A DNA stretch of 46,302 nt from contig JAPOXY010000155.1 of NCBI GenBank assembly GCA_026706845.1, positions 1-46,302 of the forward strand, given 5' to 3'. The translations under genes were made by a program, and so were the position numbers. The notes beneath the pieces were generated by a model. It was given only the letters and a program-made list of their open reading frames with translations, made no database searches and was not told the DNA's origin. Position 1 is the stretch's first letter. Each line of letters opens with the position of its first letter. Positions 1-46,302 of the stretch are shown in pieces. This DNA comes from Gemmatimonadota bacterium (GTDB lineage Bacteria; Latescibacterota; UBA2968).

Positions 1-2146
1 TGGCAAAATCCAGCACAAATGTATCCACCTTCCCGCCTGCTGTGCGATTGAGCCGCGACAGAGTCTGAACCGCTTTCAAGTCTGCAAGCCGCTTATCGAC
101 GAACATCGTATGCAAAAGAGGTTGATCAAAACCGGTCTGATATTTCTCCGCAACAATCAATATCTGATATTCGGGCGTAGCAAAATGGGCGGGCAATTCT
201 CGTTCACTGATGCCGTTCATACTCGCCTCTGTGTACTGCATATCCTCGACATCTGGATCGAAAACAGTTCCAGAAAACGCCACAAGTGTTTTAAGATCGG
301 TATATCCTCTCGCCGCAATATATTTGTCAAAAGCCTGTTTGTAGCGCACCGCATGTAACCGCGAGCGCGTAACAACCATCGCTTTCGCATTGCCATTGAT
401 CTTCTTGCGGGTAAAAGCCCGAAAATGCTCAACCATAATTTCCGTCTTCTGTGCGATATTGTGCGGATGCAAACTCATAAACCGCGCAATAGCCCGCTTC
501 GCCTTGCTCTCATCCACCTCGGGATCGTCTTCAATCGCTTTGGACAATTTGTAATACGTCCTGTACGTAGTGTAATGCTTAAGCACATCGTGGATAAAAC
601 CCTCTTCAATACCCTGACGCATAGCGTAAAGATGGAACGGCTGCGGATTGCCCTCTGCATCGCGCACGCCAAACATTTCGAGCGTACGGTGTTTAGGCGT
701 AGCCGTAAAAGCGTAGAAATTGATATTCGGCTGTGGTCCCCGGCGTTTGGCCTCCGCAAGAATCAAATCTTCCATATCGGGCGGATCTTCTCCCTCAGCC
801 TCCTCAGCCTCTGCTTGCTCAAGCCCACCCAACACACCGCGCAAATTACTCGCACTTCGCCCACCCTGACTGCTATGAGCCTCATCCACAATCACCGCGA
901 ATGTCCTATCTGACAGATCTTCCACCTTGCCCATCAAAAAAGAGAATTTTTGCAGGGTCGTAATGATGATCTTCGTCCCCTTATTGAGTTCATCAGCCAG
1001 ATCACTCGAATTGCGGTCCTCATCAATTTTGACAACCACGCCCTGCTTGTGTTCGATCTGATAAATATTATCCTGCAACTGCTTGTCCAGATTACGCCTG
1101 TCGGAAACAACCACAACCGAATTGAAAATAGGCGCGTCCTCATCATCGTGGATACTGGCAAGCTGATGAGCGAGCCATGAAATGGTATTGGTCTTACCCG
1201 ATCCAGCACTGTGCTGAATCAGATAATTGTGGCCCATACCTTTGGCTCTGGTACCTGCGATCAGATTGCGAACAGCGGTAAGCTGGTGATAGCGGGGAAA
1301 AATGAGCGCTTCTTTAGTAGTGGTTTTGCGCGTGGTGACGTCGGTACTTTTTTCCACATGAAGGTGGATAAATCTGTGGATAATATCCAGCCAACTATCG
1401 CGCTGCCAGATTTCTTCCCAGAGATAACCGGTTTTGTATCCCGTCTCATACTGGTGATCGTCTGGATTGCCCTTGCCACCTTTGTTACCCGTGTTAAAAG
1501 GCAGGAAGAAAGTCTTATCACCCGAAAGCCGCGTCGTCATATACACGTCATCGGTATCAACGGCAAAATGCACGAGAGCGCGTTTTTTGAACTGGATAAG
1601 GGGTGTTCTAACGGTAGGAACGCGGTCCTTGATATATTGCTGAATAGCGTGACCCGTACGCTGTCCAGTGAAAGCGTTTTTGAGTTCAACCGTAGCAATG
1701 GGCAGACCATTGAGCGACAAGAGCATATCTATCGAATTATTGCTATCCAGATCATAACGCACCTGTCGCGTCACCGTGAGGCGATTCTGATTATAGCGTT
1801 TTTCCGTTTCGACATTCAGACGGGTCGGAGGGCGAAAATACGCCAGACGCAGATGTTGCCCCCGGTCGCGCACGCCATTTCGCACCACATCGAGTAACCC
1901 GCGCTTATCGCACTCAGAGGCAATCCGCTTGACAACCGCCTCCTCCAACGCGCTGCCATAATTCCTCTTGAGCGCGTCCATTGTATCGAACTGCGTCTCA
2001 TTGAGAAACGCGAGCAACGTGTGTTTGTCCAGACCGAGTGCAGAATCGAACAGCCGATTATCGGCTTTGGCATATCCAGCGTGATCTACCAGCCACGCTT
2101 CAATCGCGTCCTCAAAGTCTTTTTCAGATGTGGGTTTGCGTGTCAT
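1..2146 (-). CDS. hsdR: Type I restriction enzyme subunit R (HsdR), 3'-truncated by window edge
   Basis: This is the ATP-dependent translocase and endonuclease subunit of a type I restriction-modification complex. 715 residues are visible, from ATG at 2146 to the left edge. The N-terminal domain has the nuclease Glu-x-Lys in 'TVELKNAFTGQ' near residue 150. The motor follows with Walker A 'HSAGSGKTN' (about 312), the DEAH box 'VIVDEAHSSQGG' (about 420), 'FTATPK' (about 480) and motif VI 'QTLSRLNR' (about 692). The C-terminal helical part lies outside the window. It sits 20 bp downstream of a 64-aa ORF at the end of a run of small genes led by an XRE regulator, not beside hsdM/hsdS, which are 4 kb away in another operon. 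No frameshift is seen in the visible part, so it appears intact so far. Confidence 0.96.
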   Translation of the reverse strand, partial: MTRKPTSEKDFEDAIEAWLVDHAGYAKADNRLFDSALGLDKHTLLAFLNETQFDTMDALKRNYGSALEEAVVKRIASECDKRGLLDVVRNGVRDRGQHLRLAYFRPPTRLNVETEKRYNQNRLTVTRQVRYDLDSNNSIDMLLSLNGLPIATVELKNAFTGQRTGHAIQQYIKDRVPTVRTPLIQFKKRALVHFAVDTDDVYMTTRLSGDKTFFLPFNTGNKGGKGNPDDHQYETGYKTGYLWEEIWQRDSWLDIIHRFIHLHVEKSTDVTTRKTTTKEALIFPRYHQLTAVRNLIAGTRAKGMGHNYLIQHSAGSGKTNTISWLAHQLASIHDDEDAPIFNSVVVVSDRRNLDKQLQDNIYQIEHKQGVVVKIDEDRNSSDLADELNKGTKIIITTLQKFSFLMGKVEDLSDRTFAVIVDEAHSSQGGRSASNLRGVLGGLEQAEAEEAEGEDPPDMEDLILAEAKRRGPQPNINFYAFTATPKHRTLEMFGVRDAEGNPQPFHLYAMRQGIEEGFIHDVLKHYTTYRTYYKLSKAIEDDPEVDESKAKRAIARFMSLHPHNIAQKTEIMVEHFRAFTRKKINGNAKAMVVTRSRLHAVRYKQAFDKYIAARGYTDLKTLVAFSGTVFDPDVEDMQYTEASMNGISERELPAHFATPEYQILIVAEKYQTGFDQPLLHTMFVDKRLADLKAVQTLSRLNRTAGGKVDTFVLDFA

Positions 2147-2166
2147 TGTGAGAGATCAGGAAATAT

Positions 2167-2361
2167 TCAACTTTTCAGCGACCTATAGTAATTATAGGCA
2201 TCCTCTCCAGTAAGACGTTCTTCATCCTGTACTTCATTTATCAATTGTGCGAGACCATGATTTTCAATTGCTTCTTCCAAACGCTCAAATTCCGACAGCG
2301 GAATCTGTACCGCTATCGGAACCTGATTTTCGTCAAGGACGTAATACTTGTGAATTTTCAA
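2167..2361 (-). CDS. Small antitoxin-like protein
   Basis: A 64-aa acidic protein starting 'MKIHKYYVLDENQVPIAVQI'. A short N-terminal strand region followed by a helical, Glu-rich stretch (SEFERLEEAIENHGLAQL) recalls the small Phd/YefM- or RelB-like antitoxin-type proteins of toxin-antitoxin loci, but I cannot assign a family. No recognisable toxin adjoins it. It lies 18 bp after the 152-aa gene and 20 bp before hsdR, so co-transcription with both is likely. Function is unknown. Confidence 0.7.
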   Translation of the reverse strand: MKIHKYYVLDENQVPIAVQIPLSEFERLEEAIENHGLAQLINEVQDEERLTGEDAYNYYRSLKS

Positions 2362-2379
2362 AATTTCTATCTCCTATGA

Positions 2380-2838
2380 CTATTCCACAATATCCAAAAG
2401 AAGCTGAAAATATGCTCTTGCCTCTGCCGGAACCTCCTCGACCCAGGTGTCAAGAAATATGTCATAAGAGTCATTAATTTCTTCTGGCTCACCCGAGACC
2501 GAGAATAATACCTCAACAAAGACATCTTCAGATTCATCATCTTCTTGAAGGCTGAATTCTATACCCTCTAAATTTGGGAAATGGCTCTCAAGAAGCCCGG
2601 GTATCTTTGAATACCACTCTGCTATGCCTCTATCCCGACAAAAAGTCTCCAAATCAGCGATTGAATCTCGAATGAAGTCACTGGCATTGAGAATTTCAAT
2701 GCCAATGATCTCACCCTTATCGTTGTATTCTGCTGTGATATTGGGACTGAGTTCAATACTACCGTTTTCCGGTTCATCAGAAATCGCCAGGTATAAGATG
2801 TCTTCTGGCTCAAAGTATCTCATCTTCATCTCACTCAT
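2380..2838 (-). CDS. DUF2283-like domain protein with an unrecognised C-terminal extension
   Basis: 152 aa. Residues about 5-55 ('MRYFEPEDILYLAISDEP' through 'GEIIGIEILNAS') match the DUF2283 pattern: a bulky Y-x(5-6)-D-x-LY-x-x start, followed by a strand-rich stretch with the D-K-G-E-I-I-G-I-E-I turn. Family members are usually about 60-70 aa and of unknown function. Here about 90 extra residues follow, acidic (ESHFPNLEGIEFSLQEDD) and ending in 'YFQLLLDIVE', which I do not recognise. Several Met codons (2838, 2829, 2823) could be the start; 2838 has AAGAGAA just upstream. It belongs to the small-gene run between the RHH gene and hsdR, with a 61-bp gap before it and an 18-bp gap after it. 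Confidence 0.75.
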   Translation of the reverse strand: MSEMKMRYFEPEDILYLAISDEPENGSIELSPNITAEYNDKGEIIGIEILNASDFIRDSIADLETFCRDRGIAEWYSKIPGLLESHFPNLEGIEFSLQEDDESEDVFVEVLFSVSGEPEEINDSYDIFLDTWVEEVPAEARAYFQLLLDIVE

Positions 2839-2899
2839 TTCTCTTGCCTAACTCTGGAGCGTAGTACTGGATCTAAAATCATAATAATCTAAAATCCGA

Positions 2900-3349
2900 T
2901 CAGTCAGAATCCGAAACGAAAAAGAAATTAATTGCCTTAAAGACATCTTGATCTAATTGCTTCATAATCAATGTGTAGAAATCAAACTCCGTCTCCACCA
3001 TCAGGTCGTCCTGATCTTCTGGCACAGCTACGACAATGAGATTTTCAGCAGTATCAATGGAGATTTCCACATTCCAATTCAACTCGGAAGCAGCAGCCTC
3101 GACAACAGAGCGCACTTGACCCCAAGCGATGCGAACAGGCGCAGGATGTAGATGTGACCACGCGGCGTCTTCCTCTGAACGATCCCAGTCTTCGGCAAGT
3201 GCGGCCTCACTTAACAATGCCGTTTCTGGAATCTCTCGCTCATCATCGAGAATCGTCACATAAGCCCGTCGTGGTTTTGACAACTGGATAGGCTGTAATA
3301 ACTGCACATTGCCCTGTTCATCAATCGTAGCTTCAATGGTTTGTTGCAT
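2900..3349 (-). CDS. Antitoxin-like N-terminus with an unknown C-terminal domain
   Basis: 149 aa. The N-terminal about 70 residues ('IEATIDEQGNVQLLQPIQL', then 'ALLSEAALAEDWDRSEEDAAW') resemble small antitoxin-like proteins that usually stop soon after this acidic segment and precede a PemK/MazF-type toxin; this is from memory. Here the frame continues for about 75 more residues (from 'RIAWGQVRSVVEAAASELNW' to 'INFFFVSDSD') with alternating strand and helix character and no family I know. No MazF gene follows. It may be an antitoxin-like DNA-binding module fused to a partner, or simply an uncharacterised protein. It is likely co-transcribed with its neighbours. Confidence 0.72.
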   Translation of the reverse strand: MQQTIEATIDEQGNVQLLQPIQLSKPRRAYVTILDDEREIPETALLSEAALAEDWDRSEEDAAWSHLHPAPVRIAWGQVRSVVEAAASELNWNVEISIDTAENLIVVAVPEDQDDLMVETEFDFYTLIMKQLDQDVFKAINFFFVSDSD

Positions 3350-3416
3350 TTGTCACGCCTTCACGGAGTATATCAGTTGAGAAGTCCTTATCCTGTATAA
3401 ATTCTGCATCCGAACA

Positions 3417-3677
3417 TCAATTTTCTGTTGGCAATATCTCATCTCCACTGTGCGGTGGCTCATCGCCAGCCGTCCCCAGAATACGATCAAACGTCTCCAA
3501 GTCAGCGCGTGTGGCGCGTTCTTGAAAGTAGCGAGCCGTCCGCAAAGCAGCCAACTTCTCCGCTACAGCCACGTTAATAAACTGGTTGAGCGTTGTGCCC
3601 TCTTCCTCCGCCACTTTTTCCGCCTCGGCTTTAAGCGAGGTGAGCAGTCGCAGGTTGTAATTACTCATGGTAGCCAT
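3417..3677 (-). CDS. Ribbon-helix-helix (HicB/Arc-like) antitoxin-type protein
   Basis: 86 aa from ATG 3677; an in-frame ATG at 3668 is an alternative. The core 'NYNLRLLTSLKAEAEKVAEE' followed by 'GTTLNQFINVAVAEKL' is the ribbon-helix-helix pattern: a short strand, helix 1, the G-T-T-x-N-x-F-I turn, then helix 2. Proteins like this repress their own operons and neutralise toxins. The C-terminal tail is acidic (GDEPPHSGDEILPTEN). Its start lies inside the 3' end of the ImmA-family gene, in another frame, which suggests translational coupling. The partner toxin is not evident, and the two downstream genes are not recognisable toxins. Confidence 0.82.
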   Translation of the reverse strand: MATMSNYNLRLLTSLKAEAEKVAEEEGTTLNQFINVAVAEKLAALRTARYFQERATRADLETFDRILGTAGDEPPHSGDEILPTEN

Positions 3678-4521
3678 AATCAAAAAAATTTAAGTCGTTA
3701 TCATCTGTAAGTGATTCTTCAGAAAATAGAACAGTCAAGGTCTTTCCATATCCTCCCAGTCCAATCACATCTTCATTGACTTCCTCCGACTGTGCTCCTG
3801 GAAACCAGGCATCCAAGTAGGAGCTACTTTCCTCTTTTGCACCCGATAGAATGTTGTTTTGATCTTCATTGAATGCAGAGGTTTGGCTTTGTGGAGGTAT
3901 GCCTTCCCCTTTTCTCAGCCACGATGCTCCTTGAATTTTTGTTTTCATCGTGTCAGACATAAACGAGTACTCAACTCTATTATTCGAACTTACGATGAGA
4001 GCAACGGGATAGTCTGCAAAGGTCGCATATCGGATGGCAGTAGCAGTAATTGATGTTTTACATTTTTCGGAAAGTGCTTCAATTGCATAAAATCCCGGAA
4101 TTGTCTCTTGACCCAGTGCTACTCCAAATAAATGTCGAGGCATGAGTAGCGCTGCGGCAAAGTGGTCGGCCTCAAGCTCGTGAATCACACTGTCTGTAAA
4201 TCCGTTGTGAGAGTGATGAATACCATCGCCTTCTGGAAATAAAAGTTCCGGATGGCCTGGTAAGAAATAGTGCCCTAATTCATGTGCCACAGTGAACCGA
4301 ATAAACCCGTCATTGTTGAATTTAGATGAATAAAGAATGCCGAAAACATCTCCTTGTTTTACCAAGCAACCCGAAAATCCCTGTATTTCTCCACGCTGAC
4401 ATTGGATTGCATATTGCTCGGCAATCTCAATAGGGTTGATAGGAAGAGATACTATACCAAGCTGTGTCACCAAATTTTCAGCATGGGCTTCTGCTTGCAA
4501 TAATCGGTGTCTTTGATTCAC
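3661..4521 (-). CDS. ImmA/IrrE family metallopeptidase
   Basis: 286 aa. It carries the zinc-protease signature HExxH as 'TVAHELGHYFLPGHPE' at about residues 75-90, and a downstream helix with 'HELEADHFAAALLMP' that supplies the third ligand region. This family (ImmA of ICEBs1, IrrE/DdrO-protease-like) cleaves a cognate XRE repressor to relieve repression. The start is GTG at 4521 with GGAGTAAC upstream. It lies 15 bp behind the XRE gene, the classic repressor-protease pair of mobile elements and defence loci. The long C-terminal region (about 150-286) with an acidic end is typical of stand-alone ImmA homologues. The stop codon overlaps the start of the RHH gene. The natural target is inferred to be the adjacent XRE protein. 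Confidence 0.92.
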   Translation of the reverse strand: MNQRHRLLQAEAHAENLVTQLGIVSLPINPIEIAEQYAIQCQRGEIQGFSGCLVKQGDVFGILYSSKFNNDGFIRFTVAHELGHYFLPGHPELLFPEGDGIHHSHNGFTDSVIHELEADHFAAALLMPRHLFGVALGQETIPGFYAIEALSEKCKTSITATAIRYATFADYPVALIVSSNNRVEYSFMSDTMKTKIQGASWLRKGEGIPPQSQTSAFNEDQNNILSGAKEESSSYLDAWFPGAQSEEVNEDVIGLGGYGKTLTVLFSEESLTDDNDLNFFDYGYHE

Positions 4522-4536
4522 ACGTTACTCCTACCA

Positions 4537-4872
4537 CTACGATCTCTTTTTGTTGGCAAGAAATGCTGCGAACTCAGCTAATTGCTGACGGTCTTCATCT
4601 GCCATTTCTTGAGCATTTCTAAAAATACTTTGTAAGGTCGGACCAGACGTTGTTGGATCAATATCACGACCTATCAGAAAGTCAGTAGTGACCTCAAGGG
4701 TGTCTGCCAAACGCTTTAAGTTATCAAAGGATGGTGCCCGCCTACCCGTCTCAAAATGTGAGACTGCGGATGGCTGAAGTCCAGCTCTTTTTGCAAGTTC
4801 AGCCTGACTTAATCCTTTGATTTCTCGTATCTTTTTCAGGTTATCGGAAAAAACAGATGTAGGAGTTGACAT
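4537..4872 (-). CDS. XRE-family transcriptional repressor
   Basis: 111 aa. The helix-turn-helix occupies about residues 10-65: 'NLKKIREIKGLSQAELAKRA' then 'GLQPSAVSHFETGRRAPS', the Cro/CI pattern. The C-terminal part ('NAQEMADEDRQQLAEFAAFL') is helical and may serve dimerisation or protease recognition. It is followed 15 bp later by the ImmA-family protease and faces the divergent small-gene pair at 4990. Two ACG-x(3)-CGT elements in the divergent spacer (4904-4938) are the probable operators, so it likely controls both its own transcript, which may run into hsdR, and the divergent genes. Confidence 0.93.
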   Translation of the reverse strand: MSTPTSVFSDNLKKIREIKGLSQAELAKRAGLQPSAVSHFETGRRAPSFDNLKRLADTLEVTTDFLIGRDIDPTTSGPTLQSIFRNAQEMADEDRQQLAEFAAFLANKKRS

Positions 4873-4903
4873 AGCGGCCCCAATCCTTTATATTCTTTAT
4901 ATA

Positions 4904-4938
4904 TACGAATCGTCTATATTTTCAGTTACGTATCGTCT
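4904..4938. promoter_or_regulatory. Paired 12-bp direct repeats in the divergent spacer (putative XRE operators)
   Basis: TACGAATCGTCT (4904-4915) and TACGTATCGTCT (4927-4938) differ by one base and are 23 bp apart, about two helical turns. Each contains a small palindrome (ACGA-A-TCGT; ACG-TAT-CGT). They sit between the XRE gene and the plus-strand gene at 4990 in AT-rich DNA (TATATATA), which fits an autoregulatory operator pair. No binding data exist; this is inferred from position. Confidence 0.5.
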
Positions 4939-4989
4939 GAAAGAAATGTGATGAGAATTTAAATGTCAAGCCGAAAGGAAGGTGATTAT

Positions 4990-5178
4990 ATGAGCAAGCA
5001 CCATCGCCCGGGTCAAAAGGCTCCTGCCTCTGGCCAATATGAGATCATTGGTCCACGCGGAGGTCGAACTGGTAAGGAAAGAACTGTCGTGAAGGGAGAA
5101 CCTCTGCCCCCAACACCCAAAAGAAATCAAGGTTATCGTATCGTTGACCGCACAAAAAATAAAAGTGGGCGCGGTTAA
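4990..5178 (+). CDS. YjzC-like small protein
   Basis: 62 aa from ATG 4990, chosen because AAGGAAGGTGA lies 5-15 bp upstream; an in-frame ATG at 4963 has no such site. The sequence 'MSKHHRPGQKAPASGQYEII' followed by 'GPRGGRTGKERTVVKGEPLP' matches the YjzC family: a G-Q-x-x-P-x-S-G-Q-Y start, G-x-R-G-x, and E-x-T-x-V-x-G-E-x-L-P-P-T-P. The protein is basic and probably partly disordered, of unknown function. The next gene follows after 30 bp, so the two form a short operon. Confidence 0.82.
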   Translation: MSKHHRPGQKAPASGQYEIIGPRGGRTGKERTVVKGEPLPPTPKRNQGYRIVDRTKNKSGRG

Positions 5179-5208
5179 TTATTATAACCCATAGCAAGGA
5201 GTAGAACC

Positions 5209-5469
5209 ATGAAATTTCAAGGTGCTGTAATTAGAGAGCAAGGCGTCACGTTTGCCATTGTCATCGTCAAAAAGCATGTCTTGGACAACTCTCATTCTGC
5301 TCAAAATACGATTCAGTCCTTTGCTCCTGTTTTTTCTGGTTGCCCAGTAGTGCTTATGGCTCAGGATCATCAAGGTCGTGCATCTTATTATGGTCGCCGA
5401 GATATTGTGGACTTTATGGCTAATGTTCCACTATCGGCTATTCCCTGGAAAGAATATACACTAAATTGA
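5209..5469 (+). CDS. Conserved small protein of unknown function (86 aa)
   Basis: 86 aa starting 'MKFQGAVIREQGVTFAIVIV' with AGCAAGGAG 8 bp before the ATG. The end 'YYGRRDIVDFMANVPLSAIP' is a motif I associate, from memory, with a widespread small bacterial protein of unknown role. The composition is compact and strand-rich with no membrane segment. It is the second gene of the plus-strand pair with the YjzC-like gene and is followed by a hairpin terminator at 5496. Its position inside a restriction locus suggests an accessory role, but nothing in the sequence shows one. Confidence 0.8.
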   Translation: MKFQGAVIREQGVTFAIVIVKKHVLDNSHSAQNTIQSFAPVFSGCPVVLMAQDHQGRASYYGRRDIVDFMANVPLSAIPWKEYTLN

Positions 5470-5495
5470 CCGATTTCTACAAAAGTATCCATCTT

Positions 5496-5535
5496 CGCCG
5501 TCTCTCTGTCAAAGCAGACGGCGATTTTATTTTTT
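5496..5535. terminator. Bidirectional rho-independent terminator
   Basis: Arms CGCCGTCT (5496-5503) and AGACGGCG (5516-5523) form an 8-bp stem, followed on the plus strand by ATTTTATTTTTT. It separates the convergent 86-aa gene (+) and putAbiC gene (-). The T-rich tail makes it strongest for the plus-strand pair. Confidence 0.8.
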
Positions 5536-6454
5536 ATGTAGATTCGCCATAAGCATTTGAATCATAGAGCTTTTTATGTTCTGGATCCATAAGCGTTTCA
5601 AAACGCATATCCTCAAGAAGGGCGTATTTCTCAACTAAATCCCTGAACTTGGCTCCCCGTTTACTCAGACAATTGTAGAAGAGAAGACCCAATTCATCGC
5701 TTGACAGTTGCGCGCGGATGAAATTGGTGTAGCGTTTCTTTTCTTTGAATTTTTTGGGGAAATCCTTTTGATCATCAACAAATTTGACAACATTGTACAA
5801 ATGCCGAAAGTAATGACCAACATGCGATTGATATTTAGCAAAGAATTTTTCGTATGTCTTGTCTATATATACAAGTGAGTGAGAGTCGTCATTATCCTCT
5901 ATATCCTGAGATTTTTCCTTATTCTCTTCGTTTTCCTGATCTCCGTTATCTTCCTGATCTCGATCATAGAAACCCTTAAATCTTGTGAGTAAATTCTCAA
6001 AACAGGCACGTCCCTGATACTCTCCCAGACTCGTAACTCGCGGGACATCTCCAATCTTTCTACTCCGCACCGTCCCCTTCGACATAATCAATGAACTAAC
6101 AATATCATTATGCAGGCCAAGAAGTTGAAAGAATGAGCTCTCAAAATTCTGCTTCTGAAGTGTTTCCTTTTGTCCCGTGATTTCAGCCCGTGTGTCCTTT
6201 AATTCTTGCCGTTGGAGTCCAAGTTCTAGCCATTGGAGAATTATTGCAAAAATGACACCTGCAAAAGCCAAGCCAGCAAATAGAGCATTAATGGCTTCAA
6301 ACCTATCTCCAAATTGCGTCTCCTTATCTATTTCAAAAAAATAGGAGAGCCAGTCAAAAGGCATATACCTCCAAAGGATGCTCACCACTAATAATGAGAT
6401 AAAAAATAAGAGGCACCAAAGAATCTTCTTAAGCCAGTCTGGAATTTTATCCAT
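5534..6454 (-). CDS. putAbiC-family phage abortive infection protein
   Basis: 306 aa. Two N-terminal membrane helices (about 11-30, 'LWCLLFFISLLVVSILW', and 55-75, 'NALFAGLAFAGVIFAIIL') are followed by a coiled coil (about 75-105) and a cytosolic domain. The conserved block 'HVGHYFRHLYNVVKFVD' at about 215-231 and 'YTNFIRAQLSSDELGLLFYN' at about 243-262 identify the putAbiC domain (PF16872), related to lactococcal AbiC. The inferred role is to halt phage infection by cell dormancy or death after a membrane-linked trigger. An acidic insert (about 155-185) is probably a flexible linker. It starts 10 bp after hsdS with AAAGGAAAT as ribosome binding site, so it is the last gene of the hsdM operon. 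Confidence 0.87.
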   Translation of the reverse strand: MDKIPDWLKKILWCLLFFISLLVVSILWRYMPFDWLSYFFEIDKETQFGDRFEAINALFAGLAFAGVIFAIILQWLELGLQRQELKDTRAEITGQKETLQKQNFESSFFQLLGLHNDIVSSLIMSKGTVRSRKIGDVPRVTSLGEYQGRACFENLLTRFKGFYDRDQEDNGDQENEENKEKSQDIEDNDDSHSLVYIDKTYEKFFAKYQSHVGHYFRHLYNVVKFVDDQKDFPKKFKEKKRYTNFIRAQLSSDELGLLFYNCLSKRGAKFRDLVEKYALLEDMRFETLMDPEHKKLYDSNAYGEST

Positions 6455-6464
6455 ATTATTTCCT

Positions 6465-7805
6465 TTAGCCTACATTCCGCACATCAATCTTTCCCGTCAC
6501 CGCAGCGGAGATCAGCGCGGTTCGGCGTTCTTTGAGTAGCTCAATCGCCGTTTCACATTTTTCAATGAGGGTATCGATCTTCGCCGTTTCTTTGTCGAGA
6601 TATGCGATGATTCGATTTTGTTCCTGTTTTGGAGGAATACACAAGGAGAAGTTATTGTATTTTTCCGCGCTGACATTTTGAATCGTTGCTTGGATCAGGG
6701 TGCTGCTGATCCAGTTCCAATAATAATCACTTTCTGTATAAAGATAGAACCAATGGGGAGAGGCTTTTGAAATATCAATACTTGCTTTGATCAAGTACCC
6801 AGCAAAACAACATTCGCCCCAATCGCTCGAATAAATGAAACTTTTACCTACAGTTGCTCCGCTCCGTGCTAATAATACGTCTCCTTCCCGAAGCATATAG
6901 GGTTTTGCCAAATGCCAGGGTAACGACCTGAACGTATCTTCTCTCAAAGTGCCATTGTTTCTTATGTCCGTTATCCTAACAAAACGCGGTTGGTCCCTAT
7001 CGTCGTCTATTGCCGCCTCATTAGCACCGTACATCAAAGGTTTGGTTACGACGTGTTTGAGTTTCTTCACCTCCCAATGCGCTGGCATCTTCCCCAACCA
7101 TTCAATACCACTGTCTTTCATCTTCACATTCGGGTTCAATCCTCTGGTAACGGCATGTGAAATGATCGCCTGCCGCTTTTCCTGAAGCAGCGTGATCAAT
7201 TGCTCTTGCTTGTCAATGAGGGTGTCGATCTTCGTCGTTTCTTTGTCGAGGAATGCAGCGATTTGCTTTTGTTCTTCGAGTGGAGGAAACGGGAGTATGA
7301 AATTACTGATGGCATAAGTTCCAAGTCCATATCGCGTTATGCCATTGGCTCGGGTGGCGAAGGCACTTCTCGCATACTGGGTATCCATAACCCGCTTCAA
7401 ATATCCGCCGCATGTCCCTTTCTCAGGTCTTAGCAAGGCCAGATGATAGCCGCAGACTACACCATCCAAATCCTGTGGAACATAAGCTGGAACAGCAATG
7501 TCATTGGGGTCCTCAGAATCCTTTGTGATTATGGTATCCCCTCTTTTCAAAGTAAACTTTTTGATCTGAACATCGGACGCAGTCGCCTTCATAAAAGGCA
7601 AATCGGCTGTGATCTCTTCGTTGTAATACACATCGGTATAGTTACAAAGCTGCACCTCCTTTTCATCCTTTTTGCTCTTCTTATCTACGTTACTCGGCTG
7701 AACCCTCGCAACAAACTTCAATTTTTGGGTCGTCCACCCAGCAGGGATTTCTCCCAGCCACTCAACCCCACTCTCCTTATATGTCTCATACTTCCGAAAG
7801 CTCAT
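6465..7805 (-). CDS. hsdS: Type I restriction-modification specificity subunit S
   Basis: 446 aa from ATG 7805, which overlaps the upstream stop (ATGA) and has GAGGAGAA just before it; an in-frame upstream codon at 7832 is less likely. Two half-molecule repeats are clear. 'KESGVEWLGEIPAGWTTQKL' near residue 10 and 'KDSGIEWLGKMPAHWEVKKL' near 235 open the two target-recognition domains. 'FLDKETTKIDTLIDKQEQL' (about 190) and 'YLDKETAKIDTLIEKCETA' (about 400) are the conserved spacer helices. TRD1 and TRD2 would read the two halves of a bipartite site. Near-identical DNA in the two helix segments could allow half-subunit exchange. It partners with hsdM upstream, with the YhcG nuclease gene lying between them. 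Confidence 0.96.
   Translation of the reverse strand: MSFRKYETYKESGVEWLGEIPAGWTTQKLKFVARVQPSNVDKKSKKDEKEVQLCNYTDVYYNEEITADLPFMKATASDVQIKKFTLKRGDTIITKDSEDPNDIAVPAYVPQDLDGVVCGYHLALLRPEKGTCGGYLKRVMDTQYARSAFATRANGITRYGLGTYAISNFILPFPPLEEQKQIAAFLDKETTKIDTLIDKQEQLITLLQEKRQAIISHAVTRGLNPNVKMKDSGIEWLGKMPAHWEVKKLKHVVTKPLMYGANEAAIDDDRDQPRFVRITDIRNNGTLREDTFRSLPWHLAKPYMLREGDVLLARSGATVGKSFIYSSDWGECCFAGYLIKASIDISKASPHWFYLYTESDYYWNWISSTLIQATIQNVSAEKYNNFSLCIPPKQEQNRIIAYLDKETAKIDTLIEKCETAIELLKERRTALISAAVTGKIDVRNVG
6562..7256. repeat. Direct repeats within hsdS (about 44 bp, 6562-6605 and 7213-7256)
   Basis: The stretches encoding the two spacer helices of HsdS match at about 40 of 44 positions, starting TCAATGAGGGTRTCGATCTT in both (R is A in one and G in the other). 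DNA identity this high between the halves of an S subunit can support recombination that swaps target-recognition domains. Confidence 0.8.
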
Positions 7806-8815
7806 GTGTCGTTCTCCTCGGCGGACTCGCATTGCAAATAAAACTCTTGCAACTTAGCCTGTAGCAGTTTCTTGTCCGGTAACTGCCTATGATATTCGGC
7901 AATCAATGCGGGCGAAAGCGTGCGGCTAAGCGCGTACTCGACAACTTCCACGTCTTTGCTCGCACATAGCAAAACACCGATAGCTGGTTGTTCGTGAGGC
8001 TTCTTCACATCGCGGTCCAAAGCCTCTAGATAAAAATTTAGCTTGCCCAAATACTCCGGCTCAAACCGCCCCACCTTCAGTTCAAACGCGACCAAACAAT
8101 TAAGCTCGCGATGGAAAAAGAGCAGGTCGAGTGCAAAATCGCGACCACCAACCTGAAGAGGAAACTCCGCACCTACAAAACAAAAATCCCGACCCAATTC
8201 GATCAGAAAATTTTGCAACTTTGCAATGAGTGCCCGCTGTAAATCAGACTCTGCGTGATCACCGGGCAAATCGAGAAACTCCAGCAAATAGACATCTTTA
8301 AGTACTTCCTGAGCTTCTGGATGTAATTGTCTCAGCACTGCTGAGACTTTTGGCGGATTGAGGACAGTCCGCTCAAACAACCCACCCTGAAATTGACGTT
8401 CAAGCTCACGGCTAGACCATCTTTCGCGGATCGCTACTTTCAGATAAAACTCGCGTTCTTCTGGGGTTTTGCTCTGCGACATGATGATAAGGTTGTGCGT
8501 CCATGGCAATTGTCGCACCAGTGGTGAGACTTTTTCATCATCCCGATAGGTTGCGTAAAATTGCCGCATCCGAAACAGATTCGCCCTTGTAAATCCACGC
8601 AAACCAGGCTGCGTCGTTTTGAGATAATTCGCCAATTGATTGACGACACCCTCGCCCCACGCCGCAGACGCCAATTTGTTATGGATATATTCCCCAACCT
8701 GCCAGTACAGTTCGACCAGCATTGTATTGACCGCCGAGTACGCACGCTGTTTTGCTATGGCAATCATCTGGACGACTTCATCGAAGTCTCGACTGTGAAT
8801 CACGTTATCACCCAT
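7802..8815 (-). CDS. YhcG-family PDDEXK nuclease (DUF1016)
   Basis: 337 aa. The N-terminal DUF1016 part has 'ELYWQVGEYIHNKL' (about 35-48) and the helical 'GLRGFTRANLFRMRQFY'. 'QLPWTHNLIIMSQSKTPEER' is the conserved central block. The C-terminal PDDEXK nuclease core shows the catalytic Asp in 'FALDLLFFHRELNCLVAFEL' and E-x-K in 'AFELKVGRFEPEYLGKL' (about 240-270). Members are often found next to or inside type I RM operons and are DNA-acting. Here the start lies within the last 8 bp of hsdM and the stop overlaps the hsdS start (ATGA), so all three should be made together. Whether it replaces, assists or is independent of HsdR cleavage is unknown. Confidence 0.93.
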   Translation of the reverse strand: MGDNVIHSRDFDEVVQMIAIAKQRAYSAVNTMLVELYWQVGEYIHNKLASAAWGEGVVNQLANYLKTTQPGLRGFTRANLFRMRQFYATYRDDEKVSPLVRQLPWTHNLIIMSQSKTPEEREFYLKVAIRERWSSRELERQFQGGLFERTVLNPPKVSAVLRQLHPEAQEVLKDVYLLEFLDLPGDHAESDLQRALIAKLQNFLIELGRDFCFVGAEFPLQVGGRDFALDLLFFHRELNCLVAFELKVGRFEPEYLGKLNFYLEALDRDVKKPHEQPAIGVLLCASKDVEVVEYALSRTLSPALIAEYHRQLPDKKLLQAKLQEFYLQCESAEENDT

Positions 8816-10829
8816 TCAAAATCCCTCCAACCGTTTCAACAATACCATCCGTCACACCTTCAATCATTTCAACAATAACATCCGTCACACCTATCAAATC
8901 CGCACCAATTTCATCTAACGGGCGGGGCGGTTTGAACGTATAGAAATACCGGTTAAAGGGAATCTCGTAACCCACTTTTGTCTTGCTGTAATCTATCCAG
9001 GCATCGGGCACATGAGGCTGAATCTCACGTTCAAAATACTCGTCAATATCCTCTCGCAACGGCACATTTTCATAATCGCGCAAATCGGGATCGGGTTCTG
9101 GTTCTCCCTTGCGATTGGTACAAACATCAGCGGTCTCATCATACTCGCTCAAGGATTGATAGATCAACTTCAATTGAGCCGCAGTAATATTCACTTGCGC
9201 CCCTGTAAAAGCATCCGTAAGAAGGCGAATAAACTCATCGCGGTTTTTGTATTTGTAATCACCCTCAAGTGTACCCAGAACCTCAATAATGCGTTGTTGC
9301 AGTTCTTGCGACAAACGGGTAAAGCTCCTCGCCGACTTGAGAATCTCAATGCGATCTTCACACACCTGAAAATTGCGCTTGAGCGGGCGTTCAACGGTAA
9401 TGCGTTGATACCCGAAATCAACATTGTCAAAAATCTTCACCCGGTCCTGCACATCCTCAAAATCACCAAAAAGTTGCGTAATCTCCGCGATCTGTTGATC
9501 GGAAATCTCCTTGCGCTTGCTACCCAGGCTCTGGATCATTGCAACGTGAAAATCTGTGGCATTGATCAATTGCACTTTACCCTTGCGTTGCGGCGTCTTC
9601 TGATTAGTAATAATCCAGATATACGTCGCAATGCCCGTATTGTAAAACATATCTGTAGGCAGGGCTATAATCGCTTCCAAATAATCATTCTCAATAATCC
9701 AGCGACGGATCTCGCTCTCCCCACTACCCGCGCTGCCCGTAAAAAGAGGCGACCCATTGAGCACAACAGCCAGACGGGACAAATCGTCATTCTGATTAAA
9801 CTTTGAAATCATGTGCTGCACAAAAAGCAAAGAACCATCGCTAACACGCGGAAGCCCTGCGCCAAAGCGTCCCTTATACCCCAGGAGATTGGCTTCGTCC
9901 TTAACCTCGGATTCAACCTTCTTCCACTCAACCCCAAACGGCGGATTGGACAACAAATAGTCAAATTTCTCATCGGGAAGGCCATCCTCTGTAAAACTAT
10001 TACCAGGATGAATATTTTTCGCATCTTGCCCCTTAATCATCATATCTGACTTACAAGTCGCATAACTCTCATCATTCAGTTCCTGCCCGTACACAATCAA
10101 ACTGGCTTCTGGATTGAGTTCTCTGAGATAATCCTCCGCAATAGAAAGCATCCCTCCCGTGCCACACGCCGGATCGTACAACTTGCGAATAATACCCCGT
10201 TGGGTAAGCGCGGCCTCATCCTCTAAAAAAAGAAGATTGACCATCAACCGGATAACTTCACGAGGCGTAAAATGCTCGCCAGCCGTCTCATTGCTCTGTT
10301 CGGAAAACCTGCGGATGAGTTCTTCAAAAATATATCCCATCTGCAGATTGGAAACGCGATCCGGATGTAAATCCGCCTGTGCAAAACGGCTGACAATCAG
10401 ATAGAGCAAATTATCCCGGTCGAGCCGCGCAACCTGTTCGGGCAGATTAAAACGATCGATAAAAATATCACGCGCATCATACGAAAACCCGTTAATCATA
10501 TTATTCAAATTAGCAGCAATATTGTCGGGATCGTCCAGCAGTCTCTCAAAGGTAAACGGACTTGTATTGTGAAAATTGTTTCCACTCGCCATATTGAGCA
10601 TTGTCTCGCGCATCGTATCGTCAATATTCTCAGGCAGACTTTCCAATTGCGCCTGCACAGCGTCTTTCGTGGGCACCAACACGCAATCGAGCCGTCGCAA
10701 AACCGTGAACGGCAGCACCACCTTCCCGTACTCCGATTGCTTGTAATTGCCCCGCAGAAGTTCGGCAATAGACCAGATAAAACCGATATGTTCACCAAAA
10801 TCCGCACGGGTACTCAAATTATTTGTCAT
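8808..10829 (-). CDS. hsdM: Type I restriction-modification DNA adenine methylase subunit M
   Basis: 673 aa, ATG 10829 with AAGGGG upstream. An N-terminal helical HsdM_N region ('ELLRGNYKQSEYGKVVLPFT') is followed by the N6-adenine methyltransferase core. The AdoMet motif 'DPACGTGGMLSIAEDYL' is near residue 221 and the catalytic 'LLSNPPFGVEWKK' near 292, with 'ERFTPREVIRLMV'-like region before them (here 'GEHFTPREVIRLMVNLLFLE'). The C-terminal about 140 residues extend past the core and end in an 11-residue repeat (VTDVIVEMIEG / VTDGIVETVGG). It methylates the site chosen by HsdS, protecting host DNA and serving restriction. First gene of the operon; its stop lies inside the start of the YhcG nuclease gene. 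Confidence 0.96.
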   Translation of the reverse strand: MTNNLSTRADFGEHIGFIWSIAELLRGNYKQSEYGKVVLPFTVLRRLDCVLVPTKDAVQAQLESLPENIDDTMRETMLNMASGNNFHNTSPFTFERLLDDPDNIAANLNNMINGFSYDARDIFIDRFNLPEQVARLDRDNLLYLIVSRFAQADLHPDRVSNLQMGYIFEELIRRFSEQSNETAGEHFTPREVIRLMVNLLFLEDEAALTQRGIIRKLYDPACGTGGMLSIAEDYLRELNPEASLIVYGQELNDESYATCKSDMMIKGQDAKNIHPGNSFTEDGLPDEKFDYLLSNPPFGVEWKKVESEVKDEANLLGYKGRFGAGLPRVSDGSLLFVQHMISKFNQNDDLSRLAVVLNGSPLFTGSAGSGESEIRRWIIENDYLEAIIALPTDMFYNTGIATYIWIITNQKTPQRKGKVQLINATDFHVAMIQSLGSKRKEISDQQIAEITQLFGDFEDVQDRVKIFDNVDFGYQRITVERPLKRNFQVCEDRIEILKSARSFTRLSQELQQRIIEVLGTLEGDYKYKNRDEFIRLLTDAFTGAQVNITAAQLKLIYQSLSEYDETADVCTNRKGEPEPDPDLRDYENVPLREDIDEYFEREIQPHVPDAWIDYSKTKVGYEIPFNRYFYTFKPPRPLDEIGADLIGVTDVIVEMIEGVTDGIVETVGGILNG
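8834..8891 (-). repeat. 33-bp period tandem repeat at the 3' end of hsdM
   Basis: A 25-bp unit beginning TTTCAACAATA and ending CATCCGTCACACC occurs at 8834-8858 and 8867-8891, one base different, with a 33-bp period. That equals 11 codons, so copy-number change would keep the hsdM frame and only lengthen the tail of HsdM just before the overlap with the nuclease gene. Confidence 0.8.
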
Positions 10830-10869
10830 GGATACCCCTTGTATTTATTATAGGCGACCCAACATCACT

Positions 10870-10900
10870 GGATCGCGGCTCAACACCATGCCGCGATGAC
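10870..10900. repeat. REP-like hairpin, family A copy 1
   Basis: Arms ATCGCGGC (10872-10879) and GCCGCGAT (10890-10897) enclose a 10-base loop, preceded by ACTGG and followed by GAC. It lies in the 171-bp spacer between hsdM and the divergent glycosidase-like gene. The same element occurs at 12425 with paired base changes. Confidence 0.7.
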
Positions 10901-11000
10901 GGCGGCGCGGCTATGCCCTGTCAACCAATATAAAAAACTCTATACTTCTTTATCCCACAATATTAAAATGATCCTATAATAAAAATCAGGAGACAATATC

Positions 11001-12410
11001 ATGGCATCAGACATCAACTACGCAAGCTGGCCCCGGCATGTGGCACGTCACATCGATGTGGGTGACCAGAAGCAGCTCTTTCTGGACGACGGGTTTCTGG
11101 TAGAACGCGCCGAAGGGATTCGCTATGTCATGCACCAGCCAGTCAAACATTCGCAGAACCCACTGCTCGTACCCGACACGCCCTGGGAACTGCAAGTACA
11201 ACTCTACGGCTCCGTCCTGTGGGACGAAGAAGCCCAAACCCACAAAATGTGGTACACAAACCGAACTTACAAATACGGCAAAGACAGCGCAGTACTCATG
11301 GCTTATGCCACCTCTGAAGACGGGCTCAAATGGACAAAACCTACCCTCAACATCCTGCCCCATGACGGATCTGCCAAAAACAACTTGCTACTGGACCCCG
11401 GACCCGGCGGAAGCGGCGGCGTATGCGTCTTAAAAACACCCGAAGAGCAGGATCCCACCAAAAAATACAAAATGCTCTACAAAACCATCGAAGAAGGCGG
11501 CGGCCTAAAAGTCGCATTCTCGCCGGACGGCGTCCACTGGACAAAACATCCCAAAACCGTCTTACCCGGCGTCTTTGACACATTCAACGTCGCGGTCCAG
11601 GACAGCGACAAATACGTCGCGTACGTACGCATAAACCAGAGACCGCGGAAGCGGCACCGCGCATTGGGACGCATCGAATCCGAAGACTTCATCCACTGGA
11701 CCACACCGACAATCGTCCTGAAACCAGATGAGCGCGACCCCGAAGACACAGACATATACACATCCGCTGCATTTAAGTACCCGCAAGCGGATTATGCCTA
11801 TATTATGATGCCCAGCCTTTTTGATTGGCGAACGGGAAAACTTCAGGTACAATTGGCCACGAGTCGGGACAATGCAAATTGGAATCGAGCGGGGAACCGC
11901 GAGATCTTCATCCCGCTGGGAGATCCAGACAGTTATGAATCGGAAGAAATCATGGTCGGCGCGCCATCAGTCGTAAAAGATCAGATCCGCATCTACTACC
12001 ACGGCAGCAACCGGCCACACTGGAACGGGATGGGACGTCCGTTTGAAGAAAAAAGCGGCATTGGTCTGGCAACACTGCGCCTGGATGGATTCATCTCGAT
12101 TGACGCAGGCGAAAAACCGAGCGGCGGCACAATCACAACCGTACCCATACAATTCTCGGGCACCCACCTGGAAATAAACGCAGATGCAACCTGGGGAGAA
12201 ATACGCGTCGAAATTTTGGATGATACCAATGAAGTAATCGAAGGATTTGATCGCCTATCGTGTCAACCCGTAATCGGCGATTCCGTGCGCCATCGCGTCT
12301 CATGGTCGGGCGGCGATGTACGCACCTTAATCGGAACAACCGTAAAACTGCGATTTCATATCCTCTGCGCCCGGCTGTACGCCTTTCAATTTAGCACAGA
12401 TATTACGTAA
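11001..12410 (+). CDS. Beta-propeller glycosidase-like protein
   Basis: 469 aa. Repeated propeller-blade motifs of the GH32/43/DUF377 kind are visible: 'YGSVLWDEEAQTHKMWYTNR' (about 70-90), 'YATSEDGLKWTKP', 'VAFSPDGVHWTKH', 'GRIESEDFIHWTTP' and 'ATSRDNANWNR', each the S-x-D-G-x-x-W type blade signature, then 'KDQIRIYYHGSNRPHWNG'. The last about 100 residues look like a beta-sandwich. There is no signal peptide, so it is probably cytoplasmic, acting on imported oligosaccharides; the substrate cannot be read from sequence. The GGAG upstream of ATG 11001 supports the start. It is followed by a REP-like hairpin and a metallophosphoesterase gene. Confidence 0.8.
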   Translation: MASDINYASWPRHVARHIDVGDQKQLFLDDGFLVERAEGIRYVMHQPVKHSQNPLLVPDTPWELQVQLYGSVLWDEEAQTHKMWYTNRTYKYGKDSAVLMAYATSEDGLKWTKPTLNILPHDGSAKNNLLLDPGPGGSGGVCVLKTPEEQDPTKKYKMLYKTIEEGGGLKVAFSPDGVHWTKHPKTVLPGVFDTFNVAVQDSDKYVAYVRINQRPRKRHRALGRIESEDFIHWTTPTIVLKPDERDPEDTDIYTSAAFKYPQADYAYIMMPSLFDWRTGKLQVQLATSRDNANWNRAGNREIFIPLGDPDSYESEEIMVGAPSVVKDQIRIYYHGSNRPHWNGMGRPFEEKSGIGLATLRLDGFISIDAGEKPSGGTITTVPIQFSGTHLEINADATWGEIRVEILDDTNEVIEGFDRLSCQPVIGDSVRHRVSWSGGDVRTLIGTTVKLRFHILCARLYAFQFSTDIT

Positions 12411-12424
12411 CAACCCTGAATAGA

Positions 12425-12456
12425 CTGGATTGCGGCTAAAACCCTGCCGCAATGAC
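12425..12456. repeat. REP-like hairpin, family A copy 2
   Basis: Arms ATTGCGGC (12429-12436) and GCCGCAAT (12446-12453) with a 9-base loop. Compared with the copy at 10872, base pairs C-G and G-C have become T-A and C-G style partners so that the stem is kept. Same orientation as copy 1; the two copies flank the glycosidase-like gene. Confidence 0.7.
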
Positions 12457-12508
12457 AACCAAAACCTTCGAGTTAATAGTTGACAGACCCCTAACCCAAG
12501 GAGACCCC

Positions 12509-13414
12509 ATGCCTTCACACTTTGTCTTTGTCACAGACAGCCATCACCACGCCGCTGCCGAAAAAGACTTCGGCGCGCCAAAAATGCTGACGCGCAGCCA
12601 TGAAATACACCGTGCAATGGTACCCGCCATCAACGCCTGCAAAGCGGACTTCATCGTACACGGCGGCGATGTGGTCTGCGGAGGTGGCGCATTTGAAATG
12701 CCCTATGATATCTACTTGCAAACCATAGATGAAGCCAAAAACGCATTTGACGGCCTTCACGCGCCCACATACTACGTCCCGGGCAATCACGATTGCGATG
12801 CCCAGGAAGGGAGTTTTGAGGCTTTTGCCAGACAATTTCCAATCCCCGAAACCCTGGACATTGTCGAAGCCGCGCCGCGCCTGCGCCTGGCACTCGCCAA
12901 CGTGTATCCCGTCAGCCCACTGGAAGACAGTTTGGGCACCTGGACAGAAGCACACGACCGCATCTTGCGCGAAGCCGCCGCAAAAGCTCATAATGACCGC
13001 TGCGCCCTCATCCTGTTCATTCACCCCTGGGTCTTCCCCCAATACGAAGCACAGGCCGACTTTGTACCGGGTGGCATTGTCACCAACGCCGAGCAACTCA
13101 TGGAAGCCGTAAAAGACCTGCCCGCTGTCGTAGCCATCTTCACCGGACACAGACACATCAATCGCATCCGCATGTATCGCGACTTCCTCATCGTTGACAC
13201 CGCCTGCCTGATTGGTTTCCCCTTGGGCTTCCGCGAAATCTGGCTCACAGAAGACGGCTATTTCAAAACGCGCTTCCGCACACTGGACCTGCCCGACCTG
13301 ATGCAGGCTTCCTTTGACCGCTCCCCCATACAAACAAATCAAATGTGGCAAGGTGAAATCCACGACCGCGACACAGAAATTTTGATCCCGCGACTAAAAG
13401 CCCTCTGGGGATAA
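12509..13414 (+). CDS. Calcineurin-like metallophosphoesterase
   Basis: 301 aa from ATG 12509, placed 6 bp after AAGGAG (12498-12503); an upstream in-frame ATG at 12452 falls in the repeat and is less likely. All metallophosphoesterase motifs are present in order: D-x-H 'FVTDSHHH' (about 6-13), G-D 'HGGDVVCGG' (about 51-59), G-N-H-D 'VPGNHDCD' (about 90-97), the H of 'LFIHPWVFPQ', and G-H-x-H 'FTGHRHINR' (about 210-218). This binds two metals and hydrolyses phosphomono- or diesters; the substrate is unknown. No signal peptide. It follows the glycosidase-like gene on the same strand and converges with the enoyl-CoA hydratase gene, 1 bp between stops. Confidence 0.92.
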   Translation: MPSHFVFVTDSHHHAAAEKDFGAPKMLTRSHEIHRAMVPAINACKADFIVHGGDVVCGGGAFEMPYDIYLQTIDEAKNAFDGLHAPTYYVPGNHDCDAQEGSFEAFARQFPIPETLDIVEAAPRLRLALANVYPVSPLEDSLGTWTEAHDRILREAAAKAHNDRCALILFIHPWVFPQYEAQADFVPGGIVTNAEQLMEAVKDLPAVVAIFTGHRHINRIRMYRDFLIVDTACLIGFPLGFREIWLTEDGYFKTRFRTLDLPDLMQASFDRSPIQTNQMWQGEIHDRDTEILIPRLKALWG

Positions 13415-13415
13415 A

Positions 13416-14201
13416 CTATCGCCCCTGAAAATCCGGCTTGCGCTTCTCCATAAATGCTGCGCGGCCCTCTTTGTAATCCTCGCTCGCAAAACACGCATCG
13501 ATAACCCGCTGGCACAAATCGAGATCGCGCTGATCTGCATCTTTGCCAATCTCTGCAATAATCTGCTTGGTCGCGCTAATCGTAAGCGGCGCATTACCCG
13601 CAATGGTCTCGGCATAATCATCCACATAAGCGTCTAACTCATCCCGAGACAAAACCCGGTTAATCAGACCCATGTGATACGCCTCAGAAGCATTGAACCG
13701 ACGCGCCGTAAACAAAATCTCGCACGCATTGGCAGGACCCACCAGCCCCACAAGCGGTTTGAGCGCACCGTACCCATATCCCAGGCCCAGCTTTGCAGCG
13801 GGAATGGCAAAAGACGAATCATCGGACGCAATCCGCAAATCGCAACACAGCGCAGTCGCAAGCCCCCCGCCAATACAATACCCCGCAATTTTTGCAATCG
13901 TGGGTTTGAGCACCTGCGCGAGCTTCTCATAAGCGCGTCCCATAGTCGCGTTATACACCTCCACCGCATCTGCCGTCCCGCGTTGCGCTTCAAATTGCGA
14001 AATATCTGCCCCCGCAGAAAACGCCCTGCCGCCCTCGCCCGAAAGCACAATAACGCGAACAGCATCATCCGATTCAAAATCGTCAATAGCCCGCGCCATA
14101 CCCTGCCACATCTCATAAGAAATGGCATTGTGTTTCTCTGGCTGATTCAGGCGAATATGTCCAACACCACCATCTTTCTGCACAATAATTTTATCTGACA
14201 T
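13416..14201 (-). CDS. Enoyl-CoA hydratase/isomerase family protein
   Basis: 261 aa from ATG 14201, with GGGGAG 4 bp upstream; the in-frame ATG at 14225 lacks a site. The crotonase fold is shown by 'GHIRLNQPEKHNAISYEMW', 'GGRAFSAGADISQFEAQ' (about 60-76), and 'AKIAGYCIGGGLATALCCDL' (about 100-119), where the oxyanion-hole glycines lie. The catalytic Glu region reads 'SFAIPAAKLGLGYGYGALKP'. The first usual Glu position here is Ala/Ala-Lys, so hydratase activity is not assured; isomerase or another CoA chemistry is possible. It lies 20 bp downstream of the CaiB-type CoA transferase, suggesting that the two act on the same acyl group. Confidence 0.9.
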   Translation of the reverse strand: MSDKIIVQKDGGVGHIRLNQPEKHNAISYEMWQGMARAIDDFESDDAVRVIVLSGEGGRAFSAGADISQFEAQRGTADAVEVYNATMGRAYEKLAQVLKPTIAKIAGYCIGGGLATALCCDLRIASDDSSFAIPAAKLGLGYGYGALKPLVGLVGPANACEILFTARRFNASEAYHMGLINRVLSRDELDAYVDDYAETIAGNAPLTISATKQIIAEIGKDADQRDLDLCQRVIDACFASEDYKEGRAAFMEKRKPDFQGR

Positions 14202-14221
14202 TGAACTCCCCACAGAGAACA

Positions 14222-15409
14222 TCAAACGACATTCCCCTCTTTCATAGCCGCAATTTCATCTTCCGAAAACCCAAACTCACTCAAAATCTCATCCGTATGC
14301 TCACCCCGTTCGGGCGACGCCCTGTAGGGCAGATCTGGCGCATTGCTCAAATTAGTCGCATTCCTCACCACATCACAATCCCCCATAACGCGGTTAGTCA
14401 CAGAACGCGACATCTTCAAGTGCATAACCTGCGGATCAGACCACATCTCATCCATCTTATAAATTGGCCCACACGGCACACCCGCGGCATTCAGCGCATC
14501 AATCCAATAGGCACTATCTCGCCCTAAAAAATACTTTTGCAAATGCTCATTCAGCACATCCCGATTGGTCAACCGCACTCCGCCATTGGAAAACCTCTCA
14601 TCCCTGTACAAATCCCCAGCGCCCAGCACATCGCACAGACGCTGCCACATAAGCTCCCCGCTACAGGCAATATTGATATACCCATCGCGGGTTTGAAACA
14701 CCCCCGTCGGAATACTCGTGGGATGATTATTACCCGCCTGCTCGGGCACCTCATTTGCAATCAACCACCGCGCCGCCTGAAAATCCAGCATCGCAATCTG
14801 AGCTTCCAGCAATGACGTATGCACCCACTGCCCCTCCCCGGTCTCCTCGCGCTGAAGCAAAGCAGTGAGAATACCAATAGCGGTGTACAAACCAGAAGCG
14901 AGATCTGCAATCGGCACCCCAACGCGCACCGGACCCTGCCCAGGCAAACCCGTAATCCACATTAACCCCCCCATACCCTGTGCAATCTGATCAAAACCCG
15001 GGCGCAATCTATATGGTCCCTCCTGCCCAAATCCCGAAATACTCGCGTACACAATACCCGGATTCTCTCTCTTACACCTCTCATACCCAATATCGAGGCG
15101 ATCTTTAACATCGGGCCGAAAATTCTCCACAACCACATCTGCGCGCTTAACCATGCGGAAAAACGCCTCGCGACCCACATCGGCTTTGAGATTCAAAGTC
15201 ATCCCGCGTTTATTCCTGTGCAAATTCTGAAAATCCGGCCCGTGACGCGGTCCCCCCATGGTCTTCGCCTCGTCAATACTTTCAGGCGGCTCAATTTTAA
15301 TAATATTCGCCCCCCAATCCGCGAGCTGACGCACAGCAGTGGGACCCGCGCGCACGCGGGTCAAATCGAGCACAGTAAAACGGGCGAGAGGTGCATGTCC
15401 ATTTTTCAT
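14222..15409 (-). CDS. CaiB/BaiF family CoA transferase
   Basis: 395 aa, type III CoA transferase. N-terminal signature 'FTVLDLTRVRAGPTAVRQLA' (about 11-30) and 'DWGANIIKIEPPE'. 'FQNLHRNKRGMTLNLK' is the CoA-binding segment. The catalytic Asp lies in 'VGVPIADLASGLYTAIGILT' (about 165-184). These enzymes move CoA between carboxylic acids through an aspartyl-CoA thioester. The donor and acceptor are not predictable. GAGGAG lies 12 bp before ATG 15409. It is upstream of the enoyl-CoA hydratase gene and 15 bp downstream of the PhyH-like gene, consistent with a catabolic operon. Confidence 0.93.
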   Translation of the reverse strand: MKNGHAPLARFTVLDLTRVRAGPTAVRQLADWGANIIKIEPPESIDEAKTMGGPRHGPDFQNLHRNKRGMTLNLKADVGREAFFRMVKRADVVVENFRPDVKDRLDIGYERCKRENPGIVYASISGFGQEGPYRLRPGFDQIAQGMGGLMWITGLPGQGPVRVGVPIADLASGLYTAIGILTALLQREETGEGQWVHTSLLEAQIAMLDFQAARWLIANEVPEQAGNNHPTSIPTGVFQTRDGYINIACSGELMWQRLCDVLGAGDLYRDERFSNGGVRLTNRDVLNEHLQKYFLGRDSAYWIDALNAAGVPCGPIYKMDEMWSDPQVMHLKMSRSVTNRVMGDCDVVRNATNLSNAPDLPYRASPERGEHTDEILSEFGFSEDEIAAMKEGNVV

Positions 15410-15424
15410 AACACAAGTAACTCC

Positions 15425-16231
15425 TCAATAACTTACGCCTTGCACACCCGGCGGCATCTTTGGCGGCAAGGGCTGAACAATTTTACGTCGTTCAGGCGTC
15501 AAACGCGCAATCAACTCGGGCGAAGGCTGATAGCCGTATCGGTCATTGCCCCAGTGCGGACCATAGCGAATAATAGCAACGCGACGCTCACCGGGGCGCG
15601 TGCGCTCTGACGAACCGTGCGCCATACAATCCACAAAAAAAACCGCATCACCCGCATCGAGCTGAATCTGAACAGCCGCTTCAACGCGGTCCAGCGAATG
15701 CCCACTACCCGTGCCCTCGGGATCCTCAAACGCGGGATGAAGCAAATTGGACTTATGCGAACCGGGAATCGCCATCGTCGCCCCATCGCCATCCCCAATA
15801 TCGTTAAGCGCCAGCAAAATATTGATCTGCCCACAGCGAAACTGATTGTTGTGAAAGCGAAACTGCGTGCGGATACGCCTTTTGTGCGCGCCCGAATGAA
15901 TGCGCGTCGCACCGCCCCGAGACCGAATATCGATAAATGATTCATCTATAAAAAGACCATCATCCCCACCGACAAAGCGCCTCATGTGATGAACCCACGA
16001 TGGATGGTCAATCAAGCGTTCAAAAGATTCACCCATTTCAAAAATATTGTGCAAATGTCGTGGGCCCCCGCTCCGATGAACCCATCCCCTCCATCCATCG
16101 GGTTCGAGATCGCGATACGTATCGATAATCTCATTGAGTTTGACGAGATGCTCGGCATCCACGGCATTTTTGAGCACAATATAGCCGCGCAAATCAAAAA
16201 GATACTCCTCCATTTCAGTCGGTCGCATCAT
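15425..16231 (-). CDS. Phytanoyl-CoA dioxygenase (PhyH)-like protein
   Basis: 268 aa from ATG 16231 (ATGA overlap with the HAD stop). 'YLFDLRGYIVLKNAVDAEHL' at the N-terminus, 'GDGDGATMAIPGSHKSNLLH' (about 155-174) and 'AGDAVFFVDCMAHGSSERTR' (about 205-224) with the distal His and Arg define the PhyH double-stranded beta-helix. The usual iron-binding H-x-D seems to be replaced: the aligned segment reads 'FRFHNNQFRCGQIN'. Either another acidic ligand is used or the enzyme is inactive or halogenase-like in ligand set. Substrate unknown. In the operon HAD - PhyH - CoA transferase - enoyl-CoA hydratase. Confidence 0.88.
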   Translation of the reverse strand: MMRPTEMEEYLFDLRGYIVLKNAVDAEHLVKLNEIIDTYRDLEPDGWRGWVHRSGGPRHLHNIFEMGESFERLIDHPSWVHHMRRFVGGDDGLFIDESFIDIRSRGGATRIHSGAHKRRIRTQFRFHNNQFRCGQINILLALNDIGDGDGATMAIPGSHKSNLLHPAFEDPEGTGSGHSLDRVEAAVQIQLDAGDAVFFVDCMAHGSSERTRPGERRVAIIRYGPHWGNDRYGYQPSPELIARLTPERRKIVQPLPPKMPPGVQGVSY

Positions 16232-16902
16232 TTCTCCCCAAGAATATTGCACAACTCCGATAAACTGCTAATCTCATAATCAGGCTCTGGAATACCATCC
16301 CGCCGCACAGCCCCATCCCGATTGAGCCATGCAATGGAAATACCAGCCCGCCTCGCCCCCACAATATCGTCCTCCTGAGAATCGCCAACATACAGAGTCT
16401 GATCGGGATCGGCACCGAGAGCCTCAAACGCAGAAAAGAAAATATCGGGATTCGGCTTATAACACCGCGCGGACTCCGAACTAACCACAACAGGAAAACT
16501 CAGAGCATTAGCACGCAAAGCAGACGTGAGATGCTCGTGATCCGCATTGGAAATAACCCCGGTTTTCACATCGGACAAAGCATCAATAGCCGGTTTCACA
16601 TCGCAAAACAAGGGTACACGGCCAAAAGCGTCAAAAAGACCTGCCGTATAAGACTCGGGATTTGCCCGCACATTCAAATCCGTAAACGTCTTCTCCAGGC
16701 CAATAATATGCGCATCCCAAAACGAGATAAAATCTCCCTCTCTCAACAGAGGAAAAAAGTAGCGATCCCAGTGATCGAGAAACGCCTCCTTACTCATATC
16801 GATCTGCAAATCATCGACAATAATCTGACATGCCTCGTACAGCGCATCAAAAGCCTTATCAAAAAGCGTCCCATACCCATCAAAAAAAATCGTCCTGTAC
16901 AT
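16228..16902 (-). CDS. HAD-superfamily hydrolase (haloacid dehalogenase-like)
   Basis: 224 aa, ATG 16902 overlapping the upstream stop (TGATG). HAD motif I 'TIFFDGYGTLFDKAF' at residues 5-19 (Asp nucleophile, D-x-Y-G-T type), motif II 'VISNADHEH' (about 117), motif III Lys in 'CYKPNPDIFF' (about 147), motif IV 'YVGDSQEDDIVGARRAG' (about 171-187). The helical cap lies between motifs I and II. Most such proteins are phosphatases for small metabolites. Overlaps at both ends tie it to the SDR gene before and the PhyH gene after. Confidence 0.92.
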   Translation of the reverse strand: MYRTIFFDGYGTLFDKAFDALYEACQIIVDDLQIDMSKEAFLDHWDRYFFPLLREGDFISFWDAHIIGLEKTFTDLNVRANPESYTAGLFDAFGRVPLFCDVKPAIDALSDVKTGVISNADHEHLTSALRANALSFPVVVSSESARCYKPNPDIFFSAFEALGADPDQTLYVGDSQEDDIVGARRAGISIAWLNRDGAVRRDGIPEPDYEISSLSELCNILGEK

Positions 16903-17648
16903 CACCGATAATCCTCCGCATCCCCCTCGGGTTCAAAACCGAGCACATCGCGCGCATGCGTCATATCCCGATAGCTGTATTTATTATTCGAAACCACATA
17001 AAAAATGTCAAACTTGAGATCCTCGGACACCTCAATACACGACTCAACCATGCCAGCGATCGTACTTTGACTGCACCACACAGAATAACCGCGCGTACCA
17101 TTGGGCCGATCCTCTGCATTCACCGCACCAATGCGGAGACAAATAACAGACAGATCCGTACTATCGGCATAATGCCGCGCCAAAGCCTCGCCCCAGACCT
17201 TTGTACAACCGTAAATCCCACGCGGGCGCGTAGGCGTCTCGTGGGAAAATTTATCCCAACTCTCGGGCACCTCATCGTATCGCCCCGACACAATCGCACC
17301 ATACGGCGAATCATTCTCCCAACCCGCTGTCACCGACCCACTACTCGCAAAAATAACGCGCTTGACCCCGGCGCGGAGCGCCGCTTCAAAAACATTATAA
17401 GTACCCACGATATTATGCGCGACAAACCCCTCAAAATCGCTTCTAATCGCAGCAGCCAGATGCACAACCGTATCAACCCCCTCAAACGCCGGACAAATCG
17501 CGTCAAAATCCGAAATATCAGCCCGCCGACAATCCACGCCAGCCACATCGCGGCGATTGAGCGCACGAAGTTCATACTTACCCTCAAGCTGCTCGCGAAC
17601 AGCCCCGCCAATAAGCCCGCTCATACCCGTAATGAGAATTTTTTTCAT
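16902..17648 (-). CDS. NAD(P)-dependent epimerase/dehydratase (extended SDR)
   Basis: 248 aa from ATG 17648 with AGGGAG 9 bp upstream; the in-frame codon at 17672 is not needed. The Rossmann motif G-x-x-G-x-x-G appears as 'ILITGMSGLIGGAVREQL' (residues 4-21). 'VDTVVHLAAAIRSDFEGFV' and 'HNIVGTYNVFEAALRAGVKR' follow. Catalytic Ser in 'VIFASSGSV' and Y-x-x-x-K in 'RGIYGCTKVWGEALARHY' (about 148-165). Sugar-nucleotide or uronate dehydrogenase-like activity is plausible; the 'YGxSK' context and size fit the uronate dehydrogenase-like branch, which is a guess. First gene of the operon to enoyl-CoA hydratase. Confidence 0.9.
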   Translation of the reverse strand: MKKILITGMSGLIGGAVREQLEGKYELRALNRRDVAGVDCRRADISDFDAICPAFEGVDTVVHLAAAIRSDFEGFVAHNIVGTYNVFEAALRAGVKRVIFASSGSVTAGWENDSPYGAIVSGRYDEVPESWDKFSHETPTRPRGIYGCTKVWGEALARHYADSTDLSVICLRIGAVNAEDRPNGTRGYSVWCSQSTIAGMVESCIEVSEDLKFDIFYVVSNNKYSYRDMTHARDVLGFEPEGDAEDYR

Positions 17649-17810
17649 GTGTTGTCTCCCTGAACGTTTCACCTCTCTGTAAAATCACATCTACCATCAA
17701 TGAGAATACATTGAGAATCGGAATTTATCAAGACCGATTTTGCTTGTAGTTCTCTATTCTCGTGCTCGGAGACCAATCTACTAAAGCCGCCAGTGAAGCC
17801 CGAATAATTA

Positions 17811-17843
17811 AAGCCCAACGGTTTGAAGAGGCCGTTGGGCTTC
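17811..17843. terminator. Stem-loop, probable terminator
   Basis: Arms AAGCCCAACGG (17811-17821) and CCGTTGGGCTT (17832-17842) form an 11-bp stem, followed on the plus strand by CAAAAAAATAA and on the minus strand by TTAATTATT. As the poly-T side reads on the minus strand only weakly, it could end transcription of the 74-aa gene (-), or be a repeat hairpin like that at 29117. The rest of the 235-bp gap 17649-17883 holds nothing recognisable. Confidence 0.55.
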
Positions 17844-17883
17844 AAAAAAATAAGGTTCGATTACACCCTTCGCTACACTTCAA

Positions 17884-18108
17884 TTACAGACGCTTGAGTA
17901 ACTGATCATAGTCCGTATCACCGGCAGCGTTTTCCCTTCTTACTCCTTCAGCCAAACGATCCCATTGCTCATCAGTTGTGGCCTCAAAACGTTCTGTCCA
18001 GACCTGCTCATCTTTCAGATCAGCTATAATACGTGCGGCAATGGCATCCCGCTGGTCCTGCGGCAATTTTTGAATCTCTGCGACGACCTGTTCAAGTAAA
18101 TCAGCCAT
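17884..18108 (-). CDS. Small antitoxin-like protein without obvious toxin
   Basis: 74 aa: 'MADLLEQVVAEIQKLPQDQR' followed by 'DAIAARIIADLKDEQVWTER'. The L-x-x-V-x-x-I-x-x-L-P-x-x-x-R/Q-x-x-I-A start is typical of short orphan antitoxin-like (addiction-module component) proteins. The remainder is helical and acidic, ending 'DYDQLLKRL'. Usually a ParE/RelE-like toxin lies beside such a gene; here none is found within 400 bp, the nearest being HigB at 18863. Function not established. Confidence 0.7.
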   Translation of the reverse strand: MADLLEQVVAEIQKLPQDQRDAIAARIIADLKDEQVWTERFEATTDEQWDRLAEGVRRENAAGDTDYDQLLKRL

Positions 18109-18282
18109 TTCTGTGACTCCCTGTAGAAATGCTCTGCTGAGGGGATTAGGATTATGTATTTTGGAGACTTATACCCCCTAACTTTACACCTAAAATGAGT
18201 TCGCCCATTGTCCTGGCTTCTTTTTTTAGTATATTTGCAAACCTTTATCTGAAAAACGGTATTTTTTCTAAGGATTTCAATT

Positions 18283-18492
18283 ATGATGTTTGACTATCTC
18301 AGTGCTGCACGCCGAACCGGTATCAAAAATGAGCATCTGGATCAAATATGCCATCAAGTCAGATCTGAATTTCCCGACAATGAGATGATGTTTGAACTGC
18401 ACGTTCTAAGAGCCGTTCTGGCCATAGAATCAGGTCGGGTTTCACTCGATCAGGTGTTAAAAGAACCAGAAATGCAACCTCCGGCGACTTGA
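18283..18492 (+). CDS. Hypothetical protein (69 aa)
   Basis: Starts 'MMFDYLSAARRTGIKNEHLD' with AAGGAT 8 bp upstream of ATG 18283. All-helical in appearance; 'VRSEFPDNEMMFELHVLRAV' and 'LAIESGRVSLDQVL' follow. I do not recognise a family. It is the only plus-strand gene in the islet between 17.9 and 20.5 kb. Confidence 0.6.
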   Translation: MMFDYLSAARRTGIKNEHLDQICHQVRSEFPDNEMMFELHVLRAVLAIESGRVSLDQVLKEPEMQPPAT

Positions 18493-18538
18493 GCTATATT
18501 TAAACCGACAGTGTCCATTTCCGGCTATCAATCGCATC

Positions 18539-18853
18539 CTACCGGGCGTCCGTCAACACCTGACGCTCTAAAACGCTCACCTCAGTCTCCAATCGCTCAC
18601 CGAGACGATCTTTCTCCAACTCCAAATTGTAGCGTGTCTGCAGATTGAGCCAGAACCGATCCGTGGTTCCAAAGTAGCGCGCCAGCCGAAGCGCAGTGTC
18701 TGCCGAAATAGCGCGCTTGCCGTGAACAATCTCGTTAATCCGGCGAGGGGGAACTGAAATATCCTTTGCCAGACGATACTGGCTAATACTCAGAGGCTGG
18801 AGAAACTCCTCAAGCAAGATCTCTCCCGGATGAATTGGGGGCATTGTAGGCAT
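18539..18853 (-). CDS. higA: HigA-family antitoxin (XRE)
   Basis: 104 aa. The hallmark 'MPPIHPGEILLEEFLQPLSI' at residues 4-23 and 'SQYRLAKDISVPPRRINEIV' with 'HGKRAISADTALRLARYFGT' form the VapI/HigA helix-turn-helix. It neutralises the ribosome-dependent RNase HigB and represses the operon. AGGAGGTATCT precedes ATG 18853. It follows higB by 9 bp, the usual toxin-first order of higBA. Confidence 0.94.
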   Translation of the reverse strand: MPTMPPIHPGEILLEEFLQPLSISQYRLAKDISVPPRRINEIVHGKRAISADTALRLARYFGTTDRFWLNLQTRYNLELEKDRLGERLETEVSVLERQVLTDAR

Positions 18854-18862
18854 AGATACCTC

Positions 18863-19144
18863 CTAATGGTAATCGACAATCTCCACATTGGTCGCACGTC
18901 CTCCCTTCCATTCAAAGCAAAGACGCCATTGTTCGTTTATGCGGATACTATACTGACCTCTGCGGTCTCCTGTGAGTCTCTCCAGACGATTACCAGGTGG
19001 CGACCGCAAGTCCTGTATCGAATCGGCTGCGTCCAACAGAAGGAGCTTCTTTAAGGCCGAGCGAGCCAATATTTTCGAGAATTTCCGCGATCTCTCACGG
19101 TGGAATACCCTCTCGGTCTCTCTATCGCGGAATGATTCTATCAT
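18863..19144 (-). CDS. higB: HigB-family toxin (RelE/ParE superfamily)
   Basis: 93 aa. 'IESFRDRETERVFHRERSRK' at the start and 'SPPGNRLERLTGDRRGQYSI' then 'RINEQWRLCFEWKGG' and 'VEIVDYH' at the end match the HigB/'plasmid maintenance killer' fold, including the R-x-N-x-Q-W-R-L-x-F segment and the terminal D-Y-H with the catalytic-site Tyr/His. It is an mRNA-cleaving toxin acting in the ribosome. It is upstream of higA in one operon with a palindromic operator at 19152. It appears intact. Confidence 0.94.
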   Translation of the reverse strand: MIESFRDRETERVFHRERSRKFSKILARSALKKLLLLDAADSIQDLRSPPGNRLERLTGDRRGQYSIRINEQWRLCFEWKGGRATNVEIVDYH

Positions 19145-19151
19145 TTACACA

Positions 19152-19172
19152 TAATAACGCACAGCGTTATTA
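19152..19172. promoter_or_regulatory. Palindrome upstream of higBA (putative HigA operator)
   Basis: Perfect 9-bp arms TAATAACGC and GCGTTATTA separated by ACA, 8 bp upstream of the higB start. TA-rich palindromes with a GCGTTA-type half site are common HigA targets, so autoregulation is inferred. Confidence 0.65.
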
Positions 19173-19212
19173 ATGTCAAATGCTATCACGATGACGAAGC
19201 ATATGTGAATGA

Positions 19213-20511
19213 TCATCCCGGCGAGATGCGCGGAATACCCCCCATCCGTCCCTGCAAATAGCTTTTTCGAATATCCTTATCGTAACGAACATCTTTGTAC
19301 TCGCTAAAAGAAAACAGACTCGACACACCAGCCCCATCCCGTTCTGTCACCCACATTTCATCCCGGCGCAACAACTGCTGATCCATCAGCATAACATTAT
19401 GGGTCGTCAGCAACAGTTGTGTTCGGGTTTCCGTAGAGCAATTGGACAGGTACTCCTCAAGTAGTTGACGAATCAGCAAGGGATGCAGACTGCGGTCTAT
19501 CTCATCAATGACATAGACTTTCTGCGACATTTGTGCTGAAAGCTCGAGAAAGGCAGGCAGGAGATCGATAACTCGTTGCGAACCTTCCGATTCCTGATAA
19601 ATCTCAAACCTGGCCTCTGTACCATCCGATTTTGGGTGGAAAGTGACCGGTCTTTTTGCGATTAACTCCCCGTCCTTGCGGGTAACCACAATGCGATTGG
19701 TCTGCGGTTCCATCAGCAACCGAACAGCCATGCCTTCTTTGACCTCTTCCTGAAGCTCGGTCCTTAATGGCTCGGGAATCGATATATTTTCTAATGGAAT
19801 TTCTTCACTGCCAAGATGGGAAATTCCGGTATCGAGCCGTGGCAACATCTCGTTCATTGCCTTGTAAAGTGGATGTCCCTCATCAAGAAATATCTCGAAA
19901 AGATCAAACCGCGAGTCGGGTGCCACCAGTACAAGCGTATTCTCAAACCAGTCATATACCGGCCTGAAATCGTCGATATTTTGGGATACGGAGTTGGTCA
20001 AGAAAAGCTGATTGTCCCGGGTTCCCCTGAAAACGAATGGGAAGAAATCGTCTTTGGAGAGCGATTTGTCAAAGCTGAGATTGCCGTCTCGTCGATCATA
20101 GAGCACTTTTTCACTCGTACTCGTAATCTTAACCAGTCTTTCTTCCAGCACCACCTTTTGAGTCACTGCAAAGCTAAAATCGTAGATGGTCTCGTCAATC
20201 AGCAGTTCAAAAGCAAAGCGCGAAGGCCGACTTCTCCCCTCGGCATCCAACCGAAATGTCTCAATTGGAATCAGGCTATCGGGTCTGGTACCTTTAATAA
20301 CCAGCGTCTTGGCAAAATTCAGAGCTTTGAAAAAATTCGTCTTGCCCGATGCATTGCCGCCATAAATCGCCGCAATCGGAAGAACTCGCGTTTGGTACTT
20401 GCCGAGCTTTGGGACGCGTTCTCCATGCTGACGCTCTCGGCTGGCAACCATCGAAAAGGTCGTTGGGTCGCGGAAAGACATCCAGTTTTCAACTGAGAAA
20501 CTGATTATCAT
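19213..20511 (-). CDS. AAA family ATPase (ABC/OLD-like, AAA_15)
   Basis: 432 aa. '[20 protein letters not shown]' at the N-terminus is typical of this group. Walker A '[19 protein letters not shown]' (about 48-66), Walker B '[20 protein letters not shown]' (about 338-357) and the H-loop '[20 protein letters not shown]' (about 375-394) are intact. Relatives occur in defence loci paired with a nuclease (RloAB, retron-Eco8, PrrC-like), but no nuclease adjoins here. TAGGAGGTGG precedes ATG 20511 and a 31-bp palindromic site lies right upstream. It sits 68 bp from higB in an accessory islet, so a defence role is plausible yet unproven. Confidence 0.88.
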
Positions 20512-20523
20512 CTCACCACCTCC

Positions 20524-20554
20524 TAATATGATATTTTCGATTTATATCATATTA
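20524..20554. promoter_or_regulatory. Perfect inverted repeat upstream of the AAA ATPase gene
   Basis: Arms TAATATGATAT (20524-20534) and ATATCATATTA (20544-20554) with a 9-base spacer, 12 bp before the start codon. Symmetry and position suggest an operator overlapping the transcription start; the binding protein is unknown. Confidence 0.6.
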
Positions 20555-20664
20555 AATTTAGAGGATTTTAGCTAAAAAACAAGGTTAAAAGAGAAAAAAT
20601 CTCTTTAAATTCCTTTTCTTATCAATAATCATCGGGATAACATCAGAAATAGGTACAAAAAACA

Positions 20665-20712
20665 GGGCGACCACAGGGGGTCGCCCCTACTGTCGCGGCA
20701 GGGATGCCGCTC
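20665..20712. repeat. REP-like hairpins (family B copy 1)
   Basis: GGGCGACC (20665-20672) and GGTCGCCC (20679-20686) form one hairpin ending in CTAC. A second small hairpin, GCGGC..GCCGC, follows at about 20695-20710 and also ends in CCTAC. They lie in the 243-bp gap between the ATPase and aldo/keto reductase genes, beside a short direct repeat TTCACACTTCACA. A related hairpin is at 23141. Confidence 0.6.
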
Positions 20713-20754
20713 CTACGACTTAATTTTCACACTTCACACTTTTCCCTTCACACT

Positions 20755-21669
20755 TCACAACCCCACACCAAACGCCCTCTCAAACTCCCCCCAGAGATCG
20801 AGATCGACATCGGCGGTGGCATCGGAGAGAACCTCATCAAGTTCGCGGGGAGAAGCCGGTCCCACAAGAAGCATGCCATTGCCATTTAAGGGTGCAGCCA
20901 GACAAAATTGCAGAGCAAAGCGGCGAATACTAATCCCCCGCGCATTGCACCACTCCCACATCGCAACAGCGCGCTCTGCCTGCCCTGGATAGCGACGACC
21001 AGACAACTCGACATCGGGTTTGGGACCTGCCAGCAGGCCCATCCCCTGCACACTCGCCAAAATAAGACCCACATCGTGCTCAAGCGCGAGAGGAATCGTC
21101 GTCTCCGCAGCCGTCTGACTCAGCAACGTATAATCGAGAAACGTAATCACAATATCGCAAACCCCGGTCTCAATCGCGTAGCGGTGAAAATCGTGAGAAC
21201 GACAGCCAATACCCGTATAACCGATCAGCCCCTCGTCTCTCATCTTCAAAAGCTCATCCGAAGCAAATCCCGGTGAATAAACCTCTTCTATATCCCTCGG
21301 ATCGTGGATAAGCAACGCATCGATATAATCCGTCTTGAGTTGCCTAAGACTATTCTCAACCGTCCATCGAATCGACTTCGCCGAAAAATCGTGCCGCCGA
21401 TCCCGATGGGTACCCGCCTTAGTCTGCAAATAAACCTTCTCCCGGTACCCTCCTTGAAGCGCGAGACCCACACGCCGCTCGCTCTCGCCCCCGCCATAAG
21501 CAGCAGACGTATCGATAAAATTAATCCCCCGATCAATCGCCTCTCGCACAGTCGCGATCCCCTCATCATCAGAGACCCGCTGCGGACTGCCGAGAAAAGC
21601 ACAGCCAAGACCAATCGCTTTGGGTTTAAGTTCCGTGCGACCAAGACGTCGCGTTTCGAGTTCTGGCAT
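20755..21669 (-). CDS. Aldo/keto reductase
   Basis: 304 aa. N-terminal 'LETRRLGRTELKPKAIGLGC'. The catalytic tetrad is visible: Asp and Tyr in 'NFIDTSAAYGGGESERRVGL' (about 50-69), Lys in 'VYLQTKAGTH' (about 83) and His in 'YIDALLIHDPRDIEE' (about 118). It reduces or oxidises carbonyl/alcohol groups with NADPH; 'AKR' TIM-barrel length is normal. It resembles the L-fucose/D-threo-aldose dehydrogenase-like branch, which is only a guess. AAGGAG precedes ATG 21669. It lies 13 bp downstream of the pectate lyase gene, so a role in sugar handling is plausible. Confidence 0.93.
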   Translation of the reverse strand: MPELETRRLGRTELKPKAIGLGCAFLGSPQRVSDDEGIATVREAIDRGINFIDTSAAYGGGESERRVGLALQGGYREKVYLQTKAGTHRDRRHDFSAKSIRWTVENSLRQLKTDYIDALLIHDPRDIEEVYSPGFASDELLKMRDEGLIGYTGIGCRSHDFHRYAIETGVCDIVITFLDYTLLSQTAAETTIPLALEHDVGLILASVQGMGLLAGPKPDVELSGRRYPGQAERAVAMWEWCNARGISIRRFALQFCLAAPLNGNGMLLVGPASPRELDEVLSDATADVDLDLWGEFERAFGVGL

Positions 21670-21682
21670 AGCATCTCCTTAT

Positions 21683-23119
21683 TTATTTTCGTTCACTTCT
21701 CACATAACGCGCCAGCAAGCTCAGATTCCGAATAAATGTGCGGCACGAAAGAATCTCCGCCTCAATGCGCTCGCGTCTATTCTCTGGATTTCTCAACGAC
21801 CCCTGCTCGACCCATCGCCCCCGGCCATCGAGCGCATCAATAACTTCTCTCACCCGATCAACACCGGGGCTTGTAACGCGCCCGCGCTCAGACAAAATCT
21901 TCTCCCGCCCCTCTGCCCTGATGCGATTGTACAGAACCTCAACCCGCTCAATCCGATTCCCACTCACCTTAAACGCATAATGCGTGGGCAAATCTGAATC
22001 GTCATACGTAAGCACATAATCGCGGGTAAAAAACAGCGGCCGATTGGTCTGAAGCTCGTAAAACCGCGCCAGGCGACCATCGGGCAGAAGCGAGCGCTTT
22101 GCCCAATCCAGCGCGCCGGGAATCGGATCCAGAAAACGTTCCTCCCCAGTCGCCAAATACAAATCCAAAAGCACTTGCAAAACCCCAAAACTCTCGCCAC
22201 CCGTAACAGAAGGCGGCTCAAACCGGCGTGCCCAGGTCGGCTCCATATCCAAATTGTACTGCTGCGCCCACGCGGGTTGTGGCTCGGGCATCTGCGCCAA
22301 AATAATAAAATCGCCACCGCGCTTAGCCGCATCGAGATAGCGGACATCCCCGTAAACATCGTACGCCTCAACCATCGTCTCGATCACATCGGCAATCGCA
22401 TTATCATTAAACGTATAATAATCCAAATAACGCGTATTGGGATAGGTCCGCGACCACGTATTGGGATAACGCGCCTTCTTCACCGGAAACTTTTCTGGAT
22501 CGGGAAAAACCTCAAACCGCTGTGGCCACGCCCCATTTGGATACTGCGCCTTGAGAAGCGCATCGAGCCCAAATAGCACCGCCGCGTGAACCTCTTCATC
22601 CTCAAAATCTTGCACCTTGTCAACCCGCATCAGCAACTGCAGGGCACTCTGCGTATTATTGTCGTCAAGCGTCGTGCGATTGCGGCGGTTCCCCGTATCG
22701 CCATCGCCCCGCTCGACATCTCGCCGAAAATGCCAGCGCTTACTTCCCTCCGCATCAAAATCAATGCGATAATCCCAACCCCCAGAAGCGAGTTGCCCCC
22801 AAACAAGCGCGCGCGCCGCCTCAACAGCACCATTGAGAAACAGCGTATCGCCCGTAGCCTCATACGCCTCCAAAAACGCCATACCCACAGCAGGCGTACC
22901 CGGCGGCTGCACCCAGATCGTCGAAGGCGACGCCGCGCCCTCGCCCTCGCGCATGGAAAAATCGGTCTTATACCGCCACAAATAACCGCCATTGGTCGCA
23001 ACATCGGTGCGAAAATAGCGCGTCGCCACAACCATAGCATCAATCGCAGCCCGATGAAGACTTTCATCCGCACCGAGAGGCGCACTGACCATCAGGAGCA
23101 AAACAAAAAATCTTTTCAT
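21683..23119 (-). CDS. Secreted PL10-like pectate lyase
   Basis: 478 aa. Signal peptide 'MKRFFVLLLMVSAPLGADES' (1-20). The (alpha/alpha) toroid repeats include 'GGWDYRIDFD', 'NTQSALQLLMRVDKVQDFED', 'NGAWPQRFEVFPDPEKFP' and 'RYLDYYTFNDNAIADVIETM' (about 230-250), the last matching the PL10 core around its catalytic/Ca-binding residues (Y-x-T-F-N-D-x-A). Pectic-acid lyases of this group cleave polygalacturonate by beta-elimination. The C-terminal about 100 residues are less typical. It is co-directional with the aldo/keto reductase gene 13 bp downstream; plant or algal polysaccharide use is inferred. Confidence 0.86.
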   Translation of the reverse strand: MKRFFVLLLMVSAPLGADESLHRAAIDAMVVATRYFRTDVATNGGYLWRYKTDFSMREGEGAASPSTIWVQPPGTPAVGMAFLEAYEATGDTLFLNGAVEAARALVWGQLASGGWDYRIDFDAEGSKRWHFRRDVERGDGDTGNRRNRTTLDDNNTQSALQLLMRVDKVQDFEDEEVHAAVLFGLDALLKAQYPNGAWPQRFEVFPDPEKFPVKKARYPNTWSRTYPNTRYLDYYTFNDNAIADVIETMVEAYDVYGDVRYLDAAKRGGDFIILAQMPEPQPAWAQQYNLDMEPTWARRFEPPSVTGGESFGVLQVLLDLYLATGEERFLDPIPGALDWAKRSLLPDGRLARFYELQTNRPLFFTRDYVLTYDDSDLPTHYAFKVSGNRIERVEVLYNRIRAEGREKILSERGRVTSPGVDRVREVIDALDGRGRWVEQGSLRNPENRRERIEAEILSCRTFIRNLSLLARYVRSERK

Positions 23120-23140
23120 TTCGAACTCTTAAAAGAAGCG

Positions 23141-23166
23141 CGGGCGGGCACAGGGGCACCGCCCCT
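23141..23166. repeat. REP-like hairpin (family B copy 2)
   Basis: GGGCGGGCACAGGGGC followed by ACCGCCCCTAC; the ends GGGCGG and CCGCCC pair. It shares CACAGGGG and CGCCCCTAC with the copy at 20665, in the same orientation. Confidence 0.55.
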
Positions 23167-23286
23167 ACATATACTAAACCACCAGCCACCAACCGCTGCA
23201 AGCTATCCCATTCAACCTCTGCGGTCAACCGCAAAATGTCCACATCAGTTGCGCTTTTAAGCATTAGCATTTAAATTCAGTTCACA

Positions 23287-23934
23287 ATGGACATCCTCTA
23301 CCTCGACAATCACCTGCTGGTCGTACGCAAACCCGCGGGCCTGCTCGTACAGGGCAACCACACCGGCGACAAAAACTTGCTGGACATGGGCAAAGCCTAT
23401 CTCAAAGTCAAATTCAACAAACCCGGCAACGTATTTCTCGGACTCGTACACCGATTGGACCGCCCCGTATCTGGCGTAGTCGTCTTTGCGCGCACATCGA
23501 CATCAGCGCGCCGCTTATCGCAACAATTTCGAGAGCGAACCGTTGAAAAACGCTATATCGCTCTCGTCCACGGCAAAACCCCCGAAAACGGCCATCTCGT
23601 AAACCACATCGCGCGGCGGCAAACAAAAAGCCGCATCGTAACCCCTCCTCATGGACAACGCGCAGAACTCACCTACGAGCGACTGGCATACCATAACGGC
23701 GTCTCCTCAGTACGCGTGGACCTCGCCACCGGGCGCCATCACCAAATACGCGTACAATTCGCAGACATAGGCCACCCCGTACTGGGCGATTTTAAATACG
23801 GATCGCGCAAACCATTTCCCAACCGCGCCATCGCCCTCCACGCACAGAGCCTGACCATAACACACCCGACAAAAAAGGAACGCATGACCTTTGAAACCCG
23901 ACCAGAAACATTCTGGCCCAAATCTTTCACATAG
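23287..23934 (+). CDS. RluA-family RNA pseudouridine synthase
   Basis: 215 aa, short for the family because no S4 domain is present. 'ILYLDNHLLVVRKPAGLLVQ' opens the catalytic domain. The signature H-R-L-D-x-P-x-S-G reads 'LVHRLDRPVSGVVVFARTS' with catalytic Asp near residue 60, and 'GRHHQIRVQFADIGHPVLGD' (about 143-162) is the R-x-H-Q-I-R motif II/III region. It isomerises uridine to pseudouridine in rRNA or tRNA; the target site cannot be told. First of a plus-strand run with psd, 20 bp downstream. Confidence 0.94.
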   Translation: MDILYLDNHLLVVRKPAGLLVQGNHTGDKNLLDMGKAYLKVKFNKPGNVFLGLVHRLDRPVSGVVVFARTSTSARRLSQQFRERTVEKRYIALVHGKTPENGHLVNHIARRQTKSRIVTPPHGQRAELTYERLAYHNGVSSVRVDLATGRHHQIRVQFADIGHPVLGDFKYGSRKPFPNRAIALHAQSLTITHPTKKERMTFETRPETFWPKSFT

Positions 23935-23954
23935 CTTTAGAGCACACCCCACTC

Positions 23955-24854
23955 ATGACCGAACAAATAACCTATCGCAATCGCAAAACAGATGAAATGA
24001 TCTCCGAACCGCTCATATTGCCCCGCATTCAATATGCTGTCGCGCGATCTCGCGTCGCAATATTTGTTTACAACATATTCCTGAACACATACCCATTTTG
24101 CTGGCTACTCGGCAAATGGATGGACCTGTCGGGATCGCAAAAAAAAATCCAACCATTCGTCCAAAAATACGACATCAACCTCAACGAAATCGAATTGCCC
24201 CTGAACCAATACAAAAATCTAAACGCCTTTTTCTCGCGCAAACTCAAACCCGACGCACGCCCCTTTATCGCCGATTCCCACATCTTCTGTTCACCCGCCG
24301 ATGGAAAAGTACTCGCATATCCCAAACTAAATGCACAAACCCGTTTACCCATCAAAGGATCCCATGTCGATATTGCACACCTCCTATCATCAAAAGAATC
24401 CGCAATCCCCTATAGGAATGGTGCTGCACTCGTCATTCGATTGGCCCCGGCAGACTATCACCGCTACCACTTTCCCGTTGCCGGCATCGCAACCTCATCT
24501 ACTAAAATCTCTGGACGCTATTATCTCGTCAACCCCATTGCCCTCGACGTAAAACCCGACTTATTTGCCCACAACAAACGCGAAGTGACATACCTCGAAA
24601 CCGAACACTTTGGACGCATCATGATCATGGAAGTAGCGGGCTGGGGCGTGGGGCGCATCGTCCAAACATACCAGCCGGGCAATGTAGAACGTGGGCAGGA
24701 AAAGGGCTATTTCCAATTTGGAGGATCTACTCTGGTACTCTTATTTGAGCCCGGGCGCATTGTCTTTGACAATGACCTGACCCGCGATACACAAGCAGGC
24801 ATCGAAGTGCAGGTACACGCGGGATCACAACTGGGCGTACAGGCCGCATCATGA
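23955..24854 (+). CDS. psd: Phosphatidylserine decarboxylase
   Basis: 299 aa. It makes phosphatidylethanolamine from phosphatidylserine at the inner membrane. 'LNAFFSRKLKPDARPFIADS' (about 88-107), 'FCSPADGKVLAYPKL' (catalytic Asp region) and 'IRLAPADYHRYHFPVAG' (catalytic His region) are standard. The self-cleavage site is 'FQFGGSTLVLLFEPGRI' with the pyruvoyl-forming Ser near residue 257 (G-S-T type), so the enzyme should mature normally. The stop overlaps the next start (ATGA, 24851-24854), coupling it to a membrane protein that resembles phosphatidylserine synthase. Confidence 0.96.
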   Translation: MTEQITYRNRKTDEMISEPLILPRIQYAVARSRVAIFVYNIFLNTYPFCWLLGKWMDLSGSQKKIQPFVQKYDINLNEIELPLNQYKNLNAFFSRKLKPDARPFIADSHIFCSPADGKVLAYPKLNAQTRLPIKGSHVDIAHLLSSKESAIPYRNGAALVIRLAPADYHRYHFPVAGIATSSTKISGRYYLVNPIALDVKPDLFAHNKREVTYLETEHFGRIMIMEVAGWGVGRIVQTYQPGNVERGQEKGYFQFGGSTLVLLFEPGRIVFDNDLTRDTQAGIEVQVHAGSQLGVQAAS

Positions 24855-25378
24855 AGTCGGAAACACCATCCAGATTAATCGCGCTATCGGGACTGTTCTT
24901 TGCCTTTGGCATTGTAATCTATGCCATACACGCGCAATACGAAGTCGCCCTCATAGCTCTTCTATTCGCCGTCCTGCTCAATATATGGCGCGACCCAAAA
25001 CACGTCGTCCTCAACCGCCTCATTGCAATTTGCACCTATGGCTTTGCACCTGCTATCTTTGTCTATTGCTTTGGATTAAAAGGCCCCCTATCCGTCGCAT
25101 TGCTCATCGGATACACAGGCGTTTACGCCATAAAATTGTCAGACAAAGACCGGGACGAAATGCCATCATCGGTATTACTCCTGCCGCTGGCATTCACAAC
25201 GCGCTTTATCATGCCCGACGAACGCGTTGGACAAATTTTATTCATCACATATCTTTTAATGATCGCAGCCATGCTCCTCAACATACCAGCGCGCAAACCA
25301 AAAGCGATTGTATTTGCCGCGGTAATCGCAATACTCATCGCAATCTACGCGTGGGCTATCTGGACGGCAATGCAATAA
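24851..25378 (+). CDS. PssA-like CDP-alcohol phosphatidyltransferase homologue lacking the catalytic motif
   Basis: 175 aa, with about five to six hydrophobic helices. Segments 'YGFAPAIFVYCFGLKGPLSV' (about 63-82) and 'YLLMIAAMLLNIPARKPKAI' (about 133-152) recall PssA-type phosphatidylserine synthases ('SFGVAPALLxYxxGLKG' and the 'LLMVSxIxYPxFK' end). The family's D-G-x2-A-R-x8-G-x3-D-x3-D motif, expected just before 'YGFAPA', is missing: the place reads 'LLNIWRDPKHVVLNRLIAIC'. Coupling to psd by a 4-bp overlap matches the usual psd-pssA pairing. It may be a degenerate synthase or an accessory subunit; the resemblance is by eye only. Confidence 0.6.
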   Translation: MKSETPSRLIALSGLFFAFGIVIYAIHAQYEVALIALLFAVLLNIWRDPKHVVLNRLIAICTYGFAPAIFVYCFGLKGPLSVALLIGYTGVYAIKLSDKDRDEMPSSVLLLPLAFTTRFIMPDERVGQILFITYLLMIAAMLLNIPARKPKAIVFAAVIAILIAIYAWAIWTAMQ

Positions 25379-25400
25379 ACCTTTAACCCCAAAATACCCT

Positions 25401-26741
25401 ATGCCAACAATCAACCTCATAACCCTCGGCTGCCCCAAAAACACCGTCGATTCCGAGCGCATGCATCACCTCCTCAAGCTCAACGGCTACGACCTCTCGG
25501 ACGACGCAGAAGACGCCGACATCATCGTCGTCAACACCTGCGGATTCATCGAACCAGCCAAAGAAGAATCAATAGCAACAGTGATGGACGCCGCAGAATA
25601 CAAAAAAAACGGACGATGTCGCGGCGTCATCGTCACGGGCTGCCTGGCCGAGCGGTACCGAACAGAATTGGAAACCGAACTCGTCGAAGCAGACATGATC
25701 GTGGGCCTCGCCGGAGAACGCGAAATCGTCGCACACTGCGATAACCTGTTGGGCACATCGCGCATACACACCATTCGAGATGCAGAAGCACGCCATCTAC
25801 TCACCCCAAAACACTGGGCGTACTTGCGAATCTCGGACGGATGCGACAGAACATGTGCATTTTGCGCCATCCCGAGCTTTCGCGGAAAAAACAAAAGCGA
25901 AAACCTGGATCGCCTCGTCGCCGAAGCCTATCGCATGGTCGGCAATGGCGTGCGCGAAATCGCCCTCATCGCCCAGGACACCATGCGATATGGCGCAGAC
26001 CTGTATGGCAAACCCCGGCTGATAGACCTGATAGAAGAACTGATCCAAATCGAGAAACTCGACTGGGTGCGGATGTTATACGCATATCCAACCGGTTGGC
26101 GCAATGAGTTGATCGACCTCCTGGCAACCGAAGAAAAATTGTGCGCCTATATCGACCTGCCCATCCAGCACGCATCAGACCCCATACTAAAAGCCATGAA
26201 CCGGGGCACCACAAAAGCGGGCATTCGAAAACTCATCCACACCTTGCGCGAACGCATACCAAATTTGACCATCCGATCGTCAATCATCACCGGATTTCCC
26301 GGCGAACGCGATGAACACTTTGCAGAACTCATGGACTTTGTCGATGAAATGCAATTTAACCGCCTCGTCGGATTCACCTATTCACACGAAGAAAATACGC
26401 AAGCGGGCGCATTGGAAGACGACGTACCCGCAGACATCAAGCGCGAACGGTTGAACGACCTCATGGCATTGCAGGCGCAAATATCGGGCGAATTGAACGC
26501 CGCACATGTGGGACGTACCTTCAAAGTACTGGTAGATGAAGCCTCCGACGACCCGGCATATCACTACGTCGGACGCACGCGAATGGACGCCCCGGAAATC
26601 GACGGCGCCGTATTCTTCACAGGACCTGCAAATATCGGCGACTTTGTCGAAGTCGAAATCACCGACGCAACCGAACACGACCTCATCGGACATGTCGTAA
26701 AAACCAACGCCCTATTGGAAATCGCGCCCATAAAAATCTGA
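25401..26741 (+). CDS. rimO: Ribosomal protein S12 methylthiotransferase RimO
   Basis: 446 aa radical-SAM enzyme adding a methylthio group to Asp of ribosomal protein S12. The N-terminal UPF0004 domain has Cys in 'INLITLGCPKNTVDSERMHH', 'VVNTCGFIEPAKEESIATVM' and 'VTGCLAERY', three ligands of the auxiliary cluster. The radical-SAM motif C-x3-C-x2-C is 'ISDGCDRTCAFCAIPSFRGK' (about 150). 'YAYPTGWRNELIDLL' and 'YIDLPIQHASDPILKAMNRG' are RimO/MiaB features. A TRAM domain ends the protein ('FKVLVDEASDDPAYHYVGRT'). The 'GCPKN' start and Asp-type features favour RimO over MiaB. Confidence 0.96.
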   Translation: MPTINLITLGCPKNTVDSERMHHLLKLNGYDLSDDAEDADIIVVNTCGFIEPAKEESIATVMDAAEYKKNGRCRGVIVTGCLAERYRTELETELVEADMIVGLAGEREIVAHCDNLLGTSRIHTIRDAEARHLLTPKHWAYLRISDGCDRTCAFCAIPSFRGKNKSENLDRLVAEAYRMVGNGVREIALIAQDTMRYGADLYGKPRLIDLIEELIQIEKLDWVRMLYAYPTGWRNELIDLLATEEKLCAYIDLPIQHASDPILKAMNRGTTKAGIRKLIHTLRERIPNLTIRSSIITGFPGERDEHFAELMDFVDEMQFNRLVGFTYSHEENTQAGALEDDVPADIKRERLNDLMALQAQISGELNAAHVGRTFKVLVDEASDDPAYHYVGRTRMDAPEIDGAVFFTGPANIGDFVEVEITDATEHDLIGHVVKTNALLEIAPIKI

Positions 26742-26748
26742 GGGAAAA

Positions 26749-27213
26749 ATGACCATCATCGCTGCAATGGACAAAAACCGCGTCATTGGTCGGGACAACA
26801 AAATGCCCTGGCACATCTCTGAAGAATCGAAGCACTTTCGGCGCACAACAACCGGACATACCTTATTGGTAGGCCGCAAAACATATCAATCCTGGGGTGG
26901 CAAACCCCTGCCGGATCGCCTGCATGTCATTGTGAGCCGAACCATGCCCGACACAAAAGGCGTAGATGTGTGCAGATCGCTTGAAGAAGCCATCGAAAAA
27001 GCCAGGTCCTATGGCCGCGAAGTATTCATCTGCGGAGGCGGCGAAATATATCGCGCCACACTATCAAAAGCCGACCGGATGATCCTATCGTATATCGACG
27101 GCGAGTACGCAGGCGATGAATACTTCCCAGAATTTGACGAAAATGAATGGTTCATCTTAAAAAAAGAGCCACATGATCAATTCACAGTTGTATATTATGA
27201 GCGCAAGAGTTAG
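26749..27213 (+). CDS. folA: Dihydrofolate reductase
   Basis: 154 aa. 'MTIIAAMDKNRVIGRDNKMP' then 'WHISEESKHFRRTTTGHTLL' carry the active-site W/P and the acidic position (Glu in 'SEES'), 'VGRKTYQSWGGKPLPDRLHV' the NADPH-binding G-R-K-T, and 'VFICGGGEIYRATLSKADRM' the G-G motif. It regenerates tetrahydrofolate for the adjacent thymidylate synthase. It starts 7 bp after rimO with GAGGGAAAA as ribosome-binding site and lies 81 bp before thyA. Confidence 0.96.
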   Translation: MTIIAAMDKNRVIGRDNKMPWHISEESKHFRRTTTGHTLLVGRKTYQSWGGKPLPDRLHVIVSRTMPDTKGVDVCRSLEEAIEKARSYGREVFICGGGEIYRATLSKADRMILSYIDGEYAGDEYFPEFDENEWFILKKEPHDQFTVVYYERKS

Positions 27214-27294
27214 ACAGAGAACTTCTGCTCGTTACGCTTCTCGCCTTTATGCTCCCCCATCAAATATCGACATGTGAAGAGGGGGTATTTCTAT

Positions 27295-28134
27295 ATGCAC
27301 ACATATCTCGACCAACTGCAGCACGTATTGGACCACGGCGTAAAAAAGGGAGATCGCACGGGCGTGGGCACAATCTCGTGTTTTGGCCTGCATGCGCGCT
27401 ATGCAATGGCAGACGGATTTCCCGCAGTAACCACCAAGCGACTGGTGTGGAAATCGATACTATCGGAACTCCTGTGGTTTATATCCGGATCCGACAACAT
27501 CTACGACTTAAAAACCTATTTGAAAAGCAACCGGCTATGGGATGGCAATTACGAGGACTATTTGAACCGCCTGGGAAGAAATAAAAACGACGGCAGCATG
27601 GGGCGTATTTACGGTGTACAGTGGCGGCGATGGAAAGGCGCCAACGGAAAAGTGGTCGATCAACTTCAAAATGCGATTGATCTAATCCGAGAAAACCCCG
27701 AATCCCGGCGCATCATGGTCAATGCCTGGAACGCAGCCGAAATAGGCACTCGAGACGTGGCACTGCCCCCTTGTCACAACTTCTTCCAATTCTACGTCGC
27801 AGAAGGCAAACTATCCTTACAAATGTACCAGCGATCGTGCGACATGTTTTTAGGCGTACCACTCAACATCGCATCCTATTCCGTATTATTGCACATGGTC
27901 GCAAAAATCACGAACCTCACACCCTGCGAATTTATCCATGTCCTGGGCGACGCACACATCTACTTAAACCACCTCGACGCAGTAAAAGAACAACTATCTC
28001 GCGAACCATATCCCCTGCCCAAATTGCGGATAAAAGACCGCGGACAAACCGAAATCGATCATTTTGAAATAGACGACTTTGAACTCATCAATTACCAGCA
28101 CCACGACACCATCCGCGCGGAAATGGCTGTTTAA
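27295..28134 (+). CDS. thyA: Thymidylate synthase
   Basis: 279 aa from ATG 27295, which has AAGAGGGGG 8 bp upstream; a GTG at 27274 in frame is less likely. Folate-dependent dTMP synthesis. 'RTGVGTISCFGLHARYAMAD' (Arg binding phosphate), the catalytic Cys in 'VALPPCHNFFQFYVAEGKL' (about 160), 'MYQRSCDMFLGVPLNIASYS' (about 180-199) and 'GDAHIYLNHLDAVKEQLSRE' are all standard, with the usual C-terminal Val-like end 'MAV'. Forms a natural unit with folA. Confidence 0.97.
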   Translation: MHTYLDQLQHVLDHGVKKGDRTGVGTISCFGLHARYAMADGFPAVTTKRLVWKSILSELLWFISGSDNIYDLKTYLKSNRLWDGNYEDYLNRLGRNKNDGSMGRIYGVQWRRWKGANGKVVDQLQNAIDLIRENPESRRIMVNAWNAAEIGTRDVALPPCHNFFQFYVAEGKLSLQMYQRSCDMFLGVPLNIASYSVLLHMVAKITNLTPCEFIHVLGDAHIYLNHLDAVKEQLSREPYPLPKLRIKDRGQTEIDHFEIDDFELINYQHHDTIRAEMAV

Positions 28135-28146
28135 GACGGCCACCCA

Positions 28147-28284
28147 TTATTCCCTTTTATCGCGTATTGCGCGGATCATCTGCCACAAGATGAATCCAAT
28201 GCCGACCAGAATAAAAACGGACGTGAGAACCAGGAAAATCTGGAAGCCTAAAGGCAGGTTTTCAAATGGAATGATTGGATACAT
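28147..28284 (-). CDS. Possible 45-aa single-pass membrane protein
   Basis: Minus-strand ORF in the thyA to 28336 gap. It reads 'MYPIIPFENLPLGFQIFLVL' then 'TSVFILVGIGFILWQMIRAI' and 'RDKRE'. A hydrophobic helix (about 13-36) is followed by a basic tail, so the inside-positive rule gives a single-pass topology. No good ribosome-binding site is visible upstream of 28284, so it may not be translated. No family recognised. Confidence 0.4.
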   Translation of the reverse strand: MYPIIPFENLPLGFQIFLVLTSVFILVGIGFILWQMIRAIRDKRE

Positions 28285-28335
28285 AGCAGGTAAACCAGTT
28301 ATTATCTCTTTTGCCGAGCGTCGTCTGAACGGAAC

Positions 28336-29058
28336 GTGAATATCGTGAAAACACTACTCTTAATCTGTGCCGAAAGCGAAGCGCAGATATCTCGCCAATT
28401 TATCAACGCGGCAAACGACGCCAAAATCGCCGATCAGGTAGCAGCTACTTCATTTGACAAACTGGAAGAAAGCGTGCGCACCAGCGAAGGCATCGATCGC
28501 ATTCTCATATTCCCCGCACTAATCGCCCTGCCCGATACAATGCGCGAAAACCTGTTACAACGCATCGCAACTCTCCAAAACGAAAACCCACAAATACGCA
28601 TCCTACTCACCAGCCCATTGGGCGGCGATCCCCGCTTATTCGACATGATCCAGGACCGCATGGCAGCCGCGCTGAAAAGCACGCAAAACACACCCATATT
28701 GACAATAGAAACACCGAATACCTCTCGAATCCTCGACTTTGAAAATTTTGCCACACTACCGAATCAGATCGCAGATATAAGTACACTCGTCCCCGACCGC
28801 CAGGGACAGGGCGTCTGGGTACGCGAAGTATTGGACCACACACCCAATGCCGACGCAATCTTTTACGCAGACGCCGACCGTTTCTCAGCCACCGTTGATC
28901 TCGCCCTCGTCCGGGAACGAGGATTGTTAATCTACGGACTGGAAGGACAACCCCTGCCCGCCAGCTATGGCGGACCCCTGCGACTGATCATTCCCGGACA
29001 CGACGACCGCTGTGCAAATGTAAAGGGCGTGGCGCGGGTCGAAATCGTTTTAAAATAG
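28336..29058 (+). CDS. CbiX-like / molybdopterin-binding-domain-like fusion protein
   Basis: 240 aa, start GTG 28336. Residues about 1-125 look like a CbiX/chelatase domain: 'VKTLLLICAESEAQISRQFI', then 'IDRILIFPALIALPDTMREN' and 'PQIRILLTSPLGGDPRLFDM', matching the family's late P-x-x-x-x-G and 'plGehPrlvel' segments. The metal-binding His of the 'HGS' start is replaced by 'CAE'. Residues about 150-240 ('FSATVDLALVRERGLLIYGL' and 'GQPLPASYGGPLRLIIPGHD') resemble the end of a sulfite-oxidase-type molybdopterin domain, but only its last third. Both assignments are by eye. Function unknown; perhaps a cofactor-binding or scaffold protein. Confidence 0.6.
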   Translation: MNIVKTLLLICAESEAQISRQFINAANDAKIADQVAATSFDKLEESVRTSEGIDRILIFPALIALPDTMRENLLQRIATLQNENPQIRILLTSPLGGDPRLFDMIQDRMAAALKSTQNTPILTIETPNTSRILDFENFATLPNQIADISTLVPDRQGQGVWVREVLDHTPNADAIFYADADRFSATVDLALVRERGLLIYGLEGQPLPASYGGPLRLIIPGHDDRCANVKGVARVEIVLK

Positions 29059-29099
29059 AGGAGTATGTACAAGAAGTTAAACCAGAAAACTTCAACACC

Positions 29100-29410
29100 T
29101 GAAAGGCGTGACTACTCCCAACGCCGAAGCAGTTGGGCTTCTTGGCGGTCAATCCGCCTGACGTTGTAGCCCCAACGTCAATATGTTTATCGCAGCATTG
29201 TGGTCTCTGTCCGTCTTATACCCACACGCCTTGCAATGATGCACACGATCAGAAAGTGTCTTTTTCTCTCTATGTCCGCATGCTGAGCAATCTTGTTGAT
29301 GCATCGCCCACAATCCCTTGAGGATTGTGCCGCCAGTAAAAGCACCACACCATAAAATCGTAAGCCCTTCGCCATGCGACCCAAGCCTGAAGGACTTGGG
29401 TTTTACGGGC
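29100..29410 (-). mobile_element. Internally deleted IS200/IS605-family (TnpB-type) remnant
   Basis: About 300 bp in the 415-bp gap 29059-29473. Two 21-nt hairpins with arms CCCAA/TTGGG and a CTTC loop core lie at 29380-29400 (left end on the minus strand) and 29117-29137 (right end); they agree at about 16 of 21 positions. Between them only the C-terminus of TnpB remains. This fits an element that lost most of its interior but kept both end structures. Boundaries are approximate. Confidence 0.65.
29149..29310 (-). pseudogene. TnpB C-terminal fragment (zinc ribbon and RuvC-III)
   Basis: The last about 53 codons of a tnpB-like reading frame. The four-Cys zinc ribbon is 'CSACGHREKKTLSDRVHHCK' continuing 'ACGYKTDRDHNAAINIL', where D-R-D-H-N-A-A holds the third RuvC catalytic Asp. 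The frame is open upstream to 29511 but that part does not resemble TnpB; the RuvC-I/II domains are gone. TnpB is an RNA-guided nuclease whose guide RNA spans the gene's 3' end and right-end hairpin at 29117, so the RNA scaffold portion may still be present. Non-functional as a nuclease. Confidence 0.85.
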
Positions 29411-29473
29411 TTTGCAGATAAATATATGAACTGGTCAAATTTTGGCGTCGCAGTCAAAAAATGGAGGTTTAAG

Positions 29474-30250
29474 ATGCTGAGAAACTGCGTTCTACTTATG
29501 ATGACAGTCATAATATTGGGACAAGCAGACGCGGGATTGCTGCCAGAAACCCCCCAGCCTCAAGGCGGTGATATCGTCGGCTCTTGGGTAGCTGAGAAGA
29601 TCGCGCTAAACGCTTATGTCCCGGCCGAGCTCGTGCAGTTTGCATCGCCTCTCACAGTTGAAGGCGAGATCAACGGCACAATAACTTTTGGTTCAGATGG
29701 CAAGGTTCAATCTGACTACACAACAGTGACCGATATCTCTGCGTTATTAGGTGGGTTAATTCCGGTTGAAGTTACTGTACGCGATATGAGCCAATACCAG
29801 GGAAATTACACGATCATGTCCGATACCCATGCACTCACCATAACGCGCGAAAATGAAGACCCACTCAATTATACGTACACAGCTACGGCGAATTCACTGA
29901 AGATCATACGACCGCTCCTTTTAGAAGAATTATTGGCATCAATACCCGAAGATGCAAGACCCCTCGCAATGAGCGTACTTTCTCAGTACTTATCACCAGA
30001 TGATCCTATCAAGATCGTGATCACTTTTGAGAAAGAGACAGATACGGGGATGCCGAGTATGCCAACTGCCGACTTTGATGGCGATGGGCAGGTTGGGATC
30101 CCAGACTTTTTACTTTTTGTTGAAGTATTTGGAACCCAGAGCGGACAGGAGAACTTCGATCCAAAATTTGATCTCGACAGCGATGGAACCGTTGGCATTT
30201 CCGACTTCCTCATCTTTGTGGATTCTCTTGGCAAAACGGTCAATGGATAG
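29474..30250 (+). CDS. Secreted protein with two dockerin-like Ca-binding motifs
   Basis: 258 aa from ATG 29474, with GGAGGT 7 bp upstream. Signal peptide about 1-20 ('MLRNCVLLMMTVIILGQADA'). The middle (about 30-195) is strand-rich: 'GDIVGSWVAEKIALNAYVPA', 'LTVEGEINGTITFGSDGKVQ', 'QYQGNYTIMSDTHALTI', like a lipocalin-type domain measuring a stress variable, not firmly assigned. The C-terminus has two EF-hand/dockerin-type loops, 'DFDGDGQVGIPDFLLFVEVF' and 'DLDSDGTVGISDFLIFVDSL'. Dockerin-like repeats of this form end many secreted proteins in Latescibacterota-type genomes. No cohesin gene is in this window. Confidence 0.85.
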   Translation: MLRNCVLLMMTVIILGQADAGLLPETPQPQGGDIVGSWVAEKIALNAYVPAELVQFASPLTVEGEINGTITFGSDGKVQSDYTTVTDISALLGGLIPVEVTVRDMSQYQGNYTIMSDTHALTITRENEDPLNYTYTATANSLKIIRPLLLEELLASIPEDARPLAMSVLSQYLSPDDPIKIVITFEKETDTGMPSMPTADFDGDGQVGIPDFLLFVEVFGTQSGQENFDPKFDLDSDGTVGISDFLIFVDSLGKTVNG

Positions 30251-30305
30251 CTATCAGTTGCTCAACACCAACGCCGGTCACACGCATCAAAGGAGAAAAA
30301 ACACC

Positions 30306-31196
30306 ATGTCATTGACACAAAATCAAATTGACCAGTATCGCGATCGGGGATTCACGATTGCGGAAAATGTATTGGATGACGCGGCCTTTGAACCGATTGA
30401 ACACGCTTACGACATATTGATCAATCAAAAGGCGCAAGAACTATTGGAAGAAGGAACGATCTCATCCGCACATGCAGACAAACCCTTCAGCCATCGGCTG
30501 GCTGCGATTGCCCGGGAATTAGACGATAAGGGATATGACGCGCTGCGCAGTTTTGTGGGGGGATTTGACATCATGCGCGCGCGCGTAAAACCGATGTTCG
30601 ACATCTTCTTCAACGAACAATTATTATCCGCAGTCGAAAGCCTCATAGGACCAGAAATAACCCTGAGTCCAATTCAGCATTTCCGCCCCTACTTGCCCGC
30701 GCGAGAAACACAACCCGGACAGGTACCCTGGCACCAGGACCAAGGCGTAACAAAAGAAGAAGCGGACATCTCGGAAATCATAACCTGCTGGATACCACTC
30801 GTAGATGTCACCCCGGAACGCGGATGCCTACAGGTACTGCCCGGCGTAGTACCCATGGGACTGCTCGAACACCAGCGCGAAGGCGGCACCATGATCAAAC
30901 CCATGTACATGCCGGAAATCGAACCCGTAAACTGCATAATGAAACGCGGCGACGTACTCATGATGAGCGCGTACACCCCGCACAGAGGCCAGCCAAACCG
31001 CTCCAATCTGGTGCGCTGGAGCATGGACCTGCGGTTTCAAAAAACGGGCACACCCACAGGGCGCCCATTCTGGCCCGAATTTATCGTCCAGAGTAAAGAA
31101 ACCCCCGCATCTGTGCAAGACAGCTTTGACGAATGGTGTACGCGGTGGATAACGGACCTGCGGGAGAGCAAGGGAACCCATCTGCATCGGGTATAA
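30306..31196 (+). CDS. Phytanoyl-CoA dioxygenase family protein
   Basis: 296 aa, ATG 30306 with AAAGGAG 10 bp upstream. Fe(II)/2-oxoglutarate oxygenase. The iron ligands are visible: H-x-D in 'QVPWHQDQGVTKEEADIS' (about 140) and the distal His in 'MSAYTPHRGQPNRSNLVRWS' (about 220-239) with Arg for 2-oxoglutarate; 'PERGCLQVLPGVVPMGLLEH' is the usual core. In contrast to the PhyH gene at 15425, the catalytic triad is intact. Substrate unknown. It converges with the TauD-like gene. Confidence 0.92.
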   Translation: MSLTQNQIDQYRDRGFTIAENVLDDAAFEPIEHAYDILINQKAQELLEEGTISSAHADKPFSHRLAAIARELDDKGYDALRSFVGGFDIMRARVKPMFDIFFNEQLLSAVESLIGPEITLSPIQHFRPYLPARETQPGQVPWHQDQGVTKEEADISEIITCWIPLVDVTPERGCLQVLPGVVPMGLLEHQREGGTMIKPMYMPEIEPVNCIMKRGDVLMMSAYTPHRGQPNRSNLVRWSMDLRFQKTGTPTGRPFWPEFIVQSKETPASVQDSFDEWCTRWITDLRESKGTHLHRV

Positions 31197-31207
31197 CCCC
31201 CCCTGCG

Positions 31208-32011
31208 TCATTCAAACGGAATATCATCCGCATTAAAAACCTGCGTGCGTTTCATCATGCGGCGTTCCGATGGCGGAAAGGGTTCGCGACGATGCATCGT
31301 GGGGCGGTTGTCCCACATCACCAGATCGCCGACCTGCCAGATATGGGTCCACAAAAATTCGGGACGGGCCGCGTGCTCAAAAAGCGTCTTGAGAAGCGCG
31401 TCGCTTTCATCGACGGGCATATCGAGAATATATTTGGTCAGATGGGGACCGGCATAAAGCGACTTGCGCCCGGTTTCTGGATGGGTGCGCACGACCGGAT
31501 GGTCAACGCGCTCGGGTGGGTTTTGTTCCTCAACATAATGGCGATGCACGGCTCGCAATCCCGTGAGCCGTTTTTTCATATCTTCATCTAACGCTTCATA
31601 CGCGGCATAACAATTGCACCACTGGGTATTGCCCCCTGTACTGGGAATCTCAAGCGCATAGAGAACAGAAATCGTGCCGGGCCGCTTGAGATACGACAAA
31701 TCGGAGTGAAAGCTAACCTCTCCATCGCCCAGAGCACCGATGGGCTGCCCGTTCTCCTCGATATTGGAAACAATAAAAATCTCTTTGTTTTCCCGATCCA
31801 GTTGTTTGCGAACGTGTTCTACCGCGCGACCAAAATAATTGGTAAAGCGAATCTGATCTTCCTCACACAAATCTTGATCCCGAAAATACACCACACAGTA
31901 ATCGAGCAATGCCTGGCGAATAGCCTGGACGTTATCATCGTCGAGTGCCTGCGAAATATTAAGCCCCCGAATTTCAGCGCCGAGTGCGCCGCCAGAAGGT
32001 ATGACTTGCAT
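31208..32011 (-). CDS. TauD/TfdA-family dioxygenase
   Basis: 267 aa from ATG 32011; the longer frame to 32173 lies inside the upstream gene and is rejected. N-terminal 'MQVIPSGGALGAEIRGLNIS'. Iron ligands: H-x-D in 'EVSFHSDLSYLKRPGTISVL' (about 94-113) and the distal His in 'GDLVMWDNRPTMHRREPFPP' (about 240), with Arg in 'ERRMMKRTQV'. 'RTHPETGRKSLYAGPHLTKY' matches the TauD/TfdA family. A 2-oxoglutarate-dependent hydroxylase whose substrate could be a sulfonate, phenoxy acid or amino acid. 14 bp downstream of the amidohydrolase gene, so one operon. Confidence 0.94.
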   Translation of the reverse strand: MQVIPSGGALGAEIRGLNISQALDDDNVQAIRQALLDYCVVYFRDQDLCEEDQIRFTNYFGRAVEHVRKQLDRENKEIFIVSNIEENGQPIGALGDGEVSFHSDLSYLKRPGTISVLYALEIPSTGGNTQWCNCYAAYEALDEDMKKRLTGLRAVHRHYVEEQNPPERVDHPVVRTHPETGRKSLYAGPHLTKYILDMPVDESDALLKTLFEHAARPEFLWTHIWQVGDLVMWDNRPTMHRREPFPPSERRMMKRTQVFNADDIPFE

Positions 32012-32024
32012 AGTTCGTACCACC

Positions 32025-32855
32025 TCATCTATCCGGCCATTTATACGCGACCTTTGCATTCTTCCAAAAATACTTCTCCAGCACCGCGTCACCCTTTTGA
32101 GAAAAATAATCATACACAAGGCGTTGCGCCTCGGCAGGGGTGCGCTTGCTGCGTTCGAGAACCGGCCAATCACTGCCGTAAATCACGCGATCTTCACCAA
32201 AAAGCTGCCAGAGCGCGTCGAGCAAATAGACATAAAAATCGGGATCTGTAGGAGCCGGAATGACCTGACAGCGCAAATCCATCAGGCCCGACACCTTGCA
32301 AAAAATATTGGGCTGTTCCGCGGCTTTTTGCATAAGCTCCAAACGCTCGGGCGCAATGGGATTCCCATCTGCCGGAATATTGCCGCAGTGATTGATCACA
32401 ATGCGAAGATCGGGCAAACGACGCGCGATTTCCACAACCGCATCGTTGATCCCCGAATCGAGTTCGAGATCGTGTTCGACGAGCTTTTCAAGAGCACCCG
32501 CCATCTTGCCCAAATCCTCTCGCTCCCAGGGATGGGTGCGCGGGCGAATACCCAAAAACAGCGGATTGGGAGATAGGCGATTGAGATGATCGCCAAAATC
32601 CTCAGCACGCGGATCGAGATTACCGACCAGCCCCACGATAAACGGATCATCCTCAATCACATCGAGCACCCATTGGTTATCTTCAACCCATGTACTCGCC
32701 TCGACAATAATAGCCCCCGTAACACCTTCAGACACGACCAGCGCTCTGTAGTCTTCGGGCATAACCCGGCGATAAATCTCGTCATCCGGCTCGGGAAAAG
32801 GCACACCCTCTGGGCGAGTGGGGTCGTAAATATGGATATGCGTATCAATAATCAT
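32025..32855 (-). CDS. Amidohydrolase (TIM-barrel metal-dependent hydrolase, PF04909-type)
   Basis: 276 aa from ATG 32855 with AGAGGAG 5 bp upstream. 'MIIDTHIHIYDPTRPEGVPF' carries the H-x-H of the first barrel strand; 'LRIVINHCGNIP' gives the third His (about 155-166); 'FCKVSGLMDL' and 'RVIYGSDWPVLERSKRTPAE' (about 225-244) give the catalytic Asp. 'VSEGVTGAIIVEASTWVEDN' is the family's V-E-x-x-x-x-x-x-N segment. L-fuconolactone or 2-pyrone-4,6-dicarboxylate hydrolase-like. With the TauD-like gene it may form a short catabolic operon. Confidence 0.92.
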   Translation of the reverse strand: MIIDTHIHIYDPTRPEGVPFPEPDDEIYRRVMPEDYRALVVSEGVTGAIIVEASTWVEDNQWVLDVIEDDPFIVGLVGNLDPRAEDFGDHLNRLSPNPLFLGIRPRTHPWEREDLGKMAGALEKLVEHDLELDSGINDAVVEIARRLPDLRIVINHCGNIPADGNPIAPERLELMQKAAEQPNIFCKVSGLMDLRCQVIPAPTDPDFYVYLLDALWQLFGEDRVIYGSDWPVLERSKRTPAEAQRLVYDYFSQKGDAVLEKYFWKNAKVAYKWPDR

Positions 32856-32866
32856 CAATGACTCCT

Positions 32867-33742
32867 CTATAATGCAACTTCTTCTATGTCCATATGCTCG
32901 CGCAATCGCCCAAGCGCGCGGTCTTTGAGCTGTCGCACGCGCTCGCGGCTAATGTGAAAACGCTTGCCCACTTGCTCGAGCGATTCTGCGTCATCAACAT
33001 CCAGACCAAAATAGCGGTTGATAATCTCGGCTTCGCGCTCGGGCAAATCGGCCAGGCCCTTGTGCAAAAGATCGCGCAATCGGCTGGCATGCACATCCTC
33101 ATCTGGCAGGGGTGCATCATCGGGAATAACATCGGCAAACCGGCGGTCCCCATCTTCATATACCGGGCTGTCGAGCGAAACAGATGCCAGGCTCGTTTGA
33201 AGTGCCTTATGCACCCGTCGAGGTGAAAAATCGGTTTCTGAAGCCAACTCGTCAATAGTGGGAACGCGACCGGATGCTTGTGAAAGTGCGGCAGACACTT
33301 TATTGAGCACATCGCGATCATCTATTTGATTGACCGGAAACGCGACCGGATGCGTCTGGCGATTGAGCGCAGAGAGAATCGCCTGGCGAATCCACCACAC
33401 CGCATAAGTGATAAATTTGTACCCGCGTTCAGGATCATAAGTTTGGGTAGCGCGTATAAGGCCCATATTGCCTTCGGCAATGAGATCGGAAAGGGGCAAC
33501 CCGCGCCCCGTGTATTCGCCAGCCACGCGCACAACAAAGCGCAAATTGGCTGTAATGAGATGATCCAGCGCCTTTTGATCGCCCTTACGCGCGGCATTTA
33601 TGGCTTTGACCTCGTCCTCGCGGGAAAGAGGAGTGTATTTGCGAATATCGCGCAAATAAAGATCTGTAAGCTGGCCCTGAGCCTGCGAAGGAGAATCGCT
33701 TTTAGTTAAGGATTCTGCTGATTTTTTTAATTCTTTTTTCAT
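32867..33742 (-). CDS. Sigma-70 family RNA polymerase sigma factor (RpoD/RpoS-like)
   Basis: 291 aa from ATG 33742, whose ATGA overlaps the MerR stop. 'TDLYLRDIRKYTPLSREDEV' (region 1.2), region 2 'HLITANLRFVVRVAGEYTGR' and 'GLPLSDLIAEGNMGLIRATQ', 'YDPERGYKFITYAVWWIRQA' (2.4-type, W-W-I-R-Q), region 3 'PTIDELASETDFSPRRVHKA' and region 4 'ISRERVRQLKDRALGRLREH' are all present. The long 1.1 region of housekeeping sigma is absent, so it resembles a group 1/2 sigma without 1.1. 4.2 recognition helix intact. Coupled to merR, so its dose probably follows the MerR signal. Confidence 0.94.
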   Translation of the reverse strand: MKKELKKSAESLTKSDSPSQAQGQLTDLYLRDIRKYTPLSREDEVKAINAARKGDQKALDHLITANLRFVVRVAGEYTGRGLPLSDLIAEGNMGLIRATQTYDPERGYKFITYAVWWIRQAILSALNRQTHPVAFPVNQIDDRDVLNKVSAALSQASGRVPTIDELASETDFSPRRVHKALQTSLASVSLDSPVYEDGDRRFADVIPDDAPLPDEDVHASRLRDLLHKGLADLPEREAEIINRYFGLDVDDAESLEQVGKRFHISRERVRQLKDRALGRLREHMDIEEVAL

Positions 33743-34245
33743 AGTTTTAATTCCAGTGTCTCGACAGTTGGTGTAGAATGAAAAAATGGTACGGACTGAC
33801 ACGTCGATTGGTTGAGCGTTTGACACGCTGGACAGAGACGCTCTTCAACTCTGAGATCACAGGGCAAACACGCGCAGATACTGGCTATGGTTTGGGTTAG
33901 CGTTTTGCGTATATGCTTGTAGTGTTCAATCTGTTCTTCAACTTCTTTAAGGCGTTCATTGAGATCTTCGAGAATATCATGCGCGAGTTCGCCTGCAGTT
34001 TTGTTTTGCTCTCGTTTGTCAATAATGACCTTGATGTGTTCGAGATCAAACTCCATCTCTTTAAGACTCAAAATCATGCGCAACCGCGTCAGTTGCTCGT
34101 GGGAATAACATCGAAAACCGCCGCTACTTCGACATTCGGGATATATCAGACCCATCTCTTCGTAATAGCGCACTGTACGGGTAGTCGTACCGGCTTCTTT
34201 TGCCAATTTCCCAATATGCATCAAACCATCATCGCATTTTGACAC
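33739..34245 (-). CDS. MerR-family transcriptional regulator with Cys-rich C-terminus
   Basis: 168 aa, GTG 34245 with GAGGTG 7 bp upstream. 'MHIGKLAKEAGTTTRTVRYY' and 'EEMGLIYPECRSSGGFRCYS' is the winged helix; 'RLRMILSLKEMEFDLEHIKV' follows, then a long dimerisation coiled coil (about 75-125). The end has six Cys: 'ASICACLPCDLRVEERLCPA' and 'CQTLNQSTCQ', suiting a metal or redox sensor. The promoter region holds two matching dyads. 4-bp overlap with the sigma gene. Confidence 0.92.
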   Translation of the reverse strand: MSKCDDGLMHIGKLAKEAGTTTRTVRYYEEMGLIYPECRSSGGFRCYSHEQLTRLRMILSLKEMEFDLEHIKVIIDKREQNKTAGELAHDILEDLNERLKEVEEQIEHYKHIRKTLTQTIASICACLPCDLRVEERLCPACQTLNQSTCQSVPFFHSTPTVETLELKL

Positions 34246-34280
34246 AACAAATCACCTCGTTTTTATGGATAGAACAGACA

Positions 34281-34303
34281 AACTTTGACGTTACGTTAAA
34301 GTT
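34281..34303. promoter_or_regulatory. Dyad 1, putative MerR operator
   Basis: A 23-bp near-perfect inverted repeat with left arm AACTTTGACGT and right arm ACGTTAAAGTT about a central T; one pair mismatches. It begins about 2 bp after the predicted transcription start of merR-sigma. Confidence 0.75.
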
Positions 34304-34311
34304 AGGCACAA

Positions 34312-34340
34312 AATATACCCCAACACAACATCAATGTCAA
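34312..34340 (-). promoter_or_regulatory. Sigma-70 promoter of merR-sigma
   Basis: On the minus strand TTGACA (34340-34335) is followed by a 17-bp spacer and TATATT (34317-34312): a perfect -35, consensus spacing and 5 of 6 at -10. Predicted start near 34305. The dyads at 34281 and 34346 flank it. Confidence 0.8.
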
Positions 34341-34345
34341 CGAAA

Positions 34346-34368
34346 AACTTTGACGTTACGTTAAGGTT
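34346..34368. promoter_or_regulatory. Dyad 2, putative MerR operator
   Basis: Same 23-bp dyad as at 34281 with one base changed (AACTTTGACGT / ACGTTAAGGTT). It ends 6 bp upstream of the -35 box; centre-to-centre distance from dyad 1 is 65 bp, close to six helical turns. Both may be bound by the adjacent MerR protein. Confidence 0.75.
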
Positions 34369-34383
34369 GGGCAATCAGCTGTC

Positions 34384-35559
34384 TTAATGATGGAACAAAC
34401 GCACCCCGGTCATAACCAGAAGCATACCGTATTCATCACAGGCTGCGATAACATCGTCGTCGCGCACGGAGCCCCCGGTCTCAACCACGTATTTGACACC
34501 CGTGCGAGCGGCGCGATCAATATTATCTCGAAAGGGAATAAACGCATCGGAACTGAGCACAATCTCGTCCATCTGTCCAATCCACCCTCGCCGCGCCTTC
34601 TCCTTCAAAGGAGAAGGCACAGTATCGAAACAACCTTCCCAAATCCGACGTTCCTCACGCGTCATATTGCCGCGCAAATAAGCTTCAATAGCGTTGATCT
34701 TTTCGGGACGCTTTAGCCCTCTTCTAAATTTGAAATTGAGAATATCCGGATGCTGGCGCAAATACCACGCTTCGGCCTTACCCGCGGCAATCTCCGTACA
34801 CGCCAGACGATTTTGCTGCCCGGCACCATTGCCGATAACCTGTCCATCAAAGGCAAAACACATCGAATTGGACTGCGTGTACTTCAGAACAAGAGTCGCC
34901 ACGAGCATATCGCGCTCTGATTCGGGAGAAACCTCTTTATTCTTTGTCACAATATTCGTTAAAATATCCGTATTAATGGCTTTGGTATTGCGCGTCTGTT
35001 CCAGAACAATGCCAAAAACATCGCGAGACTCCGGGCCAGCAGGCGCATATGATTCATCCATCTGAAGAATGGGATAACTGCCGCCTTTTTTCTTCTTGAG
35101 AATATCGAACGCCTCCGGTTGATACCCCGGAGCAATAATGCCATCGGACACTTCGCGGCTGAGCAAACGCGCAGTCGGTTGATCCACCTCATCACTCAAA
35201 GCCACCCAGTCGCCAAAAGAGGATAGCCTATCCGCACCCCGAGCGCGGGCATAAGCCGTAGCCAGAGGCGAAAGATCGAGATCATCGACAAAATACGCCC
35301 TTTGCAGCGCATCGGAAATGGGAACAGCAACAGCCGCACCAGCAGGGCTTAAGTGTTTGAAAGACGCGGCTGCCGGCAGATTGAGCACCTCTTTAAGCTC
35401 GCGCACGAGTTGCCAGGAATTGAGCGCGTCGAGCAGGTTGATATAACCCGGCGCTCCATTGAGCACCGTAAAGGGCAATTTGCCACTGGGAGAGTACGCA
35501 CGCGCATCAGATTGATGCGGATTGCAACCATAGCGCAGAGTCAGTCCATCTTGAGACAT
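34384..35559 (-). CDS. Stand-alone AICAR formyltransferase (PurH transformylase domain)
   Basis: 391 aa. Catalyses 10-formyl-THF-dependent formylation of AICAR, the ninth step of purine synthesis. 'LTLRYGCNPHQSDARAYSPS' and 'AAASFKHLSPAGAAVAVPIS' (K-H in the active site), 'LKYTQSNSMCFAFDGQVIGN' and 'GAGQQNRLACTEIAAGKAEA' (the conserved 'GAGQQSR' segment) identify the domain. Usual PurH is about 520 aa with an N-terminal IMP cyclohydrolase (MGS-like) domain that is absent here; the start at ATG 35559 (AAAAGGA upstream) fits the domain start. The cyclohydrolase must come from elsewhere. Confidence 0.93.
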   Translation of the reverse strand: MSQDGLTLRYGCNPHQSDARAYSPSGKLPFTVLNGAPGYINLLDALNSWQLVRELKEVLNLPAAASFKHLSPAGAAVAVPISDALQRAYFVDDLDLSPLATAYARARGADRLSSFGDWVALSDEVDQPTARLLSREVSDGIIAPGYQPEAFDILKKKKGGSYPILQMDESYAPAGPESRDVFGIVLEQTRNTKAINTDILTNIVTKNKEVSPESERDMLVATLVLKYTQSNSMCFAFDGQVIGNGAGQQNRLACTEIAAGKAEAWYLRQHPDILNFKFRRGLKRPEKINAIEAYLRGNMTREERRIWEGCFDTVPSPLKEKARRGWIGQMDEIVLSSDAFIPFRDNIDRAARTGVKYVVETGGSVRDDDVIAACDEYGMLLVMTGVRLFHH

Positions 35560-35579
35560 AAGACAATCCTTTTGGAAAA

Positions 35580-35657
35580 AGCAGTCAGCTTTTAGCTATC
35601 AGCTATCAGCAAAAAGCCTGTGTTTTTGGTTTTTCTGACCGCTGACTGCTGATAGCC
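35580..35657. repeat. Intergenic inverted repeat (GCTATCAGC type)
   Basis: CAGTCAGC...AGCTATCAGCTATCAGC at the left and GACCGCTGACTGCTGATAGC at the right are inverted (GCTATCAGC versus GCTGATAGC), with a T-rich middle. Repeats of this kind look like small non-autonomous elements. It precedes the purH-like start. Confidence 0.6.
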
Positions 35658-35659
35658 AC

Positions 35660-35692
35660 AAAAAAAGCCCAATCCTATAGCGGATTGAGCCC
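35660..35692 (-). terminator. Rho-independent terminator
   Basis: On the minus strand GCTCAATCC pairs with GGATTGGGC around GCTATA and is followed by TTTTTTTG. It ends transcription of the AAA ATPase gene at 35819. Confidence 0.85.
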
Positions 35693-35818
35693 AGGCGATC
35701 GACCCCTTAAATTTTAGTTCTAACGCTTCCTTCCGGTCATTTCCGGATATTCGCCAGTTGCGTCAGATACAATTGGTAGAATCAATATAACGGGAGACTA
35801 CATATATGTCAACAGTCA

Positions 35819-37030
35819 TCAGCCCGCCCCTCTGTCAGCACCCGATACAATTTCCGTCGCACCTGTTTCAGTGGTCACAAAACAGAGCAATTGCTCGGGA
35901 TCAGCCAGGTCGAAAACAACGGGCGAATGCGTAGTGGTCAAAATTTGGGCACGCGCCCTGTCCTCGTGCTGTGCTACCGCACTGAATGCTTTAAAAACCG
36001 CTTCTACCGCGCCGGAATGGAGACCATTTTCCGGAACTTCGAACAAACATATTCCATCGCCATCGGGCACATAAGCCAACAATGTTAGAGCCAGCAATCG
36101 CAGAGTCCCATCGGACAACATCCACGACGGTGTCTCGAGATCATTGTGGTGCTTAACCACGAGATAGCAGTGTTGATCTTCGGGACGCACAACCGTGTAA
36201 ACAGTGGATAAACCCGGCAAAACAGTGCGCAACAGCGCCAGCCAGGCCGCATGCCTGTCCGACTCATTCACTTTCAGGTCAGCGACCACCCAGGGCAGAT
36301 TAGCACCATCGGACAACAGATTGCGCGGTTGTCCCGGCGGACTGGGGCGGCGAATCCGTTCTCCGTTGAGATCGAATTTGTGGATACTATTTGAAAGCGT
36401 GTGTTTGAGCCATGTAGCGACGGGAAAACGCGCTTCATCCTCGGGTAAATTGCCCAGTGCCGAACGCTTCGCGCCGAGCTTGAAAGAAGGATCCCATCCC
36501 GCACCGGATTCATCGTAAAATTTATCATTGCCACCGGGAACTTTATTGACAATAGTCTTGACGCCGCGCAGCCTGGGCGTCGCCAGAGTTTGCGGTATTG
36601 GACCCTCCACTGCAAAGAGCGACTCTTGAACAGCGCGATCATCTCGCTGAATATCTGTGAGCAAAAGCACCCGCTCGGACAGAATCCCAACCTCACTGTT
36701 TTCTTCGGTCACGCCAATGGCGACTTCGTATCGACACCGCGAAAAATCCCGATCGGAAAACAGATTGGATTCGTGCGCGGGCACGGACAATTCAACAGCG
36801 ATTTCAAATCGATCTGCAAAACCGTGCCAGGTCAAATCGCGCAACTCACTCGCCCGACTGTAAATCGCTGCATCGAGGCCATCGCGCACAAAATCCCCGA
36901 GAAACGCAATAGCATCGAGAAAAGTCGTTTTGCCGCTGCCATTCGCACCAACCAGCATGTGAAAAGGCGCGAGATCCTGTTCAATATGACGCAAACACTG
37001 GTAATAAAGGGTTTCAAGACGCTGGATCAT
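35819..37030 (-). CDS. AAA family ATPase (AAA_21, RecF/SMC-like)
   Basis: 403 aa, ATG 37030 with AGGAGTT 5 bp upstream. Walker A 'HMLVGANGSGKTTFLDAIAF' (about 24-43), signature-like 'WMLSDGTLRLLALTLLAYVP' (about 318-337), Walker B region 'GICLFEVPENGLHSGAVEAV' (about 340-359) and H-loop 'ILTTTHSPVVFDLADPEQLL' (about 380). In relatives Walker B normally reads 'IEEPENG'; here it is 'FEVPENG', so one acidic residue is replaced by Val. The C-terminus 'TEIVSGADRGAG' is shorter than in homologues I recall, so a small truncation is possible. Defence or DNA repair role unproven; no nuclease partner next to it. Confidence 0.88.
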   Translation of the reverse strand: MIQRLETLYYQCLRHIEQDLAPFHMLVGANGSGKTTFLDAIAFLGDFVRDGLDAAIYSRASELRDLTWHGFADRFEIAVELSVPAHESNLFSDRDFSRCRYEVAIGVTEENSEVGILSERVLLLTDIQRDDRAVQESLFAVEGPIPQTLATPRLRGVKTIVNKVPGGNDKFYDESGAGWDPSFKLGAKRSALGNLPEDEARFPVATWLKHTLSNSIHKFDLNGERIRRPSPPGQPRNLLSDGANLPWVVADLKVNESDRHAAWLALLRTVLPGLSTVYTVVRPEDQHCYLVVKHHNDLETPSWMLSDGTLRLLALTLLAYVPDGDGICLFEVPENGLHSGAVEAVFKAFSAVAQHEDRARAQILTTTHSPVVFDLADPEQLLCFVTTETGATEIVSGADRGAG

Positions 37031-37092
37031 GTAGAACTCCTATATTAAGTTAGAAGCATATTACATGACAGAAAGAGAGGCGTCAAGAGCAA

Positions 37093-37824
37093 ATGCAAAA
37101 AAAAACAGTCTTAATCACCGGTGCAACAGACGGGATTGGCCGGGCACTTGCAGAAATCTATCGGACGCGAGAAGATAGGCTAGTACTGGTGGGCAGACGC
37201 CCACTGGACACACTCAATGATCCGTTATACACCAAAGACACATATTGTCGTACAGACCTATCGCAGGACAAGTGTGCAGAACGGGTATGTGAATTTCTGA
37301 ACGCGCAAAAAATCGACGTCATAGACCTGGCAATTCAAAATGCTGGCACCGGATATTTTGGACCTATCGCAGAACAAAGCGCGGAAAGCATTCGGGAGAT
37401 CACAGCAGTCAACCTGATGGCACCCTTACGCTTGGCACACGCCCTGATGCCATACCTGAAAAAAACCAATGGAAAATTCGTAATGATCGGCTCAATCGCA
37501 CATGCCTTTCCCTGTCCCGATTACGCCGTGTATGCAGCGAGCAAAGAAGCCCTCAACACACTGGGACGCAATTTGCAAATCGAAGGCGACATAAATGTAC
37601 AGATCATTCACCCGGGAGCGACGCGCACGGGCTTGCATCGAAAAATTGGCATGGACAACGAAAAGACAAAGGGATTTCCGTCCGCAGAAAGGGTCGCCCA
37701 AAAAATCACACAGGCGATAGATGGACGGCGTTTTATCGCGACAATTGGATGGCAAAACGCATGGGCGCGATTTTTGGGACGCTATTGCGAAGGCATAGTC
37801 AACACCATGGTACGAACAACGTGA
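37093..37824 (+). CDS. SDR family NAD(P)-dependent oxidoreductase
   Basis: 243 aa classical SDR. 'VLITGATDGIGRALAEIYRT' (T-G-x3-G-I-G, residues 6-25), 'IQNAGTGYFGPIAEQS' (N-A-G), catalytic Ser in 'KFVMIGSIAHAFPCPDYAVY' and Y-x-x-x-K in 'YAVYAASKEALNTLGRNL' (about 150-167), 'QIIHPGATRTGLHRKIG'. Substrate not predictable. Its stop overlaps the start of a second SDR (GTGA, 37821-37824). Confidence 0.93.
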   Translation: MQKKTVLITGATDGIGRALAEIYRTREDRLVLVGRRPLDTLNDPLYTKDTYCRTDLSQDKCAERVCEFLNAQKIDVIDLAIQNAGTGYFGPIAEQSAESIREITAVNLMAPLRLAHALMPYLKKTNGKFVMIGSIAHAFPCPDYAVYAASKEALNTLGRNLQIEGDINVQIIHPGATRTGLHRKIGMDNEKTKGFPSAERVAQKITQAIDGRRFIATIGWQNAWARFLGRYCEGIVNTMVRTT

Positions 37825-38567
37825 AACACGCGGTCATCACAGGCGCGGCGCATGGAATCGGCAAAGCACTTGCCCATCGCTTCGCACAGGCGGGATATAC
37901 CATAACGGGCGTGGATATAGATGCCGCGAGCGCAGCGAGAGTCGAACGAGAATTAGCTGCGCGATTTGTCATCGCAGACCTGCGCTCAGAAGCGGACATC
38001 GCCCGTGCTCTCCCCAAACTAATCCAGGGAAAACCAATTGATTTATTGATACACAACGCGGGCATCAACGCCGTCGGACGATTCTCCGACATAAGCATAG
38101 AAGCTCAAGAACACGTAATCGCCGTAAACCTCTACGCACCGATGCGACTCACAGCGGCATTACTAAAAGCCGACCTGATAGCAAAAGGCGCGTCCATAGT
38201 CTTCATCTCCTCCCTCTCCCACTACACGAGCTATCCGGGTGCTGCAACTTATGTAGCGACCAAAAGTGGATTGGCCTCCTATGCACGAAGTTTATCCCTC
38301 GCTCTCGCGCCGCAGAATATTCACGTCATGACAGTTTTCCCCGGCCCAACGCGCACAGCCCATGCGCGGCATCACAGCCCGCACAACACACGCGAAGAAA
38401 AACGCATGCCACCCGAAACATTGGCGCACCACATCTTTCGAGGCATAAAAAAGAAAAAGCACCTGATCATACCAGGCGCTACCAATCGAATGCTCGCCCT
38501 CCTGGGCAAATGGTGCCCGCCCATGATGGAATATGCGATGCGTAAGGTGATTTTAGAGAAATTGTGA
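37821..38567 (+). CDS. Second SDR family oxidoreductase
   Basis: 248 aa from GTG 37821, coupled to the previous gene; the frame starting at 37749 lies inside it and is rejected. 'AVITGAAHGIGKALAHRFAQ', 'LLIHNAGINAVGRFSDISIE', catalytic Ser 'IVFISSLSHYTSYPGAATYV' and Y-x-x-x-K 'ATYVATKSGLASYARSLSLA'. Closest in layout to the first SDR, so the pair may be a heteromer or act in sequence on a lipid-like substrate; this is inference. Confidence 0.92.
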   Translation: MKHAVITGAAHGIGKALAHRFAQAGYTITGVDIDAASAARVERELAARFVIADLRSEADIARALPKLIQGKPIDLLIHNAGINAVGRFSDISIEAQEHVIAVNLYAPMRLTAALLKADLIAKGASIVFISSLSHYTSYPGAATYVATKSGLASYARSLSLALAPQNIHVMTVFPGPTRTAHARHHSPHNTREEKRMPPETLAHHIFRGIKKKKHLIIPGATNRMLALLGKWCPPMMEYAMRKVILEKL

Positions 38568-38585
38568 GGAAACTCCTATTAACAG

Positions 38586-39296
38586 CTATCGTTTTTTCCC
38601 CACAAAAAAAGGACCCAGCGATTCGACATAAAGTGCAGTTTGTTGGGTCTTTCTCATATCCTGCACAACGCGAGAGAGCGGATAGAGTTCTGCACCGATC
38701 AAACCAATGACAAAATCATTGTCATCGGCATCGAGACCATAGCTGGCCAGGCGAATATCGTGCGCGTAATCTTCGCGTCCATAAGCGCGTCCAATAGAAG
38801 CGTGCTCCATCAAAATTTTGCGCTGTTCCCTGTGATCGAGACGGGCAAAAGCCCCATTGCGACGCAGCGGGTACCAAATCGCCCACGGCCATTCGGGATT
38901 GAGCACATTATCGCGCGGTCGATCGATAAGCGCGTATTCGAGATCTGGCTCATAACCCGTGGCATACGTGCGACCGAGCATCGTAAGTTCAGGACGACGT
39001 GTACAGACAGAGAATGGATCGCCATTGAGCAAAACGCGAATATCCGTAACAAACAAATCCGGCGATTCCGTCAAAAAAACAATGCCAATGCCGCAGGGAT
39101 CGTGCGCATCGAGATAGAGCGCGGCATCGAGACCGCTTTGATCGAGCGCCTCAGATACAGCATCGACATCCCTGACACCCGTAAAAACCTGCAACTGCAT
39201 GTAAAGCCGCCGATCACTCGTTTGCGGTTTCCCATCAACAGGCGCGCCGTGTTCGAGGATATCGAGTTTTTCTCTCGATTCAGTAGAATAATGCAC
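38586..39296 (-). CDS. Chlorite dismutase / coproheme decarboxylase (HemQ) family protein
   Basis: 236 aa, GTG 39296 with GGAAGG 9 bp upstream. The C-terminal half carries the family's heme-binding pattern: 'PWAIWYPLRRNGAFARLDHR', 'EQRKILMEHASIGRAYGRED' with the proximal-type His (about 170), 'LASYGLDADDNDFVIGLIGA' and 'MRKTQQTALYVESLGPFFVG'. This is closest to HemQ-type coproheme decarboxylases, which finish heme synthesis; the degenerate N-terminal half makes chlorite activity unlikely. The true substrate is not settled. It shares a convergent gap with the SDR pair. Confidence 0.85.
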   Translation of the reverse strand: MHYSTESREKLDILEHGAPVDGKPQTSDRRLYMQLQVFTGVRDVDAVSEALDQSGLDAALYLDAHDPCGIGIVFLTESPDLFVTDIRVLLNGDPFSVCTRRPELTMLGRTYATGYEPDLEYALIDRPRDNVLNPEWPWAIWYPLRRNGAFARLDHREQRKILMEHASIGRAYGREDYAHDIRLASYGLDADDNDFVIGLIGAELYPLSRVVQDMRKTQQTALYVESLGPFFVGKKR

Positions 39297-39371
39297 GTCT
39301 TCAGGCCTTCCATTGTGTGTGTTTTACTGCAAAACTCTTTTCATTTTCAACGCGGAAAGATAGGGCTTGAC

Positions 39372-39413
39372 CTCAAAAAGAGCAAGCCCCAGATCAGTCT
39401 GCTGGTCTGGGGC
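39372..39413 (-). terminator. Terminator of the TonB receptor operon
   Basis: On the minus strand GCCCCAGA (39413-39406) pairs with TCTGGGGC (39393-39386) and is followed by TTGCTCTTTTT. It lies 33 bp after the receptor's stop. Hairpin and T-rich tail indicate rho-independent termination. Confidence 0.75.
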
Positions 39414-39445
39414 GTAGTAAGGTTTTAGGATAACTGACCGCTAAA

Positions 39446-41647
39446 TTAAAAGAAAAACATCTTGTAATGCACTTTAATGCTCCGCCCTGTTTCGGGCATC
39501 ACGGATCGAATGCGCGAGAGATGGTTGCGGTATTCCGTATCCAAAAGGTTGTCCAAAGAGAGAATAATACTATGGCGAGTATGGTTGGTATTAATATCGC
39601 GCTGGGCAGAGACACTGAAAACAGCATAGCCATCCGTAGGCTCTTCGAATATATCCACCCGCTCCTGTCCTGCGACCAACTCTGCAGTCCCGCCAACCGT
39701 AAGATAGGGATGCTGATATGTCGCACTGCCCACAAACTTGAGCGGTGGCATCTCGGGCAGAGGCAAATGCTCATCCCTGTTCTCTCCACGCACATAACTA
39801 CCGTTTAATTCCAGATTCAAACGGGTATTTAAACGCCACCCCAAATGCATCTCCAGACCCAAAAATCGCGCGGCAACACCATCGGCAGCGTAAATCGGCA
39901 GCAGTTGGGCAAAATTGATCTCTCCGGTATTGCGCGGGGCAATATAGGTATCAAACTCGTTCCAATATCCACTCAAAACAAAATCGATACCCGGTTGCAA
40001 ATAGTGAAAAAAGACCTCAAAGCCCAGACTCGTCTCGGCCTCGAGATCGACATTACCCACCTCAAAAGTGTAAGCAGCCAGATGCGGTCCATCGTTATAA
40101 AGCTCTTCAATAGTAGGCTCCCGCTGGGATCGGCTGAAATTGAAACCCCCAGTTAGCTGGTCGGTAATGTTCACAAGCGGACTGATTGCCGCAGACCAGG
40201 CGTGAAAGGTGCGACCTACACCGAGAGCCGCAATACTCCTTGTCGTCGGACGCGGATCAAAGTCGGCATACGTATAACGCGCAGAAGCCTGAAATTCGAT
40301 ATCGCGATAAATAAATTCGTGGTAGAGACCTAAGGAAGCGCATTGCTCTCGCGTGGGCGGCGTAAAAACAAACCCCCCCAATTTGAGATTGTGATGACCA
40401 AAGCCCAGAGACAGAACGGTATTTCGCGTCTGACCCTGTGTGTTCATAAGCAACTTGAGATCACCGCGGTAGTCGTGGAACAAAAACTCAGACCCAATAC
40501 TGCCGCTGGACTCGTACTCAAAGTGGTGATAGAAGGTCCTGGTAAAATCCACCTCTACACTACTGAACACCTTGTGATCAAAATGGTAGGCCGCCCTGCC
40601 ATCAAACACGCGGCGATCAATATCCAGATCTACGCCATTGGGATGTCCGCCAATAAAGCCACCGGGAATGCCGTACTGCGTATCGAACTGATCAAACGAG
40701 GCACCGATATATCCCCGATCAGTGGGATACGACAGACCAAGTGTATGCGTGCGCGTGTCAATCGGTGTGTTGACAAGCCTGCCAATAGGCGTTTGCACAT
40801 CCCGGGTATTGCGGTACGTGGTCTCGACATACAGCGCGAGCGGACCTACGGGCACTGTAATACCAGCGGCTGAGAGATACCCGCGATTAACCGTCTCTCC
40901 ATAAGCACCAACACTGCCAAAAACGCGCTGCGGATAGTCTTCCGGTATCTTCTGTTTCACGACATTGATAACCCCACCAATAGCCGATGCCGTGTGAAGC
41001 AGTATGCGCGGCCCCCGGATAATTTCGAGGCGTTCTGAATTAAAAGGCTCAAGCGTAACCGCGTGATCAGCAGAAGTAGCGGAAAGATCCCGAGTCTCCA
41101 TACCATCTATATTGATCTGCACGCGGTCGCCACTGAGACCGCGTATAACTGGTCGAGCGGGAGCAGGTCCCATGCTGCGGATAGCGACGCCGATTTCGTT
41201 TTTCATCGTCTCGGCAAGCGTGAGACTATACTTCTTCTGAAGCTCATCTCCAGAAAGCACGCCAGTCGCTTCGTACAATTCTTCAAAGCGCGTCTCTGCA
41301 CTTTTTCCTACCACCACAATGGTATCCGCAACAATTTCCCGGGCAACCATTTCGACGTATAGAATGGGCAATTTCTCATCCGAAACCCTTATTTTCCGAC
41401 TCACCAATCCATACCCGACACGAAAAAAAGACAGGCGATGAACGCCCTGCGACAGACGCAAGACAAAACGGCCCCGATCATCGGTTGTCGTGCTCGTTGC
41501 GCCATCATCGAGTATGATATCGACATTGTCAATTGTGCGTTGGGTCTTGTGATCAAAAACATATCCCTCGAGCAAACGCATTTCACTCGATGCGCTGATC
41601 GCGGAAAAGCAGACCACAAAAACGAGAATGAAGGCTGTAAATCTCAA
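39446..41647 (-). CDS. TonB-dependent outer-membrane receptor (ZnuD-like)
   Basis: 733 aa. The best start is TTG 41647, 6 nt after AGGAGG; the longer frame to 41785 includes the terminator. Signal peptide about 1-22 ('LRFTAFILVFVVCFSAISAS'). A carboxypeptidase-like regulatory fold (about 25-100, 'LLEGYVFDHKTQRTIDNVDI') is followed by a plug: 'RPVIRGLSGDRVQINIDGME' and 'SADHAVTLEPFNSERLEIIR' (about 190-230), then a 22-strand barrel with 'AELVAGQERVDIFEEPTDGY' and the C-terminal Phe 'KVHYKMFFF'. His-rich insert 'DFTRTFYHHFEYES'. Similar to the zinc/heme receptor ZnuD by plug motif; substrate inferred from neighbours. Confidence 0.92.
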   Translation of the reverse strand: MRFTAFILVFVVCFSAISASSEMRLLEGYVFDHKTQRTIDNVDIILDDGATSTTTDDRGRFVLRLSQGVHRLSFFRVGYGLVSRKIRVSDEKLPILYVEMVAREIVADTIVVVGKSAETRFEELYEATGVLSGDELQKKYSLTLAETMKNEIGVAIRSMGPAPARPVIRGLSGDRVQINIDGMETRDLSATSADHAVTLEPFNSERLEIIRGPRILLHTASAIGGVINVVKQKIPEDYPQRVFGSVGAYGETVNRGYLSAAGITVPVGPLALYVETTYRNTRDVQTPIGRLVNTPIDTRTHTLGLSYPTDRGYIGASFDQFDTQYGIPGGFIGGHPNGVDLDIDRRVFDGRAAYHFDHKVFSSVEVDFTRTFYHHFEYESSGSIGSEFLFHDYRGDLKLLMNTQGQTRNTVLSLGFGHHNLKLGGFVFTPPTREQCASLGLYHEFIYRDIEFQASARYTYADFDPRPTTRSIAALGVGRTFHAWSAAISPLVNITDQLTGGFNFSRSQREPTIEELYNDGPHLAAYTFEVGNVDLEAETSLGFEVFFHYLQPGIDFVLSGYWNEFDTYIAPRNTGEINFAQLLPIYAADGVAARFLGLEMHLGWRLNTRLNLELNGSYVRGENRDEHLPLPEMPPLKFVGSATYQHPYLTVGGTAELVAGQERVDIFEEPTDGYAVFSVSAQRDINTNHTRHSIILSLDNLLDTEYRNHLSRIRSVMPETGRSIKVHYKMFFF

Positions 41648-41660
41648 AACATACCTCCTA

Positions 41661-41703
41661 TAAAAAGCCCTCACCCGGTCTTTCAAAAACAGGGTGAGGG
41701 CAA
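41661..41703 (-). terminator. Terminator between the lipoprotein and TonB genes
   Basis: On the minus strand GCCCTCACCC pairs with GGGTGAGGGC (a strong 10-bp stem) and is followed by TTTTT. It ends just before the TTG start of the receptor, so the receptor may depend on read-through or its own promoter. Confidence 0.8.
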
Positions 41704-41711
41704 AGCAGTTA

Positions 41712-42200
41712 CTACCCTCCGACATGCACCGGAATGGGAATGGTGCGAAAATCCACATGATCGTCGTGCGTGACCTGGAGTTCAATCGTAGTTTCGCCTA
41801 CCTTGAGACCCCGCAGGTGAAAATCAAACTTGCCGACATCATCGGCATCCTGAACAACTTCCAAAACCGTGGGATCGGCAATCGCCCATGTAAATTTGAA
41901 ATCCGGATCATCTGGCGGGTCAATCTCGTCGCCATCTTCATCCAGAAAACGGATGCTCCAGTGCGACGTTTCCTCATTGAGAGGGGCGTCGAGATGATCT
42001 TTCCGACCACCGCTGGCATCGATCTGCCCTCGAAAATAGCGAAAAAAACGATTGCCCGAATCTATAATAACCAGACCCTCGGGTTCAAAATGCTCTTCCT
42101 GGTGAGACGTGGGATCGTCACTACCACAACCGATCACAAACAAAGTCAGAACTGCCACAGCGGTGAAAATGCGTTGAAACGAGTTTTTTCTAAAAAACAT
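41712..42200 (-). CDS. Uncharacterised lipoprotein next to the TonB receptor
   Basis: 162 aa, ATG 42200 with TCAGGAGA upstream. Signal peptide and lipobox 'LTLFVIGCGSDDPTSHQEEH' (Cys about 25), so it is a lipoprotein. The rest, 'FEPEGLVIIDSGNRFFRYFR', 'HWSIRFLDEDGDEIDPPDDP' and 'GLKVGETTIELQVTHDDHVD', is a beta-sandwich with acidic and His residues. From memory, a family with 'HxEPEGLVL...IPVHV' ends lies beside TonB receptors in marine bacteria. A periplasmic or surface metal-binding partner is plausible. Confidence 0.8.
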   Translation of the reverse strand: MFFRKNSFQRIFTAVAVLTLFVIGCGSDDPTSHQEEHFEPEGLVIIDSGNRFFRYFRGQIDASGGRKDHLDAPLNEETSHWSIRFLDEDGDEIDPPDDPDFKFTWAIADPTVLEVVQDADDVGKFDFHLRGLKVGETTIELQVTHDDHVDFRTIPIPVHVGG

Positions 42201-42324
42201 GATAGTCTCCTGAATAAGCCCGCACGGGCAGAGAACACGCAGAGGGATCCCCTCTTATGCCCGCACAAAAAGGCACAAAAATACAGAAAAATAATGCAAA
42301 CTTTAGTATTGAGATATTCAGTAT

Positions 42325-42621
42325 TCAGGAAACTACTGGAGGAGATCGGCTCTGAGGTGAAAGGAAAAACTGGTGGGATAAAAATGTGGGATGCGGCAGA
42401 GCGAAAAAATAACAGGCGTATAATGCACCAGAAGTCAATACATCACTGATAAGACCACTAAAGCTATAAATCCAATGGCAAACGAAGCAATGGGTGTCAT
42501 GTTCATCATGGTCACCATGTTCACCATGGTCAACCGCATGCCCAAAGGCAAGGGCAAACGCGCCGACGAGCAATATGACGATCAGCGTTTTAACGAGCGG
42601 GTGTCTGGTGTAGAAATTCAT
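42325..42621 (-). CDS. Small His-rich membrane protein (DUF2946-like)
   Basis: 98 aa. A hydrophobic N-terminal helix ('LVKTLIVILLVGAFALAFGH') is followed by a His/Asp-rich run 'AVDHGEHGDHDEHDTHCFVC', with Cys-x-x-Cys and His, then a second helix ('GLISDVLTSGALYACYFFAL'). Similar layouts occur in DUF2946-type proteins next to metal transporters. It probably binds Zn(II) or Cu. The assignment is by layout; no strong ribosome site is seen. Confidence 0.7.
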   Translation of the reverse strand: MNFYTRHPLVKTLIVILLVGAFALAFGHAVDHGEHGDHDEHDTHCFVCHWIYSFSGLISDVLTSGALYACYFFALPHPTFLSHQFFLSPQSRSPPVVS

Positions 42622-42674
42622 TTTTAATACTATATGGGGCTACCTCGAGCAAAAATAGTTGTCTATCAATGCGC

Positions 42675-43127
42675 CTATTTGTCCCCTGCGGAATGCGCTC
42701 GTAATTGTCTAATCGATTGCAATCGCAAAAGCAATTTTTCGAGATTTGATTTTAGCTCTTTTTGGATCTCGACCATTTGCTCGGGTGTCACCTGTAGATC
42801 TTCTTTTTCGTGATGGTGTCCATGACCGTGATCATGGGCCTCTGCCGAGTCATCTCCCGGCACTTCAACCACATTTTTTTCCCACAATTCAAAGTCTTTT
42901 TCGATAACCTGAAGACTATCGCGTATTTCCACAGCATGATGTGAAAATGACTTTAGACTATCCAGTTGGCTCTCAAATTGCTTTTCAATTTCCATCATCG
43001 CCTTGTGAATATCTGCCGCCTGTTGCAAGTGGTGTGCATCTTCTTTATTTTCTCCATGGCAAGAAACAAAGAACGCAAACACTATAACACTTATCACTTT
43101 GAGTCGCATTGGATTTTGTCTCTCCAT
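42675..43127 (-). CDS. His-rich lipoprotein (putative metal-binding)
   Basis: 150 aa from ATG 43127 (GGAGAC upstream; a second ATG at 43109 also has a GGAGA site). Lipobox in 'VISVIVFAFFVSCHGENKED' (Cys about 23). A coiled coil (about 28-80) is followed by 'SAEAHDHGHGHHHEKEDLQV', a zinc-type His cluster (about 92-111), and a second helix ('EQMVEIQKELKSNLEKLLLR'). It resembles periplasmic zinc-sequestering loops. Upstream of the MerC-like gene in the same direction. Confidence 0.8.
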   Translation of the reverse strand: MERQNPMRLKVISVIVFAFFVSCHGENKEDAHHLQQAADIHKAMMEIEKQFESQLDSLKSFSHHAVEIRDSLQVIEKDFELWEKNVVEVPGDDSAEAHDHGHGHHHEKEDLQVTPEQMVEIQKELKSNLEKLLLRLQSIRQLRAHSAGDK

Positions 43128-43155
43128 ATTTTACGTCTCCTTTCGCGTGTTTATC

Positions 43156-43554
43156 CTATTTTTCACAATCATCTTTGCGACATAAATGATGATTCCGAAT
43201 ATGGCCTGAGATCAAAAATCCCGACCCTAAAACGGTCCCCACCCGTTCCCCTATTTCCCCAAAAAGATCATGGCCAACCATAACCATTATGACGAGAAGG
43301 GACAGCCCGAGGATACCGAAACCAATGACAAATTGATCTTTATGAAGGCGACACCCCAATCCAAGAGCAAGAATACTGGTGGGCAGAATCAGCCACATCA
43401 AAAGCCCATGAAAATGTTCATCGCCAACAAACGTAGTTGCCAACAACGGAAACGCAATAAGTGCAACAGGCAATGTCAAGCAATGGATCGCACACATTGT
43501 TGAAAGAACAATGGCAATTTTATCACCTGCGGTTTGATAGCTCAAACGCGCCAT
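43156..43554 (-). CDS. MerC-domain membrane protein
   Basis: 132 aa, AGGAGATAATAA before ATG 43554. Four predicted helices. 'AIVLSTMCAIHCLTLPVALI' (Cys-x3-His-Cys in helix 1) and 'HFHGLLMWLILPTSILALGL' match MerC (PF03203); the tail 'ISGHIRNHHLCRKDDCEK' has the family's H-x-x-N-x-x-L-C. MerC proteins carry Hg(II) in mer operons; several homologues occur in zinc-responsive loci instead. No merA here, so zinc or another metal is favoured. Confidence 0.88.
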   Translation of the reverse strand: MARLSYQTAGDKIAIVLSTMCAIHCLTLPVALIAFPLLATTFVGDEHFHGLLMWLILPTSILALGLGCRLHKDQFVIGFGILGLSLLVIMVMVGHDLFGEIGERVGTVLGSGFLISGHIRNHHLCRKDDCEK

Positions 43555-43589
43555 TTATTATCTCCTTCTTATTCATAATAACGACACAA

Positions 43590-44120
43590 TTAATATGTAT
43601 CACCAGGATTGTTTTTCATATCGCGCTTATCCATCACCTCGGCTTTGCTGATGCGAAAAAAGAGTTCGGACGGATCTTTTTGCAACAGTTCCAGACGACC
43701 TGTAATAGTAACGGGATAATAAGTAAAATCAATCGGTTTGCTCGGGTGAACATCTACAAGAGACTCAGGCCCACCTCCGCCTACACAAAAAGAACATCCC
43801 CCAAGTGAATACGGAGTCAAAACAAAACGCGCCTGTTTTTTTTGAGCCGATAGCGGAATCATAAACCCGACAAGCTCGACGTGTTTGCCATTCATTTTTT
43901 TCAACGTATCGGAAAATATGGGTATAAAGGTCGGCGCATAGGGATCATAACTCACCGTCGCAAGGGTTTCCCAAAGCGAACCCTTCATCATCTGGGGCAG
44001 TGGAGACGCCTGAAGTTCTGGGCGATGGTCTGTTGACGAGGGCGGTGTCTCACTGCCAGTATCTATTCTCAAAACCACAGCAAATAATAAAATAAACATT
44101 ACCGTGCGTTGTATATTCAT
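43590..44120 (-). CDS. DUF3299 periplasmic protein
   Basis: 176 aa from ATG 44120 (TGATG overlap with the permease stop). Signal peptide-like start 'TVMFILLFAVVLRIDTGSET'. DUF3299 core: 'WETLATVSYDPYAPTFIPIF', 'KHVELVGFMIPLSAQKKQAR', 'FVLTPYSLGGCSFCVGGGGP' with C-x-x-C, and 'YYPVTITGRLELLQKDPSEL'. In Pseudomonas aeruginosa, as I recall, a DUF3299 gene sits with a MacB-like ABC transporter in a zinc-starvation operon, matching this order. Likely periplasmic, maybe metal-handling. Confidence 0.88.
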   Translation of the reverse strand: MNIQRTVMFILLFAVVLRIDTGSETPPSSTDHRPELQASPLPQMMKGSLWETLATVSYDPYAPTFIPIFSDTLKKMNGKHVELVGFMIPLSAQKKQARFVLTPYSLGGCSFCVGGGGPESLVDVHPSKPIDFTYYPVTITGRLELLQKDPSELFFRISKAEVMDKRDMKNNPGDTY

Positions 44121-45394
44121 CACGATACCTCCACCAGTGTTTGTGCAACATCTGTCCGATAGACCTGAAGCGCCGGTATAAGAGCCGATACACTACCCAA
44201 CACAAGCGCCAGACCAATGAGCCAGAATTCATCGGACACAATAATCCATCCCGTCAAATTTATATGCTGTGCCTCGCGCACCCATACGCCAATCACCTCA
44301 GTGCTTGCATGCCCAAGCACAAAACCCAACCCCGTGCCCATCAGTGTAAGCAAGACCCCCTCCAAAAGCACCTGAACAAAAAGTTTGCCGCGACTTGCCC
44401 CCAGAGCACGCATCATAGCCAGATCGTATCGCCGATCTTTCATCGCATTATAAAGTGCCACAAAAATGCTCAACGCCGCTGCAAACACCAGAACCCCACC
44501 AAAAACCCGCACCACCTCCAACCCAACACCGAGCAATGCAAAAAGGCGCGTTGTCTCAAATGCGGGGGACGCAGCCTGAAATTTGGTCTCTTTATTAACA
44601 TACCTCGGAAATGACACGGCTGCAATAGGTGAACGATAGCGAATCAACAAACCCGTAACTTCGCGCTCGGCATCGGCTTCACTGTCCATCGGCAAACCCA
44701 GAACATCGCGTGCGCGGTTCTCATCGGCCTGGCTCTCCAGGTGGTGATCCAGTCCATCGCCCTCTTCTTCATGCGGTTCGTGAACCAGCCAGACGGTTTC
44801 CACAGCAGTCAGTAACAGACGGTCGATAATCGAACCCGTTGGTTGCAAAACACCCACCACGCGAAACGGTTGCGATTCGTGTTGTTCAGAAGCCGTTTCT
44901 GCGGTCAAACCGTGCGAACTAATAACCTCGTCACCCAGCGCAAGACCCGTCTCGTTGGCAACCTGCGCGCCTATAACCACCTGGTATGGTGCATCCCAAA
45001 AGGTACCATCAACCAATTCCGCCCGGTAGTGTTTGGCGTATTCGGACGTCGTTCCCACAATGCGATATCCCCGATAATTATCCCCCAACGCCAGGGGTAT
45101 CGCCTGTGCAACCGCTCTGTTTTTTGCCAGTTCACGCGCCTCTAAAAGCGGTATATTTCCCGTTGGCACATCAACGTGAAAGACACTGGATAAAATCAAT
45201 TGCAAAGGACTGCCCTTAGCACCCACAACGACATCGATATTTTGAACATTGCGGTGCAAATTCTCTTCAAATTGTTCGCCAAAAAGCAACAAAACAACGA
45301 CAATACCCGTTCCAAGTCCCAACAATATCATATTGAGCAATGTATTCAACTTGCGCCGATAAATATAGGCCAGACTAATTTTGAAGAGATTCAT
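44120..45394 (-). CDS. ABC transporter permease (FtsX/MacB type)
   Basis: 424 aa. TM1 near 17-40 ('LNTLLNMILLGLGTGIVVVL'), a large periplasmic MacB-PCD domain (about 45-290, starting 'NIDVVVGAKGSPLQLILSSV'), then three helices (about 295-415) with the FtsX-type 'DRRYDLAMMRALGASRGKLF' loop. MacB-type permeases move substrates in the periplasm by mechanotransmission rather than classical import. ATGA overlap with the ATPase gene; TGATG overlap with DUF3299. Confidence 0.94.
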   Translation of the reverse strand: MNLFKISLAYIYRRKLNTLLNMILLGLGTGIVVVLLLFGEQFEENLHRNVQNIDVVVGAKGSPLQLILSSVFHVDVPTGNIPLLEARELAKNRAVAQAIPLALGDNYRGYRIVGTTSEYAKHYRAELVDGTFWDAPYQVVIGAQVANETGLALGDEVISSHGLTAETASEQHESQPFRVVGVLQPTGSIIDRLLLTAVETVWLVHEPHEEEGDGLDHHLESQADENRARDVLGLPMDSEADAEREVTGLLIRYRSPIAAVSFPRYVNKETKFQAASPAFETTRLFALLGVGLEVVRVFGGVLVFAAALSIFVALYNAMKDRRYDLAMMRALGASRGKLFVQVLLEGVLLTLMGTGLGFVLGHASTEVIGVWVREAQHINLTGWIIVSDEFWLIGLALVLGSVSALIPALQVYRTDVAQTLVEVS

Positions 45395-46044
45395 GCGGGC
45401 AATTCCATCTGTTCATCAAGCGCAATACAATGGTCAAAACTATCGGTAATGCGATGATCATGTGACGCCACCACCAGAGTTGCCTGAACCTCTCGCGCCG
45501 ATGACGTGAGCAAATCCAACACCTGCTTGCTGCGCGCGTCATCCAATCCAGATGTCGGCTCATCGGCCAACAGCAATTGGGGGCGGTTAACAACAGCCCG
45601 GGCGATTGCCACGCGCTGTTGTTGACCAAAACTCAGTTCCGATGGATAAGCGTGTTCGCGGCCTGCCAGACCGAGAGTCGCAAGCACCTGTTGGACACGC
45701 GCTTTATCCTGCGGAACACCGGCCATATAATGCGCCATAAGCAAATTTTCCAGCACCGTAAAAACCGGGAACAGGTGAAATTGTTGAAAAACAATGCCAA
45801 TGCGTTGCCCGCGAAATCGATCGCGAGCAGTCTCTGTCATTGCATAAATATCCTGTTTGGCAATATGCACACTGCCCTGTGAGGGCTTTAACAAACCGGC
45901 GATAATATGCAAAAGCGTCGTCTTCCCGCTTCCCGATGGCCCATGCAACAGCCATTTTTCATCGGGCTGGGCCTCAATATATTCTGGCAAGTCCAATACA
46001 AGACGACTGCCATAAACATGCCCAACGTGTTTAAGTGCAAACAT
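45391..46044 (-). CDS. ABC transporter ATP-binding protein (MacB/LolD type)
   Basis: 217 aa. Walker A 'LHGPSGSGKTTLLHIIAGLL' (about 33-52), Q-loop 'IGIVFQQFHLFPVFTVLENL', signature 'LSFGQQQRVAIARAVVNRPQ' (about 137-156), Walker B 'LLLADEPTSGLDDARSKQVL' and H-loop 'ATLVVASHDHRITDSFDH'. All complete. Partner of the FtsX-type permease, coupled by a 4-bp overlap. LolD/MacB-like ATPases drive periplasmic export or lipoprotein release. No good ribosome-binding site upstream of ATG 46044. Confidence 0.95.
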   Translation of the reverse strand: MFALKHVGHVYGSRLVLDLPEYIEAQPDEKWLLHGPSGSGKTTLLHIIAGLLKPSQGSVHIAKQDIYAMTETARDRFRGQRIGIVFQQFHLFPVFTVLENLLMAHYMAGVPQDKARVQQVLATLGLAGREHAYPSELSFGQQQRVAIARAVVNRPQLLLADEPTSGLDDARSKQVLDLLTSSAREVQATLVVASHDHRITDSFDHCIALDEQMELPA

Positions 46045-46124
46045 GAGATAGTATTCAAAAAATGCGATGTGTGACTTCTAAATGTTACGAGGCCGTCAAA
46101 ATCGAACGGATGAGGCAGTTTCGG

Positions 46125-46302
46125 TCATTCTGACTCCTCGACCATGATAAGCTCCGGAAACGGGTTCCGCAACCCTGTCCAGGTCTTGCTGTTAGCGGAG
46201 GCGAGGCGCTCGTCGAGCAGGCATGCATCGAGGCGAGCGCGCATCGCCGCCTCGTGCATCTGCTGGCCGATGAAGACAAGTTGTTGCGCGCGATCGCCGA
46301 AG
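46125..46302 (-). CDS. CobW/COG0523-family GTPase, C-terminal fragment at window edge
   Basis: The last 58 codons of a gene that enters from the right edge and stops at TGA (46127-46125). It reads 'FGDRAQQLVFIGQQMHEAAM', then 'RARLDACLLDERLASANSKT' and 'NPFPELIMVEESE'. G-D-R-x-Q-x-L-V-F-I-G is the CobW_C hallmark found in COG0523 metallochaperones, which deliver zinc or cobalt and are often induced by zinc shortage. The fragment is clearly GC-richer than its neighbours. Lies 80 bp before the ABC ATPase gene on the same strand. Confidence 0.88.
   Translation of the reverse strand, partial: FGDRAQQLVFIGQQMHEAAMRARLDACLLDERLASANSKTWTGLRNPFPELIMVEESE

Follow-up and report, generated by a model that had tools for sequence, protein, structure and literature searches.

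What does a MacB-type ABC transporter do in a gene cluster that also encodes a receptor and a chaperone for zinc? The role of MacB-like zinc operons is disputed. ZrgABC of Vibrio cholerae has been read as an importer (PMC9820375), whereas the MacB pair of the PA4063-PA4066 operon of Pseudomonas aeruginosa has been proposed to export pyochelin-cobalt (PMC11481552). Because these readings conflict, the role of the ABC step is unsettled even in the organisms in which it has been studied. The same question is raised by a cluster from the Latescibacterota, a little-known bacterial group whose members are mostly sponge-associated. The window, i.e., the whole stretch of DNA analysed, is an entire contig of 46,302 nt (G000:C155, JAPOXY010000155.1), and the contig end is the window end.

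Organization of the Locus

Annotation and domain searches of the window identified nine successive features, all on the minus strand: CobW, ABC ATPase, permease, DUF3299, MerC, two His-rich proteins, a lipoprotein and a receptor. This is the order given by an earlier, sequence-only reading, which also called the locus full. In the window record it is not: the COG0523 (CobW/ZigA) gene at 46,125-46,301 retains the last 58 codons and the stop (CobW_C, E 3.5e-6), since the contig, and with it the window, stops at this point. The permease gene is kept in nine of ten other congeners, as found in a search of the genus genomes, and the neighbouring genes are about 60-99% identical between window and congeners; therefore, the gene order is not due to chance. 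A synteny survey, which had been suggested as a check, found the same order in the congeners with long enough contigs and in G012, a member of another genus.

The ABC Pair and Its Periplasmic Partners

The ATPase (45,391-46,044; 217 aa; ABC_tran, 1.1e-35) is of the FtsE/LolD/DevA type and is 92-98% identical in congeners. Its gene overlaps by 4 bp that of the FtsX/MacB-type permease (44,120-45,394; 424 aa; FtsX, 2.1e-15; MacB_PCD, 2e-14). An AF2 model of the permease (pLDDT 86.7) was compared with known folds using Foldseek, and the best matches are LolE (2.2e-16), 5xu1 and MacB (3.7e-15). The predicted structure has four helixes and a large periplasmic domain after helix 1, as in the MacB/LolCDE (type VII) ABC proteins. 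In contrast to these systems, the window has a single permease gene, a separate ATPase gene and no lipoprotein-sorting context, and no MacA-like adaptor is found among the annotated genes of the locus. Thus the pair, which is split rather than fused, does not have the makeup of the MacB tripartite exporter. The fold of the permease upholds the earlier argument that the MacB type speaks against ZnuABC-like import.

Beside the ABC pair, as in Zrg and PA4063-PA4066, lies the gene for a periplasmic DUF3299 protein with an OB fold (43,590-44,123; 177 aa; PF11736, 27.8 bits against a cut-off of 22). By sequence its match to the PDB is weak (E 0.01). The fold search settled the kinship: the AF2 model matches PA4066 (4hsp; E 7.4e-5), the sole match below 1e-3. 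Cysteines 110 and 113, which form a CxxC motif, are invariant in 38 sequences. Next is a MerC-type inner-membrane protein (43,156-43,554; 132 aa; PF03203, E 2.4e-23, 83.2 bits against a cut-off of 27.6); no published link between MerC and a zinc regulon was found in the literature. It is followed by a His-rich, helical putative lipoprotein of 150 aa (42,675-43,127; HDHGHGHHHEKED), conserved in the genus; two homologues are encoded next to the same module in Bacteroidota (E 1.4e-19 and 1.4e-13). These two Bacteroidota proteins are real relatives; kinship with a common 140-aa Bacteroidota lipoprotein is unsupported (hhalign probability 46%).

How does this core relate to the systems already described? 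The zrg operons (VP_RS01455-01475 and that of V. cholerae) share with it a split ATPase and MacB-like permease, a DUF3299 protein (ZrgE), a small single-helix protein (ZrgD, 101 aa), His-rich periplasmic zinc handling and a zinc-starvation context (PMC9817125, PMC9820375). The window cluster differs in having no ZrgA, the zinc-binding DUF2796 protein, in the CxxC of its DUF3299 protein and in its additional MerC, ZigA, lipoprotein and ZnuD-type receptor. Its permease is at most about 31% identical to the Zrg-type permeases and lies on the other side of a branch with 100/100 support; where the Zrg clade has VGAR...LLYSVFRIG.AT.N, the window protein has VGAKGSPLQLILSS.FH.D.PTGNI. PF10986 (DUF2796) is absent from all 11 genus genomes and, among 60 relatives, is found only in G040 and G045. 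Class-level relatives keep a Zrg-type counterpart, which in G040 lies beside AztC-like, Fur, COG0523 and HisI genes. Membership of the Zrg family is therefore rejected. The likeness to the Pseudomonas zinc-starvation operon drawn in the sequence-only reading is well founded, as PA4063-PA4066 is a Zur-regulated MacB and DUF3299 operon (PMC11481552). The window has no PA4063 homologue, however, and no pyochelin system is seen in the locus; further, receptor and chaperone are within the same cluster. The core is thus the same kind of system as ZrgABCDE and PA4063-PA4066 without being a member of either, and its permease, judged by the tree, represents a second, deep-branching branch of the MacB-type zinc-linked ABC machine.

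The precedent of PA4063-PA4066 suggests that the pair might export a metallophore or its metal complex, with the receptor retrieving the loaded chelator. The MacB/LolCDE fold of the permease and the pyochelin-cobalt model in P. aeruginosa (PMC11481552) agree with this, as do genes for B12 uptake and salvage upstream of the fur gene (see below) of the same genome. We nevertheless consider it unlikely. The window locus contains no gene for metallophore biosynthesis and none for a MacA-like adaptor, and a staphylopine-type opine dehydrogenase was not found in a search that yielded no control match either. In addition, ZnuD binds the bare zinc ion (PMC4557270), and the window receptor keeps its ligands.

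Unlikely, too, is the proposal that the pair imports zinc directly, a function claimed for ZrgABC; the binding protein would then be the His-rich lipoprotein. Vibrio zrg mutants do lose zinc-limited growth (PMC9817125, PMC9820375), and His-rich proteins are at hand, as is a His-rich loop in the family-level permease. Against this proposal, the permease is of type VII, with four helixes and a large periplasmic domain, and its structural relatives are exporters, extractors or mechanotransmitters; moreover, no canonical zinc-binding protein is present, and ZrgA is missing in the genus.

The Outer-Membrane Module

The TonB-dependent receptor (39,446-41,647; 733 aa; plug and barrel domains) probably starts at the TTG at 41,647 rather than at 41,785; GGAGG is found at 41,658-41,654. 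Its best PDB match is ZnuD of Neisseria meningitidis (4rdr; E 7.9e-81, the next being 1.2e-23). Residues D194, H195, E377 and H522 align with ZnuD D99, H100, E340 and H499, all four being identical, and they are invariant in the six receptors aligned. The curated ZnuD model, NF038289, is the best of all models but its cut-off is not reached (227.5 bits against 950). The window receptor also differs from ZnuD in its N-terminal domain, which is carboxypeptidase-regulatory-like, and in having a lipoprotein as its neighbour. By its alignment, then, the receptor is of the ZnuD type, all four buried zinc ligands of the neisserial protein being kept.

The neighbour is a 162-aa lipoprotein (41,712-42,200; lipobox VIGC, Cys25) for which no Pfam or PDB family was found. 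H37, D109 and an HxxHxD motif (145-150) are invariant in 37 of 37 aligned copies, nearly all of which adjoin a receptor gene; the protein is probably metal-binding. It accompanies the receptor across the phylum: of 64 genomes, 31 have the lipoprotein, and most of these have the receptor with it. A small His-rich protein (42,325-42,621; 98 aa), which has a hydrophobic stretch near the N terminus and carries the motif HDTHCFVCH, is kept next to the receptor module in relatives; its only Pfam match is a sub-threshold one to DUF2946. Kinship with ZrgD was considered and set aside, as only size and motif agree. In that comparison, an HTCTLC stretch in Aeromonas was seen to resemble the motif.

Is the whole a single unit, as the sequence-only reading proposed? 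As a common transcript it is doubtful. A terminator-like hairpin (41,667-41,701, minus strand; GCCCTCACCC...GGGTGAGGGC, then TTTTT) folds in the window and in five congener copies and is conserved in the genus before the receptor gene; a pattern scan gave a shorter, overlapping stem at 41,719-41,696. In one congener, G008, the receptor module is present and the MacB module is absent. Both facts would suit two independent modules brought together by chance or gene transfer, as would the distribution of the lipoprotein set against that of the permease (13 of 60 genomes surveyed) and a high-GC insert (61-64% versus 48%) that carries WD40-CobW. We regard independence as improbable, however, given the order kept among congeners and in another genus, and given that in two betaproteobacterial loci (L065 and L068) the ATPase-permease-DUF3299 triad is soon followed by a receptor of the ZnuD type.

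Of 73 loci from other phyla, most retain this triad, and 63 have the DUF3299 cluster. Some of these loci, in Bacteroidota and Betaproteobacteria, add ZigA, MerC, Fur, a His-rich lipoprotein or ZnuD; Ohtaekwangia koreensis (L057), with the order ATPase-permease-DUF3299-...-DUF3299-ZigA, and a Burkholderiales MAG (L081) are among them. Most receptor-like matches in the Bacteroidota loci are weak.

Chaperone and Regulator

When the genome was searched with the CobW domain, three other loci were found and the window fragment was missed; the CobW_C model found it. A complete, 406-aa COG0523 gene occupies the same place on a sister contig, and parts of the gene are found there on others. The window fragment is 98% identical to residues 349-406 of the complete copy. 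The latter passes the equivalog NF038288, ZigA of Acinetobacter baumannii (625 bits, cut-off 600), the score being that of the congener protein, as the 58-aa window piece is too short for scoring. Congeners carry the ZigA equivalog in their operon, as does G012, a relative at the family level.

In three congeners (G002, G003 and G005), a Fur-family gene lies directly upstream of the ATPase gene. The region upstream of fur has a TTGACA promoter and a 9-1-9 dyad that seven copies have kept; the element, AGAATTGATTATCATTTCT, is a candidate operator. Zur sites upstream of the cluster had been suggested as a check. Motif scans of the window found no canonical Zur box above chance and no occurrence of the fur operator motif; the sole conserved candidate is the one upstream of fur, on another contig. 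The best model for the congener Fur protein is PerR rather than Zur, at a score far below the cut-off. The repressor is nevertheless likely to be a zinc sensor.

Service to another metal, such as copper or cobalt, or metal detoxification, with MerC and the DUF2946-like protein taking part, is hinted at by the name MerC, by the weak DUF2946 match, by genes for Sco1, cytochrome c and copper-chaperone-like proteins in the vicinity of homologous modules and by a copper-receptor model among the weaker matches. It is improbable in view of the ZigA equivalog, the Fur-type regulator and a receptor whose closest match, ZnuD, leads the next by over 50 orders of magnitude in E-value.

A Proposal for Zinc Scavenging

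To summarize, we think it probable that the cluster is a two-module zinc-starvation locus, the ABC complex of which acts on the periplasmic side rather than forming a channel for import. As a whole, the cluster most likely serves to scavenge zinc, starting at the outer membrane and leading inwards; we infer the substrate from the ZigA-type COG0523 protein, the ZnuD-type receptor with its four ligands and the Fur-family gene beside the congener operon. To this extent the earlier picture of a zinc locus with a MacB-like transporter stands, shorn of its completeness, common transcript and Zur site. For the ABC part, periplasmic work is the more likely alternative to an import channel.

The proposed route is as follows. 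At the outer membrane, the receptor would bind zinc in the buried Asp-His-Glu-His site and admit it to the periplasm, assisted by the HxxHxD lipoprotein, a dedicated and probably metal-binding partner, and by the small His/Cys-rich protein. The inner module would comprise the split MacB-type ABC pair with its regular partner DUF3299, the His-rich lipoprotein, MerC and the ZigA-type metallochaperone. By analogy with the mechanotransmission of MacB and LolCDE, the ABC complex may use cytoplasmic ATP for periplasmic work, causing the His-rich and DUF3299 (CxxC) proteins to hand over or release the zinc that they hold. The zinc would then enter as an ion through MerC or a ZIP protein and pass to ZigA, with the Fur-family repressor of congeners sensing zinc. 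The genus has ZIP proteins; its ABC-3 importer adjoins DtxR and Feo genes.

Significance

A bolder and less likely reading is that Latescibacterota, Bacteroidota, Calditrichota and Betaproteobacteria share a second family of zinc-linked type VII ABC systems, which would have separated anciently. In this family, ATP would drive periplasmic zinc hand-over from the CxxC DUF3299/His-rich set to a MerC carrier, coupled to a ZnuD-type receptor and a new lipoprotein partner, giving a route from outer membrane to cytoplasm without ZnuABC. O. koreensis is a cultured organism that carries the variant. The HxxHxD lipoprotein, found beside ZnuD-type receptors and without a Pfam family, would add a new kind of partner to outer-membrane zinc uptake. 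As to the dispute over MacB-like zinc operons, no pyochelin context is seen in the phyla carrying the window-type variant, and the ABC pair and DUF3299 are tied to a zinc receptor and chaperone; therefore, a general role in zinc supply is favoured over a pyochelin-specific one.

Gene order and conservation

The window spans an entire contig (C155, 46,302 bp); the named relatives of its genome are for the most part Candidatus Latescibacterota MAGs. Read leftward from the right-hand end, the minus strand carries the final 58 codons of a CobW/COG0523 gene (46125-46301), then genes for an ABC ATPase, an FtsX/MacB permease, a DUF3299 protein, and MerC, two His-rich proteins (150 and then 98 aa), a lipoprotein of 162 aa, and a TonB-dependent receptor. 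The order described in the sequence-only reading is present, and the neighbors keep it in congeners. The same reading called the locus full; that word does not hold for the window, where CobW is a terminal fragment. The ATPase/permease and permease/DUF3299 genes overlap by 4 bp, and the gaps from DUF3299 through to the lipoprotein gene are 35, 28, 53, and 124 bp in turn. For the receptor gene the likely start codon is TTG 41647, which follows a GGAGG and lies 64 bp past the lipoprotein stop.

Immediately downstream of the receptor, a place kept in congeners, is a chlorite-dismutase family gene (HemQ/coproheme decarboxylase-like; 38586-39296, minus strand). Also on the minus strand are a ZMP/ZTP riboswitch (RF01750, 54.6 bits; 35682-35771), upstream of an AICARFT/IMPCHase-like gene (34384-35559), and, at the contig's left end, type I restriction-modification-like genes (1-10829).

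The permease has a copy in nine of the ten other congeners, at 94-98% identity. In the congener G006, a WD40 protein is followed by a complete 406-aa COG0523 protein and then the ATPase, and part of the COG0523 gene is found at the same place on contigs of G001, G004, and G010. The G006 protein scores 625 bits and passes the curated ZigA cut-off of 600, as does the copy in G012, a family-level relative (609 bits). Congeners G002, G003, and G005 are without the WD40-CobW block, and a Fur-family gene lies immediately upstream of the ATPase. GC content is 61-64% in the CobW and WD40 genes versus 48% in the remainder, which suggests that the block was inserted between fur and the ATPase gene at a later time. 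In the window's own genome, contig C83 (20,486 bp) ends in a Fur gene and, after it, the beginning of a CbiM-like gene; we infer that C83 adjoins the window. Immediately upstream of this Fur gene are genes for B12 uptake and salvage (CobO, CbiZ-like, CbiB, BtuD, BtuC).

The receptor module

A six-sequence profile of the receptor matches, among solved structures, ZnuD (4rdr) best, with an E-value of 7.9e-81, the next being 1.2e-23. With a chain offset of 14 applied, the zinc ligands of ZnuD align to D194, H195, E377, and H522 of the 733-aa receptor (D203, H204, E386, and H531 in the 742-aa frame). The NCBIfam ZnuD model is the top model for this receptor, yet the score is far under its cut-off.

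Of 64 genomes from the phylum, 31 encode the 162-aa lipoprotein (41712-42200), and a ZnuD-type receptor adjoins it at nearly every locus. Conserved among 37 copies are Cys25 (36/37), H37, D109, H145, H148, and D150. Searches of Pfam and PDB gave no fitting family; the lipoproteins, with an invariant HxxHxD, form a family lacking a Pfam entry beside ZnuD-type receptors across Latescibacterota (loci L145-L181). The domain occurs in tandem repeats in G012, G017, and others. G002 carries a tandem second merC-his98-lipoprotein-receptor copy (L139, 6997-10409), in which the extra MerC is truncated.

It had been proposed that the cluster is one unit from outer membrane to chaperone. The shared order in congeners favors this, but the complete genome G008 has the receptor module without the MacB module. 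Judged from gene content, the cluster thus consists of two modules and is not an inseparable whole. Between the lipoprotein and receptor genes, a hairpin with T5 after it also counts against a single unit; it is conserved in the genus, so expression of the receptor may be separate or attenuated.

The ABC module and its relation to Zrg

The permease model (pLDDT 86.7) matches the folds of LolE, a pneumococcal MacB-like permease, and MacB. The DUF3299 model is an OB fold, and its sole match below 1e-3 is PA4066 (4hsp), which is the DUF3299 member of the operon in P. aeruginosa.

The window system works like the MacB-like ABC-DUF3299 operons of Vibrio (ZrgABCDE) and P. aeruginosa (PA4063-66), but is not a member of that kind by two of the features tested: a 100/100 branch parts its permease from the Zrg type, and DUF2796 (ZrgA) is absent throughout the genus. 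An invariant CxxC (C110, C113) marks DUF3299 of the window type, whereas the Aeromonas and G040 proteins have GACIHVPPPP or GACLHTPPPP there. The class-level relatives G040 and G045 have the Zrg type instead (ZrgA, ATPase, permease, and DUF3299, with MerC); in G040, Fur and an AztC-like binding protein precede it, and COG0523 and HisI follow. The first gene of a Phaeobacter plasmid counterpart is also of the Fur type, and Zur is the model it matches best.

Across 11.3 million genome contigs, the window-type permease outside Latescibacterota is found mostly in Bacteroidota, with some Betaproteobacteria, one Calditrichota bin, and bins labelled Geobacteraceae. The ATPase precedes it in nearly all of these 73 loci, and a DUF3299-type gene is nearby in 63. 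Accessories of the window cluster recur at some of them: a ZigA-type COG0523 (L057, from Ohtaekwangia koreensis, and also L085 and L088), the His-rich lipoprotein (L088, L076), MerC (L076), and, in the Burkholderiales bin L081, Fur, COG0523, and a divergent CobW-WD40. ZnuD-type receptors occur at L065, L068, and L081. L065 and L068 are MAG contigs titled Bordetella parapertussis, a species label that their content makes look doubtful.

Regulation

Upstream of fur, in seven copies from the congeners and the window's genome, a TTGACA promoter is overlapped by AGAATTGAT-T-ATCATTTCT, a candidate operator resembling those of the Fur family. Its pattern differs from the canonical Zur box, and models do not give a Zur assignment for the congener Fur protein.

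A second cluster in G001 (L133, 1-14968) has Fur-family and ZigA genes at its head, then receptor, CobN, MotA/ExbB, DUF2149, BtuF-like, and BtuC-like genes. It resembles the PA1922-1925 operon, which we take to be Zur-regulated. A lipoprotein and another fur gene are also in this cluster.

Proposed mechanism

Vibrio Zrg genes support low-zinc growth (PMC9817125, PMC9820375), and PA4065 has been interpreted as a pyochelin-cobalt exporter (PMC11481552). Literature cited in PMC9817125, PMC9820375, and PMC11481552 ascribes mechanotransmission to MacB/LolCDE complexes. In the genus, no ZnuABC turned up next to a Zur-type gene; the ABC-3 importer there is more likely manganese- or iron-linked, because DtxR and Feo genes adjoin it.

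What the analysis shows directly is the cluster's content, order, ligand conservation, folds, and clades. The ABC complex would spend ATP on moving or releasing zinc-carrying periplasmic partners rather than on conducting zinc, MerC or ZIP proteins would provide the inner-membrane path, and ZigA would be the zinc recipient.
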